Source: an uncultured Gallionellaceae bacterium
GTDB taxonomy: Bacteria; Pseudomonadota; Gammaproteobacteria; Burkholderiales; Gallionellaceae
DNA length: 64,000 nucleotides
Reading direction: 5' to 3'
Assembly (NCBI GenBank): GCA_903847155.1
Contig: CAINCU010000028.1
Coordinates: forward strand, 1-64,000
Within the stretch, counting starts at the first letter, position 1. Every line of letters begins with the position of its first letter. Below are positions 1-64,000 of the stretch, piece after piece. The notes below the pieces were generated by a model. The model was given only the letters and a program-made list of their open reading frames with translations. It was not told the DNA's origin and did no database searches. Position numbers and translations under genes: made by a program.

Positions 1-168
1 GGTTAATACGTCGCCCTTGGCGATCTGGCCGCTGCGGATGCGTTGCAGCGTAGCGGGCTGCATGCGCAATATGCCGCTGGCGACAGCGACGCGCTGGCTG
101 TTGGATTTGTCGGAAACATTCACCATGCGCGCACGGCCAGTCGTTGAAAAGTGGGTCAGCTCGCTCAT
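1..168 (-). CDS. moaC: Cyclic pyranopterin monophosphate synthase MoaC, N-terminal part (runs off window)
   Basis: Only the first 56 codons lie in the window. The translation begins [20 protein letters not shown] and continues to QIAKGDVLT, which matches the conserved MoaC N-terminus (the GRA-MV-VSDK stretch and the G-I-KGDVL stretch). In molybdenum cofactor synthesis MoaC works right after MoaA, turning the MoaA product into cyclic pyranopterin monophosphate in the cytoplasm. Its ATG overlaps the TGA of the upstream moeB-like gene in an ATGA arrangement (165-168), so the two are probably translationally coupled. The C-terminal catalytic residues are outside the window. Confidence 0.9.
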
Positions 169-938
169 TTGTTCCTCGCCAATTTCCGCGCGGCTGCGCC
201 GCATACGGTGCAGCTTTCATCGCGCTGCAAGTTGCTGCGCAGGATGTTCATATCCAGTGCGTTGATGGTCAGCAGTTTACCGCTCAGTCCGCGCTCGATT
301 CCCATCAATATTTTAAGCGCTTCAGCGGCCTGCATACTGCCGACGATGCCGACCAGCGGCGAGAATACACCGGTGGTGGCACAGCGCAATTCGGCGGCTT
401 CGCTGTCCTCGGGAAACAGGCAGTTGTAGCAGGGCGCATCGTCGCGGCGGTAATCGAACACGGCGACTTGCCCGTCGAACTTGATGGCTGCACCCGACAC
501 CAGCGGTTTGCGTTGCGCAAAGCAGGCGCGATTCACGGCATAGCGCGTGGCGAAGTTGTCACTGCAATCCAGCACGAGATCGGCCTGCGCGATCAGCTCA
601 TTCAATTGCGTTTCATCGGCGCGGAACGGCAGGGCGACGCAGGCGACTTCGGGATTGATTTCGTGCAGCGCAGTTTGCGCCGAAACGACTTTGGGTTGTC
701 CCACCGTTGCCGTGCGGTGGATGATCTGCCGTTGCAGGTTGCTCAAATCCACGCTGTCGTGGTCGCACAGTAGCAGCTTGCCCACACCGCTGGCCGCCAG
801 ATACAGCGCGGCGGGCGAACCTAGTCCGCCCAGCCCCACGATCAATACTGTTGCGCCCAGCAGTTTCTGCTGCCCCTCGACGCCGATCTCGTTGAGCAGG
901 ATGTGGCGGCCATAGCGGGTGAGTTGTTGGTCGTTCAT
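165..938 (-). CDS. moeB: Molybdopterin-synthase adenylyltransferase MoeB (HesA/MoeB/ThiF family)
   Basis: This 257-residue E1-like enzyme would adenylate the C-terminal glycine of MoaD (or ThiS) so that the carrier can receive sulfur. The nucleotide-binding glycine motif GLGGLGSP is near residue 35, followed by the DLSNLQRQ segment typical of MoeB/ThiF. Two CxxC pairs (CYNC near residue 170 and CTVC near 243) form the structural zinc site. Length fits the family (about 250). The genes on either side, moaA and moaC, favour MoeB over ThiF, although one protein may serve both pathways. It lies 9 bases after moaA and overlaps moaC by 4. Confidence 0.88.
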
Positions 939-947
939 GATGACTCG

Positions 948-2012
948 CTAGCCGCCGATATAGGACATTTCGATTTTTCTCGCGGGATACTCGCTGGCCG
1001 CATGGCGTAGTTGCGAATAGCGGTCAGCACGCGTTTTCCAACTATCCGCCATCATGCGGGTTAGCGTACTGTCGTCCGCGCCATCGCGCAGCGGTGCGCG
1101 CAAATCCAGCCCGTCGTCCGCGAACAGGCAGTGATACAGTTTGCCGTCGGTGGCCAAGCGCACGCGGCTGCACTCGTGGCAGAACGCCTGCGTGACCGAA
1201 GCAATCACGCCGATCTCGCCGCCGCCATCGGCGTAACGCCAGCGCTCCACCACCTCGCCGCTGTAGTTTGGATCAAGCTGTTGCAGCGGGAAGTGCCCGC
1301 CAATATGGTCGAGAATGGCGCGTGCCGGAACGACATCTTCCATGCTCCAGCCGTTGCTGCTGCCGACATCCATGTATTCGATGAAGCGCAGCACGATGCC
1401 GCTGTGACGAAAGTGCTGTGCCATCGGCACGATCTCGTGCTCGTTCACACCGCGCTTGACCACCATGTTGACTTTCAGCGTGTCCAGACCTGCCGCCTGC
1501 GCTGCCGCGATACCTTGCAGCACATCGGCCACGGGTACATTCGTATCGCTCATGCGCTTGAACGTGGCATCGCTTAAACCATCCAGACTCACCGTCACGC
1601 GATTCAATCCGGCATCTTTTAGCGCCTGTGCTTTGCGCGCCAGCAGCACAGCGTTGGTGGTCATTGCGATTTCCGGCGCTTGGCCTTGCAGCGTTCGCAG
1701 GCATGCGAGTTTCTCGATGAGCCGTTCGATGCCGTGTCGCAGCAGCGGCTCGCCGCCGGTCAGCCGAATCTTGCTCACGCCCAAGCGCATGAACAGGCGC
1801 GCCAGACGTTCGATTTCCTCGAAGCTCAGTAATGCGCTGCGTGCCAGGTATGTGTGACTCTCGTCGAATGTCTTGCGCGGCATGCAGTAGGTGCAGCGCA
1901 GATTGCAGCGATCCGTGACCGAGATGCGCAGGTCGTGCAGCGGGCGCTGCAGGCTATCCAGTATTGGCAACGCATAATCGCGTTCCTCGTTCATGGCATG
2001 AGATTCCGCCAT
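948..2012 (-). CDS. moaA: GTP 3',8-cyclase MoaA (radical SAM)
   Basis: MoaA performs the first step of molybdenum cofactor synthesis, the radical-SAM cyclisation of GTP. The N-terminal 4Fe-4S site is CxxxCxxC (C36, C40, C43). A TGGEPLL motif follows at about residue 87. The second, GTP-binding cluster is visible as CHEC plus a further cysteine 13 residues on. The protein ends in the conserved Gly-Gly needed for activity. At 354 residues it is slightly long. A second ATG at 1994 (protein beginning [10 protein letters not shown]) is also possible; neither start has a convincing ribosome-binding site. It starts 6 bases after the tatC stop, within the same run of genes. Confidence 0.92.
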
Positions 2013-2018
2013 CGCATG

Positions 2019-2741
2019 CTACTTGGCAGCCGGTGGCCGCATTCTGGCGGCGACGATGACACCGACCTCATACAGCAGCCACATCGGTATCGCCAGCATG
2101 CATTGCGACACCACATCCGGCGGCGTCATGATGGCGCCGACGACGAATGCGCCGACGATGATATAGGGACGCGCTTCGCGCAATTTTTGGACATTCACCA
2201 CGCCCATGCGCACCAGCACGACGACCGCCACTGGAACCTGAAATGCGATGCCGAAAGCCATGAACATGCCCAGCACGAAGCTGAGATATTTGTCGATATC
2301 GGTCATCATAGCCACACCATGCGGTGTACTGGCGATGACGAATCTGAATACTGCCGGAAACACCAGGAAATAGGCGAAGGCCATGCCTGTCAAAAATAAC
2401 AGCAAGCTGGACAAAATAATGGGAAACAAGAAACGTTTTTCATGCGCATACAAACCGGGCGCAATGAATTTCCAAATTTGCAGCAGAATGAAAGGCAGGG
2501 TAATCAGAAATGCCGCCATCAGCGCCACCTTGACCGGCACGAAGAACGGCGTAGTGACATCGGTCGCTATCATTTGCGTGCCAAGCGGCAGTCTGGACAG
2601 CAGAGGCTGCGCCAGCAGCGTGTATAAATCCGAAGCCCAAGGCATCAGGCAAAGGAATACCAGCACCAGCGCGATCAATGAATGGGTAATGCGGGTGCGC
2701 AGCTCGAGGAGGTGCGTAATCAGGGTCTGGTTGGAATTCAC
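2019..2741 (-). CDS. tatC: Sec-independent protein translocase TatC
   Basis: TatC is the polytopic inner-membrane receptor that binds twin-arginine signal peptides with TatB. The 240-residue protein shows the expected six hydrophobic segments, the N-terminal LITHLLELRTRI motif, and the conserved FFVPVKVAL and FAFG-like regions (MAFGIAFQVPV). Its ATG overlaps the tatB stop by 4 bases (ATGA). It sits in a tatABC set directly upstream of moaA; many Tat substrates carry molybdenum cofactor, so the linkage makes functional sense. Confidence 0.95.
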   Translation of the reverse strand: MNSNQTLITHLLELRTRITHSLIALVLVFLCLMPWASDLYTLLAQPLLSRLPLGTQMIATDVTTPFFVPVKVALMAAFLITLPFILLQIWKFIAPGLYAHEKRFLFPIILSSLLLFLTGMAFAYFLVFPAVFRFVIASTPHGVAMMTDIDKYLSFVLGMFMAFGIAFQVPVAVVVLVRMGVVNVQKLREARPYIIVGAFVVGAIMTPPDVVSQCMLAIPMWLLYEVGVIVAARMRPPAAK

Positions 2742-3097
2742 GGCTTTTCGTTCGGCAAAGTGGGCGTGACTGCGGGTGTGGCGGATGGGTTCGGCTCACT
2801 CTGCGACTTTGCCACCTCGCGTTCCATCTGCTGCACTTCGTGGTTGACGTCGCTAGTGACCTGCTGCATCGAACGCTCCAGCGCATCGGCCTCGGCTTTG
2901 ATTTTGCGCTCCAGCGTACGCAGCTCCTCTACCTCCATGCTGCTGCTAACCTCCTGCTTGATCTGGTTGACATAACGCTGCAGCTTTCCCCACATTTTTC
3001 CCATTGTGCGCGCCACTTGCGGCAGACGCTCGGGCCCGATGACCACAAGCGCCACCACCATGATGACCGTTATTTCTCCGAAACTGATTTCGAACAT
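2738..3097 (-). CDS. tatB: Sec-independent protein translocase TatB
   Basis: TatB is a single-span membrane protein with a long amphipathic, charged region that forms the signal-peptide receptor with TatC. The protein starts MFEISFGEITVIMVVALVVI, followed by the diagnostic GPERLP motif and a coiled, Glu/Lys-rich helix to about residue 100, then a Pro-rich tail. I chose the second of two adjacent Met codons (3097 rather than 3100) because MF-I-F-E is the usual TatB start. It overlaps tatC by 4 bases. Confidence 0.93.
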   Translation of the reverse strand: MFEISFGEITVIMVVALVVIGPERLPQVARTMGKMWGKLQRYVNQIKQEVSSSMEVEELRTLERKIKAEADALERSMQQVTSDVNHEVQQMEREVAKSQSEPNPSATPAVTPTLPNEKP

Positions 3098-3181
3098 CAA
3101 TACCCCACTCCACCGCCAGACGGCAATAGCATCGAGCTATGAGTGCCTGACTGTTACTTCGCCGTCGATAACCAGCTTGCT

Positions 3182-3346
3182 CTAGCGCAACTGTTTGCTG
3201 GAGCTTTCATCGGATTTCGCGGCATCTTTGAAATTCTTGACTGCCGCACCCAGATCGCTGCCGATGTTGCGCAGCTTGCTGGTGCCAAATATCAACAATA
3301 CGACCAGCAACACAATCAACCAATGCCAAATACTGAATGAGCCCAT
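3182..3346 (-). CDS. tatA: Sec-independent protein translocase TatA (54 residues)
   Basis: This short gene lies between apbC and tatB. The translation starts [20 protein letters not shown] and continues [19 protein letters not shown], ending SSSKQLR. That is the TatA signature: a membrane helix after SIWHWLIV, the FG-x-KLR--G-DLG hinge and an amphipathic helix. TatA polymerises to form the translocation pore. At 54 residues it is at the short end for TatA (usually 60-90) because the charged tail is brief. A strong GGAGGA ribosome-binding site lies 4 bases before the ATG (3351-3356). The apbC stop is 15 bases upstream. Confidence 0.93.
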
Positions 3347-3361
3347 TGCTTCCTCCTAACG

Positions 3362-4453
3362 TTAGGTGTTCTGTACCACAATCTTGGGGAACGCCGCGCT
3401 GTGGTCTTGCGCCATCTCGCCAACCTTGACCGCGATGCGCCGTGCGATCTGCTTGTAATCCCGAGCCAGCTTGCCATCGGGATCGGCCACTACGGTAGGC
3501 TTGCCGGAGTCTGCCTGCACGCGGATGCGAATGTCCAGCGGCAGACTGCCGAGGAATTCGGTGTTGTAGTCGGCACACATTTTCTCGCCGCCGCCTGCGC
3601 CGAAGATATGCTCTTCATGGCCGCAATTGGAACAGATATGCGTACTCATATTTTCCACGATACCGACGATATTGATGCCGGTCTTTTCGAACATCTTGAG
3701 CCCCTTGCGCGCATCCAGCAGCGCAATGTCCTGCGGCGTAGTCACGATCACCGCGCCAGTGACAGGCACTTTTTGCGCCAGCGTAAGCTGGATGTCGCCG
3801 GTACCCGGCGGCAAGTCCACCACCAGATAATCGAGATTATCCCACCGTGTCTGGTGCAGCAATTGATCCAGCGCCTGTGTCACCATCGGGCCGCGCCAGA
3901 TCATCGGCGTGTCGGCATCAATGAGAAAACCGATGGACATGGCCTGCAAGCCGTGGCTCAGCATCGGCTGCATGCTCTTGCCATCAACTGATTCAGGCTG
4001 GCCGCTGATGCCCAACATGGTGGGTTGCGACGGGCCGTAGATGTCGGCATCCAGTATGCCGACGCGCGCGCCTTCGGCAGCCAGCGCCAGCGCCAGATTC
4101 ACCGCCGTCGTGCTCTTGCCGACGCCACCCTTGCCGCTGGCCACGGCGATGATGTTCTTCACGCCCTCAACCAGCTTCACGCCGCGCTGCACTGCATGCG
4201 GCACGACTTTGCTGCTTACGCTGGCGCTGACTTTGCCGACACCCGGCAGTGCGGATTTAAGGTGCGCTTCGACCAGCGCGCGAATCTCGTCCCATATGCT
4301 TTTTGCCGGATAGCCGAGAGAAATATCGAGAGAAACATCAGTGCCGCTAATTTTGATGTTCTTCACGGATTTGCCGCTGACGAAATCTTTTTTGGTGTTG
4401 GGATCGATCAGGTTCTTCAACGCATTTTGTACATCGACATCAGTGAAACTCAT
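3362..4453 (-). CDS. apbC: Iron-sulfur cluster carrier ATPase ApbC/Mrp
   Basis: A 363-residue Mrp/NBP35-type P-loop ATPase that binds and hands over Fe-S clusters in the cytoplasm. It has an N-terminal MIP18-like domain (about 1-85), a deviant Walker A motif GKGGVGKST around residue 110, and the CSNC cysteine pair that binds the bridging cluster near residue 282. The start at 4453 is chosen over an upstream in-frame start (4549) because AGGAG lies just before it and the MSFTDVDVQ start fits the family. It heads the tatABC-moaA-moeB-moaC run, and MoaA needs Fe-S clusters. Confidence 0.93.
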   Translation of the reverse strand: MSFTDVDVQNALKNLIDPNTKKDFVSGKSVKNIKISGTDVSLDISLGYPAKSIWDEIRALVEAHLKSALPGVGKVSASVSSKVVPHAVQRGVKLVEGVKNIIAVASGKGGVGKSTTAVNLALALAAEGARVGILDADIYGPSQPTMLGISGQPESVDGKSMQPMLSHGLQAMSIGFLIDADTPMIWRGPMVTQALDQLLHQTRWDNLDYLVVDLPPGTGDIQLTLAQKVPVTGAVIVTTPQDIALLDARKGLKMFEKTGINIVGIVENMSTHICSNCGHEEHIFGAGGGEKMCADYNTEFLGSLPLDIRIRVQADSGKPTVVADPDGKLARDYKQIARRIAVKVGEMAQDHSAAFPKIVVQNT

Positions 4454-4551
4454 CTGGCTCTCCTGCAATATATATCGTGGGGTGTGGATTCTAAACCAAA
4501 CAGGGCCTGCAAAGACATGACTGTATAAGCGGTCAATCTGGCCGACCAACT

Positions 4552-4622
4552 CGTCATTCCGGCCTGCGCCGGATAACCAGCGACTTGCCCGCTTGCAGGC
4601 TTAGTCGAATGGCTAGTAGTTC
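4552..4622. repeat. Two abutting dispersed intergenic repeats
   Basis: Bases 4552-4573 are a truncated copy of a CGTCATTCCGGC palindrome whose full form is at 22526-22553. Bases 4573-4622 start with ATAACCAGCGACTTG and end with TAGTCGAATGGCTAGT; a clear second copy is at 23086-23141. The outer arms are partly self-complementary, so it can fold as a hairpin. The gap holds no gene. Confidence 0.7.
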
Positions 4623-4652
4623 CACCAATAACGGGCTAATAAGTTTTTCGAG

Positions 4653-4682
4653 ATAAAAAACCCCGCCGATCAAGGCGGGGTT
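4653..4682 (-). terminator. Intrinsic terminator of the electron-transfer gene cluster
   Basis: On the minus strand a 9-base-pair stem (AACCCCGCC, loop TTGATC, GGCGGGGTT) is followed by a run of T. It lies 38 bases after the tetraheme cytochrome stop and insulates the cluster from apbC. This is a textbook Rho-independent terminator. Confidence 0.9.
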
Positions 4683-4720
4683 CAGGTGATGGCAACGCAA
4701 TACTGCGTTACAACATCTTA

Positions 4721-5317
4721 TTACTGCTCATCAGGATCCACGTACTCTTTCGGCAGTTTGTGGGCAATACCCTTATGGCAGTCGATGCAAGTCAGGCCAT
4801 CGTCTTTCGCCTTCATGTGCTTGTTGAAGATGGTCTGCTTTTGTTTCTCCCCGCTCATGGCGTCGAAATTATGGCAGTTTAGGCATTCACGCGAACCGGA
4901 AGCCTTCATGCGCGCCCATTCGTGTGTAGCCAACTCCATGCGGTGCGCTTCGAATTTCTCCGGCGTATCCACAAAGCCAGTGACCTTGCCCCAAAGTTCA
5001 TTGCTTGCCTGAATCTTGCGCAGCATCTTGTGACCCCAATCCCTAGGCACATGGCAATCAGGACAGATTGCGCGCACGCCGGTTCGGTTCGAATAGTGAA
5101 TGGTTTGCTTGTATTCCTGATACACGGTGTCACGCATTTCATGACAGCCAATACAGAACTCCAGCCTGTTTGTCTGTTCCAGCGCGGTATTGAAGCCACC
5201 CCAGAAAATGATACCGGCGAAAAAACCCACTACCAGCAATCCCAGTAGGGAATATTTTGCACTTGGTGTTCTGAGCATAGTCCATGTGCGCTTCAGCATG
5301 CCTGGTTTGTTATCCAT
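4721..5317 (-). CDS. cymA: Tetraheme c-type cytochrome, NapC/NirT/CymA family (inner-membrane quinol dehydrogenase)
   Basis: A 198-residue membrane-anchored cytochrome with one transmembrane helix (about 23-43) and a periplasmic domain with four CXXCH heme sites (C55, C85, C145, C177). This is the NapC/NirT layout. CymA of Shewanella and its counterpart in the Sideroxydans mto cluster link the quinone pool to periplasmic cytochromes. Here it probably exchanges electrons between the quinone pool and the decaheme/monoheme carriers encoded upstream; the direction (Fe(II) oxidation or metal reduction) cannot be read from the sequence. It is the last gene before the terminator at 4653-4682, and another terminator-like hairpin precedes it at 5370-5397. 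Confidence 0.9.
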   Translation of the reverse strand: MDNKPGMLKRTWTMLRTPSAKYSLLGLLVVGFFAGIIFWGGFNTALEQTNRLEFCIGCHEMRDTVYQEYKQTIHYSNRTGVRAICPDCHVPRDWGHKMLRKIQASNELWGKVTGFVDTPEKFEAHRMELATHEWARMKASGSRECLNCHNFDAMSGEKQKQTIFNKHMKAKDDGLTCIDCHKGIAHKLPKEYVDPDEQ

Positions 5318-5369
5318 AATTTCCTCGTTCGTTTAAATGAAAGTGCTACAACTTTTACTAGTCCAGGTG

Positions 5370-5397
5370 AAAAAAACGGGGCACAATTTCGTCCCCG
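5370..5397 (-). terminator. Terminator-like hairpin between the helix-hairpin-helix gene and cymA
   Basis: On the minus strand a CGGGG/CCCCG stem with an 11-base loop is followed directly by seven T residues. It lies 73 bases after the stop at 5471 and 52 bases before the cymA ATG. The stem is short, so it may act as a partial terminator that lowers cymA expression or separates two transcripts. Confidence 0.6.
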
Positions 5398-5470
5398 CCA
5401 AACTACCTCGCTCTGGTGAGGTTTCTATTTACTGCATAAATAGTTTGCATATCCCAAGAAGAACAAGCAC

Positions 5471-5926
5471 TTACTTCTTCTTGTTCTGCGGTTTGGCTTG
5501 CGCCATGTCTTTGGCGTTCTTTTGTTTGTCATTCGCCATGATTTTATCAATATCCTTCTTTGTCATTTTGCAGACAATCAGCCCTTTCAACTTCTCGTAG
5601 GCTGGCATAGGGATAATGTTGTCGAGGGCAAGTGCTGTTTTACTGCCAAAAGGACGGCCCGCAATAATTTTGTCGGCCTCTGCATCACTGATGCCGGGAA
5701 GCTTCTTCAATTCATCTTTTGTTGCACTGTTGATATCGACCAGCTTGATTCTGGCTGCATGCTTATGCTTGACACCAACTTTACTTTTTGCGTTGCTCGG
5801 ACCCACACCGGCCTTGGTTGCAGCTGGTTGCGGAGCATCCGTTTTAGTTCCAACTGCCAAGGACAGGCCGCTATTGAGAAGCAGCACAGTTGCAGCCAGC
5901 ACTACGGATAGAGAACGGTATTTCAT
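5471..5926 (-). CDS. Secreted helix-hairpin-helix (ComEA-like) protein inside the electron-transfer cluster
   Basis: A 151-residue protein with a cleavable signal peptide (about 1-24, ending GLSLAVG), an Ala/Lys-rich linker, and a ComEA-type helix-hairpin-helix module at about 63-118 (VDINSATKDELKKLPGISD, then a KIIAGRPF stretch). The tail is very Lys-rich. ComEA-type domains bind DNA without sequence preference, usually in the periplasm during DNA uptake. No other competence gene is nearby. It lies between the surface decaheme cytochrome gene and cymA, on the same strand, which suggests an unknown accessory role in surface electron transfer or extracellular DNA binding. Function is inferred from fold only. 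Confidence 0.75.
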   Translation of the reverse strand: MKYRSLSVVLAATVLLLNSGLSLAVGTKTDAPQPAATKAGVGPSNAKSKVGVKHKHAARIKLVDINSATKDELKKLPGISDAEADKIIAGRPFGSKTALALDNIIPMPAYEKLKGLIVCKMTKKDIDKIMANDKQKNAKDMAQAKPQNKKK

Positions 5927-5989
5927 AAAACTCCTTGTGAATCAGTTTGTAGCTACTTTGCCAGCTTATTTATCTAGTCTGGTATTAGA

Positions 5990-6019
5990 TAACCCGAATA
6001 TGTTGCCACATCCGGGTTA
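5990..6019 (-). other. Stem-loop between the surface decaheme gene and the helix-hairpin-helix gene
   Basis: TAACCCG and CGGGTTA arms enclose a 16-base loop that itself contains a short ATGTG/CATAT pairing. No T tract follows, so it is more likely a transcript-processing or stability element than a terminator. Confidence 0.45.
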
Positions 6020-6084
6020 GCCTTTAAGAAGTGGCCAGCAAACGAGGCACGATACTTTGTACCCCGCTTGATGTCACGTGGTGC

Positions 6085-8994
6085 TTATTTACTATTATGA
6101 ACCGCTGCTACGTCAGCAACCTTGCCTTTGGCATGACATACCAGGCAAGTCTCATTGTTGGTGAGGCTGGCTGCGCCACGAGGCGAGTAAATCACGCCAC
6201 CGTTTTGCGTCATGTGCGACTTGGCCAAGCTCGTATCGTGGCAAGCAAAGCATGCCGATGCGATTGGCGAATTCACCAGCGTAGCAGTATCTGCAGGAAC
6301 GATTTCACCACCAGCAGCGGCCACATGTTGAGCCACGGTGACTCCTGCTGCAGTCTTATACGAGGCAACAACCGCACCTGCAGGGGTAAAGGTGTAACCA
6401 TTACCGTAGTTCGTGCCAACGGTGATGTAAGGCGAGTTCTTGAAGCTAGCTGCAGCCGTACCTGTGGAAGTAGTGCTCCACAACAGGTTAGCTTGCACCC
6501 CAGTACCGCCAGTTGCAGCGAAGTTTACTGTATCCGGCAGGTGACACTGGTTACAGTTCTTCAACTGGCCAGGATACTGCAGAGTCGAGTAGTTGTCGGT
6601 TGCAGAAACACCGGCCCAGGTAAAGCCCACTGTGCGCTTGGCCACACCTGCTTCGCCACCGGCGTGGATACCGTGGATATAGGTGCTGGAGTCTGCGGAC
6701 CAACCGTTGCTGGTGCGATTACCGTTGTGGCAGATGTTGCATGCCGTCGGGTCGTTGCGGGCACCACCATGGAACTCCGGCGATGTACCAAGCTGGTCGT
6801 GGCAGGAGTTGCACAGCTTCGCATCAGTAATCACGCGACGTGCCGTGAAACCTGTGGCGACCGCTTTTGCCAGTACCGACTTGATAATCACGCCACCCGA
6901 TGCTGAAGTGTTGGGATTAACGGCCACGTTGGCTGCAACGTAGGCGTAGTCCGCCACACCCTTCTGGGTAAAGGTACCAATCATTGCCGCCGTAGCCATT
7001 TTTGCGCTTGCAGGGATTACAATCGGTGACGGATTGACACAGTTGCCAGTTATCGCACTCGAACCCGTATTTTGCAAGCAGGTTGCTGTAACAGGCTGTC
7101 CGACCAGATCACCGGTCAAGGTTGCTGTCCAAGTGCCAGCGCCATCGGATGTCAGAGTACCCGCATTCGGCGAGGTACCGGCTGCCACCAGAAGATTGGT
7201 CAGCGAAGCACTTTGGTAGGCGTTGAAATCGGCCGGTGCAGCGATACCATCCTGCGGCACGGAGTAAGCCATGTACAGGCTCGGACCGCTTGCAAATCCA
7301 GGAATCGGCTCGAAGTTAGGATCAACCACTTGCGCGCCAGTCTGTGCGTTTGTGACCAGAGCCGGTGTAGCCAGCGCTGTCACCAGAGTTCCGTCCTTGG
7401 TGATCTGGAACTTGATCACAGGCTGCCTACTGGCGTTCACTGATGCACTGACGATCTTGTAAGTGATGGTGGAAACCGTATGAGTCGTATGGTTCTTCCA
7501 TTCACCAGCTACAGGATTGTGCGGAGTGGCAGTATTCGTCTGGTGAACCAGAGCGATGGCTGCTGCAGAGTGGCAACTGCCGCTACCGCAACCGCTGTCG
7601 TCAGCCTGCAAACCACCCATGTGACCCGATTGAGTTGTGCCGACTGCAACTGCTGCTGCAACGTCTGCATCCCTATCAGCCAATGTTGCGCCAAGACCGG
7701 TGGCAAAGTCGATACCATCGTGACATGCACCGCAAGCCAGCCTGCTTGGCTTGTTCTTCCAGTTATCACCATCAGTCGTCGGGTGGGCTGCAGTGGCCGA
7801 ATTATCATGGCACTTGGTGCAGTTGGCCGGAGATTGCGGCAATTTCTTCTCGTTGAACAGGCCTTCGGATGCAGCATTGAAGAAGTAGCCCGTTTTAACC
7901 AGTTCCTCACCCATGTGCATCTTGTGGATCAGGTTGGGGTAGTTGCCGATTGCTCTGCCATTCATGATAGAAGTTGTCGGACGAGTGGTTCCGTTCAACA
8001 CATAACCGTTGCTACCGGCTACGCTGGTTGCTTCGCCTGAGTTAAAGGTATATTTGATCTGGTCGGTATGGCAAGTCACGCACAGTCTCGGGTTATTGCG
8101 ACCGATCGTGTCTCCTGGGGAGCTGGTAGTACTCCAGTGACCGATACCTTTGCCTGAGTGGCATTCGGTGCAGGAATCCTTAATGACGATGTCGCGCGTT
8201 ACAGTGGGTGTTCCACCGTTTGGCACGAAGTCATAACCCATATTAAAGTCCTTCACCAATGGAACTGAAGGAACGACAGTTACGCCGTCCGGGGTTGCGG
8301 AACCGGTACCAGGTTGCGAACCGTGGATAATAACTCCGAGGCGGTGTGTCAAAGTCGGATCGAAGGTAACATCACCCAAGTCGGCTTTTAGGGAAGGTGC
8401 CGTGTCGTACTGGCCGGTCAAGCCAGCAACAATGTTGGCAGACTGTGTGATATCACGGAAGAAAGTGTACTGATAAGAACCATCGCCGTTGTCAACCAGG
8501 GTACCTTGGTTGTCAGCGCTTGGGAATGTTGCTCCCCAGGTTACACCACCGTTAACTACGGCGCCTGCTGTTCCAGTTGCTTTTGGTGTAGTTATCAGAT
8601 AGTTGACCCATTTGCTCGGGCCAACGGCTGGTTGTACCAGCTTTGCCAGTGTAAAACTGAAGAGATAATTTGTGTGAGGAAGTCCGGCTGCAGCATTGGC
8701 TGCGGTCAGGGTTTGTCCGCCCAATCCAGCCACAGCATTGCCGTCTTGGTCAGTCACGGTGAACTTCACCACAGGCTTGCCTGTGCCGATCGTCACGGAG
8801 ACGCTGGCGGGATCAATCGTGGGCACGAGTGCCTTAAATTCAGCAGCCGACAAGTTAGCGACATTCGTCAAAACCTTGCCTGGAGCACCCGGGGCGCCTG
8901 CAGTACCGGCAGCGCCATCACTACCGCCGCCGCAGCCTGCAAGTGCAGAAATCATTAGGGCTAACAGCCCAAATCGAATCAATTTATTTCTCAT
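6085..8994 (-). CDS. Outer-surface decaheme c-type cytochrome lipoprotein, OmcA/MtrC family
   Basis: A 969-residue lipoprotein: lipobox LAGC with C21, then a short collagen-like Gly/Ala/Pro stretch. Heme sites fall in two pentaheme groups separated by beta-rich segments, as in MtrC/OmcA: C275, C305, C392, C421 and an unusual CX4CH at C469-H475, then C728, C752, C814, C915 and C950. That is nine CXXCH plus one CX4CH. It is much longer than Shewanella MtrC (about 670) or OmcA (about 735). The four-domain order (beta, heme, beta, heme) is inferred from heme spacing. It would sit outside the outer membrane on the MtrA-MtrB conduit encoded upstream and exchange electrons with minerals or iron. The ribosome-binding site is GAGGGAG. 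The start is clear. Confidence 0.92.
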   Translation of the reverse strand: MRNKLIRFGLLALMISALAGCGGGSDGAAGTAGAPGAPGKVLTNVANLSAAEFKALVPTIDPASVSVTIGTGKPVVKFTVTDQDGNAVAGLGGQTLTAANAAAGLPHTNYLFSFTLAKLVQPAVGPSKWVNYLITTPKATGTAGAVVNGGVTWGATFPSADNQGTLVDNGDGSYQYTFFRDITQSANIVAGLTGQYDTAPSLKADLGDVTFDPTLTHRLGVIIHGSQPGTGSATPDGVTVVPSVPLVKDFNMGYDFVPNGGTPTVTRDIVIKDSCTECHSGKGIGHWSTTSSPGDTIGRNNPRLCVTCHTDQIKYTFNSGEATSVAGSNGYVLNGTTRPTTSIMNGRAIGNYPNLIHKMHMGEELVKTGYFFNAASEGLFNEKKLPQSPANCTKCHDNSATAAHPTTDGDNWKNKPSRLACGACHDGIDFATGLGATLADRDADVAAAVAVGTTQSGHMGGLQADDSGCGSGSCHSAAAIALVHQTNTATPHNPVAGEWKNHTTHTVSTITYKIVSASVNASRQPVIKFQITKDGTLVTALATPALVTNAQTGAQVVDPNFEPIPGFASGPSLYMAYSVPQDGIAAPADFNAYQSASLTNLLVAAGTSPNAGTLTSDGAGTWTATLTGDLVGQPVTATCLQNTGSSAITGNCVNPSPIVIPASAKMATAAMIGTFTQKGVADYAYVAANVAVNPNTSASGGVIIKSVLAKAVATGFTARRVITDAKLCNSCHDQLGTSPEFHGGARNDPTACNICHNGNRTSNGWSADSSTYIHGIHAGGEAGVAKRTVGFTWAGVSATDNYSTLQYPGQLKNCNQCHLPDTVNFAATGGTGVQANLLWSTTSTGTAAASFKNSPYITVGTNYGNGYTFTPAGAVVASYKTAAGVTVAQHVAAAGGEIVPADTATLVNSPIASACFACHDTSLAKSHMTQNGGVIYSPRGAASLTNNETCLVCHAKGKVADVAAVHNSK

Positions 8995-9110
8995 TTTCTT
9001 TCTCCCTCGCTTTCAAAATAACAACAACGGTAACCTCGTGACATCCACTTGGCATCTAAAAAGTTGTTCCTGGTTCTTCACTAACTTCATCTCCTGATTA
9101 TTACCTGTAC

Positions 9111-11246
9111 TTAGAACTGATAAATGTAGCTTGCTCCCAAGAACACAGCTTTCTGGTTCGGCTGCATCGATACGGTCGTGTTGTCGGAATAGGTAAATGA
9201 ATCCCAAGTCCACTCATTAGTCTTTGCGTTCTGGTAAACCATGTCGGCACGAATGTAAGCGTTAGTCTGCAATGCATATTTGCCATAAAGTTTGAGGCTG
9301 ATCACACGATTAGTCACATCGGGCAACCCTCCACCGACTATCGGAGTTCCTGAAGCCATGCTTTGCTGATAGCTATTGTTGTCATTCACATACAACAAAT
9401 TGCCGCCCAGCTCGAGCTTGCTGCTTGGATTACCGACTACACCAACCCCAAAATTGGTATTGGTGTTTTTCAGTTCGGCCAAGTAACCGGTGCTGTAGTC
9501 TACGTGCTGGGTCTGAGTGCTCTGGCTCACATAGCCCGTCATCTTCCAGAAATCTGTCACTTTCAGCTCTGCATCTACACCATAGGAATTCATCCCGGTA
9601 TCACGTAAGCCTTTAGCAGTCGGCCCGGTATAAGTATCCTTGCCATTTTCCAGCAGGAACTGCAGCGATAACTTGTTGGTCGGCGTCCAATCCCCGGATA
9701 GCTTTACCTTGTCACGCTTGCGATCCATCATCGTCATCGGGTAGGTGCCGACAGGGTTAGCAGGGCCGATGTTCAGCCAGCTTCCGCCATCGCGTTTGCT
9801 TTGCACGTAACTGACAACCGCATTGATCGTTTCAGTCATGGAACGCTTCAACTCGGCGCGATAACCGACCTCATGCGTATCTTCACGCAGTCCGGTTAAT
9901 GGATTTAGCGCGGCATTCAACACCGCTGCCGTACTTACCGGAGCATCACGATGCTCCGACTCATAATCGACCCCCAAGGTTGCCCGCAGGTTTTGCGGCA
10001 ATGCATAACCCGCCTCCAGTTTGCCGTTGAGCTTCTTTGACGAATGCGTATCGTTCGTATATGCACCGCTATATGCAGCAAGCGGTGTTTTATCGTCTTT
10101 GCTTGCGTAATGCACATTTCCCAACAGGGAGAGCTTCTCTATGGGTCGAGCTGTCAAACCAAACTGGGCAACGTTGCTATCCACCACACCGGCCAAATTA
10201 TTGACTCCGCTCGGCATCCCTGTCAGCCCCATACTGCTGAAAGTCTCATTTTGCGTGGCGTGGGTATAAGCGTATTTGAAAGTTGAGTGTGTCGTCGGTG
10301 TGAAGGCGTAGTGGCCGGAGACATAAACCTGATTCGCCTGATTGTCCGGTGGCAGTGCCACGGGTTGCTGCAGCAAGCCGGCCAAGATACTGCCGGGGGC
10401 AGCGGTGGTAGCCAGAGTCGAGCCGTCAGGGTTGTATAAGTTCCAACTTGCCAGCGTTGAATTCAACGAACCATTAGCGTTGCTGTAGAACGAACCATAA
10501 TATCCCCCGCTCAGCAGGAGTTTATCGCCCGAAAAATTCAGTCTGGCTTCGATTTGTTTGGTTGTGGAGTCAATGGGTTCCGGCAACATCAGCATTGCCG
10601 CAGACAGGCTGGAGCAGGTGATTGAAGACATGCCTGCTGGCGTACAGGCGATGCCTGTGCCAGACAAACGCGCTCCCTTTTTGTCTTCATTTTTGGCAGT
10701 TACTTCGAGCATTAGATTGGAAGTCAACCATTTCTCGCCACTAAGACTGATCCCCGAGCGCTTGATTTCCAGATTCAAATCCGTCCCAGCTCCCGGCGCA
10801 GCCAAACTCGATACTGTAAGTGTGCTTGTTCCCACACCTTGCACGCCGGTATTGATGGTGCGCGGATCGTGGCGAACCAATTCGCTGTACCCTATAGAAT
10901 ATTTCCAATCGCCCTGTTTATTCTGCGAGAAACTCAAATCGCGGTTATCCAAACCAAGATTGTTGCCTTGGCTAGTTGTCCACAACCCTGTCGCATCGTT
11001 GCGCTTGACGATATTATAGTCCAGCAGCAGGTTGCTATTATTATCACGCAAGCCACTGTATTGATTAAATATCGTTCTATCTTTGCTGTCGCCAGAGGCG
11101 GCACTTAGCCCGACGCTGACTGTACTGTGCGGGTTTACTAATTGCGCGACATCATCCTCTTCGGCGTGCGCCAAACCAAAGGCCGCGAGCACAGACAAGG
11201 CCAGAATTGTTCGACTGAATCCAAATTGCTTTCTTGGGTTTTTCAT
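9111..11246 (-). CDS. mtoB: Outer-membrane beta-barrel porin of the MtrB/PioB/MtoB family
   Basis: A 711-residue protein with a signal peptide (about 1-28, ending GLAHA), alternating hydrophobic beta-strand patterns throughout, and a terminal aromatic residue (ASYIYQF) as expected for an outer-membrane barrel. MtrB-type barrels hold the decaheme MtrA/MtoA so that electrons can cross the outer membrane. The N-terminal CXXC seen in Shewanella MtrB is absent, as in MtoB/PioB-type members; the only cysteines I see are near residues 200-215. It lies 24 bases after the decaheme mtoA and 116 bases before the surface decaheme gene. Confidence 0.9.
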   Translation of the reverse strand: MKNPRKQFGFSRTILALSVLAAFGLAHAEEDDVAQLVNPHSTVSVGLSAASGDSKDRTIFNQYSGLRDNNSNLLLDYNIVKRNDATGLWTTSQGNNLGLDNRDLSFSQNKQGDWKYSIGYSELVRHDPRTINTGVQGVGTSTLTVSSLAAPGAGTDLNLEIKRSGISLSGEKWLTSNLMLEVTAKNEDKKGARLSGTGIACTPAGMSSITCSSLSAAMLMLPEPIDSTTKQIEARLNFSGDKLLLSGGYYGSFYSNANGSLNSTLASWNLYNPDGSTLATTAAPGSILAGLLQQPVALPPDNQANQVYVSGHYAFTPTTHSTFKYAYTHATQNETFSSMGLTGMPSGVNNLAGVVDSNVAQFGLTARPIEKLSLLGNVHYASKDDKTPLAAYSGAYTNDTHSSKKLNGKLEAGYALPQNLRATLGVDYESEHRDAPVSTAAVLNAALNPLTGLREDTHEVGYRAELKRSMTETINAVVSYVQSKRDGGSWLNIGPANPVGTYPMTMMDRKRDKVKLSGDWTPTNKLSLQFLLENGKDTYTGPTAKGLRDTGMNSYGVDAELKVTDFWKMTGYVSQSTQTQHVDYSTGYLAELKNTNTNFGVGVVGNPSSKLELGGNLLYVNDNNSYQQSMASGTPIVGGGLPDVTNRVISLKLYGKYALQTNAYIRADMVYQNAKTNEWTWDSFTYSDNTTVSMQPNQKAVFLGASYIYQF

Positions 11247-11270
11247 GATCTTTTCCCGGTTATCATCGTT

Positions 11271-12299
11271 TTAACGGAACAGGTTCTGCGGAGCTGGATT
11301 CACCAAGCTCGGATTGTTGCTGCCGTGTATCTGGGTGTGACAGTTCACGCAACCTCTGCCCTGAGTGATGGCTGAACCATTCCACCATCCCAGACTGTTG
11401 GGGGAACCAGCCGTCTGACTGCTCAACGAAGGCTGCACTGTTGTATGCGGCGTATGGCACGATTGGCACAGGAAAGGCGGACGCATCTTCAGCAAGCTTT
11501 CGGCGCTGGTTCCATGCGGGTTATGGCATGTCGTGCAATCTTCACCGACAGGCTCGTGTGCATACACAAACGGGCCGCGTTTCTCCATATGGCAGGTGTA
11601 GCAGACGTCATTTATGCTATCGCGCTTCATGAGTTTAGGACCGATAGAGCCATGCGGATTGTGGCAATCGGAGCATGTCATTTTGCCCTCTGGAATCGGG
11701 TGATGCGAAAGCCGGTTGATTTGTGCGCGCTGATCCTTGTGGCAGGTAAAGCAGACTTCCGTCTGGGTAGCCCTGTCACGCACTTTGTCGCGTGGGGAGT
11801 GAATGTTATGGCACTGAGTGCATGTTATATCCTGGCTCTGGTGGACACTTCCCTCCCAGTGCGAACGGTTTGCATCCTTCTTGTGGCATGCGAGGCACTT
11901 ACCACTCTGCTCTTCTGCGCTATTCGGTGCGAAGTCGCCTGATGTTCCTCTTCTGACCCCGAAACGAACATCGGGAGCTGCACGACCCTTTTGAGCTGGA
12001 TCACCATGCAAGTGCTTATCGCTCTCGCCGTGGCAGGATTGGCAGTTAGGAGTGCGCGGATCCGCCCTGTTGCCATGTTTGGTCTGATAGAGCGCCAGAA
12101 TCGGCTTTGTCTCGCTTTCATCATGGCATCGCGTACAGATGGCATCCTTTTTCATAGACAAGGCTATGGCATCCGCAGTAGCCGTTGCACTGGCAGCCTG
12201 ATTCTGTTGAACAGGTGCATCTTCAGCCAATGCGGCCGGTACCCAAGCCAGGCATCCGATAAGTACACCCAATATCCAATTCTTTTGTAGGAAATTCAT
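11271..12299 (-). CDS. mtoA: Periplasmic decaheme c-type cytochrome MtoA/MtrA/PioA
   Basis: A 342-residue protein with a signal peptide (about 1-25, ending PAALA) and ten CXXCH sites from C55 to the C-terminus, including two CxxCHNPHG repeats typical of the MtrA/DmsE family. It would form the heme wire inside the MtoB barrel. Sideroxydans MtoA is the characterised Fe(II)-oxidising relative; Shewanella MtrA works in the reducing direction. It is followed 24 bases later by the barrel gene. Length fits MtrA (about 330). Confidence 0.95.
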   Translation of the reverse strand: MNFLQKNWILGVLIGCLAWVPAALAEDAPVQQNQAASATATADAIALSMKKDAICTRCHDESETKPILALYQTKHGNRADPRTPNCQSCHGESDKHLHGDPAQKGRAAPDVRFGVRRGTSGDFAPNSAEEQSGKCLACHKKDANRSHWEGSVHQSQDITCTQCHNIHSPRDKVRDRATQTEVCFTCHKDQRAQINRLSHHPIPEGKMTCSDCHNPHGSIGPKLMKRDSINDVCYTCHMEKRGPFVYAHEPVGEDCTTCHNPHGTSAESLLKMRPPFLCQSCHTPHTTVQPSLSSQTAGSPNSLGWWNGSAITQGRGCVNCHTQIHGSNNPSLVNPAPQNLFR

Positions 12300-12328
12300 T
12301 TTTTTTCGCCCAAATATTATAGTTGTAC

Positions 12329-12457
12329 TTAGTTGGATAAGCCCTGAACGCTTTTCATCGCTACCGTATCTTCAGTAATCACAGGTGCCGAAAATGAAGG
12401 AACAATAACGCCGGAAATCACACCGGTTAGAATATTGGCACTTGCTTTTCGGCACAT
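12329..12457 (-). CDS. Possible small secreted peptide (42 residues)
   Basis: A short ATG-initiated frame between the monoheme and decaheme genes. The peptide starts MCRKASANILTGVISGVIVP, then SFSA, and ends in a short polar tail, which resembles a signal peptide with an AxA-like cleavage point. The ribosome-binding site is weak (CAGGG 8 bases upstream). A 9-base inverted repeat (TGCCGAAAA at 12386-12394 and TTTTCGGCA at 12446-12454) overlaps it, so this stretch may instead be a structured spacer. Comparison with related clusters would decide. Confidence 0.3.
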   Translation of the reverse strand: MCRKASANILTGVISGVIVPSFSAPVITEDTVAMKSVQGLSN

Positions 12458-12505
12458 TTGTTTTTCCCTGTTTTATGGAAATAATGGTAATTTTCTCGCC
12501 AAGAC

Positions 12506-12859
12506 TTAGTTCGACAAGATCCAGTCCACTAGATTTTTGATGGCTTCAGGTGAGGCTTTGCCTTGCATATTCTTGTGCTCTTCCTCATGACCATCGGGGA
12601 ACTTGGCTTTTTCGCCTGAAGTAAGGTGGTGAATCAAATGCGCCTCGGCATCGGCTTTACCGCGATATTTCGCGGCTACTTCTGTATAAGCCGGGCCGTC
12701 TTTGGGCTTGGAAATACCGTGGCATTTAAAGCAGCTGTTTTCACGAGCCATCATTTTTGCTGCTTCCACATCGACTGCGGCGGACGCATTGATGGAAAAG
12801 ACCAATAGAATTGCGGCGGAAACGCCGAGTAGTATTGGGGTTTGAACTTGGTGTTTCAT
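12506..12859 (-). CDS. mtoD: Monoheme class I cytochrome c, MtoD-like
   Basis: A 117-residue periplasmic cytochrome: signal peptide (about 1-27, ending SINASA), one heme site CFKCH near residue 43, and a likely axial Met in HKNMQGKASPEA near residue 98. MtoD in Sideroxydans is a small monoheme cytochrome encoded next to mtoA and is thought to shuttle electrons across the periplasm. Here it is the first gene of the cluster, just downstream of the candidate promoter, with AGGAG at 12866-12870. The H-G-I-x-K-P-K-D-G-P-A-Y stretch resembles cytochrome c-552-like proteins. Confidence 0.88.
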   Translation of the reverse strand: MKHQVQTPILLGVSAAILLVFSINASAAVDVEAAKMMARENSCFKCHGISKPKDGPAYTEVAAKYRGKADAEAHLIHHLTSGEKAKFPDGHEEEHKNMQGKASPEAIKNLVDWILSN

Positions 12860-12880
12860 TTGAATCTCCTAAAAATTATG

Positions 12881-12909
12881 TGATAACTGTTTACAAAAAC
12901 TGCGGTCAA
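12881..12909 (-). promoter_or_regulatory. Candidate sigma-70 promoter for the electron-transfer cluster
   Basis: On the minus strand TTGACC (12904-12909) is separated by 17 bases from TTATCA (12881-12886), upstream of mtoD. The -35 match is good and the -10 is moderate. The prediction comes from position and spacing only. Confidence 0.45.
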
Positions 12910-13009
12910 TCAATACACCTCTCTTGCGAGTCGCATTGTTAGCAATCCTGAAAGGAGTCACTACGGGCCATAATCTAAAATCAAATAGGACCAGAGTTCC
13001 TTTATTGTC

Positions 13010-13021
13010 AGACCAAGGTCT
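13010..13021. promoter_or_regulatory. Palindromic candidate operator AGACC-AA-GGTCT
   Basis: A two-arm palindrome in the 237-base divergent gap between mtoD and the sensor kinase gene. It is placed where a response regulator such as the neighbouring NarL-like protein could act on either side. No consensus for this regulator is known to me. Confidence 0.35.
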
Positions 13022-13096
13022 TATTCTGGCTTATCCATCGCGTGTTACCATTACTCAATCGGCAATTATTTGCCACCACTTTTCTGAGGATTTTCA

Positions 13097-14512
13097 ATGC
13101 TGACAGCCCTGAAACAAATTTTCAGCGGTATGAGTTTTTCGCGCCAGTTCATGCTGGCCATCATTTTAATTCTCGCAGTCAGCATGTTCGTCATCGGCAA
13201 CTGGATTGGAAATCAGATAGAAGCCAACTCGGTAAACCGCGCTGCGGCCATTTCGTCTGTTTATCTGGAAAGCATCTCTGCGGCGCACCTGCAAGACTGG
13301 ACCATCGGCGGAATAGTGGATAGCAAGACGCATGAGGAGCTGGACAGCGTTTTCGTCACCGGGCCACTGCACCGCGAGGTACTCCGTTTCAAGCTTTGGG
13401 ATACCGGCGGGCGTATCGATTATTGTAACGACCATACGCAAATCGGCCATCAATATCAGATCAAGGGCCTGCTAGCTGCGGCTTTCGCCGGTTCGGTGCA
13501 GGCGCGCATCAGCAATCTCGATGATTCCGACAACCAGGCGGAACAAATACACTGGCAGCAGCTGCTTGAGGTCTATGTGCCGCTGCGTTCCGCCGAAAAT
13601 AACAAAGTGGTTGCGGTCGCCGAATTTTTTCTGTCGGTGGATAACCTGAAGCATGACATTCTTGCCGCCCAAAAACGCAGTTGGGCACTGGTCGCGCTTT
13701 CAACACTCGCCACTTACCTACTATTGTATAGTCTGGTACGCCGAGCCAACACCACTATCGTAGATCAGCAACGAGATCTGAAAAACCAACTCAAGCAGCT
13801 TCGCGCCGCACTCGACGAAAATGACCGCATGCGCGAGCGGCTGCGCGAGGCGGGTGTAAGCACGACCACGCTCAACGAAGAGTTTTTGATCCGTATCGCC
13901 GCCGATCTGCACGACGGGCCAGCGCAAATGATTGCCTTCGCCCTGATGCGCTTCGACGAGTTTGCCGCGGGCTGTCATGCCTGTGCGGCCACGTCGAATG
14001 GTACTTCCAAGGATCTCAGTAGCATCCAGGGTGCACTGCACGCTTCGCTACGCGATGTGCGCAAAATTTCTTCCGGACTGGCGATTCCGGGCATAGTCAA
14101 ACTATCCCTTGCCGATACTGCACGGCGCGCGGTGCGCGATTTCGAGCGTATGTCCGGGCTGGCGGTTCAGACAGAAATCAATGATGTACAAGACAATTCC
14201 CCGCTTTCGGTCAGGATTACGGTATATCGGCTGCTGCAGGAATCGCTAACCAACTGTTGGCGACACGCGCCCAAGGGCGCACCTCAGGTGGAAGTGCAAC
14301 AATTCGACGACGAAGTGCTGGTAACAATCACCGACCATGGCGCCGGTTTCGATCCTCAGGCGGCTGCCGTGGGTGGACGGCTGGGGCTTGCCTTTATGCG
14401 CGAACGTGTGCGCCTGCTCGGCGGTATCTTTGAGATTGATTCTGCTCCCGGTCGCGGCACCGTTATCCGCGCCCGCCTTCCCTTGTCCACAAATGAGATG
14501 ATCCATGCCTAA
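13097..14512 (+). CDS. NarX/NreB-type sensor histidine kinase (HisKA_3)
   Basis: A 471-residue membrane kinase. TM1 is at about 20-37 and TM2 at about 195-213, with a roughly 155-residue periplasmic sensor between; a HAMP-like/coiled region follows. The HisKA_3 H-box is DLHDGPAQ with H272, and the HATPase domain ends with the ITDHGAGFD and RLGLAFMRERV motifs. An unusual CHAC motif (C293-C296) sits just after the H-box. The stimulus is not evident. It overlaps the response regulator gene by 8 bases and is divergent from the mto cluster, so it is the best candidate controller of it. Confidence 0.88.
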   Translation: MLTALKQIFSGMSFSRQFMLAIILILAVSMFVIGNWIGNQIEANSVNRAAAISSVYLESISAAHLQDWTIGGIVDSKTHEELDSVFVTGPLHREVLRFKLWDTGGRIDYCNDHTQIGHQYQIKGLLAAAFAGSVQARISNLDDSDNQAEQIHWQQLLEVYVPLRSAENNKVVAVAEFFLSVDNLKHDILAAQKRSWALVALSTLATYLLLYSLVRRANTTIVDQQRDLKNQLKQLRAALDENDRMRERLREAGVSTTTLNEEFLIRIAADLHDGPAQMIAFALMRFDEFAAGCHACAATSNGTSKDLSSIQGALHASLRDVRKISSGLAIPGIVKLSLADTARRAVRDFERMSGLAVQTEINDVQDNSPLSVRITVYRLLQESLTNCWRHAPKGAPQVEVQQFDDEVLVTITDHGAGFDPQAAAVGGRLGLAFMRERVRLLGGIFEIDSAPGRGTVIRARLPLSTNEMIHA

Positions 14513-15167
14513 TCCGATTCGTATTTTGCTCGCCGACGACCATCCCCTTTTCCGCGAGGGAGTCGCGCATTCGCTTAGCGTCGATCCAGAGTTTGATGTC
14601 GTTGCTCAAGCCAACAGTGGCGAGGAAGCAGTGGAAATGGCGCTACGGCTGCATCCCGACATCGTGTTACTGGATGTGTCGATGGTCGGCATGGGCGGTA
14701 TAGCGGCAGCGGCAAAGATCGCGACCAGCACTCCAACAATGCGCATCATGATGCTCACCGTCTCGGAAAACCGTGAAAATCTGATGGCAGCCCTCAAGGC
14801 CGGCGCGCATGGCTATATATTAAAGGGGGTATCCGCCAGCGAGTTGCGCGCCATCACGCGCCGCGTGGCTGGCGGCGAAGCCTATGTCACCCCGGCCCTT
14901 GCCGCTGATATGCTGACCGAATTCTCGCAACCCACCCCTGTCGATTCTTTTTCCGAACTGACGGCGCGCGAAAATAAGATCCTCAAACTTCTCAGCCAAG
15001 GGCTTACCAACCGGGAAATCGGCGAACAAATGTATATTTCCGAGAAAACGGTCAAGCATTACATGACAAGTATTTTGCAAAAACTGCATGTGCGCTCACG
15101 CACCGAGGCTGCGTTGATCGCCATGCAACACGGCATTATGGGCAATCAATTTGCGGACAAAAAATAA
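14505..15167 (+). CDS. NarL/FixJ-family response regulator
   Basis: A 220-residue regulator: receiver domain (about 5-125) with acidic pair D11/D12, phosphoacceptor D57 (DIVLLDVSM) and the conserved K in ILKG near 107; LuxR-type helix-turn-helix at about 150-210 (LTARENKILKLLSQGLTNRE, then SEKTVKHYM). It partners the HisKA_3 kinase encoded just upstream with an 8-base overlap. Targets are unknown; the divergent mto cluster is the obvious candidate. Confidence 0.92.
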   Translation: MPNPIRILLADDHPLFREGVAHSLSVDPEFDVVAQANSGEEAVEMALRLHPDIVLLDVSMVGMGGIAAAAKIATSTPTMRIMMLTVSENRENLMAALKAGAHGYILKGVSASELRAITRRVAGGEAYVTPALAADMLTEFSQPTPVDSFSELTARENKILKLLSQGLTNREIGEQMYISEKTVKHYMTSILQKLHVRSRTEAALIAMQHGIMGNQFADKK

Positions 15168-15290
15168 CGGGGCTGGTCGGCTAAGTTTGAACCGGAGAAT
15201 AATTCTTGCGCGCGCTAAGCTTTCCTTCACCCAGGCCGATACATCATTTACAAGGGTGTGTATAAATGTCACCCGGCCAGGAGGTGTGAA

Positions 15291-15515
15291 ATGACTACCA
15301 TCGTGATGCAAATGAGTGGATACACCATTGAGCAGAATGCGGATATGGTGAGTGACTACGGCGAAGAAGTGCTGTGCGCGGGATGGAATCCGCAACTTCA
15401 GTTGGTAAGTGAGCATCCTGTCGAGTCAGGGTGCAGGCACGCCACCTTGCCAGTCGGGTTGGCTAATATAGATGCGGATGATTTTCTGAAGAAAATGTAC
15501 GAGTATCAAGGCTAA
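15291..15515 (+). CDS. Small protein of unknown function (74 residues)
   Basis: The start at 15291 is set by a strong AGGAGGT 5 bases upstream; an earlier in-frame start at 15258 lacks one. The protein (MTTIVMQMSGYTIEQNADM... ending KKMYEYQG) is acidic, has no signal or membrane segment and contains two cysteines. I do not recognise the family. It lies 123 bases after the response regulator gene and may be a separate transcript. Confidence 0.55.
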   Translation: MTTIVMQMSGYTIEQNADMVSDYGEEVLCAGWNPQLQLVSEHPVESGCRHATLPVGLANIDADDFLKKMYEYQG

Positions 15516-15523
15516 CAAGATTT

Positions 15524-15561
15524 CGCGGGAGACGGCCTCTGCACCGAGGTCGTTCCCTGCG
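15524..15561. other. Imperfect hairpin after the small unknown gene
   Basis: CGCGGGA-ACGGCCTC pairs with GAGGTCGTTCCCTGCG across a short loop, with one bulged base. No T tract follows, so it is only a weak terminator candidate. Confidence 0.4.
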
Positions 15562-15654
15562 AATGCCTTATCGCGCGCCCTGTTCAGGGTAGCGGCATAA
15601 TCTGGTGCAAAGTGCTCTGTGTTATTCTTAATGCACCTGAATCAGATTCCTCCC

Positions 15655-17583
15655 ATGAATTTCATATTGCTCCTGATACTGGCGTTGCCGGCGTTCGCAC
15701 TGGCCGACCAAGAAAGCGATTTCCGCTCTGCGCGCGATTCCTTCCGCGTCGGCAATATTGCACGTCTGGACGCTGCGACTGCACGTCTCAAGGATTCGCC
15801 GCTGGAGCCTTACGCCACGTATTACCGGTTGCGCATGCGCTGGGATGCCAAGGACACAGCACCAATCAAGTCTTTTTTGGCACGTTCCGACGAGACCCCG
15901 GTAATTGATCAGTTTCGCGGCGAGTGGCTCAAATATCTGGGCAAGCGTGAGCGCTGGAGCGAGTTCGAACAAGAGTTCCCCCATCTGGTGACGGGTGATG
16001 ACGAGTTGAGTTGTTATGCTCTGCAAGCGCTCCGTCAAAGCGACGCGGCAGGTGCGTTGGCAAAAGTGCGCAAACTGTGGTTCAACGGCGAAGAATTGCC
16101 GGATAGCTGCACACCCTTGTTCACGGAGGCGTTGAAACAAGGGATCATCGCCGAGGCAGATGTCTGGCAACGCATGCGTATGGCATTGGAACGCGGCAAC
16201 ACTTCACTGGCAAAGAACCTTATCCAACACTTGCCCAAAGCTCATCAATTTTTACCGGCCGACTTGAGCATGGCCGCAAACAATCCCCTGCGTTTTCTGG
16301 AAAAGAATAAATTCGAGCACGCTGGCACTGGACGGCGTACCGCCGCCTTGTTTGCCCTGCAACGGCTGGCCAGGCAATCGCCGCAGATGGCTTACGCGAG
16401 TTGGGAGAAGATCGGCAAATATTTTACCGAGGAAGAGCAGCGGTATTTTTTTGGCACACTCGGTTTCGCCGGGGCTTGGGCACATGACGACCGCGCGTTG
16501 GGCTGGTTTGCGGCGGCGGGCGATGAAGCGCTGAATCCCAAGCAACTGGCATGGCGCGTCCGTGCCGCGCTGCGCGCGCAGGATTGGCATGAGGTATGGG
16601 AAAGTATTAATGCCATGTCGTCGTCGCAGCAAAGCGAAGGTGTGTGGCGTTACTGGAAAGCGCGTGCACTCAAGGTGCTGGGGCGGACTGCGGATGCCGA
16701 AGAACTGTTTGCCACACTGAGCAGTGAATACAATTTTTACGGACAGCTCGCCGCCGAAGAATTGGGGGGTGCGCCCGGCGCGGGTATGATTTCGGCAAGC
16801 TATCAGGCAAGCGATGCCGAGATAGAAGCCATTCAATCGCAACCTAGCATTCAACGCACATTGTTGTTATACAACATGAACTTTCGCACCGAAGCCTCCA
16901 GGGAGTGGGCGTGGGCGACGCGCAATTTCAGCGACAGGCAGTTGCTGATCGCCGCCGAAGTGGCAAAACGCAACCAGATGTATGACCGTTCGATCAATGC
17001 GGCGGATCGTACGGTGAGCCTGCATGATTTCAATCTGCGCTATCCGGCGCCGTACCGCGAAGCGATGCAGGGTGACTTGCTCAAGAACGGTTTGGAAGAG
17101 GCATGGGTATATGGCCTGATGCGGCAGGAAAGCCGCTTTACCGCCGGAGCCAAGTCCGATGTCGGAGCGGCCGGATTAATGCAGATCATGCCAGCCACTG
17201 CGCGCTGGGCAGCCAAACGTATGGGCATGAAGGGCTACCGCAAAGGACTCATTCACCAATTGGATGTGAACATCACACTGGGCACGTATTACATGAAAAC
17301 GGTGTTTAGCCAGTTCAACCAAAATCCGGTGCTCGCTTCTGCCGCCTACAACGCCGGGCCGACACGCGCGCGGCAATGGCGCGGCACACAACCAATGGAA
17401 GGCGCAATTTATGTCGAGACCATTCCCTTTGACGAGACGCGCGACTATGTAAAAAAAGTGATGAGCAATACCATTTATTATTCCAAACTGTTCGGGCAAA
17501 CCTCGCAATCGCTCAAGCATCGGCTTGGCATCATCGCCGCCAGAAATATGGATACGCAGCCGGATAATTCTGATGAACAATAA
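15655..17583 (+). CDS. slt: Soluble lytic murein transglycosylase Slt
   Basis: Cleaves peptidoglycan glycan strands with 1,6-anhydro ring formation in the periplasm. The start at 15655 gives a proper signal peptide (MNFILLLILALPAFALA); in-frame GTG and ATG codons at 15619 and 15631 would add a polar extension. A long alpha-helical superhelix (about 30-470) precedes the SLT domain, where the catalytic Glu is E492 in MRQESRF, followed by SDVGAAGLMQIMPATA and the NAGP motif. At 642 residues it matches E. coli Slt70 (645). The end overlaps the cca start. Confidence 0.93.
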   Translation: MNFILLLILALPAFALADQESDFRSARDSFRVGNIARLDAATARLKDSPLEPYATYYRLRMRWDAKDTAPIKSFLARSDETPVIDQFRGEWLKYLGKRERWSEFEQEFPHLVTGDDELSCYALQALRQSDAAGALAKVRKLWFNGEELPDSCTPLFTEALKQGIIAEADVWQRMRMALERGNTSLAKNLIQHLPKAHQFLPADLSMAANNPLRFLEKNKFEHAGTGRRTAALFALQRLARQSPQMAYASWEKIGKYFTEEEQRYFFGTLGFAGAWAHDDRALGWFAAAGDEALNPKQLAWRVRAALRAQDWHEVWESINAMSSSQQSEGVWRYWKARALKVLGRTADAEELFATLSSEYNFYGQLAAEELGGAPGAGMISASYQASDAEIEAIQSQPSIQRTLLLYNMNFRTEASREWAWATRNFSDRQLLIAAEVAKRNQMYDRSINAADRTVSLHDFNLRYPAPYREAMQGDLLKNGLEEAWVYGLMRQESRFTAGAKSDVGAAGLMQIMPATARWAAKRMGMKGYRKGLIHQLDVNITLGTYYMKTVFSQFNQNPVLASAAYNAGPTRARQWRGTQPMEGAIYVETIPFDETRDYVKKVMSNTIYYSKLFGQTSQSLKHRLGIIAARNMDTQPDNSDEQ

Positions 17584-18802
17584 TGACCTCAACATCTTTT
17601 GCGTCGGCGGCGCGGTGCGCGACGAACTGCTTGGCTTGCCAGTGCAGGATCACGACTGGGTAGTGGTGGGCAGCACGCCTGAAGCAATGGCAGCGCGCGG
17701 TTTCAAACCGGTGGGCGCGGATTTTCCCGTGTTCCTGCATCCCGTTACACATGAAGAATATGCGCTGGCACGCACCGAGCGCAAAGTGGCGCAGGGCTAT
17801 AAAGGCTTCACCGTTTTCGCCGCGCCCGAAGTCACGCTGGAGCAGGATTTGCTGCGCCGCGACTTCACCATCAACGCCATTGCGCAGGATGCCGACGGCA
17901 AGCTGATCGACCCTTACGGCGGCCAAGCCGACCTGAAGGCGGGCGTGCTGCGCCATGTAAGCGCCGCCTTTGCCGAAGACCCGGTGCGCATTTTGCGCGC
18001 GGCGCGTTTCGTGGCGCGCTTCGGCTTTTCCATCGCGCCGGAAACGCTGACACTGATGCGTACAATGGTGGAGAACGGCGAGGTGGACGCACTGGTGGCC
18101 GAGCGCGTGTGGCAGGAATTGGCGCGCGGCCTGATGCAGCAACACCCGTCGCGCTTCTTCACCACACTGCGCGAATGCGGCGCGCTGAAAATAATCCTGC
18201 CCGAACTGGATGCCCTGTTCGGCGTGGCGCAGACCGCGATCTACCATCCCGAGATCGACTGCGGCATCCACGCCATGCTGGTGCTGGACGACACCGCGCG
18301 CCACGGCTACCCGCTCGAAGTGCGCTTCGCCGCACTCGGCCACGACCTTGGCAAAGGCAACACGCCCGACGATATCCTGCCGCGTCATATCGGTCATGAA
18401 ATGCGCAGCGTGGATTTGCTGAAGCCGCTGTGCGAGCGCCTGCGCGTGCCGAGCGATTGCCGCGACCTGGCCATGCTGGTGGCGCGTTATCACGGCAACA
18501 TCCACCGCGCCAAAGAGCTGCGCGCCGACACCATCGTCAAACTGTTCGACAGTTGCGACCTGTGGCGCAAACCCGAACGCTTCCCGCTCATGCTGCAAGC
18601 CTGCGAATCCGATGCACGCGGACGCACTGGACACGAGCACGATACCTATCCGCAGACCGCATATCTGTTGGCTTGCGCGCAAGCCGCACAAAGCGTGAAA
18701 GCGGGCGACATAGCACGCGCCTGCGCCGACAAGAACCTCATCGCCGACAAAGTGCGCGAGGCACGCATCGTGGCCGTGGAAAAGTTCATAAAAGAAAAAT
18801 AG
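17573..18802 (+). CDS. cca: Multifunctional CCA tRNA nucleotidyltransferase
   Basis: Adds or repairs the 3' CCA of tRNAs. The N-terminal nucleotidyltransferase domain shows CVGGAVRDELLG and the DHDW metal-binding pair; the RRDFTINA motif follows near residue 108. The C-terminal part contains an HD phosphohydrolase domain (GHDLGKG near 258), as in the E. coli-type enzyme. At 409 residues it matches the family (412). The start at 17573 overlaps the slt stop by 11 bases and gives the usual CCA N-terminus; an upstream in-frame start is less likely. Confidence 0.93.
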   Translation: MNNNDLNIFCVGGAVRDELLGLPVQDHDWVVVGSTPEAMAARGFKPVGADFPVFLHPVTHEEYALARTERKVAQGYKGFTVFAAPEVTLEQDLLRRDFTINAIAQDADGKLIDPYGGQADLKAGVLRHVSAAFAEDPVRILRAARFVARFGFSIAPETLTLMRTMVENGEVDALVAERVWQELARGLMQQHPSRFFTTLRECGALKIILPELDALFGVAQTAIYHPEIDCGIHAMLVLDDTARHGYPLEVRFAALGHDLGKGNTPDDILPRHIGHEMRSVDLLKPLCERLRVPSDCRDLAMLVARYHGNIHRAKELRADTIVKLFDSCDLWRKPERFPLMLQACESDARGRTGHEHDTYPQTAYLLACAQAAQSVKAGDIARACADKNLIADKVREARIVAVEKFIKEK

Positions 18803-18826
18803 CAGGCGAGAATCACAATCAGTTGC

Positions 18827-18841
18827 CTGAAGATGCCCGTC
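18827..18841. repeat. Half-copy of the GAAGATGCCCGT dispersed palindrome
   Basis: CCTGAAGATGCCCGT is the left arm of the palindromic repeat at 22426-22493. It lies between cca and the convergent glycosylase gene; no right arm follows here. Confidence 0.5.
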
Positions 18842-18886
18842 TTTACCTCGCAGAGGTTCTTGTACCCTGTGGGTACTGGCTTCCGA

Positions 18887-19381
18887 TCAAGGCTTGAGCG
18901 CTGCGCGCCACGCCTTCAACTTTTCTGCATAGCGCATTCCGGCATGTGCCGGACTGGTCGAAGGCAAGCTATGAAAGGTCAGCGGCGGCAACGCTTGTTT
19001 TCCCAGCACGCACTTCCTGAAACTCTGCTCCGCTTTGGCGCCGTTGAAACACACCTGCGTGATATGCGCATGCCGCGCGAAAAACGCGGCGAAGTCGTTG
19101 GCGGATTCTTGCCTGATATGCGCATCCAGACTGCTCGCGCGCTCGCAGGTGGCGAGCACATCCCACAGAGCGATGCCGGAAATCTTCAGCACTGCCAGCC
19201 TTTCCTGATAGGGCAGCAACGGATGCGCGCCGATGAGGTCACCCATGATTTTCCAGAAGGCGTTCGACGGATGGGCGTAATACTGGTTCTGTTGCAGCGA
19301 TTTTTTGCCGGGCATGCTGCCCAGAATCAGCACACGCGCTTGCGCATTGCCGACCGGCGCGAAACTGTGGATTTGCGTCAT
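18887..19381 (-). CDS. Deoxyinosine/hypoxanthine-DNA glycosylase (uracil-DNA glycosylase superfamily)
   Basis: A 164-residue base-excision repair enzyme starting MTQIHSFAPVGNAQARVLIL. The GSMPG motif and the YYAHPSNAFWKIM segment are the hallmarks of the family-6-like DNA-deoxyinosine glycosylases, which remove deaminated adenine. An upstream in-frame start would overlap the methyltransferase gene, so 19381 is preferred. The gene begins 4 bases after the methyltransferase stop and is probably co-transcribed with it. Confidence 0.82.
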   Translation of the reverse strand: MTQIHSFAPVGNAQARVLILGSMPGKKSLQQNQYYAHPSNAFWKIMGDLIGAHPLLPYQERLAVLKISGIALWDVLATCERASSLDAHIRQESANDFAAFFARHAHITQVCFNGAKAEQSFRKCVLGKQALPPLTFHSLPSTSPAHAGMRYAEKLKAWRAALKP

Positions 19382-19385
19382 GCGC

Positions 19386-20645
19386 TTACAACAGACGCGA
19401 CAGATCGCCGCGCAAAAATCCCGCCAGCGGTTGCTCCATGCCTTTGCCCAAGGCGATGACTTTGAACAGCTCGCCCATCTCTGCCGGGCTGGTGAGTTTT
19501 TGCAGTTGCGCGGACAGCGGCGCATAAGCGCGCACATCTTCCGGCGAGACTTCACCGAGAAAATCCATCACGCCCATGTTGAGCAGGAAATGCGCTTGCG
19601 AGGTGTAGCCGAGAAAGTGTGCGCCGTGGTCGATGGCTGCTTCGGCGACGGCGGTGAAATCGACGTGCGCGGTGATGTCCTGCAAGCCCGGCAGATAGAA
19701 CGGGTCGTCATGCGCATGGTGACGGTAATGGCACATCAGCGTGCCGCGATTGCGCTGCGGATGGTAATACTCACGTGCGCCGAAACCGTAGTCGATGAAA
19801 ATCAGCACCCCCTTGTCCATGCGCTCGCACAGGCTGATGACAAGGCCGCGCGCGGCGAGCGAGATTTCGCTCAGATAATCGTCCGGCACTTTTATGTTGT
19901 GCGCGATGTCCAGCAAGTCGGGAGTTTCCAGCGGCCTGTCTTGCCAAATAAAGCGACTCTCTCTAACGGACACGCCGCGTTCAGCCACCGCCGATTCCTT
20001 CTCCACTTGCGGGACGGGCAGGGTGAGCGGCCTTCCTTTGATGGAGGCAGTTACCAAATGCGCGTTGTCATCTTCAGCCTCCGTCGCGGCGACGGCCGGA
20101 TTTTGCCAATGCAGCAGATGTACCGGCAGCGCATCCAGCACTTCGTTGGCGATGACCGCGCCGGTAATTTTCTCCGGCAACACATCCAGCCAATGCACGC
20201 GGGAAACCAGATGCGGCAATTTTTCCTGCAGCAAAGCCTGCTGGCGCTGGCGCAGGTCGGCGCTGACTTCCAAGATCGAATAGCTCTGCGGCAACGCATC
20301 GCGCCGTTCCAGTTCGCCCAGAATGTCCAGCGCCAGCTTGCCACTGCCCGCGCCGAGTTCAAGGATATGCGGCGCGCTGTCGTGCATCACTTCGATCAGT
20401 TGCCGCGCCAGGGTGCGGCCGAACAGAGTGGAAAGTTCCGGTGCGGTGATGAAGTCGCCCGCCGCGCCGAATTTGTGCGCGCCCGCCGTGTAGTAGCCCA
20501 GCCCCGGTGCATACAGCGCCAGTTCCATGAAGCGCGAGAACGGAATCCAGCCGCCTTGTGCAGCGATGTCGCGGCGAATCAGCTCGCACAATTTGGCGCT
20601 GTGGACGAGGGCATCGGCTGTAGGGGCGGGCAGGTTGGCGGGCAT
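19386..20645 (-). CDS. SAM-dependent methyltransferase, MidA/NDUFAF7 (DUF185) family
   Basis: A 419-residue methyltransferase. The family's N-terminal motifs are visible: FSRFMELALYAPGLGYY, then GDFITAPELS; the SAM-binding ELGAGSGKLA loop is near residue 98, and NEVLDALPVH near 168. Eukaryotic NDUFAF7 methylates an arginine of respiratory complex I; the bacterial substrate is not settled. It is divergent from the pteridine reductase-like gene and followed by the glycosylase. Confidence 0.85.
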   Translation of the reverse strand: MPANLPAPTADALVHSAKLCELIRRDIAAQGGWIPFSRFMELALYAPGLGYYTAGAHKFGAAGDFITAPELSTLFGRTLARQLIEVMHDSAPHILELGAGSGKLALDILGELERRDALPQSYSILEVSADLRQRQQALLQEKLPHLVSRVHWLDVLPEKITGAVIANEVLDALPVHLLHWQNPAVAATEAEDDNAHLVTASIKGRPLTLPVPQVEKESAVAERGVSVRESRFIWQDRPLETPDLLDIAHNIKVPDDYLSEISLAARGLVISLCERMDKGVLIFIDYGFGAREYYHPQRNRGTLMCHYRHHAHDDPFYLPGLQDITAHVDFTAVAEAAIDHGAHFLGYTSQAHFLLNMGVMDFLGEVSPEDVRAYAPLSAQLQKLTSPAEMGELFKVIALGKGMEQPLAGFLRGDLSRLL

Positions 20646-20652
20646 GGTCGGG

Positions 20653-20658
20653 TATAAT
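20653..20658 (+). promoter_or_regulatory. TATAAT -10 element before the pteridine-reductase-like gene
   Basis: A perfect -10 hexamer lies 32 bases before the chosen start in the 45-base divergent gap. No convincing -35 is visible at the right distance. Confidence 0.4.
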
Positions 20659-20690
20659 TCGCAGATGTGCGAAGTTTAGTGGGGAATGCG

Positions 20691-21434
20691 ATGCAAGGCA
20701 AAACGGTATTGGTGACAGGCGGGGCAAAGCGCGTCGGCGCGGCCATCGTGCGCCGCTTGCATGGCGCGGGCGCGAATGTCGCCATTCACTGCCGCAGTTC
20801 GTTGCAAGAGGCGCAGGCGCTGCGCGACGAATTGAATGACCATCGCGCCGATTCGGCTTGCGCGGTACAAGCCGACCTGCTGGAAATCTCCGGCCTGCCG
20901 CGCGTAGTGGACGAGGTAATCAAACAGTTCGGCCATCTCGATGCGCTGGTAAATAATGCCTCCAGTTTTTATCCCACGCCGCTGGACAAAATGAACGAGC
21001 AGCAATGGAACGACCTGCTCGGCACCAACCTGAAAGCGCCGCTGTTTCTGGCGCAAGCGGCAATGCCGGAGCTGCACCGCCGCCACGGCTGCATCGTCAA
21101 CATCGTGGACATTCACGCCGACTTTCCGATGCATGGGCATCTGCTGTACAACATCGCCAAGTCCGGTCTGGCCGGACTTACGCGTGCCCTGGCGCAGGAA
21201 CTCGCGCCGCAGATCCGCGTGAACGGCATCGCTCCCGGCGTGAACCTGTGGCCGGAAAGCGCGGCGTGGCAGGACGAAGAACAACGTCGTAAAATCATCG
21301 CGCACACGCTGCTCAAACGCGAAGGCGAACCGGACGACATCGCCAGAACCGTACAGTTTTTAATTGCCGATGCGCCGTACATCACTGGGCAGATTATTGC
21401 GGTGGATGGCGGACGAAGTATCAACCTTGATTAA
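20691..21434 (+). CDS. Pteridine reductase-like short-chain dehydrogenase (FolM type)
   Basis: A 247-residue SDR starting MQGKTVLVTGGAKRVGAAIV, with the cofactor motif TGGAKRVG typical of pteridine reductases (TGxxxRxG), NNAS near residue 90, and the catalytic YNIAKSG (Tyr-x3-Lys). The C-terminus (ITGQIIAVDGGRSI) is standard. It would use NADPH to reduce dihydropterins or dihydrofolate. The second in-frame ATG (20691) is preferred to 20667, as the protein then begins just before the Rossmann strand. Confidence 0.83.
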   Translation: MQGKTVLVTGGAKRVGAAIVRRLHGAGANVAIHCRSSLQEAQALRDELNDHRADSACAVQADLLEISGLPRVVDEVIKQFGHLDALVNNASSFYPTPLDKMNEQQWNDLLGTNLKAPLFLAQAAMPELHRRHGCIVNIVDIHADFPMHGHLLYNIAKSGLAGLTRALAQELAPQIRVNGIAPGVNLWPESAAWQDEEQRRKIIAHTLLKREGEPDDIARTVQFLIADAPYITGQIIAVDGGRSINLD

Positions 21435-21451
21435 CTACCTCTTCAAGTTTG

Positions 21452-21537
21452 CCGTTCGTGGTGAGCTTGTCGAATCATGAACAACCCTTCGACAATGCCT
21501 TTAGTCCTGAGCAAAGTCGAAGGGTCAGGGCGAACGG
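21452..21537. repeat. Dispersed repeat CCGTTCGTGGTGAGC...CAGGGCGAACGG
   Basis: Starts CCGTTCGTGGTGAGCTTGTC and ends CAGGGCGAACGG; the ends are near inverse complements. A second full copy is at 43604-43695 and a half-copy at 23147-23162. The interior here contains its own CCCTTCGAC/GTCGAAGGG inverted pair. It fills the gap between the SDR gene and ttcA and reads into a spurious long frame. Confidence 0.75.
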
Positions 21538-21555
21538 AAAAACCAGAGTTAAAAA

Positions 21556-22401
21556 ATGAACGATACCACCCACCCGCTCCACTTCGAACACCACTCCACC
21601 AACTTCAACCGCCTCAAAGGGCGGCTGGAGAGTTCGGTCGGCAAAGCCATCGGCGACTTCAATATGATCGAGGAAGGCGACACGGTGATGGTGTGTCTCT
21701 CCGGCGGCAAGGATTCCTACACGCTGCTCGACATTCTGCTCACGCTACGCAAACGCGCGCCAATCGATTTCAAGATCGTGGCGATGAATCTAGACCAGAA
21801 GCAGCCGGGTTTTCCCGCCGACATTTTGCCGAATTATCTGAAGAAACTCGGCGTGGATTTTCACATAGAGACGCAGGACACCTACTCCATCGTCAAGGCG
21901 AAAATCCCCGAAGGCAAGACCACCTGTTCGCTGTGTTCGCGCCTGCGGCGCGGCATCATTTACAAAGTGGCGGGCGATCTGGGCGCGAACAAGATCGCGC
22001 TGGGGCACCACCGCGACGACATGGTGGAGACGCTATTCCTGAATATGTTTTTCGGCGGCAAGTTGAAAGCGATGCCACCCAAACTGGTCACCGACAAAGG
22101 CGACCACATCGTCATTCGCCCGCTGGCCTATTGCGCCGAGAAAGACATCGCCCGCTTCGCGCGCGGCATGGAGTTCCCCATCATCCCGTGCAACCTGTGC
22201 GGCTCGCAGGAGAACCTGCAACGCCAGAACATCAAGGAAATGCTGACCAACTGGGAACGCCAATATCCGGGTCGCAGCCAGACCATCTTCACTGCCATGC
22301 AGAACGTCAAACCGTCGCACCTGCTCGACGGCAACTTGTTCGATTTCAAGAATATGCAGTTGGGTACGGTGGTGGATGAGGGCGACGTGGCGTTTGACTG
22401 A
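21556..22401 (+). CDS. ttcA: tRNA 2-thiocytidine(32) synthetase TtcA
   Basis: A 281-residue PP-loop enzyme that thiolates cytidine 32 of certain tRNAs. The ATP motif CLSGGKDS is near residue 50, the first CxxC of the 4Fe-4S site is in [10 protein letters not shown] near 129, and a further CNLC lies near 215. The [10 protein letters not shown] motif fits the TtcA/TtuA family. Length fits TtcA (about 290-310). Confidence 0.93.
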
Positions 22402-22425
22402 ACGTTTTTGAAAACTCCACTACCT

Positions 22426-22493
22426 GAAGATGCCCGTAAATAGGCGTTCCACACGAAATGCATGATGGAGATTGCCTATTGACGGCCATCTTC
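22426..22493. repeat. Dispersed palindromic repeat with GAAGATGCCCGT arms
   Basis: GAAGATGCCCGTAAATAGGC pairs with GCCTATTGACGGCCATCTTC across a 28-base loop. Related copies: 45229-45282, a half at 18827-18841 and a fragment at 46351-46377. It may also act as a transcript end for ttcA. Confidence 0.75.
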
Positions 22494-22525
22494 GAGCGAT
22501 TGGATGTTTAAATATTGAATGGACC

Positions 22526-22553
22526 CGTCATTCCGGCGCAGGCCGGAATGACG
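22526..22553. repeat. Perfect palindrome CGTCATTCCGGC-GCA-GGCCGGAATGACG
   Basis: Arms of 12-13 bases around a short loop. A truncated relative is at 4552-4573. The family resembles the widespread proteobacterial intergenic hairpins with a GTCATTCC end. It lies just downstream of the YhcH-family gene and could end its transcript, though no T tract is seen. Confidence 0.7.
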
Positions 22554-22558
22554 AACGC

Positions 22559-23017
22559 TCAGTTCGCCGAATTCACCGCCACCTTGAAGATGACCTTGCG
22601 CACCTCGCCGCTACCCACCAGCGGCGCATGCGAATCCTCCGGGAAGAAGATGCAGAAATGATCGGGTGGCACGGCGATCCACGACGCAGGCGCATCGAGG
22701 AAAAAGCGAATGTCCTTCTCCATGCTGTGCTCACTCACCGGATTGTGGCAATCCGCCAACGGCTTCCAGCCCATCTGCTCATCACCCTCCAGCACCAACT
22801 GAATGTCGATGTATTTGCGATGCGCCTCCAACCGCGCCATCTCTTTCGCCTTGCCCGGCACCTGCTCCACGATGGCGATCAGATCGTCGCCGACGATGTG
22901 ATAACGCCCCGGCGCGAGTGCGAACAGATCGGTGTCGCGCATGTAGTCGAACGCGCGCTGGAACAGCGAATGCAGGGCGGTGTAGCGGGAGGATTGGGAG
23001 AGGGAAGAGAGGATCAT
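22559..23017 (-). CDS. YhcH/YjgK/YiaL (DUF386) family protein
   Basis: A 152-residue cupin-like protein. Family features include EAHRKYIDIQLVLEGDE near residue 63 and the FFPEDSHAPL metal-site segment near 123. Relatives occur with sugar-acid or sialic-acid utilisation genes (as well as EbgC), but no such gene is nearby, so the substrate cannot be named. It stands alone between repeat-filled gaps. Confidence 0.8.
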   Translation of the reverse strand: MILSSLSQSSRYTALHSLFQRAFDYMRDTDLFALAPGRYHIVGDDLIAIVEQVPGKAKEMARLEAHRKYIDIQLVLEGDEQMGWKPLADCHNPVSEHSMEKDIRFFLDAPASWIAVPPDHFCIFFPEDSHAPLVGSGEVRKVIFKVAVNSAN

Positions 23018-23085
23018 GGGTATGAAAAGTTCTGTTGAATTATTGCTGTGAATTATACGCAGTCTTGTATTCGCACTGGTTCGAC

Positions 23086-23162
23086 ATAACCAGCGACTTG
23101 GCCGTCGTTTTTTGGCGGCCTAGTCGAATGGCTAGTTGTTCAATCAGACTCAGGGCGAACGG
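23086..23162. repeat. Second copy of the ATAACCAGCGACTTG repeat plus half of the GGGCGAACGG repeat
   Basis: Bases 23086-23141 match the element at 4573-4622, with an internal GGCCG/CGGCC stem. Bases 23147-23162 (GACTCAGGGCGAACGG) match the right end of the repeat at 21452-21537. Two repeat families abut here in the gap between the YhcH-family gene and the symporter gene. Confidence 0.7.
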
Positions 23163-23199
23163 ATTTGAGGTGTGTGGCAAATGCAAAAACCGAGACGGA

Positions 23200-25260
23200 C
23201 TACAAATTCGGATACCGCACGTGGTCGATCATCTCCTGAATCTCTTTCCCCGGCGGGGCGGTCAGCAGGCTGCCGACGATGATACCGAGGAAGCCAACCG
23301 GGATGCCGAAGATGCCGGCGGAGATGGGATTGATGTCCCACCACAACGAATCATTCACACCGAAAAACGGGTAGGTGATGTACATGTAATACATGCAGGT
23401 GCCGAGTCCGCCCAGCATGCCGACGATCGCTCCGGTTTTGTTGGCGCGCCGCCAGAATACGCCGAGTGCCAGCGCGGGGAAGAACGCGGAGGCGGCCAGC
23501 GAGAATGCCGCGCCAACCAGAAACAATATGTCGCCCGGTTTGAGCGAGGTGATGTAGGCCGCGAACACGGCCACCACCAGCAGCAGCGCTTTGGATATAT
23601 ACAGGCGGCGCGAGGTCGGTGCTTTCGGGTCGATCATTTTGTAATACACGTCATGCGACAGCGAATTGGAAATGGTCAGCATCAGGCCGTCTGCCGTGGA
23701 CAGCGCGGCGGCCAGACCGCCCGCCGCCACCAGCGCCGTGATCACATAGGGCAAGCCCGCGATCTCCGGCGTGGCCAGCACGATCAGGTCGCCGCCGATG
23801 GTGACTTCGGACAATTGCACAATGCCGTCGTGGTTGATGTCGGTCACGCTCATCAGCGATTTGTCCACCGAGGCCCAAGCGGAGACCCAACTCGGCAGTT
23901 CGGAAAAACTGGAACCCACCAGCAAGGTATAGACATCGTATTTGGCCAGCACCGCCAGCGCGGGTGCAGTGAGGTAAAGCAGCGAGATGAAGAACAGCGC
24001 CCAGAACACCGACTTGCGCGATTCGGTCACCGAGGTGGTGGTGTAAAAGCGCATCAGGATATGCGGCAGCGCGGCGGTGCCGACCATCAGGCACAGCACC
24101 AGTGCCATGAAATTTTTGCGCTTGTTATCGCGCACCTTTTCCGTCGGCCCGGCGAACGGTTCGGCATGTGCCATGATCGGGCCGGATTTGACTTTGTCGG
24201 TCTCGGCCTCCTGCCGCCACGCACTGCGCGCAGCGGCGACATCCGCCGGAAAATCAGCCACAGCGCGATTGGCCGTTTCCAGCTGCCTGGGGTCTGTCTC
24301 GTGTTTGGTTTTCAAGTCGGTTCCTGCTTTGACCAGTCGCTCTTTTTCCTGGGCAAGGTAGGTCGCGCCGCCTGCGTCCAGTGCCTTCAATTTGTCTTCC
24401 GCCGCTGTCTCGCGTTGCTTGAAGATGGCACGCACTTCCGCTTCACGCGCACCTTCCGGCGTGGTCGGATCGTTCAACACTTGTTCGCGTGCGGTGACTT
24501 TTTCCAGCACATAGCCGTAAGCGATTTGCGGGATCGGGTTGCCGGTGTGCTTCACCGACAACCAGATCACCGGGATCATGTAAGCCACGATCAGGATGAT
24601 GTATTGCGCCACCTGCGTCCAGGTCACAGCACGCATGCCGCCCAAAAACGAACACACCAGAATGCTGCCCAAGCCGACAAACACGCCGACCCCGAAATCC
24701 AGTCCGGTGAAGCGGCTGGTGATCAGCCCCACGCCGTAGATTTGCGCGATCACATAGGTGAACGAACACAGGATGGCGGCGAACACGCCGATGGAACGCG
24801 GGATGTTGCCGCCGTAACGTGCGCCGAGAAAATCCGGGATAGTGAACTGGCCGAACTTGCGCAGATACGGCGCCAGCAACAACGCCACCAGCACGAAGCC
24901 GCCGGTCCATCCCAGCACGAAGGCCAAGCCATCGTAACCGGACAGGTACAGCGTGCCCGCCAGACCGATGAAACTGGCCGCCGACATCCAGTCCGCACCC
25001 ACCGCCATGCCGTTGAAGAACGCCGGCACGCGCCGTCCAGCCACATAGTATTCCGCGACATCCGAGGTGCGGGAAAGAATGCCGATGCCCGCATACAGCA
25101 ACACCGTCACGCCGAGGAAGATGTAACCCAGTATCTTGTTGGGCACCCCCATCTGTTCGAGGATGGACAGCAAGACCACGAAGCCGATGAAGCCGCCCGT
25201 GTACAGTGCGTAGTAACGCTTAAGCTGCGAGACAAAGCGCGATTGTGCGGGCCCGGCCAT
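23200..25260 (-). CDS. Sodium:solute symporter large subunit (VC_2705-like subfamily)
   Basis: A 686-residue SSS-family transporter with about 13 hydrophobic segments, the YYVAGR motif near residue 71 and the GADWMSAASFIG stretch near 88, as in ActP/acetate-type symporters. A long hydrophilic, coiled segment (about 253-382) interrupts the transporter, as in the subfamily paired with a small DUF4212 subunit. It probably takes up a small carboxylate with Na+, but the substrate is not proven. It overlaps the small-subunit gene by one base. Confidence 0.88.
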   Translation of the reverse strand: MAGPAQSRFVSQLKRYYALYTGGFIGFVVLLSILEQMGVPNKILGYIFLGVTVLLYAGIGILSRTSDVAEYYVAGRRVPAFFNGMAVGADWMSAASFIGLAGTLYLSGYDGLAFVLGWTGGFVLVALLLAPYLRKFGQFTIPDFLGARYGGNIPRSIGVFAAILCSFTYVIAQIYGVGLITSRFTGLDFGVGVFVGLGSILVCSFLGGMRAVTWTQVAQYIILIVAYMIPVIWLSVKHTGNPIPQIAYGYVLEKVTAREQVLNDPTTPEGAREAEVRAIFKQRETAAEDKLKALDAGGATYLAQEKERLVKAGTDLKTKHETDPRQLETANRAVADFPADVAAARSAWRQEAETDKVKSGPIMAHAEPFAGPTEKVRDNKRKNFMALVLCLMVGTAALPHILMRFYTTTSVTESRKSVFWALFFISLLYLTAPALAVLAKYDVYTLLVGSSFSELPSWVSAWASVDKSLMSVTDINHDGIVQLSEVTIGGDLIVLATPEIAGLPYVITALVAAGGLAAALSTADGLMLTISNSLSHDVYYKMIDPKAPTSRRLYISKALLLVVAVFAAYITSLKPGDILFLVGAAFSLAASAFFPALALGVFWRRANKTGAIVGMLGGLGTCMYYMYITYPFFGVNDSLWWDINPISAGIFGIPVGFLGIIVGSLLTAPPGKEIQEMIDHVRYPNL

Positions 25261-25523
25261 CAGTTGTCATCCTCATGCACGTCGAACTCGCGGTCCAACT
25301 GGTCCATGCGGTACGCGTAATAGCCAACCAGAATCACATAGACCAGCAACGCGCCCTGCGCGTCAATGTAAAACGGGAACGGAAAGCCAAGGATGGTGAT
25401 GGACTGCAATTCGCGCGCATACCAACCGATAACAAAAGTGGCCACAAACCAGATCACCAACAGCCACGCGGTCAGTCGGCTATTTTTTTTCCAGTACTGC
25501 TTGTGTTTCTCGGTGAGTTGCAT
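25260..25523 (-). CDS. Sodium:solute symporter small subunit (DUF4212)
   Basis: An 87-residue protein with two membrane helices (about 16-36 and 50-70), starting MQLTEKHKQYWKKN, the conserved DUF4212 start. It is always found just upstream of VC_2705-type symporters and is taken to be their accessory subunit. The stop and the large-subunit start share one base. Confidence 0.88.
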   Translation of the reverse strand: MQLTEKHKQYWKKNSRLTAWLLVIWFVATFVIGWYARELQSITILGFPFPFYIDAQGALLVYVILVGYYAYRMDQLDREFDVHEDDN

Positions 25524-25721
25524 GATTTCCTTGTTTGAGGCGCGCGGTTACAAGCGTTGGAGTATGCCAAGCTGCGATGAAGTCTGTAAACAAAAAACCT
25601 CATCCCCAATGCAGTCGCCCGTCAGCTTGGACAATTACCCTCTTCCACTTAGAATAGCCGCGAGCTGGCGGCGCGATGCCCCATCGTGCATCACGCCCCA
25701 TGACAGTAACTTAAGCCCAAA

Positions 25722-25740
25722 TACTTACAAGGTACTTACA
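25722..25740 (+). promoter_or_regulatory. Direct repeat TACTTACA x2 before the response regulator gene
   Basis: TACTTACA occurs at 25722-25729 and 25733-25740, an 11-base spacing close to one helical turn, with a weaker TAACTTAA at 25707. OmpR-family regulators usually bind such direct repeats. The site lies directly before the start codon, so autoregulation or control of the divergent symporter genes is plausible. Confidence 0.45.
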
Positions 25741-25745
25741 CGTCA

Positions 25746-26429
25746 ATGCGCATTCTGATTGCCGAAGATGATGAGGTTCTATCCGACGGTTTATGCCATT
25801 CCATGCGCCAGTCCGGTTACGCCGTGGACTGCGTGAAAGATGGGCAGGCGGCGAAGGTGATCCTCAGCGGCGAGCAACCTTTCGATCTGGTGATCCTTGA
25901 TCTGGGCTTGCCCAAGGTGGATGGCTTCAGCGTGCTGCGCTGCCTGCGCGAAAAGAACAAACAAGTTCCCGTGATCATTCTTACCGCGCGTGATGCGGAA
26001 GGCGACCGTGTCAAAGGCCTCGATCTGGGCGCGGACGATTACATGATCAAGCCGTTCAGCCTGCCGGAACTGGAAGCGCGCGTGCGCGCCTTGATCCGGC
26101 GCGGGCAATGCGGGGTGAATCCGGTTTACAGTTGCGGCGCTTTAACCTTCGACAGCGTCGGGCGGCGCGCCACCGTCAACGGCGCGCCGCTGGAACTTAC
26201 CACTCGCGAGTTGAGCGTGCTGGAAGCATTGATGTTGCGCACCGGCTGGGTGGTCAGCAAGGAGCAACTGCTGGAGCGCCTCTACAGTTATTCGGAAGAG
26301 GCCAGCAACAATGCCATTGAGGTTTACATTCACCGCCTGCGCAAAAAGATCGAGCCTGCGGGGGTAACTATCCGCACCATTCGCGGTCTTGGCTACGTAA
26401 TCGACAACATTTCCGCCCCGGCCAAATGA
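25746..26429 (+). CDS. OmpR-family response regulator (QseB/TctD-like)
   Basis: A 227-residue regulator: receiver domain with the acidic pair at D8/D9, phosphoacceptor D52 in LVILDLGLP and K near 102 (YMIKPFS), then a winged-helix DNA-binding domain (about 125-222) ending in IRTIRGLGYVID. The kinase gene follows 58 bases later. It is divergent from the Na+ symporter pair, which is the likely target. Confidence 0.92.
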   Translation: MRILIAEDDEVLSDGLCHSMRQSGYAVDCVKDGQAAKVILSGEQPFDLVILDLGLPKVDGFSVLRCLREKNKQVPVIILTARDAEGDRVKGLDLGADDYMIKPFSLPELEARVRALIRRGQCGVNPVYSCGALTFDSVGRRATVNGAPLELTTRELSVLEALMLRTGWVVSKEQLLERLYSYSEEASNNAIEVYIHRLRKKIEPAGVTIRTIRGLGYVIDNISAPAK

Positions 26430-26487
26430 CGCAGCACCGCCCGCGATGCCAGCAACCCGCCCGACAGGCAGGATATGAATAAACGTC

Positions 26488-27882
26488 ATGGATAACAACA
26501 TCCGTTCCCTGCGCAGTTACCTCATGCAGAGGTTGCTGATCTCGCTCTATCTACTTTGGATTATCAGTACGGTCGTGGGTTACTTCGCCACCATCAACTA
26601 TGCCAACCAGCCCTATGATCTGGTATTGCTGCAACGCGCCAATGAAGTCGCGGCAGAGCTCAAACTTGGCAGCGGACATGAGCGTCTGGATATAGTGCCG
26701 GCGCTTCCCGACGGTTCCGACGTGGGCATGCCAGATCGCGTGGTCTATACCGTGACCGATAGCGAAGGCAGGAAACTCGCCGGCAATGGCAACACCTTGC
26801 GCCCGCTCTCCTACCGGCGCGGCAGAGACGGGCCGCTGTTCAGCAACGGCGAACGCGAAGGACAAAAGACGCGAATGGTCAGCCTGACCTTCAACTCCAA
26901 CGGCAGGATTCTGCAGTTGCATGTGTCCGAAACTACGCAACAACGGCAGGCGCTGATACGCGGTATTCTGGCCAACATCGTGATCCCGCAACTTTTGCTC
27001 ACTTTGATCGCACTGGCCGTGGTCTGGTATGGCTTGAAGCAGGGTTTGCGCCCGCTCGAACGACTGCGGCGCGATGTATTGAACCGACGGCGCGACGATT
27101 TGAGTCAGCTGGATAAAAGCAAAGCACCCGCCGAAGTGCGCCCGCTGATTGATGCGGTCAACGATCTGCTGGAACGTTTAAAGCAGGTAATGGCGGCGCA
27201 ACAGCGCTTCGTCGCCGATGCGGCGCACCAGTTGCGCACACCGTTCGCCGGGCTTAAAACGCAGTCCGAACTGGCACTCCGCACGGACGACACGGCTCGC
27301 AAACAACACGCGTTGCAACATATTCTCACCAGCACCCAGCATGGCATTCGCTTGGTCAATCAGCTTTTATCCCTTGCGCGCAATGAGCCGGGCGGACAGA
27401 GCATCGACAGTTTCAAGCCGTTGAACCTCAATCAGTTGGCACAGGAATGCACGGTCAACTGGGTGCCAATTGCACTGGAGAAAAACATCGACCTGGGTTA
27501 CGACGGCGCCCCCGATGCGGCAGTAGTGCAAGGCGATGCCGCCAGCCTGACAGAAATGCTCAACAACCTGATCGACAACGCCATCCGCTATACCCCGACA
27601 GGCGGGCATATAACGGTGTGCGTCAAAGTGTCACTGCACGGTGCCGAATTGTGCGTGGAAGACAACGGCCCCGGCATCGATCCGCAACACCGCGAGCGCG
27701 TGTTTGAACGGTTCTACCGCATTCTCGGCAGCGGACAAAGCGGCAGCGGATTAGGGCTGTCCATCGTCGCCGAAGTCGCCAAGCGCCATAACGCCGAACT
27801 AACGCTGGACGCAGGGCATGACGGAATAGGAACGCGGATCAGCCTGCGTTTTCCAAACTGCCAGCCTGATTACTCCACCTGA
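26488..27882 (+). CDS. Sensor histidine kinase (QseC/TctE-like)
   Basis: A 464-residue kinase with TM1 at about 14-34, a periplasmic domain (about 35-160), TM2 at about 160-180, HAMP, and the H-box AAHQLRTPFAGLKTQ with H247. The N, G1 and G2 boxes are visible as LIDNAIRYTP, EDNGPGID and GSGLGLSIV. It would sense an unknown periplasmic ligand and drive the regulator encoded upstream. TctE-type kinases commonly control carboxylate transport, which suits the neighbouring symporter. Confidence 0.9.
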   Translation: MDNNIRSLRSYLMQRLLISLYLLWIISTVVGYFATINYANQPYDLVLLQRANEVAAELKLGSGHERLDIVPALPDGSDVGMPDRVVYTVTDSEGRKLAGNGNTLRPLSYRRGRDGPLFSNGEREGQKTRMVSLTFNSNGRILQLHVSETTQQRQALIRGILANIVIPQLLLTLIALAVVWYGLKQGLRPLERLRRDVLNRRRDDLSQLDKSKAPAEVRPLIDAVNDLLERLKQVMAAQQRFVADAAHQLRTPFAGLKTQSELALRTDDTARKQHALQHILTSTQHGIRLVNQLLSLARNEPGGQSIDSFKPLNLNQLAQECTVNWVPIALEKNIDLGYDGAPDAAVVQGDAASLTEMLNNLIDNAIRYTPTGGHITVCVKVSLHGAELCVEDNGPGIDPQHRERVFERFYRILGSGQSGSGLGLSIVAEVAKRHNAELTLDAGHDGIGTRISLRFPNCQPDYST

Positions 27883-27892
27883 ACAACACGCT

Positions 27893-27922
27893 CTGTAGGT
27901 GCGAATTCATTCGCACCTACAG
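27893..27922. repeat. Perfect 30-base palindrome with CTGTAGGTGCGAAT arms
   Basis: CTGTAGGTGCGAAT is followed by TC and then its exact complement. Such GTAGGTGCGAATTCATTCGC elements are common intergenic repeats in proteobacteria. It lies 11 bases after the kinase stop and could end its transcript. Confidence 0.7.
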
Positions 27923-27944
27923 ACACTTTAACTTCACAACACCA

Positions 27945-27980
27945 AAAGAAAGCGGGGAATCAGGCCATGCCTGATTCCCC
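27945..27980 (-). terminator. Terminator of the phosphoribulokinase gene
   Basis: On the minus strand a perfect 12-base-pair stem (GGGGAATCAGGC, loop ATG, GCCTGATTCCCC) is followed by GCTTTCTTTT. It lies 28 bases after the prk stop. Confidence 0.75.
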
Positions 27981-28007
27981 GTGTAGTTAGTTCTGTTCCT
28001 GCTACTA

Positions 28008-28898
28008 CTACTTCTTTTTCTTCTCAATCATCTCGTGCATGATTGGCGCGAGGATGATTTCCATCGCGAGACTCATCTTGCCGCCGGGCGTTACCAGTGT
28101 GTTGGCGCGCGACATAAAAGAGTTCGGGATCATACTGAGGTAGTACGGAAAATCCACACCCTTGGGATTGCTGAAGCGAATGACCACGAAGCTTTCATCC
28201 GGCGTCGGAATGTCGCTGGCAATGAAAGGGTTGGAGGTGTCGACCGTGGCCACGCGTTGGAAGTTGATGTGGGTGCGCGAGAATTGCGGGGTAATGTATT
28301 TCACGTAGTCCGGCATACGACGCAGGATGGTATCCACAGTCGCTTCGGCGGAATAGCCGCGTTCCTTCTTGTCACGATGGATCTTCTGGATCCATTCGAG
28401 GTTGACCACCGGCACCACGCCGATACCCAAGTCTACGTATTTTCCCGCATTGATATCGTCATCTACCACCAAGCCGTGCAGACCTTCATAGAACAGTAGG
28501 TCGGAGTTCGATTCGATATCTTCCCACGGCGTGAACACGCCCGGAACCAGGTCGGTCAGGCCGAAATGCTGGTTGTGCAACTCCGCCTCATCTGCGCTAT
28601 GCACGTAGTAACGGCGTTTGCACATGCCGGTTTCGCCGTAGGTCTTGAACATTTCTTCGATCTTGGGGAAGTGGTTGGCTTCCGGGCCGAAGTGGCTGAA
28701 TGAATAGTTGCATTCCTTGGCGGCCTCTGCAACCGCAGTACGGAATGCAGCACGATTCAGGCTGTGCAGGCTATCGCCCTCGATGACCGCAGCCTTGATG
28801 CCTTCACGGCGGAAGATGTTCTCAAACGCGAGCTTGACGGTGGTGGTGCCAGCGCCAGACGAGCCGGTGACAGCAATAACTGGATGCTTACGGGACAT
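28008..28898 (-). CDS. prk: Phosphoribulokinase (class I, bacterial)
   Basis: Converts ribulose 5-phosphate to ribulose 1,5-bisphosphate, the step that feeds RuBisCO. The 296-residue protein shows the P-loop GSSGAGTTT near residue 12, EGDSLHSLNR near 40, and LFYEGLHGLV near 134. Length and the lack of the plant-type regulatory cysteines fit the octameric bacterial enzyme. It is alone here, with no RuBisCO genes in the window, and is divergent from leuS. It is the main evidence that the host is a Calvin-cycle autotroph. Confidence 0.95.
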   Translation of the reverse strand: MSRKHPVIAVTGSSGAGTTTVKLAFENIFRREGIKAAVIEGDSLHSLNRAAFRTAVAEAAKECNYSFSHFGPEANHFPKIEEMFKTYGETGMCKRRYYVHSADEAELHNQHFGLTDLVPGVFTPWEDIESNSDLLFYEGLHGLVVDDDINAGKYVDLGIGVVPVVNLEWIQKIHRDKKERGYSAEATVDTILRRMPDYVKYITPQFSRTHINFQRVATVDTSNPFIASDIPTPDESFVVIRFSNPKGVDFPYYLSMIPNSFMSRANTLVTPGGKMSLAMEIILAPIMHEMIEKKKK

Positions 28899-29002
28899 TT
28901 GCTACTCTCCTGAAAGTTGATTAAATAACATTGGTATTGAATTCTAACCCAGTTTCGCCGCCTAGCGCGAGACGCCAGAATTCAGCACGTTTCCTTCAAT
29001 AG

Positions 29003-31752
<2,750 letters not shown>

Positions 31753-31753
<1 letters not shown>

Positions 31754-32262
31754 TGACAACAACGCGAAACGCATTTTTGTTATTGATGATGCTTGCACTC
31801 GCCGCGTGCAACTTCCATTTGCGCGGCAGCAACATTTCAGGCGACCAATTCCCGTTCAAATCGTTGTACCTGAAGGCGCCGGAAGGCCTTCCTTTCGTCG
31901 GTGATTTGAAGCATGACTTGAAGATCAACAGGATCGCGCTGGCCGCCACACCCGAGCAGGCGGATTTGGTATTGGAAGTAGTCTCAATACAAGCTACCAA
32001 GCAAATCCTGTCTCTTTCCGGTAGCGGGCGCGTGCAGGAATACCAATTGTTCTACCGTGTCTCACTGCGCGCTTATGATAAGCAGAAGACGGATTGGCTG
32101 CCTGTGGAAGATATTTCAATGTCGCGAACAATGCCGTACGACGATACGCAAATCCTTGCCGATCAGGAAGAAGAAGCTATGCTCTACAAGGACATGCGCT
32201 CCGATGCGGTAGCGCAAGCCATACGCCGTTTGAGTCGTGCCAAGCCACAACCTATGCCATGA
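31753..32262 (+). CDS. lptE: LPS-assembly lipoprotein LptE
   Basis: A 169-residue lipoprotein (lipobox LAAC, C19) that plugs the LptD barrel in the outer membrane for LPS insertion. CNFHLRG after the cysteine is typical of LptE. Its place between leuS and holA is the standard proteobacterial order. It overlaps holA by 4 bases. Confidence 0.92.
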
Positions 32263-33323
32263 GAATCACCAGCGAAGACCTGCCGCATCAGCTGTCCAAG
32301 GGCTTGGGTTCGCTGTATGTGATTCACGGTGAAGCCTTGCTGCTTGCCATTGAAGCCGCGGATGCCGTGCGCACTGCCGCGCGCGAAGCGGGTTACAGCG
32401 AACGCGAAGTGCTGATTGCCGAGCAGGGTTTCAAGTGGGCTGAGTTGCGCAACTGCGCGCAGAGTATGTCGCTATTCTCCTCACGCAAAGTGATTGACCT
32501 GCGCATCCCATCCGGCAAACCCGGCGTAGAGGGGGCACAAGCGCTGCAAGCGCACTGTGAAGATTTGAACGAGGATACGCTCACGCTGATTTCATTACCG
32601 CGAATTGACGGTACGGCGATGAAGAGTAAATGGTTCGCCGCGCTGGAAAAACACGGCACCATTATCAACACCGATGAAGTGACTCTTGCCGCGTTGCCGG
32701 CATGGATTGCCGCGCGCATGAAGAAACAGGGCCAGTCTGCCGATCCAGACACGCTGGCGTTTCTGGCACAACGTGTGGAAGGCAATCTGCTCGCGGCGTT
32801 TCAGGAGATACAAAAACTCGCGCTGCTATTTCCGCAAGGGCAGCTTTCCTTCGAGCAGGTGAAAGAATCGGTGATGGATGTGGCTCGCTACGACGTGTAC
32901 AAACTTTCCGAGGCGATGCTGGCGGGCGATGCCGCGCGCTATGTGCGTATCCTAGACGGTTTGCGTGCTGAAGGGACGGCCACGGTGTTGATCTTGTGGG
33001 CCATCGCGGAAGACATCCGCGCATTGGCTAAAGTCTCGCGCGCCATGCAGCAAAGCGGCAATCTCGCCAGTGCATTGCGCGAGGCACGGGTGTGGGGTGC
33101 AAAACAAAAGCAAGTGGAACGTGCGGTGCGCCGTTTCACGCCGACTTTCGCCGAGCGCGCGCTGCGTCAGGCCGCTTTGATCGACCGCCTGATAAAAGGT
33201 CTGCGTCATGGCGATGTGTGGGATGAACTACTACAACTCGGCGTGCGTTGCGCGCGGGCAGGTGCCCCAAAGGGAGGCAATCCGCAGCCCGCCAGAGGCT
33301 GGGCGGAGTTGACACTCCGATGA
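32259..33323 (+). CDS. holA: DNA polymerase III subunit delta
   Basis: The clamp-loader subunit that opens the beta clamp. The 354-residue protein starts MRITSEDLPHQLSKGLGSLY, followed by VIHGE and the KVIDLRIPSGKPG region, and ends in the usual helical collar. The start is set by the ATGA overlap with lptE; a longer in-frame opening from 32094 lies inside lptE and is rejected. The C-terminal tail overlaps cutA by 4 bases. Confidence 0.93.
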   Translation: MRITSEDLPHQLSKGLGSLYVIHGEALLLAIEAADAVRTAAREAGYSEREVLIAEQGFKWAELRNCAQSMSLFSSRKVIDLRIPSGKPGVEGAQALQAHCEDLNEDTLTLISLPRIDGTAMKSKWFAALEKHGTIINTDEVTLAALPAWIAARMKKQGQSADPDTLAFLAQRVEGNLLAAFQEIQKLALLFPQGQLSFEQVKESVMDVARYDVYKLSEAMLAGDAARYVRILDGLRAEGTATVLILWAIAEDIRALAKVSRAMQQSGNLASALREARVWGAKQKQVERAVRRFTPTFAERALRQAALIDRLIKGLRHGDVWDELLQLGVRCARAGAPKGGNPQPARGWAELTLR

Positions 33324-33658
33324 GCGAACAAGAAGTATTGCTGGTCATCACCAACCTTCCGGATCGCGCTGCTGCGGAACGAATTGCCGAAAGCCTGGTC
33401 GCAGAAGGCGTCGCGGCCTGCGTGAATGTACTGGCTGAATGTACTTCGATCTATCGCTGGCAAGGCAAGCTGGAGCATGCCAACGAAGTGCCGCTGCTTA
33501 TCAAGTCAACTCGCGCGGCATATCCGCAACTGGAAAGTGTATTACGCAAACTGCATCCTTATGAACTGCCGGAGATCATCGCGTTGCCCGTCAGCGCTGG
33601 TTTGCCGGAATATTTGAACTGGGTCGTACAAGAGACCTCACCGAAGAAGGCAATATGA
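33320..33658 (+). CDS. cutA: Divalent-cation tolerance protein CutA
   Basis: A 112-residue trimeric ferredoxin-like protein. The CVNVLAECTSIYRWQGK segment (CxN-----SIYRW-G) and the HPYELPEI motif identify CutA1. It is linked to divalent-metal tolerance in E. coli, where cutA also precedes dsbD, as here. The ATGA overlap with holA sets the start. Confidence 0.94.
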   Translation: MSEQEVLLVITNLPDRAAAERIAESLVAEGVAACVNVLAECTSIYRWQGKLEHANEVPLLIKSTRAAYPQLESVLRKLHPYELPEIIALPVSAGLPEYLNWVVQETSPKKAI

Positions 33659-35457
33659 TTCGTAAACTGATTTTGAATTTTATTTTGTTAATGTGTGTCG
33701 CGCCTCTGGCGCACGCGGACTTTCTATCTTTCGGTAACAAGCAGCCGAGCTTTCTTCCCGCCGACCAGGCCTTTGCGCTGGAAGTGCGTGCGGTCGATCA
33801 GCACAAGCTGCTTGCCAGTTTCAAAATCACGCCAAGTTATTATCTGTATCGCGACAAAGTCAGCTTTACTGTCGCCGACAGCAAAACTAAAATCACACGC
33901 ATTTCACTGCCCAAAGGCGACACCAAGAACGATCCCAACTTCGGTGTGATCGAGATTTACCACAAATCATTTCAGGCAGAGATCGAGCTGGATAAAGTGG
34001 ATACAAGTAAGCCGCTGATCTTGAACGCGAGCTATCAAGGGTGCAGCGAACAGGGACTTTGCTATCCGCCGATTGAAAAAACTTTCCATATTGAATTCGT
34101 GCAGACGGTCAGTGCCGCGCCTCTTGTCCCGGCACCCATCGCCGAAACCAAGCCCGCTGCCGAAAGCGAAAACACGCAGATCGCTAATCTGTTCAAGAAC
34201 GGCAGTTTCTGGCTGATAGTTTCATTCTTCTTTGGTGCAGGTCTATTGCTCTCGCTTACACCCTGCGTGTTCCCGATGATTCCCATTCTGTCCGGCATCA
34301 TTGTCGGGCGCGGTCACAAGATCACCCACGCGCACGCTTTCATTTTGTCGCTGGCTTATGTGCTGGGCATGGCGGTCACCTATGCTCTCGCGGGAGTCGC
34401 GGCGGGTTATTCCGGCAACCTGCTTTCCAACGCGTTGCAAACACCCTGGGTGCTGGGAAGCTTTGCCGCTGTGTTCGTGGTGCTGTCACTCGCCATGTTC
34501 GGTTTCTATGAGTTTCAATTGCCCATCGCGTTACAGAGCAGGATCAGCGATACCAGCAACAAATTGCACGGCGGCCATCTTTCCGGCGTGTTCGGCATGG
34601 GCGCCTTGTCGGCCATCATCATCGGGCCTTGCGTCGCCGCACCGTTGGCTGGCGCATTACTATATATAAGCCAGACGCACGATGCGGCGCTAGGTGGCAC
34701 CGCGCTGTTCGCACTGGCACTGGGCATGGGCGTGCCGTTACTGATCATCGGCACCTCGGCTGGCGCATTGCTGCCCAAGGCGGGCGCCTGGATGGAAGCG
34801 GTAAAGCGTATATTCGGCGTACTGATGCTGGCCATGGCGATCTGGATCATCTCGCCCGTCATCCCGCTCAGCGCGCAAATGCTGCTGTGGGCTACTTTAC
34901 TGATCTTCACGGCGATCTACCTGAATGCGCTCGATCCGCTGCCGCATAACGCTCATGGCTGGCACAGGCTGGGCAAAGGCATCGGTATCCTCGCCTTGCT
35001 GCTGGGTGTGTCCTACTTGATCGGCTCGTTGTCCGGTGCGCGCGATATTTTGCGTCCGCTCAGCAACATCGGACCTGTGACTAATGAAGCACCTATAACT
35101 CTGCGCTTTGAGCGTGTAAAAAATGCGACTGAGCTGGATGCTCGCATCAAGCAAAGTGAGGGCAAAACGGTGATGCTGGATTTCTACGCCGACTGGTGCG
35201 TTTCCTGTAAGGAAATGGAGCGCTTCACCTTCAGTGATGCGGCGGTACAAACTAAATTGAAAAACACCGTGCTGTTACAAGCGGATGTTACCGCCAACAG
35301 CGAGGACGATAAGGCGCTATTGCAGCGCTTCCAATTGTTCGGCCCTCCCGCCACCATCTTTTTCGATTCGCACGGAAAAGAAAAGCAGAACTTTCGCATA
35401 ACCGGTTATCAGGATGCCCCGCAATTCCTGCTGTCACTGAAAAGTGCCGGGTTATAA
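33655..35457 (+). CDS. dsbD: Thiol:disulfide interchange protein DsbD
   Basis: Carries electrons from cytoplasmic thioredoxin to the periplasm, needed for cytochrome c maturation and disulfide isomerisation. The 600-residue protein has a signal peptide (about 1-22), an N-terminal domain with the CSEQGLC redox pair, an eight-helix core with TPCVFPMIP and GPCVAAP cysteines, and a C-terminal thioredoxin domain with WCVSCK. The supply of reduced thiols suits a genome making many c-type hemes. It overlaps cutA by 4 bases. Confidence 0.95.
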   Translation: MIRKLILNFILLMCVAPLAHADFLSFGNKQPSFLPADQAFALEVRAVDQHKLLASFKITPSYYLYRDKVSFTVADSKTKITRISLPKGDTKNDPNFGVIEIYHKSFQAEIELDKVDTSKPLILNASYQGCSEQGLCYPPIEKTFHIEFVQTVSAAPLVPAPIAETKPAAESENTQIANLFKNGSFWLIVSFFFGAGLLLSLTPCVFPMIPILSGIIVGRGHKITHAHAFILSLAYVLGMAVTYALAGVAAGYSGNLLSNALQTPWVLGSFAAVFVVLSLAMFGFYEFQLPIALQSRISDTSNKLHGGHLSGVFGMGALSAIIIGPCVAAPLAGALLYISQTHDAALGGTALFALALGMGVPLLIIGTSAGALLPKAGAWMEAVKRIFGVLMLAMAIWIISPVIPLSAQMLLWATLLIFTAIYLNALDPLPHNAHGWHRLGKGIGILALLLGVSYLIGSLSGARDILRPLSNIGPVTNEAPITLRFERVKNATELDARIKQSEGKTVMLDFYADWCVSCKEMERFTFSDAAVQTKLKNTVLLQADVTANSEDDKALLQRFQLFGPPATIFFDSHGKEKQNFRITGYQDAPQFLLSLKSAGL

Positions 35458-35480
35458 GCAAACATCTACTAGGAGACGCC

Positions 35481-35849
35481 ATGTCCCAACTCAGTGATCC
35501 CAGAGTCTTCTTTGCCGCAGAACGCACCTTGTTAGCCTGGAACCGCACCAGCCTGTCGTTGATGGCCTTCGGGTTCGTTATCGAACGTTTCGGCCTTTTC
35601 GTTTCCATCCTGCTTCCGCAGCACAATATGCCAATGCAACGCGGTATGTCTTTTTGGACTGGGCTGACCTTTGTATTGTTAGGGGTATTAGTTGCCATCT
35701 ATTCCACTGTTCAATATCGTCATATTCTTCGTTCCTTGAGGCACATCGAGATACCGGAAGGCTATCGAACCGATCTTGGCGTCTTCACCAACTTGATCGT
35801 CGCGGCTCTGGGCATTGTGCTGGCGCTGTATTTCTTTCATGGTTTCTAA
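35481..35849 (+). CDS. DUF202 (YidH-like) inner-membrane protein
   Basis: A 122-residue protein with three hydrophobic segments and the DUF202 start (DPRVFFAAERTLLAWNRTSL). The role of the family is not known. It has an AGGAG ribosome-binding site and follows dsbD by 23 bases. Confidence 0.85.
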   Translation: MSQLSDPRVFFAAERTLLAWNRTSLSLMAFGFVIERFGLFVSILLPQHNMPMQRGMSFWTGLTFVLLGVLVAIYSTVQYRHILRSLRHIEIPEGYRTDLGVFTNLIVAALGIVLALYFFHGF

Positions 35850-35930
35850 GCTGCTGCAAACAAGCTTTTTTTTCTCAATTCCACCGAAAAAGTGGACAAC
35901 CTCACCCATTTTGCGGCAAACTTCGCATCC

Positions 35931-36374
35931 ATGAAGAACATTTTGGTACTCCACGGCCCCAATCTGAATTTGCTCGGCACGCGCGAGCCGGACGTGTATG
36001 GTCGCGTCACGTTGGACGAAATTAACACCAAGTTGTCAGCACTAGCGCTAACTAATGGGGCAAAATTAGCGCACTATCAAAGCAACATGGAAGGAGCACT
36101 AGTAGAACGGGTACAACAGGCGCGAACTGAAAATGTTGACTTCATCATTATCAACCCGGCGGCATTCACACATACCAGCGTGGCCATCCGCGATGCGTTG
36201 GCAGCAGTGGCCATACCCTTCGTCGAAGTACACCTTTCCAACGTGTTTGCCCGCGAGGCATTCCGCAAGGAATCCTACTTTTCCGACATCGCTGTTGGGG
36301 TCATCAGCGGATTGGGTGCCACAGGATATGAACTCGCCCTGCAATTCGCACTAGAACATTCTGTTAGGAGATAA
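35931..36374 (+). CDS. aroQ: 3-dehydroquinate dehydratase, type II
   Basis: Third step of the shikimate pathway. The 147-residue protein opens [20 protein letters not shown], has the catalytic Tyr in [12 protein letters not shown] near residue 75, EVHLSN near 100, and the catalytic His in that last motif. The start at 35931 is preferred to an upstream GTG that adds 13 residues. It is followed 2 bases later by accB, a common betaproteobacterial order. Confidence 0.96.
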
Positions 36375-36376
36375 AA

Positions 36377-36826
36377 ATGGATTTGCGCAAACTAAAAACA
36401 CTGATCGAACTGGTTGAGAACTCGGGCATCGCTGAACTGGAATTGACAGAAGGCGAAGAGCATGTGCGTATCTCGCGCACCAGCTCTGTCGCCGCTCCCG
36501 TGCAACATATGTATGCCGCCGCACCACAGGCAGCACCCGCACCTGCCGTTGCTTCCGCTCCGATTGCACCTACCGCACCCGCGGTGCCAGAAGGCCACAT
36601 AGTTAAGTCGCCGATGGTTGGTAGCTTCTACCGCTCTGCTTCGCCTGGCGCCAAGTCCTTTGTCGATATTGGACAAAACGTGAATGCTGGCGACACTTTG
36701 TGCATCATCGAAGCTATGAAATTGCTAAATGAGATCGAATCAGACAAGGCGGGAGTCATCAAGGCCATCCTCGTAGAAAACGGCCAGGCAGTTGAATTCG
36801 GTCAACCACTGTTCATCATCGGGTAA
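36377..36826 (+). CDS. accB: Biotin carboxyl carrier protein of acetyl-CoA carboxylase
   Basis: Carries biotin in the first step of fatty-acid synthesis. The 149-residue protein has a helical N-terminus, an Ala/Pro linker (about 45-72) and a biotinyl domain with the EAMKLLNE motif, whose Lys is biotinylated. It has a GGAG ribosome-binding site within the end of aroQ and precedes accC. Confidence 0.96.
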
Positions 36827-36886
36827 CGCATCATGGCCGTGTTCTCACGCAACCCCCGAACAGCCGCGCCGCCGGAGACCCCCATC

Positions 36887-38242
36887 ATGTTTGAAAAGAT
36901 TCTTATCGCCAATCGCGGCGAGATTGCGCTGCGTATTCAGCGCGCCTGCCGCGAAATGGGTATCAAGACCGTTGCTGTGCATTCCGAAGCTGATGCCGAT
37001 GCCAAGTATGTAAAGCTGGCGGACGAGTCAGTATGTATCGGCCCCGCGCCATCCATTCACAGTTACCTGCATGTCCCCGCCATTATCAGCGCGGCTGAAG
37101 TAACCGATGCACAAGCCATTCACCCCGGTTACGGATTTCTTTCGGAAAGCGCCGATTTCTCGGAACGCGTGGAAAAGTCCGGTTTTGTATTCATCGGTCC
37201 GCGCGCCGAGACCATTCGCCTGATGGGCGATAAAGTATCCGCCAAAAACGCCATGAAAAAAGCCGGCGTGCCTGTTGTGCCCGGCGTGGACGGTGCTTTG
37301 CCGGACGATCCGGCTGAGATTGTCAAGATCGCACGCAGCATCGGCTATCCGGTCATCATCAAGGCATCCGGCGGCGGCGGCGGTCGCGGTATGCGCGTGG
37401 TACACACCGAAGCGGCACTGATCAACGCGGTGACCATGACCAAGACCGAAGCACAGGCTGCCTTTAACAACCCCATGGTGTACATGGAGAAGTTCCTGGA
37501 GAACCCGCGCCACATCGAAATCCAGATTCTGGCCGATCAGCATGGCAACGCGGTGTATCTGGGTGAACGCGATTGCTCCATGCAGCGCCGCCACCAGAAG
37601 ATCATCGAAGAAGCACCGGCTCCGCATCTCAATACGAAACTGCGCGACAAGATCGGCGAGCGTTGTGCCGAAGCCTGCCGCAAAATCGGCTATCGTGGCG
37701 CAGGCACGTTCGAGTTCCTGTATGAAAACGACGAGTTCTTCTTCATCGAAATGAACACCCGCGTACAAGTCGAACATCCGGTCACGGAAATGATTACCGG
37801 CGTTGACATCGTGCAGCAACAAATCCGCATCGCCGCAGGCGAGAAATTGCCGTTCCGCCAAAAGGACATTCAGTTCCGTGGCCATGCGGTCGAATGCCGC
37901 ATCAATGCCGAGCACCCTTACACTTTTGTGCCTTCGCCAGGACGCATCAATACTTGGCACGTACCCGGAGGCCCCGGCATCCGCGTTGATTCGCACGTGT
38001 ATGCCAACTATTTTGTTCCTCCGTATTACGATTCCATGATCGGCAAGCTGATTGCCTACGGTGACACGCGCGAGCAGGCTATCGCCCGCATGCGCACCGC
38101 GTTGTCCGAGATGGTAGTGGAAGGCATCAACACCAACATCCCGCTGCATCAGGAGTTGATGCAGGATGCCGCATTCCTGCAAGGCGGCACCAGCATCCAT
38201 TATCTGGAACACAAGCTGGCAGAAAAGATGAAAGGCAAGTAG
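36887..38242 (+). CDS. accC: Biotin carboxylase subunit of acetyl-CoA carboxylase
   Basis: ATP-dependent carboxylation of biotin on AccB. The 451-residue protein opens [20 protein letters not shown] and shows the ATP-grasp glycine loop [14 protein letters not shown] near residue 159 and the [14 protein letters not shown] motif near 288. The start at 36887 has GGAG 10 bases upstream and fits the family; an ATG at 36833 adds 18 residues without similarity. Confidence 0.97.
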
Positions 38243-38245
38243 GCA

Positions 38246-39136
38246 GTGTCTTGGCTAACGCTTGCAGTATTTGCCGAGGCCAGCTACGCCGAAGCGCTGA
38301 GCGAGGCGCTGCTGGCACGCGGCGCACTCTCGGTGGACATGCTGGACGCTGATGCCGACACGCCGGACGAGCAGGCGATCTTCGGCGAACCCGGCGAACC
38401 CACCTCTGCTGTATGGCAACACAATCTGGTCAATGCGTTGTTTGAAAGCGATGCGGATGTGGTAAATGTCCTACAAGCCAGTTGCGACGAACTTGGCCTC
38501 AAAACACTTCCCGAACATCGTATCGAAACGCTGGAAGAAAGCGACTGGGTGCGTCTCACCCAAGCACAATTCGATCCAATTCGCATCAGCGACCGGCTGT
38601 GGATCGTGCCGACTTGGCACACCCCCACCGACCCGAGTGCAATCAACATCGCGCTCGATCCCGGCCTTGCTTTCGGCACCGGCAGTCATCCCACCACACG
38701 TCTGTGTTTGCGCTGGCTGGATGAAAATATCAAAGGCGGCGAAACGGTGCTGGATTACGGCTGCGGCTCCGGCATCCTCGCTATCGCTGCGATGAAGCTG
38801 GGCGCAGGCAGTGCCATAGGCGTCGATGTGGATGCGCAAGCGGTGCAGGCCAGCCGCGATAATGCATTGGCGAATCAAGTGCGCGCAGATATCTTTCTGC
38901 CTGAACACGCGATGCTCGTTCAATACGACATAGTCGTCGCCAACATCCTCACCAATCCGCTGCGCGCACTGGCTCCACTGTTGGCTGGTGCGACCAGATC
39001 CGGCGGACGCATCGTGCTCTCCGGCATCCTCGCCGAACAAGCGGATGAGGTGATGCGCATCTACGCACAATGGTTTGACCTGAATCCCGCCGTATTGGAA
39101 GATGGCTGGTGTTGTTTGTCCGGTTTGAAAAGATGA
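38246..39136 (+). CDS. prmA: Ribosomal protein L11 methyltransferase
   Basis: Trimethylates ribosomal protein L11. The 296-residue protein starts at a GTG (SWLTLAVFAE follows) 3 bases after accC. The substrate domain comes first, then DPGLAFGTGSHPTT and the SAM loop LDYGCGSGILAIA, then VANILTNPL, all diagnostic of PrmA. It overlaps the next gene by 4 bases (ATGA). Confidence 0.95.
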   Translation: MSWLTLAVFAEASYAEALSEALLARGALSVDMLDADADTPDEQAIFGEPGEPTSAVWQHNLVNALFESDADVVNVLQASCDELGLKTLPEHRIETLEESDWVRLTQAQFDPIRISDRLWIVPTWHTPTDPSAINIALDPGLAFGTGSHPTTRLCLRWLDENIKGGETVLDYGCGSGILAIAAMKLGAGSAIGVDVDAQAVQASRDNALANQVRADIFLPEHAMLVQYDIVVANILTNPLRALAPLLAGATRSGGRIVLSGILAEQADEVMRIYAQWFDLNPAVLEDGWCCLSGLKR

Positions 39137-40155
39137 CTGACATTACACAATGTCCGGAATGCAATACGCGCTTCAAAGTCAGCGAGGCGCAACTCGAAGC
39201 CCATGGAGGCATGGTGCGTTGCGGGCGTTGCCGCATCGTATTCGATGCGCGCAAATATCTGCAAGACGACGAACCCAGCCCGCAACTCAGCCTGCCGATT
39301 GATCCTGAGGATCAGCTTGAAGAACTTGGCAGCGATGCCGCCGCAGCTGTTGCTGAAAATGATATTGATGTCATCGTGGAACAACCTTCAAGCTCGGAAC
39401 AAACCGAAACTGCCGTCGTTTCGACAAGCCATGAACCTGCAACACCCCCGATTAAAGAAAATCAGTCTGCCGACGCCGGCGATGAATCAGTGAACGATGA
39501 TGCGCAGACCGACACAATAAACGAGCCGGATGCTGACGCTTCTTCCAATGAAATCGAACACTTCCTCACCCCGATCCACGATATTCCCGAACTTGAAGAA
39601 GAGCTTCCTACCTTGGCGCAGCAAGTCCGCTTCGTCGATGATCGCACTGACCTTTTGCTCAACGAAATACCCCGCAAGCACAGCTGGACCAGCATCTTCG
39701 CAGCATTGCTATTGGTGCTAACGCTGATTGCGCAAGCCCTCTATTTTTATCGCATCGAACTTGCCACGCAGTTGCCAGGACTCAAACCCATGTTGGCGCA
39801 GTACTGCGCGCAACTCAACTGCACCGTGGAATTGCCGCGACAAACCGATTTGATGTCCATCGAATCCTCGGAACTGGAATCCGATCGCGTGCAAAGCAAC
39901 GTCATCACACTGCACGCACTGTTGCACAACCGCGCCACCTTTACTCAGGCTTACCCCAGCTTTGAACTGACCCTCACCAACCTGCAAGACCAGCCCGTCG
40001 CGCGGCGAATTTTTCGCCCTGCCGACTACCTGAAATCCGGAAACGAGTTATCCAGAGGACTCGCTGCAAATCAGGAACTCGACATTGCACTGCGTCTGGA
40101 TACCACCGACCTCAAGCCTGCCGGGTATCGGCTGTTGTTGTTCTATCCCAAATAA
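39133..40155 (+). CDS. Zinc-ribbon membrane protein with DUF3426 domain
   Basis: A 340-residue protein with an N-terminal MJ0042-type zinc ribbon (CPEC near residue 7 and CGRC near 31), a long acidic low-complexity linker (about 60-165), one transmembrane helix (about 186-206) and a C-terminal DUF3426 domain. The family is widespread next to prmA in betaproteobacteria; the function is unknown. Confidence 0.85.
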   Translation: MTDITQCPECNTRFKVSEAQLEAHGGMVRCGRCRIVFDARKYLQDDEPSPQLSLPIDPEDQLEELGSDAAAAVAENDIDVIVEQPSSSEQTETAVVSTSHEPATPPIKENQSADAGDESVNDDAQTDTINEPDADASSNEIEHFLTPIHDIPELEEELPTLAQQVRFVDDRTDLLLNEIPRKHSWTSIFAALLLVLTLIAQALYFYRIELATQLPGLKPMLAQYCAQLNCTVELPRQTDLMSIESSELESDRVQSNVITLHALLHNRATFTQAYPSFELTLTNLQDQPVARRIFRPADYLKSGNELSRGLAANQELDIALRLDTTDLKPAGYRLLLFYPK

Positions 40156-40214
40156 CTTATATCTCCCACTGCTTCATTTGGGAGTGCATCCCATCAATTC
40201 TTTAAGGAGAAATT

Positions 40215-40781
40215 ATGTCAGAAGATTTTCATGTCCACGGCGCACACGATCATGCGGTGGAACATCAGGCACATGGCGGAGATAGTCTTGCAGGACAGGT
40301 CGCGATCTTCACCGCGATTCTGGCTTCGGTAGGTGCAATCGTCAGCTATCAGGGCGGCGATACACAAAATCAGGCCATGCTTTTCAAGAACGAGGCCGTG
40401 TTGAAAAAAGCCCAGGCCTCCGATCAATGGAACTTTTACCAATCCAAAAGCAGTAAGGGACATTTGATGGAACTCGCTGCCGATATGGCACCAGCGAGCA
40501 AGCATGCCTATTACAAAGGTCAAATCGAGAAATACGAAAGCGAAAAAAAGGAGATCAAGTTAAAGGCCGAAGAACTGGAAGCGGAATCGGCAAAGGCCAA
40601 TGAAGAAAGTGAACATGCCATGCATCCTCATCATAGATTGGCGCAATCCATGACGCTGATCCAGATCGCCATCTCGCTGGCTTCCATCACGGTGTTGACG
40701 CGCAAGAAATGGCTGTTCGCTGTTGCGGCGGTCGCCGCAGCGGGCGGCCTCGCCATGTGGGGCTTCGCGCTCAGCGCCTAG
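40215..40781 (+). CDS. DUF4337 membrane protein
   Basis: A 188-residue protein with a His-rich start (HVHGAHDHAVEHQAHGG), a first hydrophobic segment (about 27-45), a charged coiled-coil (about 85-135) and two C-terminal helices (about 143-187). This is the DUF4337 layout. Function unknown. A good ribosome-binding site (AAGGAG) precedes the ATG. Confidence 0.78.
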   Translation: MSEDFHVHGAHDHAVEHQAHGGDSLAGQVAIFTAILASVGAIVSYQGGDTQNQAMLFKNEAVLKKAQASDQWNFYQSKSSKGHLMELAADMAPASKHAYYKGQIEKYESEKKEIKLKAEELEAESAKANEESEHAMHPHHRLAQSMTLIQIAISLASITVLTRKKWLFAVAAVAAAGGLAMWGFALSA

Positions 40782-40792
40782 GCAGCGATACC

Positions 40793-41419
40793 ATGAAAGA
40801 AATCTTCTACGACTGGAGCGGCGCCAACGTCTGGCTGTTTCACGCCATCAACGACATCCGTTTTGACTTGCTGGACAAGCTCATGCTGCTGGGCACTGCG
40901 CTGGGCGACCACAACCTGTTTCCGCTCTACGTCGGTGTGTTGACATTGTTTGCGCTGGTCGTTGTGAACACACCTTTTCAAGACACCTCGCATCACCGTG
41001 TTCGCGTTTCGCGCTGGATGGCAGTGATTGCAGTGTTCAGCATCGCGTATGTTTTCGACGGTTTGTTGTTGGAGTATCTGAAACCATTGCTCGATTTCCC
41101 GCGCCCGCCGCTGGCATTGCCGCCGGGCACGGTGAATGTGATCGGCACACCTGAATTTCACCACAGCCTGCCCAGCGGACATTCTTCATTTGCCATGCTG
41201 CTAACGGCCAGCCTGTGGCCTGTTGTGTCACGCAAATGGCGTGTGGCTGGCGCGTGTTTTGTACTCTGGGTCGGCATTTCCAGAGTCAGCCTAGGCGCGC
41301 ATTTCCCGGCGGACGTGTTGGCTGGATATTTATCCAGCTTGGCGGTGGTGATGCTGGTTTATGTTGCGGTACAAAAATTGCAGAAGTTGGTTGAAAGGCA
41401 ATTTCGCAGGGTGAATTAA
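40793..41419 (+). CDS. PAP2-family membrane phosphatase
   Basis: A 208-residue integral membrane lipid phosphatase. All three catalytic motifs are present: KX6RP (KPLLDFPRP), PSGHS, and SRX5HX3D (SRVSLGAHFPAD). Possible substrates are undecaprenyl pyrophosphate or phosphatidic acid. The start at 40793 lies 11 bases after the DUF4337 gene; an upstream in-frame opening lies inside that gene. Confidence 0.88.
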   Translation: MKEIFYDWSGANVWLFHAINDIRFDLLDKLMLLGTALGDHNLFPLYVGVLTLFALVVVNTPFQDTSHHRVRVSRWMAVIAVFSIAYVFDGLLLEYLKPLLDFPRPPLALPPGTVNVIGTPEFHHSLPSGHSSFAMLLTASLWPVVSRKWRVAGACFVLWVGISRVSLGAHFPADVLAGYLSSLAVVMLVYVAVQKLQKLVERQFRRVN

Positions 41420-41600
41420 ACATATTGCGTAACTCGAATTATTATCGCGCAATCTGTGCCATTTGATGAACTGCTGATAATCCGATTCGGATGGTCAGGT
41501 TTCTACAACGCGGACACAACTTTCAGCAATCAGCCCCGCTTCAGCAACCGCACAAAGCAGCAGATAATTTGGGATGAGAGCTCATCAAGGCTAATGGTGA

Positions 41601-42557
41601 TTAAATGGAAAGCCCGCGGTATGCTGTTTCCAACCGCTCCGCAAAAGTTTCTCTCTGTAAATTATGGCAATGCACCATAGTCACTGTCCATTTCCGGTGA
41701 TCAAAACCAACCAAATCGTCAAATATGATTGCTTCCCCCTGTTCCGATTTATCACTTTCCCGCCTAACCCCCATGCTGTCGATAATAATATTGGATTGAT
41801 TCAGACTGAGATGTTGTTCAGGATTGAGCAGCACTGCCTCGAAGTCATCAAGATAATTGTGCAATTCCAGTGTGTGGGCGGTGGCCTGTATCTTAGCCAG
41901 CATCTTGGATAACTCATTCTCCAGGGCAGGGCGAGCCTCGGCGCTGGCCGTATGCAAATTAGCCTTCAACAAATTCATCTCTTGCCGTTGAGATTGCATT
42001 TCCTCCTTACGCAAGGTAACTCTCAATGCTACCTTGCTCACCAGATTATTAAAAAAACTCCCAGCCACCTGCTCCCTCGCCTCAGCCTCAGTGGGCGCGG
42101 GATCTACAATAGTATGGCTGGTGAAATAAATCACTTGTTGCAGAACATCTCTATGTATGACTTGCCCGGATAATTCCATTCCCATCAAAGTCTTCTCGCG
42201 GCGACGCATCCCCATTAAGGCGAAAACCTCATCGGTAGCAGGATGTTCGCGTAGATAATCCTGAATGGCTCTGCTGGCCTGAAATGCCTCCAGAATGTGA
42301 TCTCTTGATGAGAAGATGGCATGCACATAGGTATCACTGGCATAGGTATCAAGATTAACTGCCAATGGACCTGACACCCTGAGTGCCAAGCTATGCGCAT
42401 ACTCCAGTGCCGTCAGGACCGGCTTGCGGTACACATCTGGATATCCGTGTGTCTGTTTGAGTAAAGGCTCGACTTTGGAAACAGCCAGCTCAATGGCTGG
42501 CAATAGATTGGATGCATCCTTCGGATGTGTACCGAACAAGTGTCTAAAAATATTCAT
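41601..42557 (-). CDS. Uncharacterised cytoplasmic protein (318 residues)
   Basis: I do not recognise this family. The protein (start MNIFRHLFGTHPKDASNLLP) has no signal peptide or membrane segment, is predicted mostly helical, and has a long Glu/Gln/Lys-rich coiled region at about 180-235. Codon use and length suggest a real gene. It stands alone: a 181-base gap with a small ATCCGA-T-TCGGAT palindrome separates it from the PAP2 gene, and a 180-base gap without recognised features follows its start. Confidence 0.7.
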   Translation of the reverse strand: MNIFRHLFGTHPKDASNLLPAIELAVSKVEPLLKQTHGYPDVYRKPVLTALEYAHSLALRVSGPLAVNLDTYASDTYVHAIFSSRDHILEAFQASRAIQDYLREHPATDEVFALMGMRRREKTLMGMELSGQVIHRDVLQQVIYFTSHTIVDPAPTEAEAREQVAGSFFNNLVSKVALRVTLRKEEMQSQRQEMNLLKANLHTASAEARPALENELSKMLAKIQATAHTLELHNYLDDFEAVLLNPEQHLSLNQSNIIIDSMGVRRESDKSEQGEAIIFDDLVGFDHRKWTVTMVHCHNLQRETFAERLETAYRGLSI

Positions 42558-42737
42558 TTGTTTTTTCGATATCCAAGGTTAGAACGAACATAACATTCTT
42601 CCTTAACGACGGCCAATTTCTAGACTATCGGCGGCGGTAGTCGGAAGCCTTGTCTGTACGCAGAACTTGCCGAATGCGCGCAATCGGGACTTCCGCCAGC
42701 AAGCCGTCTGACCGCTCAGACCGAAATCGGTCACCCA

Positions 42738-43556
42738 TCAATCCCCTACTGGCAAGCGAATCGTGTACTGCCCCGACTTCTCATCGCGCACCAGCACCAC
42801 CAATTTATTTCTTTCTGCATCCTCGATCAATTCCTTGAACGAGCGATAGCCGTAATACGATTCATTGAAACCCGGTTTGCGGCGTTGCATGGTGGGTTTG
42901 ACCATTGAGCCCCACAGCTTTTCGTCCGAGCCGCGCTCCGAGATCAAACCTTCAACCGTCTCGACCAGAAAGTCCATAGCCTCCTGTTTCTTGTCTTCAT
43001 CGCCTTTCGCTTCGCTAGGTTTGGCGGTCTTCGCTTTGGCAGGCGCCTTCTTGGCGACCTGCTTTTTCTTCGCTTCCTGCACGCGCACCAGATCGTCGTA
43101 GAAAATGAACTCGTCGCAATTGGCACTCAGCAAATCCGAGGTGGAATCTTTTACGCCGATGCCAATCACATATTTGTTGTTCTCGCGCAGCTTGGAAACC
43201 AGCGGCGAAAAATCCGAATCACCGCTGATGATGACGAAGGTATCGACGTGAGCTTTGGTGTAGCAGAGGTCGAGCGCATCGACCACCATGCGGATGTCGG
43301 CGGAGTTTTTGCCGCTTTGCCGCACATGCGGAATCTCGATCAGCTCGAACGCCGCTTCGTGCATGGTCGCCTTGAATTCCTTGTAGCGATCCCAGTCGCA
43401 ATAGGCTTTCTTGACCACGATGCTGCCCTTGAGCAGCAGACGTTCCAGCACTTTCTTGATGTCGAACTGCGCGTACTTGGCATCGCGCACGCCCAACGCC
43501 ACGTTCTCGAAATCGCAGAACAAGGCCATGTTGGTGATCTCGGGTTGGTTTGCCAT
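42738..43556 (-). CDS. NYN-domain (LabA/DUF88) nuclease-like protein with LOTUS/OST-HTH domain
   Basis: A 272-residue protein. The N-terminal NYN (PIN-like) domain (about 8-160) has the acidic residues expected of a metal-dependent RNase: ALFCDFENV, SADIRMVVDAL and ISGDSDFSPLV. A Lys/Ala-rich linker (about 163-190) leads to a C-terminal OST-HTH/LOTUS domain (about 195-268, SYYGYRSFKELIEDA). LOTUS domains bind RNA, so an RNA-processing role is likely but the target is unknown. Confidence 0.85.
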   Translation of the reverse strand: MANQPEITNMALFCDFENVALGVRDAKYAQFDIKKVLERLLLKGSIVVKKAYCDWDRYKEFKATMHEAAFELIEIPHVRQSGKNSADIRMVVDALDLCYTKAHVDTFVIISGDSDFSPLVSKLRENNKYVIGIGVKDSTSDLLSANCDEFIFYDDLVRVQEAKKKQVAKKAPAKAKTAKPSEAKGDEDKKQEAMDFLVETVEGLISERGSDEKLWGSMVKPTMQRRKPGFNESYYGYRSFKELIEDAERNKLVVLVRDEKSGQYTIRLPVGD

Positions 43557-43592
43557 GTGCGTCTCCTTTGTGGGTAGCTCGGATAAAGCGCT

Positions 43593-43695
43593 GATTTAAT
43601 CCTCCGTTCGTGGTGAGCTTGTCGAATCATGAATGGAGGATTAAATCAATCTATAGGTTAGCCAACAAGCCCTTCGACAGGCTCAGGGCGAACGG
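43593..43695. repeat. Dispersed repeat copy with an added 13-base inverted repeat
   Basis: The core, 43604-43695, runs from CCGTTCGTGGTGAGC to CAGGGCGAACGG and matches 21452-21537. In addition GATTTAATCCTCC (43593-43605) and GGAGGATTAAATC (43635-43647) form a perfect 13-base inverted pair around its left half. It lies between the NYN and FAD oxidoreductase genes. Confidence 0.75.
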
Positions 43696-43711
43696 GTTAA
43701 AACAATATCAC

Positions 43712-45124
43712 CTAAACCACTTTACCCGGATTCATTATCCCCTGCGGGTCCAGCGTGTGTTTGATGCTGCGCATCAATTCCATTTCCAGCGCGCTCTTGT
43801 GGCGCGTGATCTCGTCGCGTTTGAGCTGGCCCACGCCGTGTTCGGCGCTGATGCTGCCGTCGAGGCTGGCCACCACGTCATACACGATGCGCTGCACCTC
43901 GTGCTCGTGCTGTGCGATGAACGCCTTGTTCTGCGCAGCTTCCGGCATGGACGGGTTGTAGTGGATGTTGCCGTCGCCCATGTGGCCGAAGGCGACGATG
44001 CGGATGCCGGGGAACGCGGCGCGCAAGTTGGCGCTGGCTTGCTCAATGAATTCCGCCACGCGGCTGATGGGCACCGAGATGTCATGCTTGATGCTGATGC
44101 CTTCGGCTTTTTGCGCCTCAGCGATGCCCTTGCGCAGCTTCCACCAGCGTTCGGCGTGATGGCTGTCGGCAGTGACATCGTAAACGACCACGCCTTTCCC
44201 GAACGATTCGAGCGCATCGCGCAATGCCGCATCCAGCGGCGCTTGCAACACATCGGTCAGTTGCGTGATGACGATCCATTCGTGTTGGACAGCGAACGGT
44301 TCGTGCGTATCGGCGATGTGCTGGAACACCAGATCGAGACAGGAACGCCCGATCAACTCGAACGCGCTGATCTTGTCGCCGCATTGCGCGCGCAGATGCG
44401 CCAGCAGCGCCACGGCAGCAGCCGGATTGCTCACGGCGATACAGGCAGTCGCGGTAGATTTCGGGCGCGGGAAAAGTTTGACCACGGCGGCAGTGATAAT
44501 GCCCAGTGTGCCTTCTGCGCCGATAAACAATTGCTTCAAATCATAACCGCTGTTGTTCTTGCGCAAGCTGCGCAGCCCGTCCCAAATGCGCCCGTCCGGC
44601 AGCACCACTTCCAGCCCCAGCACCAGATCACGCGCCGGGCCGTAGCGCAACACATTGAGCCCGCCCGCGTTGGTGGAAAGATTGCCGCCGATCTCGCAGT
44701 GCGGCGCGATGGCGGTGAGCCCCAGCGGGAACATGCGATCCGCCGCCTCGGGTGCGGCATACAGCGAACCCAACTTGCACCCCGCCTCCACCGTCATGGT
44801 GTAATTGGTCGCATCCAAATCACGGATGCGGTTCATGCGCGACAGATTGATGATGACCTGCTTAATCGCCCCCGCCAGCGGCACCGAGCCGCCGCACAAA
44901 CTGGTGTTGCCGCCTTGCGGCACGATGGAGATTTCATTTGCCGCGCACAGTTTGACCACCGCGCTGACCTGCTGCGTGTCGGAGGGAAACACCACGGCGA
45001 GTGCTTCGTTCGCGTAGCGTCCACGCCAATCCTTGCCATAAGGCGCAGCGGCAGCGCCGGTGAGTACAGCATCAGTGCCGATCACGGCGGCGATGGAATC
45101 GAGGAATTGGCTGTCGGTTGGCAT
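43712..45124 (-). CDS. FAD-linked oxidoreductase, GlcD / D-2-hydroxyglutarate dehydrogenase-like
   Basis: A 470-residue flavoprotein of the FAD_binding_4 plus FAD-oxidase_C type. The FAD-binding part shows VPQGGNTSLCGGS near residue 70, then GGNLSTNAGGLNVLRYG near 145 and IGAEGTLGIIT near 205; the C-terminal part has GHMGDGNIHYN and the AEHGVGQLKR end motif. It oxidises a D-2-hydroxyacid such as D-lactate, D-2-hydroxyglutarate or glycolate; the sequence alone does not decide. In a Calvin-cycle host, glycolate salvage is one reasonable role. Confidence 0.85.
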   Translation of the reverse strand: MPTDSQFLDSIAAVIGTDAVLTGAAAAPYGKDWRGRYANEALAVVFPSDTQQVSAVVKLCAANEISIVPQGGNTSLCGGSVPLAGAIKQVIINLSRMNRIRDLDATNYTMTVEAGCKLGSLYAAPEAADRMFPLGLTAIAPHCEIGGNLSTNAGGLNVLRYGPARDLVLGLEVVLPDGRIWDGLRSLRKNNSGYDLKQLFIGAEGTLGIITAAVVKLFPRPKSTATACIAVSNPAAAVALLAHLRAQCGDKISAFELIGRSCLDLVFQHIADTHEPFAVQHEWIVITQLTDVLQAPLDAALRDALESFGKGVVVYDVTADSHHAERWWKLRKGIAEAQKAEGISIKHDISVPISRVAEFIEQASANLRAAFPGIRIVAFGHMGDGNIHYNPSMPEAAQNKAFIAQHEHEVQRIVYDVVASLDGSISAEHGVGQLKRDEITRHKSALEMELMRSIKHTLDPQGIMNPGKVV

Positions 45125-45228
45125 AAGGATTTAGTGCGGGTTTGAATGGCTCGCATTGTAGCGCGGCCTCTCGCAAACAAGGACGTGGACAGTTCTGCGC
45201 AAGCTGATCTTCACGCCATGGCAGTAGG

Positions 45229-45282
45229 GACGGCCATCTCCATCAAGTGCATGATGCAGATCGCCTATTGACGGGCATCTTC
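45229..45282. repeat. Copy of the GACGGGCATCTTC dispersed palindrome
   Basis: Reads GACGGCCATCTC...GCCTATTGACGGGCATCTTC and matches the right half of 22426-22493. It is one of several repeats filling the 285-base gap 45125-45409; I see no gene there. Confidence 0.65.
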
Positions 45283-45302
45283 ACGCGATGTGTTTTTGAA
45301 TT

Positions 45303-45389
45303 GGTAGGGTGCAATAAGCGTAGCGCATTGCACCGGATGTTTAGGTATTCATCATACGGCGCAATGCCCGTTGGTTATTGCGCCCTACC
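45303..45389. repeat. MITE-like inverted repeat with GGTAGGGTGCAATAA ends
   Basis: GGTAGGGTGCAATAA at the left end is mirrored by TTATTGCGCCCTACC at the right end, with an internal GCGCATTGCACC / GGCGCAATGC pairing. The 87-base unit folds into a long hairpin and has no coding capacity. Confidence 0.7.
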
Positions 45390-45409
45390 GGGCTTGAAAC
45401 GTGCCCACC

Positions 45410-45586
45410 CTACTTGGCTTTTGGTGGCAAAGAAGGAACTGCCAATAAATATGCATAAATAATTACTGGAGAAAACACCAAGGAAAATACAATAGACAAG
45501 CCTACGCTTCTACATTTTTCTTCCGCAATAAAGCCATTAACGACAGACCAAACTATCCAAAAACCAACCAACGCCGCTGAATCCAT
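45410..45586 (-). CDS. Small membrane protein (58 residues)
   Basis: A short gene with GGAG 7 bases before its ATG. It starts MDSAALVGFWIVWSVVNGFI, then a polar hairpin with AEEKC, a second hydrophobic helix (about 31-50), and ends PSLPPKAK. Two membrane helices suggest a small inner-membrane protein of unknown function. The last codons and the TAG stop fall in a CCAAGTAGGGTGGGCAC repeat, so the original 3' end may have been replaced. Its lower GC sets it apart from nearby large genes. Confidence 0.6.
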   Translation of the reverse strand: MDSAALVGFWIVWSVVNGFIAEEKCRSVGLSIVFSLVFSPVIIYAYLLAVPSLPPKAK

Positions 45587-45674
45587 AGCATCGCTCCAAA
45601 TTATAAATCAGTTAAACATCGTTAAAATTGAACCATGCAATAAGTTCAAACAATTTTCAATTGGCGAGAAGCCC

Positions 45675-45699
45675 GGTGGGCACGGTGTTTGTGCCCACC
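45675..45699. repeat. Hairpin GGTGGGCAC...GTGCCCACC
   Basis: A perfect 9-base-pair stem with a 7-base loop, flanked by the same TACTTGGCT sequence found at 45411-45419. It lies just downstream of the zinc-ribbon gene and may serve as its transcript end. Confidence 0.6.
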
Positions 45700-45706
45700 T
45701 ACTTGG

Positions 45707-45892
45707 CTATACACAAGTACACTTGTTTTTGATGCCTCCACAATACCCACAAAATTTTTCATTAGTGTTATAGGCTGTGGACAACCGAGTATGCGGGGCA
45801 TTACCTTTTGTGAGGTGATAACCGCACATGCGGCAATAGTTATGACCCTGCTCTTTGTAATTTTCGCAATTGCCGCACTTTTTGTTACTCAT
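45707..45892 (-). CDS. Small zinc-ribbon protein (61 residues)
   Basis: Starts MSNKKCGNCENYKEQGHNYC and contains CGNC, CRMC, CGYC and CTC cysteine groups, enough for two zinc sites. A strong AGGAGG lies before the ATG. Function unknown; possibly a nucleic-acid or protein-binding adaptor. It is followed by the repeat hairpin at 45675-45699 and preceded by another small gene 35 bases upstream. Confidence 0.65.
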   Translation of the reverse strand: MSNKKCGNCENYKEQGHNYCRMCGYHLTKGNAPHTRLSTAYNTNEKFCGYCGGIKNKCTCV

Positions 45893-45927
45893 GTTTTCCT
45901 CCTGACGAGAACTGGATTAGAGATTAT

Positions 45928-46245
45928 TTAGTTTAGCTTTATATCAAAATAAGTAGCGATAAGATAAAGGGCGCAAGCTCCAATAATTGAGGTAGCAACG
46001 CCTATGGCAATTTTTCCGAGAGGCATCACATGCCAGCTATGTGCTTTGTTGGTTGCATCGAAGGCTGGTTTTGCTACCGCACTATTTGCCATTGATTCAG
46101 CACGCCGTCTTTTATGCACCTCCTCAGTGGCGGCTGTAACCATAGAAACATTGGTGTGACCAGATTTAAGAAACACTTCGAGCTTTGCATCGCTAAAACC
46201 AGCAAAATGTTTTTTATAATCGTTGTGTTCAGAAATGTCCGGCAT
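45928..46245 (-). CDS. Small membrane-anchored protein (105 residues)
   Basis: Starts MPDISEHNDYKKHFAGFSDA, with a soluble helical N-terminus (about 1-70) and one or two hydrophobic segments at about 73-102. I do not recognise the family. It probably forms a small transcription unit with the zinc-ribbon gene. Lower GC than the flanking housekeeping genes hints at an accessory insertion between the FAD oxidoreductase gene and priA. Confidence 0.6.
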   Translation of the reverse strand: MPDISEHNDYKKHFAGFSDAKLEVFLKSGHTNVSMVTAATEEVHKRRRAESMANSAVAKPAFDATNKAHSWHVMPLGKIAIGVATSIIGACALYLIATYFDIKLN

Positions 46246-46350
46246 ACGCTCTCAAACCTCGTTAGATTCTTCAAGCCATAATACACCGTTCAACTTTTTC
46301 CCAAGTGTCGATACCCAACGACGCTGCTTCTCTTCGAGTTATATGCCTCG

Positions 46351-46377
46351 CAGATCGCCTATCGACGGCAATCTCCA
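46351..46377. repeat. Fragment of the GCCTATTGACGG palindromic repeat
   Basis: CAGATCGCCTATCGACGGCA is a diverged copy of the right arm of the repeat at 22426-22493. It lies just downstream of the priA stop. Confidence 0.45.
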
Positions 46378-46399
46378 CGAGGTCGGTATTTTCCAAGAA

Positions 46400-48574
<2,175 letters not shown>

Positions 48575-48659
48575 GTTATGCAAATTTCCTCCGGTTATTT
48601 CTCCAGAATTCAGCTAATGCGCTTGAGCCATATAGGTATTTATCCTTATGCACATTTGC

Positions 48660-48668
48660 TGTGGATAA
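48660..48668. other. Consensus DnaA box (TGTGGATAA)
   Basis: A perfect match to the DnaA box (TTATCCACA on the other strand) in the 293-base gap between priA and hemE. The gap is AT-rich in part. Only one perfect box is seen, so this is not evidence of an origin. Confidence 0.4.
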
Positions 48669-48785
48669 CTGTGTGAGCAACTTCCAAACAAGTGGGCTAA
48701 CCCCTAATTGTATATACGGTTTTTTTGTTTCGCCTAAATTCTGCTCATACTAATTTATGTATATATAACAATTTGTTATGAATCA

Positions 48786-48820
48786 AACAAAAAGGCCACG
48801 GAGAATTCGTTCCGTGGCCT
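48786..48820 (-). terminator. Terminator of hemE
   Basis: On the minus strand AGGCCACGGA, loop ACGAATTC, TCCGTGGCCT, then a T-rich run. It lies 47 bases after the hemE stop. Confidence 0.88.
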
Positions 48821-48867
48821 GCTGCGTAACACAAGGCTGTTTATAAGACTAGTGATTTAGTCAAATG

Positions 48868-49932
48868 CTAATGATATTTTTTGCTCAGCTCATGCACCGC
48901 CTGCACCAGCGCGGCGGCATTGTCCGGGTTGGTGTATTGCGAAATGCCATGACCCAGATTGAACACGTGGCCACTGCCGAAACCATAGCTGGCCAGTATC
49001 TTTTCCACTTCGGTGTGGATGACTTCCGGTGTGGCAAACAGGATGGTTGGATCGAGGTTGCCTTGCAGCGCGACCTTATCGCCCACCTTTTGTCGTGCCA
49101 CACCGATGTCCATAGTCCAATCCAGTCCGACCGCATCGCAGCCGATGGCGGCGATGCTTTCGATCCACAAGCCGCCACCTTTGGTGAACACGATGCTGGG
49201 GATCTTCACGCCGTCGTGTTCGCGCTTCAAGCCCTGCACGATGCGCTGCATATAGGGCAGCGAAAATTCATGGTAGGCCGCGTGCGACAACGCGCCGCCC
49301 CAGGAATCGAAAATCATCACGGCTTGCGCGCCCGCTTCGATTTGCGCATTGAGGTATTGCGTCACCGCTTCGGCGGTCACTTCCAGAATGTGGTGCATCA
49401 GCTTCGGCTCTTTGTACATCAAGGTCTTCACCTTGGCGTAGTCGTCGCTGCTGCCGCCTTCGACCATGTAGCACGACAATGTCCACGGGCTACCGGAGAA
49501 ACCAATCAGCGGCACACGTCCGTCCAGCGCCTTGCGAATCTGCGACACGGCGTCGGTCACGTATTTCAAATCCTTGCCGATGTCCGGCACACGCAGTGCC
49601 TTGATGGCGGCTTCTGTGGTCAGCGGGCGTTCAAACTTCGGGCCTTCGCCTTCGGAGAAATACAAACCCAAGCCCATCGCGTCCGGCACGGTCAAAATAT
49701 CGGAGAACAGAATGGCGGCATCCAACGGGAATCGATCCAGCGGTTGCAAGGTGACTTCGGTCGCCATGTCCGGGCTTTTGCACAGATTGAGAAAGCTGCC
49801 TGCGCGTTTGCGCGTGGCGCAGTATTCCGGCAGAAAACGGCCAGCCTGGCGCATCATCCACACTGGGGTATAGTCAGTCGGCTGGCGCAACAGGGCGCGC
49901 AGAAAGGTGTCGTTCTTTACTTTGAAGTTCAT
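48868..49932 (-). CDS. hemE: Uroporphyrinogen decarboxylase
   Basis: Converts uroporphyrinogen III to coproporphyrinogen III in heme synthesis. The 354-residue protein starts [20 protein letters not shown], with the signature [15 protein letters not shown] near residue 24 and GFSGSPWTL near 142. Heme supply matters here, since the window alone encodes about 25 c-type heme sites. It follows gltD by 118 bases on the same strand; I see no promoter or terminator of note in that gap. Confidence 0.97.
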
Positions 49933-50050
49933 GTTGTTCTCTTTTTTCTATTAGTAAATCCACCCTAACTCAACCCCTTCCGGCTTCACCTTTTCAAGCA
50001 GGGAATCAAATGCTCATACCCTGAAAAGAATGATTAGGAATGGTTTGAAG

Positions 50051-51513
50051 TTAACGAGGCAAAACCGAACTACCCATCAAAAACTCATCCACCGCGCGCG
50101 CCGCCTGCCGCCCTTCGCGTATCGCCCATACCACCAGCGACTGGCCGCGACGCATATCGCCCGCCGCGAACACCTTCTTCACGCTGGTCTTGTAGCAACC
50201 TGCGCCTTCGGTACTTGCCTTCGCATTGCCGCGCGCATCTTTCTCCACAGCGAATGCATCCAGCACTTGCGCCAGCGGGTTGGTGAAGCCCATGGCAAGG
50301 AATACGAAGTCGACCTGCAACTCGAATTCGCTGCCTGGCACTTCGTTCATCTTGCCGTCCTTGAATTCGACGCGCACTGCCTTGATAGCTTTCAGCACGC
50401 CGTTTTCGCCAACGAATTCCTTGGTGGCAATCGCCCAGTCGCGCGCGCAGCCTTCCTCGTGCGAGCTGGAAGTGCGCAGCTTGAGCGGCCAGTACGGCCA
50501 GATCTGCGGCTTGTTTTCCTGTTCCGGCGCACACGGCATCACTTCGATTTGTGTGATGGAGGCAGCACCGTGGCGGTTGGAGGTGCCTACGCAGTCGGAA
50601 CCGGTATCGCCGCCGCCGATCACCACCACGTGCTTACCTTGCACATTGATCGGATTCTTTGCATCCCCCGCCACTTGCTTATTTTGTGGAATCAGGAATT
50701 CAAGTGCGTAATGTACGCCCTGCAATTCACGACCCGGTACCGGCAGATCGCGCGGTTGTTCTGCACCGCCCGCCAGAATCACTGCGTCAAACTCTTTCTG
50801 CAATTGTTTCGGGCTGATGGTTTTCTTGGCGTCGTTAATGATGCCTTTGCCCGGCGCATCCTTGCCGATGAAGGTATTGGTCTGGAACTTCACGCCTTCG
50901 GCGGCGAGTTGCGCCATGCGCCAATCGATCAGACGTTTGTCCAGCTTGAAGTCGGGAATACCGTAACGCAACAAACCGCCGATGCGGCTATTCTTTTCAA
51001 ACACGGTGACAGCGTGACCAACGCGCGCCAATTGCTGCGCTGCCGCTAAACCGGCAGGACCGGAGCCAACCACGGCGACTTTCTTGCCGGTCTTTTTCTT
51101 CGCTGGTTGTGGCACGACCCAACCGTTCTCGCCGCCCTTGTCGATGATGGCGTGCTCGATGGATTTGATGCCGACCGCGTCGTTGTTAATATTCAGCGTA
51201 CACGCCGCTTCGCACGGTGCGGGGCAGATGCGTCCAGTCACTTCGGGAAAGTTGTTGGTGGAGTGCAACACTTCCAGCGCTTGCTTCCAGTCACCGCGAT
51301 ACACCAAGTCGTTCCAGTCGGGGATGATGTTGTTAACCGGGCAGCCGTTGTTGCAAAACGGGATGCCGCAATCCATACAGCGCGCTCCCTGTTGCTTGGC
51401 TTCGGCATCGGTGAGGTGCTCGATGAACTCGCGGTAGTCTTTTACCCGTTGTTCGACTGGCGCGTAGCTTTCACCAACACGCGCAAATTCCATGAATCCG
51501 GTTGGCTTGCCCA

Positions 51514-51514
<1 letters not shown>
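50051..51514 (-). CDS. gltD: Glutamate synthase (NADPH) small subunit
   Basis: Transfers electrons from NADPH to the large subunit for glutamate formation. The 487-residue protein has an N-terminal cysteine region ([23 protein letters not shown]) for 4Fe-4S clusters, then two dinucleotide folds ([15 protein letters not shown] near 150; [11 protein letters not shown] near 290). The start shares one base with the gltB stop (TAATG). Confidence 0.95.
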
Positions 51515-56193
<4,679 letters not shown>

Positions 56194-56203
56194 CCAATAA
56201 TAC

Positions 56204-56220
56204 GGCGGCTTTCTGCCGCC
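56204..56220 (-). other. Hairpin just upstream of gltB
   Basis: GGCGGC, loop, GCCGCC: a six-base-pair GC stem 10 bases before the ATG at 56193. It could affect translation initiation or be a chance feature. Confidence 0.35.
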
Positions 56221-56375
56221 TTCCAAGAATTTTATGCGAAAGGGCGGCGATGTTACCTTTTCCGACCAATCCGGGCAACATGCGAATAGGGTTGAGCAAG
56301 AGAGGGGCTTTCCCAAAGTTGCGTAGATGGCTTACAACTCCAGACCAAACCAAGATGTTCCATCGAACTCCCTAA

Positions 56376-56406
56376 TTAAAAAGGGCATCCAAATTGAATG
56401 CCCTTT
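56376..56406 (-). terminator. Terminator of the small lipoprotein gene
   Basis: On the minus strand AAAGGGCAT, loop TCAATTTGG, ATGCCCTTT and then TT with an AT-rich tail. It lies 21 bases after the stop of the small lipoprotein gene. Confidence 0.85.
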
Positions 56407-56427
56407 GGGTAAAAACATTGGTGCGGC

Positions 56428-56634
56428 TTACTTCTTTTTTGGCGGTGGAGGAGGTGTCATAGACGCATTACGAGCCATGGCATCCGCCTTTTCCTGTAGA
56501 GAGGCCTTGGCAACATCAGCCTTCTTCTGCAAGACGGGATCAGTGTTGGCACTATGTGAGCTGTCTGTGCCGCCACCGCAAGCCGACAGAATTAGCGCCG
56601 TAACTGTTCCAATAATGATCACGCCGATTTTCAT
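56428..56634 (-). CDS. Small lipoprotein (68 residues)
   Basis: Lipobox LSAC with C19, then GGG, a helical Lys/Ala-rich segment and a tail of Pro and Lys. A strong AAGGAG precedes the ATG. It has its own terminator and lies 30 bases after the giant Ig-like lipoprotein gene on the same strand, so the two may share a transcript. The function is unknown; the size and Lys-rich end recall small murein-associated lipoproteins. Confidence 0.7.
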   Translation of the reverse strand: MKIGVIIIGTVTALILSACGGGTDSSHSANTDPVLQKKADVAKASLQEKADAMARNASMTPPPPPKKK

Positions 56635-56664
56635 TCTTTTGCTCCTTTTTATAGTTATTTAACT

Positions 56665-59600
56665 CTATGGATTGTAGGGCGAAGGCGGCAACACGCATGC
56701 TTGAACGTCGGTTAGCAACGCCGGCAGAGTCATGGTCAACGAGGAGGTGGATTCTGTCCCCAGCACAGTTATTCTCGCGGTAATTTTCGTATCAATCCAA
56801 TTGGAGTACTGTTTCAACCAGGTCAGATTGAATGTCGCCAAGCCATTGCTATCCGTGGTCACGGTAGCAGGCACATTACCGGCCGCAGTATTTTGCGGTG
56901 TCAAAATACCATCAATAATGTAGCCGTCAGTGTTCAAGGCTCCGCTGGTATTTCCCGCATTAAAACCCAGGAACAAATTATTAGGTCCCGTCGTCTGTGC
57001 AGTATGAGTACTTAAATCTTCATTAGTAGGAAGCGTATTTAGAATCAGGTTCTGGTTAAGATCCTCGTTTCCGAATTTCGACCACCCCTCAACCTTGCAG
57101 CTTCCTACCGTACCAACGTAGGTACCTGTGTAGAAGGCAACTGGCCATGCACTCAACGACACCACGGCATTGCTCATCGGATTGCCATTGCCGTCGGCAA
57201 CCAACAAGCTCATGCCAGCTTGATAAGTGCTCAGATTCAACTCGGTAATCTTGGTAGGTTCGCCGATTACAATTGAACCCGCCGTACCGCCGATATTCAT
57301 TTGGGTATCGGCACAGATTGCGGTGCCGCCATCAGCAGGGCAGGCATCGCCTGAACTCACCACCCTGCCGCGAATAATCACGCCGTTTGAACCGGTTGCC
57401 AGCGAACCCGAAGTAAAGGTCGTCCTAGCTTGGCCGAGAGGATCGGCCGAAGCGACACCATCGGAAGATAACACTAGCGCTGGCGAGACTGTTTCTCCAC
57501 CTCCTGGCGGGTTTACCAAACTAAACACGACTGCGCTATTGCCTACCGGCTGGTTATATGAGTCACGAACCGTGGCCGTGATGGTGGCGGTGTTGGTCGT
57601 CGTGCCGGAACTGGGCTGTAGCACATTCACGTTGGCATGCAAGCTGATGGCGGCGGCGGCGGCAGCAGCGGAAGTTATTGCTACCGAGCGCGAGTCAGAT
57701 ACCAATACCTTATTGTTAACATCCAGCCCTTCAACCTGCACATTTGCCGCGCCAGCCACAGTAGCAGAACTTAAGCTTGCGGTCGCAGCTTGACTTGGAT
57801 ACACCCCACTAAATGCCGTAGAAGGCAATGTGCACACGGAAGTATTTACCCCTGTTGCCCCGACACCACCGCAGGTCGACCAGATGCCGATGGAGGTGGA
57901 GAGCCGGATCTGGGTGATTGCAGCATTTGATCCAACTTGCACTGTAAATGGCAAGGGAGATACCAAGGGAGGAGCCAAGGGAGGAGTCCCCATCGTCAGT
58001 GCAGCAGGATTCGCAGTTGGTGCCGTTATCTTGAATTCACCGCCGCTCGCGCTGACCGTGAAATCCAGCGTCTTGCTTGCCCCCAGTGCAGTTGCGGTCA
58101 CCGTGGCCGTGCCTGAGCCCCCCCCTGTGACGGTGACTGCCAATTGTCCGTTGACATCAGTACAGTAGAGAGCGGCGTTAGGCGCAGGACAAAGGCTGCC
58201 GGTTGGCGTGAGTGTAACGGTTCCAGTACCTGTGACTCCCAGCGTGACCGGTGCGTTGTAAACCCCCACAGCACCGGCATTGCTTGCCTTGATGGTCAGT
58301 GTGGTCGAGGTCGATGAAGGACTGGAAACCAACACTGTCGATCCTGACGTCAACGTTACGCTGGAGCCGGAGATTTGAATCGGAATCGTGGTAGAAATAG
58401 CGCCTGCTGTGGCAGTCACATTGACTGTCCGATTGGATTGATCTGCACTGCCCGAACTGACTAAAACGCTGGCCTGCCCGCTGACATTGGTAACCGCAGA
58501 TGGGATACTCAGTGTGCCTCCAGTTAAACCGGAATTGCCGGTTGAAACGAAGTTGATGGTCACTCCCGGCACCACGACGTTGTTCACATTAGTGGCGGTA
58601 ACGGTAATCGTTGCATTATTGGAGTTATCGGATTTGACACTGGTAAGGGTGGTTGAAATGGCCAATGTTGAAGCCGAGGCTCCTGCGCTCACAATCAAAG
58701 TCACTGCTGTCGATGTTGTGTTGTTTGTCGTTTTGGCCGTTACCGTATCAGAACCCGGTATTGCTCCGGCGGTATAAACCACGCTAGCAATACCATCAAC
58801 ACTGGTGGTCGCTGTTGCAGCAGCCAGCGTTCCGCCCGTTGGGTTTGCCGTGAAGTTAAAGGTCACCGTTTCGTTGGCAACCGGGTTCCCTTTGGCATCC
58901 GCCACGATGGCAGTTAGCGTAGCCATTTGCCCACTGGTCAGCGTACCCGAGCTAGTCAGAAGTTTAACCGTGCTTGGACTGCCGTACGTGAATGTCACGG
59001 TCGCTGTTTTGACGAAGCCTGATGCGTTCGCCGTGATTGTCGCAGTACCCAGGTTGTTTGAACTGGTCAGTGTGGTTTGTGCGATACCAGTGCTGTCGGT
59101 TACTGCCGATGCCGCAGTCAAGGCGCCAGCACTGGTCGTGAAATTCACGGTTACGCCTGCCGCCGCTGCTCCGGTGATATCCGTCACAGTGGCTCGAACC
59201 ACTGTGGTTCCGGTTGTTCCACCACCCGCCGCAATGGTTGATGCGCCGGTAGTAAGCGTCAGGGCATTGACCACTGTGGCTGTCGCACTGGACGTAATAC
59301 TGACCGAGCCAACTTTGGCGTTGCTGGTGGTGGCAGAGATGGTGTCCATTCCTGCCGACGCACCCGCTGCGTAGGCTACCACTGCCAATCCATTAGCATT
59401 GGTTAGCGCAGTCGTGCTGCCTAGGGTGGGGGTGCCACTAGCTTTGGCGGTAAACGCAAAGGTTACGGTTTCTCCAATAACCGGGTTGCCACTTGTATCG
59501 AGCACTAGTGCGGTAATCGTGGATGATCCGCCCGTGTTGATGGCGCTCGGTGCCGCAGTGACCGTGACCGTGTTGGCCGCCCCTGCAGTGAAATCTACCT

Positions 59601-62600
59601 TCACGTTAGATGTAAAACCACCCACCGTTGCGCTAACCGTGGAGGTCAATACGCTGCCACTGGCTGTCAACGTGGTTGTGGCAATGCCATCGGTGCCCGT
59701 GACAACGCTCGTTGCAGATAACGAACCTGAAGAGGTTGCAAAGGTTACCGTTTGGCCTGCTAGTGCCGTGCCCGTTGCATCTTTTACGATGGCACTGATC
59801 TGGGTCGTGCCCGTTGTCACCGGTATGCCGAGTTTGCTGGTAGTAGCCACGATCGAACCCACCACGTTGGCGCCGCTGGCCACCACGATCGATGCGCGGC
59901 TGCCTCCTGCCGCAGTTACTGAGTTGCTGGTAATAGCGTTAACAATATCTGTGCCCGCATTTACTCCGGCGATGTAAGTCACCGTAGCCAAGCCGTTGGC
60001 ATCGGTGGTAGCACTGGTGGCACTCAGCGCTGGCGTGCCGCTGGCTTTTGTGTCAAAACGGAAAGTGAGTGGCTCGCCTGCAACCGGATTGCCGTTAGTA
60101 TCAACTACCGCTGCAGTGATCACGGATTGGCCTCCAGGATTGGCCGCGCTGGGAGCCGCATTCAGGCTGATGACCGTAGGTACGCCAGCGGTGTATGCCA
60201 CGCTAGTGGTATTGGTATAGCCACTGCTAGTCGCGGTTACGGTTGCCGTTAATACACTGGCAGCGGATGTTAGCGTGACAGACGCTATACCGCTGGCATT
60301 GGTGGTGGCAGAAGCTGCCGACAACGTGCCCGCCGATACGGAGAAATTAACCAGTGCACCAGAGATGGGTTGGCCAGATGTATCACGAACCGTTACATTG
60401 ATAAATGTAGTTGCTCCGCCCGCCTTGATCGATGCCGTGGTTGGTGCTACCGATATTGAGCCAACCACCGCGATGTTGCTGGCTACTGTCAGGTTTGCCG
60501 TGCCGGAGATGCCGTTCGTTGCTTTGGCCGTCAGCACTTCTGTTCCCACTGTATTGCTGGCGATATAGTTGACTGAAGCACGACCGTTAGTATCTGTTGT
60601 GGCACTCAGTGAGCTGAATATACCTGCGGCATTGCTAGTCGAGAAATTGATGATCTGATTTGCAACTGGATTTAGATTCGCATCCACGGCAGCTATGGTC
60701 AGGGTCGTTGTGCCTCCCGGCAAGACGCTTGATGGCTGGGCGTTTGTGCCAATCGCTGCAATCGACCCGGCGACAAAGTTTACGGTAACTGTAGGTGCAA
60801 TAACGCCGTTGGCGCTCGCAGAAATGGTCGCTGAACCTGTGTTAAGGGGTGACGTTAGGTTGACTTGCGCAACACCTGTATTGTCCGTTACTGCCGAGGC
60901 TGCCGACAAGATGCCTGCACTGGTCGTGAAATTCACGGTTACGCCTGCCGCCACTGCTCCGGTGGTATCCGTCACTTTGGCACGAACAGCTGTGATGACT
61001 CCACCAGCCGGTACCGATGCACCTCCAGTAGTAAGCGTTATGGAACTGACCAGCATGGCTGCCGCACTGGACGTAATGCTGACCGAGCCAACTTTAGCGT
61101 TGCTGGTGGTGGCAGAGATGGTATCCGTTCCCGCCGTCGTGCCAGCTGTGTAGGCAACCACTGCCAAGCCACTGTTATTGGTAGTCGCAGTCGTGCTGCC
61201 CAGTGAGGGCATGCCACTACCTTTGGCGGTAAAGGCAAAGGTTACGGTTTCGCCAAGAACCGGGTTGCCAGCTGAATCGACTACCAGTGCGGTAAGCGTG
61301 GATGATCCGCCGGTGTTGATGGCGCTAGGTAACGCAGTGACCGTGACCGTGTTAGCCGCCCCTGCGGTGAACACTACGCTTACGTTAGACGTATAGCCGC
61401 CCACAGTTGCGCTAACCATGGAGGTCAACAAGCTGCCACTGGCTGTCAGTGTGGTCGTGGCAATGCCATCGGTGCCCGTGGTCGCGGTAATTGTGGTTAC
61501 CGATCCGGTAAATGTTCCGGAGGATGCTGTAAAGGTTACCGTTTGGCTTGGTAGTACCGCGCCCGTTGCATCTTTTACTATGGCGCTGATCAGGGTCGTG
61601 CCGGTTGTTACCGGGATGCTGGGCCTGCTGGTGGTCGCCACGATCGAACCCACCACGTTGGCGCCGCTGGCCACCGTAATCGATGCGCGGCTGGCACCTG
61701 CCGCCGTTACTGAGTTGCTGGTAATAGCGTTGATAATGTCCGTTCCTGCATTGGCTCCAGCGGTATACCCAACACTCGCCAAGCCATTGGCATCAGTGAT
61801 GGCGCTGGTGGCACTCAGTGCTGGCGTGCCGCTGCCCCTTTGTACAAAAGAGAAAGTGAGCGGCTCGCCTATAACCGGATTACCGGCAGCATCAACTACC
61901 GCCGCAGTGATTGTAGATTGCCCGCCCGGATTCGCCGAGTTGGGTGCCGCATTCAAGCTGATGACAGATGGCGCTCCTGCACTGAAATTCACGGTGGCAG
62001 TGCCGGCGAAACCGCTTGCGCTGCCTGTGACTTTAGCGGCTTGCACGTTGGCACTTGATGTCAACACGACAGAGGCAATGCCGCTTGCGTTAGTTGTTGC
62101 GCTTGCTGCCGACAAAGTGCCAGAGGTAGTGGAAAATGCAACGGTTGCACCCTGAATAGGTTGCAAGGCGGTATCCAGTACTTTAGCGTTTATCGTAGAA
62201 GTGCCGCCGCCAGCCGCAATCACAGACATGGTTGGTGTAACCGATATTGATCCGACCACCGCGATGTTGCTGGCTACCGTTAGAGTCGCCGTGCCGGAGA
62301 TGCCGTTCGATGCCTTGGCTGTCAGAGTTTCTGTTCCCGCTGTATTGCTAGCGATGTAACTGACCGATGCACGGCCATTCGAATCTGTTGGAACACTCGT
62401 TGTGTTGAATGTTCCAGCTGCAGTAGTAGTGAAATTGATGGGCTGACCTGCGGCCACTGAATTGCCGTTCGCATCAACTACGGCTATGCTCAGTGTCGTC
62501 GTGCCGCTCGGCAAGACGCTTGATGGTGCGAGGTTTGTGCCAATCGCAGCCACGGCTCCTGGCAGGAAATTAACAGTGACAGGGGTAGATGCTGCTCCAC

Positions 62601-62985
62601 CATAATTTGCAGTCATGGTCGCAGTGCCAGTGATGATTGGCGCTGTTAATGAAACTTGTGCTATACCGGACGAATCGGTAGTGGCAGAAGTCGCCGAAAG
62701 CGTTCCGGCTGTGGTTGCAAAATTTACAGATTTGCCGCTCATCGCCACGCCAGCTGTATCTATAACGGTTGCGCGCAAAAAGATTGAACTAGCGCCATCC
62801 GCTGTGATGCTGGGTCCACCTGAAGCTAGCGTTACGCTCGCCACAATGCCTGTTCCCGTCGTACCGCCACCTGTCGTACCGCCGGTTGTAGTTGTTCCCG
62901 AGCCGCATCCTGAAAGGATTGGCAAAACGATTAGCAATAACAACCAGGACGAAAAAATAGAGCTGTAGTGTTGGAAGAGACGCAT
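56665..62985 (-). CDS. Giant surface lipoprotein of tandem invasin-type Ig-like (Big_1) domains
   Basis: A 2106-residue lipoprotein (lipobox LSGC, C27, then a Gly/Thr linker). About 18 tandem Ig-like units of 90-105 residues follow, each with the Big_1 pattern (VTA-VVDA-GNPV-G--VTFSF, then ATTDANGLA-V-YTAG). They form a higher-order repeat: a block of six units, about 593 residues, occurs twice and begins a third time, with near-identical DNA (59302 and 61081 are equivalent positions). The last roughly 280 residues are unique. Such proteins act in adhesion or as stalk- or matrix-associated surface proteins; the specific role is unknown. Strongly Thr/Ala/Val/Ser-rich, few Cys. Confidence 0.85.
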   Translation of the reverse strand: MRLFQHYSSIFSSWLLLLIVLPILSGCGSGTTTTGGTTGGGTTGTGIVASVTLASGGPSITADGASSIFLRATVIDTAGVAMSGKSVNFATTAGTLSATSATTDSSGIAQVSLTAPIITGTATMTANYGGAASTPVTVNFLPGAVAAIGTNLAPSSVLPSGTTTLSIAVVDANGNSVAAGQPINFTTTAAGTFNTTSVPTDSNGRASVSYIASNTAGTETLTAKASNGISGTATLTVASNIAVVGSISVTPTMSVIAAGGGTSTINAKVLDTALQPIQGATVAFSTTSGTLSAASATTNASGIASVVLTSSANVQAAKVTGSASGFAGTATVNFSAGAPSVISLNAAPNSANPGGQSTITAAVVDAAGNPVIGEPLTFSFVQRGSGTPALSATSAITDANGLASVGYTAGANAGTDIINAITSNSVTAAGASRASITVASGANVVGSIVATTSRPSIPVTTGTTLISAIVKDATGAVLPSQTVTFTASSGTFTGSVTTITATTGTDGIATTTLTASGSLLTSMVSATVGGYTSNVSVVFTAGAANTVTVTALPSAINTGGSSTLTALVVDSAGNPVLGETVTFAFTAKGSGMPSLGSTTATTNNSGLAVVAYTAGTTAGTDTISATTSNAKVGSVSITSSAAAMLVSSITLTTGGASVPAGGVITAVRAKVTDTTGAVAAGVTVNFTTSAGILSAASAVTDNTGVAQVNLTSPLNTGSATISASANGVIAPTVTVNFVAGSIAAIGTNAQPSSVLPGGTTTLTIAAVDANLNPVANQIINFSTSNAAGIFSSLSATTDTNGRASVNYIASNTVGTEVLTAKATNGISGTANLTVASNIAVVGSISVAPTTASIKAGGATTFINVTVRDTSGQPISGALVNFSVSAGTLSAASATTNASGIASVTLTSAASVLTATVTATSSGYTNTTSVAYTAGVPTVISLNAAPSAANPGGQSVITAAVVDTNGNPVAGEPLTFRFDTKASGTPALSATSATTDANGLATVTYIAGVNAGTDIVNAITSNSVTAAGGSRASIVVASGANVVGSIVATTSKLGIPVTTGTTQISAIVKDATGTALAGQTVTFATSSGSLSATSVVTGTDGIATTTLTASGSVLTSTVSATVGGFTSNVKVDFTAGAANTVTVTAAPSAINTGGSSTITALVLDTSGNPVIGETVTFAFTAKASGTPTLGSTTALTNANGLAVVAYAAGASAGMDTISATTSNAKVGSVSITSSATATVVNALTLTTGASTIAAGGGTTGTTVVRATVTDITGAAAAGVTVNFTTSAGALTAASAVTDSTGIAQTTLTSSNNLGTATITANASGFVKTATVTFTYGSPSTVKLLTSSGTLTSGQMATLTAIVADAKGNPVANETVTFNFTANPTGGTLAAATATTSVDGIASVVYTAGAIPGSDTVTAKTTNNTTSTAVTLIVSAGASASTLAISTTLTSVKSDNSNNATITVTATNVNNVVVPGVTINFVSTGNSGLTGGTLSIPSAVTNVSGQASVLVSSGSADQSNRTVNVTATAGAISTTIPIQISGSSVTLTSGSTVLVSSPSSTSTTLTIKASNAGAVGVYNAPVTLGVTGTGTVTLTPTGSLCPAPNAALYCTDVNGQLAVTVTGGGSGTATVTATALGASKTLDFTVSASGGEFKITAPTANPAALTMGTPPLAPPLVSPLPFTVQVGSNAAITQIRLSTSIGIWSTCGGVGATGVNTSVCTLPSTAFSGVYPSQAATASLSSATVAGAANVQVEGLDVNNKVLVSDSRSVAITSAAAAAAAISLHANVNVLQPSSGTTTNTATITATVRDSYNQPVGNSAVVFSLVNPPGGGETVSPALVLSSDGVASADPLGQARTTFTSGSLATGSNGVIIRGRVVSSGDACPADGGTAICADTQMNIGGTAGSIVIGEPTKITELNLSTYQAGMSLLVADGNGNPMSNAVVSLSAWPVAFYTGTYVGTVGSCKVEGWSKFGNEDLNQNLILNTLPTNEDLSTHTAQTTGPNNLFLGFNAGNTSGALNTDGYIIDGILTPQNTAAGNVPATVTTDSNGLATFNLTWLKQYSNWIDTKITARITVLGTESTSSLTMTLPALLTDVQACVLPPSPYNP

Positions 62986-63075
62986 TTTTGATTCCCCTTT
63001 ACGCGGCTGGTTGTTAGTTATATGAATCGTACACTACAACAAAAGTTTACTCAACACAACAAGTTATCGTCGTTA

Positions 63076-63087
63076 GTTAATATTAAC
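63076..63087. promoter_or_regulatory. Palindrome GTTAATATTAAC upstream of the giant lipoprotein gene
   Basis: A perfect 12-base palindrome in the 147-base gap between the dGTPase-like gene and the giant lipoprotein gene, about 90 bases before the latter's start. A candidate operator or AT-rich upstream element. Confidence 0.35.
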
Positions 63088-63132
63088 ATTCATGAGAAAT
63101 TAACCTTAGTTCATCACCCAAATAACCATTTC

Positions 63133-64000
63133 CTATTCCACCGCAAATAACCTTCGATGCTCTCTAATTGCATAGCGGTCAGTCATGCCTGCGATGTAGT
63201 CTGCAACTTGGCGAGCCTGTTTGGCTTCATCTTTAGCTACAAATTGCGGCGGCAGAAGGCGCGTGTCGCCCGTGAATGCCTGAAACAAATCGCTGATGAT
63301 GCGGCGCGCTTTGGTGCTCATGCGCATCACGCGGTAATGCCGGTATAGATGCGTGCGCAAGAAAACTTTGAGTTCACGGTTGAGTTCTTGCATTTCCGTA
63401 CTGAACGCTACCAGCGGCGGCACGGTTCGCACATCGTCCACATTTTGTGGCGTACATGTGCCTATGTTGTGTTCAGTCTGCGCTATCAGGTCGGTAACCA
63501 GAATGTTAATCATGCGGCGCACGATTTCGTGGATCAAGCGTCGTTCTGCCAGATTAGGATATTCCGCACGCACCACATTCAATTGGCTTGCGAACAGGCG
63601 TACTGAGGCAAGTTGGTCGATCGTGATTAAACCGGAACGCAGCCCGTCATCCACGTCGTGGTTGTTATAAGCGATCTCGTCCGCTAGGTTGGCGATTTGC
63701 GCTTCCAGTGAAGGTCGCTTGTCGTTGATAAAACGCGCCCCAACATCGCCCAATTGTGCTGCGTGTTCCAATGAACAGTGCTTCAAAATGCCTTCGCGCG
63801 TTTCAAAGCATAGGTTCAAACCGTCGAACGCAGCGTAGCGCTCTTCCAGCACATCGACTACGCGCAGGGATTGCAGATTGTGCTCGAAACCGCCGTGATC
63901 TTTCATACACGCATTCAATGCTTCTTGCCCAGCATGACCAAACGGTGTATGCCCCAGATCGTGCGCAAGCGATATTGCTTCAACTAAGTCTTCATTCAAG
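63133..64000 (-). CDS. dGTPase-like HD-domain triphosphohydrolase, C-terminal part (runs off window)
   Basis: The N-terminus lies beyond the right edge. The visible 288 residues show [20 protein letters not shown], the HD metal-binding motif of the Dgt family, then GGFEHNLQS and [17 protein letters not shown]. This family hydrolyses dNTPs to the nucleoside and triphosphate. The conserved C-terminal region ([10 protein letters not shown]) is intact. Called dgt-like since bacterial members of this group are not all dGTP-specific. Confidence 0.9.

Follow-up and report, generated by a model that had tools for sequence, protein, structure and literature searches.

The window, by which is meant the whole stretch of 64,000 nucleotides of uncultured Gallionellaceae DNA that was analysed, carries on its minus strand a cluster of six genes in the order mtoD, mtoA, mtoB, mtrC, a gene for a helix-hairpin-helix (HhH) protein and cymA/imoA (Table 1). 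Every part is an open frame, and the family scores lie so far above the curated cut-offs that the cluster cannot be attributed to chance. The original prediction of an mto-type order with an OmcA/MtrC-family decaheme cytochrome placed between mtoB and cymA is therefore confirmed. More specifically, the genes of the decaheme MtoA and of the MtrB/PioB barrel lie beside that of an MtoD-like monohaem cytochrome, with a CymA/ImoA tetrahaem cytochrome inside the cluster, as is characteristic of Mto clusters of the ES-1 type; at the same time an OmcA/MtrC-family decaheme cytochrome with a lipobox adjoins MtrA- and MtrB-family genes, as is characteristic of MtrCAB. CymA falls under the cut-off of the NCBIfam napC_nirT model (297.4 versus 310.6). 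The hairpin upstream of cymA is absent from the list of a terminator scan whose count was itself near chance.

Table 1. Genes and other features of the cluster and its surroundings in the window.
Feature	Position	Strand	Particulars
cymA/imoA, tetrahaem NapC/NirT-family quinone-linked cytochrome	4721..5317	-	198 aa, 4 CXXCH; PF03264 247.6 bits vs cut-off 24.1
Stretch upstream of cymA, common to the C54 copy	5370..5423	-	hairpin and T-run, read by eye
HhH protein, likely secreted	5471..5926	-	151 aa; PF12836 36.6 bits vs cut-off 27
mtrC, OmcA/MtrC-family decaheme lipoprotein	6085..8994	-	969 aa; TIGR03507 401.2 bits vs cut-off 209.3
mtoB, MtrB/PioB outer-membrane barrel	9111..11246	-	711 aa; TIGR03509 343.1 bits vs cut-off 240
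mtoA, DmsE-family decaheme	11271..12299	-	342 aa, 10 CXXCH; TIGR03508 283.5 bits vs cut-off 192.2
Decayed mtoD2, between mtoD and mtoA	12329..12457	-	42 codons, haem site gone; compared with intact mtoD2 on G000:C54
mtoD, periplasmic monohaem cytochrome	12506..12859	-	117 aa, 1 CXXCH; best PDB match 4xxl, E=1.2e-56
Histidine kinase, divergent from cluster	13097-14512	+	Pfam
LuxR-type response regulator, divergent from cluster	14505-15167	+	Pfam
PRK-family gene (phosphoribulokinase or uridine kinase family)	28008-28898		

The surface cytochrome and its HhH neighbor

The decaheme lipoprotein of 969 residues that had been read after the barrel is borne out by nine CXXCH motifs and one CX4CH motif (CGSGSCH, residue 469), which together make ten haems likely, and by a lipobox (LAGC, residues 18-21) that is followed by a glycine and a short Gly-X-Y stretch. 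The protein matches the MtrF structure 3pmq (E=3.7e-21), while the MtrC/MtrF N-terminal Pfam domain remains below its cut-off (20.4 versus 27.7). Its lipobox and family suggest a location at the cell surface; the AF2 model was unusable (mean pLDDT 28). The closest kin of this MtrC are copies from the order Burkholderiales outside Gallionellaceae, the best of them being L010 with 63% identity. No plasmid matched either MtrC or the Cyc2-like protein described below.

The HhH gene lies directly downstream of MtrC in 20 of the 21 assessable members of this MtrC clade and in none of 30 assessable other MtrC. Its product carries a signal peptide, as read by eye, and an AF2 core (residues 61-130, pLDDT about 73-87) with a ComEA/PsbU-like fold. 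The ten top-ranked Foldseek matches, with E-values from 0.017 to 1.1, comprised eight U chains of photosystem II and two chains of the ComEA type. The protein resembles ComEA and PsbU in being small and extracytoplasmic with an HhH core, but the similarity is weak: the phmmer matches to ComEA reached E-values of only 0.013 and 0.042, the comE model scored well below its cut-off (26.6 versus 152.35 bits) and the PsbU family was absent among the Pfam matches. We infer that the protein serves this MtrC type as an accessory, perhaps in the role of an extrinsic structural subunit, like PsbU in photosystem II, or as a DNA-binding tether.

Alternatively, the protein may be a ComEA-like DNA-binding passenger unrelated to electron transfer, an explanation that is possible though doubtful. 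The best Foldseek and phmmer matches are indeed to ComEA, the HhH protein of the window is nearest to that of G323 whereas its MtrC is nearest to that of L010, and the distances of the two proteins are weakly correlated (r=0.20, p=0.076, 20 pairs; r=0.29, p=0.011 for the 18 pairs with MtoB); this explanation has to contend, however, with the strict adjacency in a single MtrC clade and with the distance from the comE cut-off. A tightly co-evolving mtrC-HhH unit is unsupported, because the distances correlate only weakly. The strict association of the gene with one MtrC clade provides a specific and cheap hypothesis on an unstudied accessory.

A mosaic of conduit and chassis

The host belongs to the genus group of Sideroxydans lithotrophicus ES-1, whose mto cluster (taken here as G417, L127) has no MtrC between mtoB and cymA, as the original prediction had stated. 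The cluster of the window is not, however, a classic mto cluster with one gene added, an interpretation that is rejected by the MtoB tree and the approximately unbiased (AU) test. MtoB shares 32% identity with ES-1 and 69% with G323, lies outside the clade of ES-1 and ES-2 and groups with MtrC-bearing clusters, in a clade shared with the MtoB of MtrCAB systems from other families (99* for 23 rows); placing it with the 18 classic MtoB rows costs 192.5 log units (AU p=1.3e-79). For MtoA, the nearest relative is again G323 (76% identity) and the best tree places it outside the ES-1/ES-2 clade, but uniting it with classic MtoA in one clade is not rejected by the AU test (p=0.305). MtrC has kin of its own, as its grouping with the sisters of its MtoB is rejected (AU p=0.019-0.029; G323 p=0.029) in a tree of 54 of 55 rows, the remaining row being truncated by a contig end. 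The MtoB, MtoA and MtrC trees derive from a short search.

The surrounding genes present a different picture. CymA shares 80% identity with ES-1 (G417), 73% with G323 and 91% with a second copy on contig C54 of the same genome; a clade uniting it with G323 and G305 is rejected (p=0.017; p=0.005 with the C54 copy included), and one uniting it with four loci of the ES-1 group is neither established nor rejected (AU p=0.348). MtoD is 74% identical both to ES-1 (G417) and to G323; its trees, which are poorly resolved, join it weakly to G323 and G326 (94/89, not starred). The histidine kinase and response regulator share 72% and 86% identity with those of ES-1; the divergent pair occupies the same place in ES-1, G446 and G437 (its kinase end also in G434) and was not found beside the G323 cluster. 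In addition, genes that flank mto in ES-1 are found in the window at 18-23 kb from cymA. The ES-1-like MtoD, CymA and two-component pair, together with these nearby flanking genes, make the chassis look native. The ES-1-group trees of CymA and MtoD were built from Gallionellaceae rows named one by one (with L125 omitted from the former and L125, L112 and L101 from the latter), and the genomes compared are draws from larger groups.

By sequence comparison, then, the chassis (MtoD, CymA and the two-component system) and the conduit (MtoB and MtrC) have different nearest kin and form a mosaic, and the history of the outer-membrane wire differs rather clearly from that of the remaining iron-oxidation set in this genome. 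This pattern suggests that the conduit was exchanged within a pre-existing mto locus. In support of such an exchange, the second copy of the locus (G000:C54) retains mtoD, mtoD2 and cymA and lacks everything from inside mtoA, through the HhH gene, to a point upstream of cymA. The AU values for MtoA with the classic clade and for CymA with the ES-1-group loci were counted against exchange, as was the similarity of MtoD and CymA to G323, by which the cluster could have come whole from such a relative.

Transfer of the entire cluster as one block from a G323-like Gallionellaceae lineage, with no exchange inside a resident locus, appears unlikely. G323 does match the cluster gene for gene in all six positions, with the similarities in MtoA and MtoB and the weak MtoD grouping given above; against this stand the rejected placement of CymA, the ES-1-group two-component pair missing beside the G323 cluster and an MtrC whose nearest kin is not G323. 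Recurrence of the six-gene order in many described mto clusters had been named as what would refute the original prediction, and such recurrence is seen in part: the order is complete in G323 and truncated by contig ends in G305, G351 and G378, while G321 shows the first five genes with no cymA before its contig ends.

The two copies in this genome also differ in mtoD2, which is decayed in the window and intact on C54. Contig C54 further contains a Cyc2-like gene (441 aa from its ATG) with the features given for Cyc2 (AXPXFAR[Q/K][T/Y], CXXCH, PXL and at least 365 aa; PMC8406198) in the form of AMPNFARKY, CAMCH and PKL. Because none of the other 157 Gallionellaceae genomes holds a match to its product at E<=1e-20, it does not appear to be close kin of the usual Cyc2 of this family. 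An operon of the cyc2-like gene and mtoD is unsupported, as a terminator-like hairpin of 13 pairs separates the two. A broader scheme may be offered tentatively, in which a fixed mto chassis of regulator, MtoD and CymA would provide a socket between mtoD and cymA for interchangeable conduits, the MtrC tip would be exchanged separately from the MtoAB wire, and the HhH protein would both mark and serve one MtrC type. The locus would then have been duplicated and its copies would have lost opposite parts, one keeping the conduit and losing mtoD2, the other losing the conduit and keeping the carriers, to which a neighboring Cyc2-like porin-cytochrome could supply electrons.

Direction of electron flow

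The reading favored here, which we consider reasonably probable, is that the cluster encodes an exchangeable trans-envelope electron conduit seated in the iron-oxidation chassis of ES-1-group Gallionellaceae and working inward. The surface MtrC would take up electrons from Fe(II), probably bound in minerals, and the electrons would then cross the outer membrane via MtoA inside the MtoB barrel and pass through a periplasmic carrier to the quinone pool at CymA/ImoA, so that net flow would be inward. The PRK-family gene in the window and the Cyc2-like gene on C54 were counted in favor of this reading. Counted against the favored reading was the carrier PmcA, which reportedly binds MtoA and ImoA in ES-1 where MtoD does not (PMC13390432) and which has no match in this genome.

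A conduit working mainly outward or in both directions, by which the host, at times of scarce oxygen, would reduce minerals of Fe(III) or Mn(IV) and CymA would act as a quinol oxidase, as in Shewanella, is improbable but has precedents. These include the MtrC family itself and the known function of MtrCAB, the strain Rhodoferax MIZ03, which is reported to oxidize and reduce iron and carries mtrABC (PMC8552755), and the reported ability of ES-1 ImoA to substitute for CymA as a quinol oxidase in Shewanella (PMC13390432). The chassis and regulator, on the other hand, are of the iron-oxidizer locus type. The menaquinone markers menD and MqnC, for which nothing in this genome exceeded the model cut-offs, weigh little against outward flow: none of the 15 genomes searched, among them mtrCAB hosts from other families, exceeded the cut-offs (for the controls, 7 and 2 of 14 were over the cut-off). 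Since other mtrCAB hosts also score below the cut-offs, the absence is uninformative on direction and was rejected as proof of it. According to the portion of Hoover et al. that was available, direction cannot be read from MtoA/MtrA sequences either (PMC10734462).

Comparison with known systems

The cluster resembles the ES-1 mto locus in the order and strand of mtoD, mtoA, mtoB and cymA/imoA and in its divergent kinase-regulator pair, but differs from it in an MtoB of another clade, in the insertion of MtrC and the HhH gene and in the lack of PmcA, both beside cymA and elsewhere in the genome. The occurrence of MtrC beside MtoAB in Gallionellaceae is already published (Hoover 2023; Baker 2022), and the novelty of the arrangement thus mostly fails. 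In the sections seen of Hoover 2023, MtrC is reported with MtoAB in seven Gallionellaceae MAGs under a model labelled MtoAB+MtrC; by that description those MAGs share with the window both the family and the combination of MtoAB with an OmcA/MtrC decaheme, whereas the HhH protein, conduit exchange and a decayed copy are not described there (PMC10734462). The same source states that an isolate is needed to decide whether MtrC serves iron oxidation or metal reduction in iron oxidizers. The question posed with the original prediction, whether the host can both oxidize and reduce metals, is a fair one and is raised in that source as well. The window offers a natural case on which to test the role of MtrC, because an MtrC-bearing conduit sits amid a regulator, MtoD and ImoA of the kind found in the Mto pathway that has been studied best, and one chassis can be compared with and without MtrC.

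Another close parallel may be the betaproteobacterial Group 4 of Baker 2022, in which, to go by the accessible part of that paper, mtoD and mtoC adjoin mtrCAB and an HhH gene is conserved (PMC8805035). Both show MtrCAB with Mto-type carriers, an HhH gene after one MtrC type, and MtrC and MtrAB from different groups within one cluster. The window differs from Group 4, as described in that source, in its A-B-C gene order and in the ES-1-type CymA, MtoD and regulator that surround the conduit.

Gene order and distribution

The six genes lie on the minus strand where originally predicted, in the order mtoD, mtoA, mtoB, mtrC, HhH (encoding a helix-hairpin-helix protein) and cymA (imoA), and in a family-model search the window MtoA, MtoB and MtrC greatly exceed the curated cut-offs. 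The expected OmcA/MtrC-family decaheme cytochrome is borne out: MtrC has nine CXXCH motifs and one CX4CH, a motif that, among 55 MtrC rows, the window shares only with genome G351, and its lipobox is LAGC (residues 18-21). A collagen-like Gly-X-Y stretch lies C-terminal to the lipobox (about residues 25-38); present also in MtrC of L010, L172, L187, L200 and other loci and differing in length between proteins, it is perhaps a flexible stalk. Two very long open frames also occur in the window (Table).

The host genome (G000; 3.08 Mb, 76 contigs), of which the window is C28:1-64000, is one of the 158 genomes searched in its family group, which comprises 15 genus groups; its genus group includes G417, read as Sideroxydans lithotrophicus ES-1, whose MtoD is identical over 117 residues to 4xxl, the ES-1 protein. 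On this reading the family is probably Gallionellaceae. Genomes with a hit above the cut-off of the OmcA/MtrC model (TIGR03507) number 6 of 158 in the family, 3 of 300 in the order and 10 of 369 in the class, the host counting in each, and 16/299 in family f49 and 5/117 in family f43, each including its centre genome. For the MtrB/PioB barrel model (TIGR03509) they number 33 of 158 in the family. Neighbourhoods were read for 36 barrel clusters in 33 family genomes, host excluded (32 above this cut-off plus G305, below it, its barrel interrupted by a contig end), and mtrC lies within 6 kb in five. The six-gene order recurs in full in G323; among the other four MtrC-bearing family loci, G305 reads mtoB-mtrC-HhH-cymA with the contig ending at mtoB, contigs of G351 and G378 end inside mtrC, and G321 has mtoD-mtoA-mtoB-mtrC-HhH, a second mtrC and no cymA up to the contig end. 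G321, a single Gallionellaceae genome, has five OmcA/MtrC-family frames on three contigs (L117, L119, L120). In another family, G1139 has mtoD-mtoA-mtoB-mtrC-HhH followed by a 656-aa MtoC-kind protein with nine haem motifs.

The HhH gene and mosaic ancestry

In the MtrC tree (54 rows), every MtrC with an HhH gene within 1200 bases downstream falls in one clade of 22 (support 99), at loci located via MtrC or MtoB rather than via HhH. Within this clade HhH follows in 20; there is none at L121 (G423), and L118 ends at a contig edge. Downstream HhH is absent from the other 32 rows (0 of 30 assessable; two of them, the second copy in L117 and L195, have less than 450 bases of room). The clade accompanies several MtoB types, or none. 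The HhH protein has a likely signal peptide, judged by eye, and is basic (pI 9.6-11.2 in 20/20 frames as called, some over-long). Its core, modelled at fair confidence, is closest among solved folds to ComEA and photosystem II subunit U (PsbU), with no E-value below 0.001. PsbU is an extrinsic photosystem II subunit near cytochrome c550, and a structural role is therefore as plausible as DNA binding. In the portions of the open-access literature available, HhH genes together with mtrC and decaheme cytochromes appear in Baker 2022 alone (PMC8805035), and HhH with extracellular electron transfer and cytochromes in that paper and one biofilm-origins essay.

The phylogeny places window MtoB apart from the classic clade. 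In the MtoB tree (65 rows) it joins five MtrC-bearing Gallionellaceae (support 95), separate from 18 classic rows including ES-1 and ES-2 (support 100). The AU p values that follow are moderate except that for MtoB, and come from several groups, some picked after the trees were seen. Forcing window MtoB into the classic clade costs 192.5 log units (p=1.3e-79); the best MtoA tree matches this result, the alternative with classic MtoA being unrejected (p=0.305). Window CymA and a copy on contig C54 are sisters (98/99) inside 13 Gallionellaceae Mto CymA (100/100); grouping with G323 and G305 CymA is rejected (p=0.017 without the C54 copy, 0.005 with it), and a group with the CymA of four ES-1-group loci is neither supported nor rejected (p=0.348). 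Window MtrC is closest to L010 (63%), L172 (62%) and L200 (60%; clade support 87/91); the tests reject its union with four Gallionellaceae MtrC (p=0.019) and with two of these (p=0.029). The HhH core is closest to that of G323 (75%).

The second copy and the chromosomal site

The alignment of C54 with the window breaks off at window 12106 and picks up at 5423; thus C54 lacks most of mtoA as well as the region corresponding to mtoB, mtrC and HhH, and the whole host genome yields a single MtrB/PioB-family match. Because the C54 mtoA start is closest to window mtoA (69% over 64 residues), the two copies are probably duplicates. In the window copy the decayed gene is mtoD2.

A Cyc2-like gene on C54 ends 391 bases 5' of mtoD, with a terminator-like hairpin between; among the 157 remaining genomes of the family its protein had no match at E<=1e-20. 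Upstream of the Cyc2-like gene are a sigma-54-type regulator and a histidine kinase.

Coordinates of features in the window and at read loci
Feature	Location	Strand	Description
mtrC	window 6085-8994	-	
Symporter, response regulator, kinase	window 23200-27882		beyond imoA in ES-1; 86-92%
Long open frame	window 51514-56316	-	1600 aa
Long open frame	window 56665-62985	-	2106 aa
Cyc2-like gene	L217 (G000:C54:50001-70000) 6633-7958	+	monohaem, 441 aa, AMPNFARKY, CAMCH, C-terminal Phe
mtoD, C54 copy	L217 8350-8700		
mtoD2, C54 copy	L217 8748-9104		
mtoA start, C54 copy	L217 9155-9376		73 codons; first haem motif CTRCY
cymA, C54 copy	L217 9487-10083		91% identical to window cymA
Gene taken as ES-1 pmcA	L127 6315-6731	-	monohaem, adjoins imoA
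Cytochrome genes	L219 (G000:C14:25001-44000) 6515-9459	+	two MtoD-like monohaem, one 660-aa nine-haem MtoC-kind
Oxidoreductase row	L220 (G000:C31:60001-79000) 1761-12756	-	molybdopterin oxidoreductase, further frames, 7-haem 806-aa protein, CymA-like tetrahaem (54% to ES-1 ImoA), dihaem cytochrome
Octahaem cytochrome	L221 (G000:C49:15001-34000) 9555-11345	+	tetrathionate reductase family (TIGR04315, 563 bits)

The genes beyond imoA in ES-1 lie 18-23 kb from cymA in the window, on the opposite side of the cluster; the chromosomal neighbourhood is that of ES-1 in rearranged form. In ES-1, G446 and G437 the divergent two-component pair precedes mtoD, with its kinase end in G434, and it is absent beside the G441 and G323 clusters. 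Since its position is conserved, this kinase-regulator pair would regulate the cluster.

Electron path and known systems

Electron flow is most likely inward: electrons from Fe(II) or minerals would reach MtrC, pass to MtoA inside MtoB and then, through a carrier, to ImoA. In ES-1, according to the available parts of PMC13390432, MtoA and ImoA are bound by PmcA, not MtoD. PmcA has no match in the host genome and has one in 11 of 16 Gallionellaceae genomes searched; in G446 and G323 the match is distant from the mto cluster or on a separate contig. The host cytochrome genes at L219 are distant from any mtoAB, and their MtoC-kind protein means that the host has inner-membrane partners of both the CymA and the MtoC type. 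Further multihaem genes occur at L220 and L221 (Table).

The window proteins resemble those of ES-1 at 74% (MtoD), 80% (CymA), 72% (kinase), 86% (regulator), 55% (MtoA) and 32% (MtoB) identity, and those of G323 at 74% (MtoD), 73% (CymA), 76% (MtoA), 69% (MtoB), 51% (MtrC) and 58% (HhH). In the passages available, He 2017 (PMC5566968) finds neither MtrC nor OmcA among the iron oxidisers that it covers and names a nonahaem protein of ES-2, MtoC; Hoover 2023 (PMC10734462) describes MtrC encoded in seven Gallionella/Sideroxydans MAGs, its function left open; and Baker 2022 (PMC8805035) describes horizontal and modular spread of MtrCAB, Group 4 mtrCAB adjoined by mtoC and mtoD, and, in Niveibacterium and Aquincola, an HhH gene located after one type of MtrC. 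The window's Mto cluster with an OmcA/MtrC-family decaheme is real and informative, its kind being already described; to this known kind it adds its mosaic structure, a decayed second copy and the rule linking HhH to one MtrC clade.
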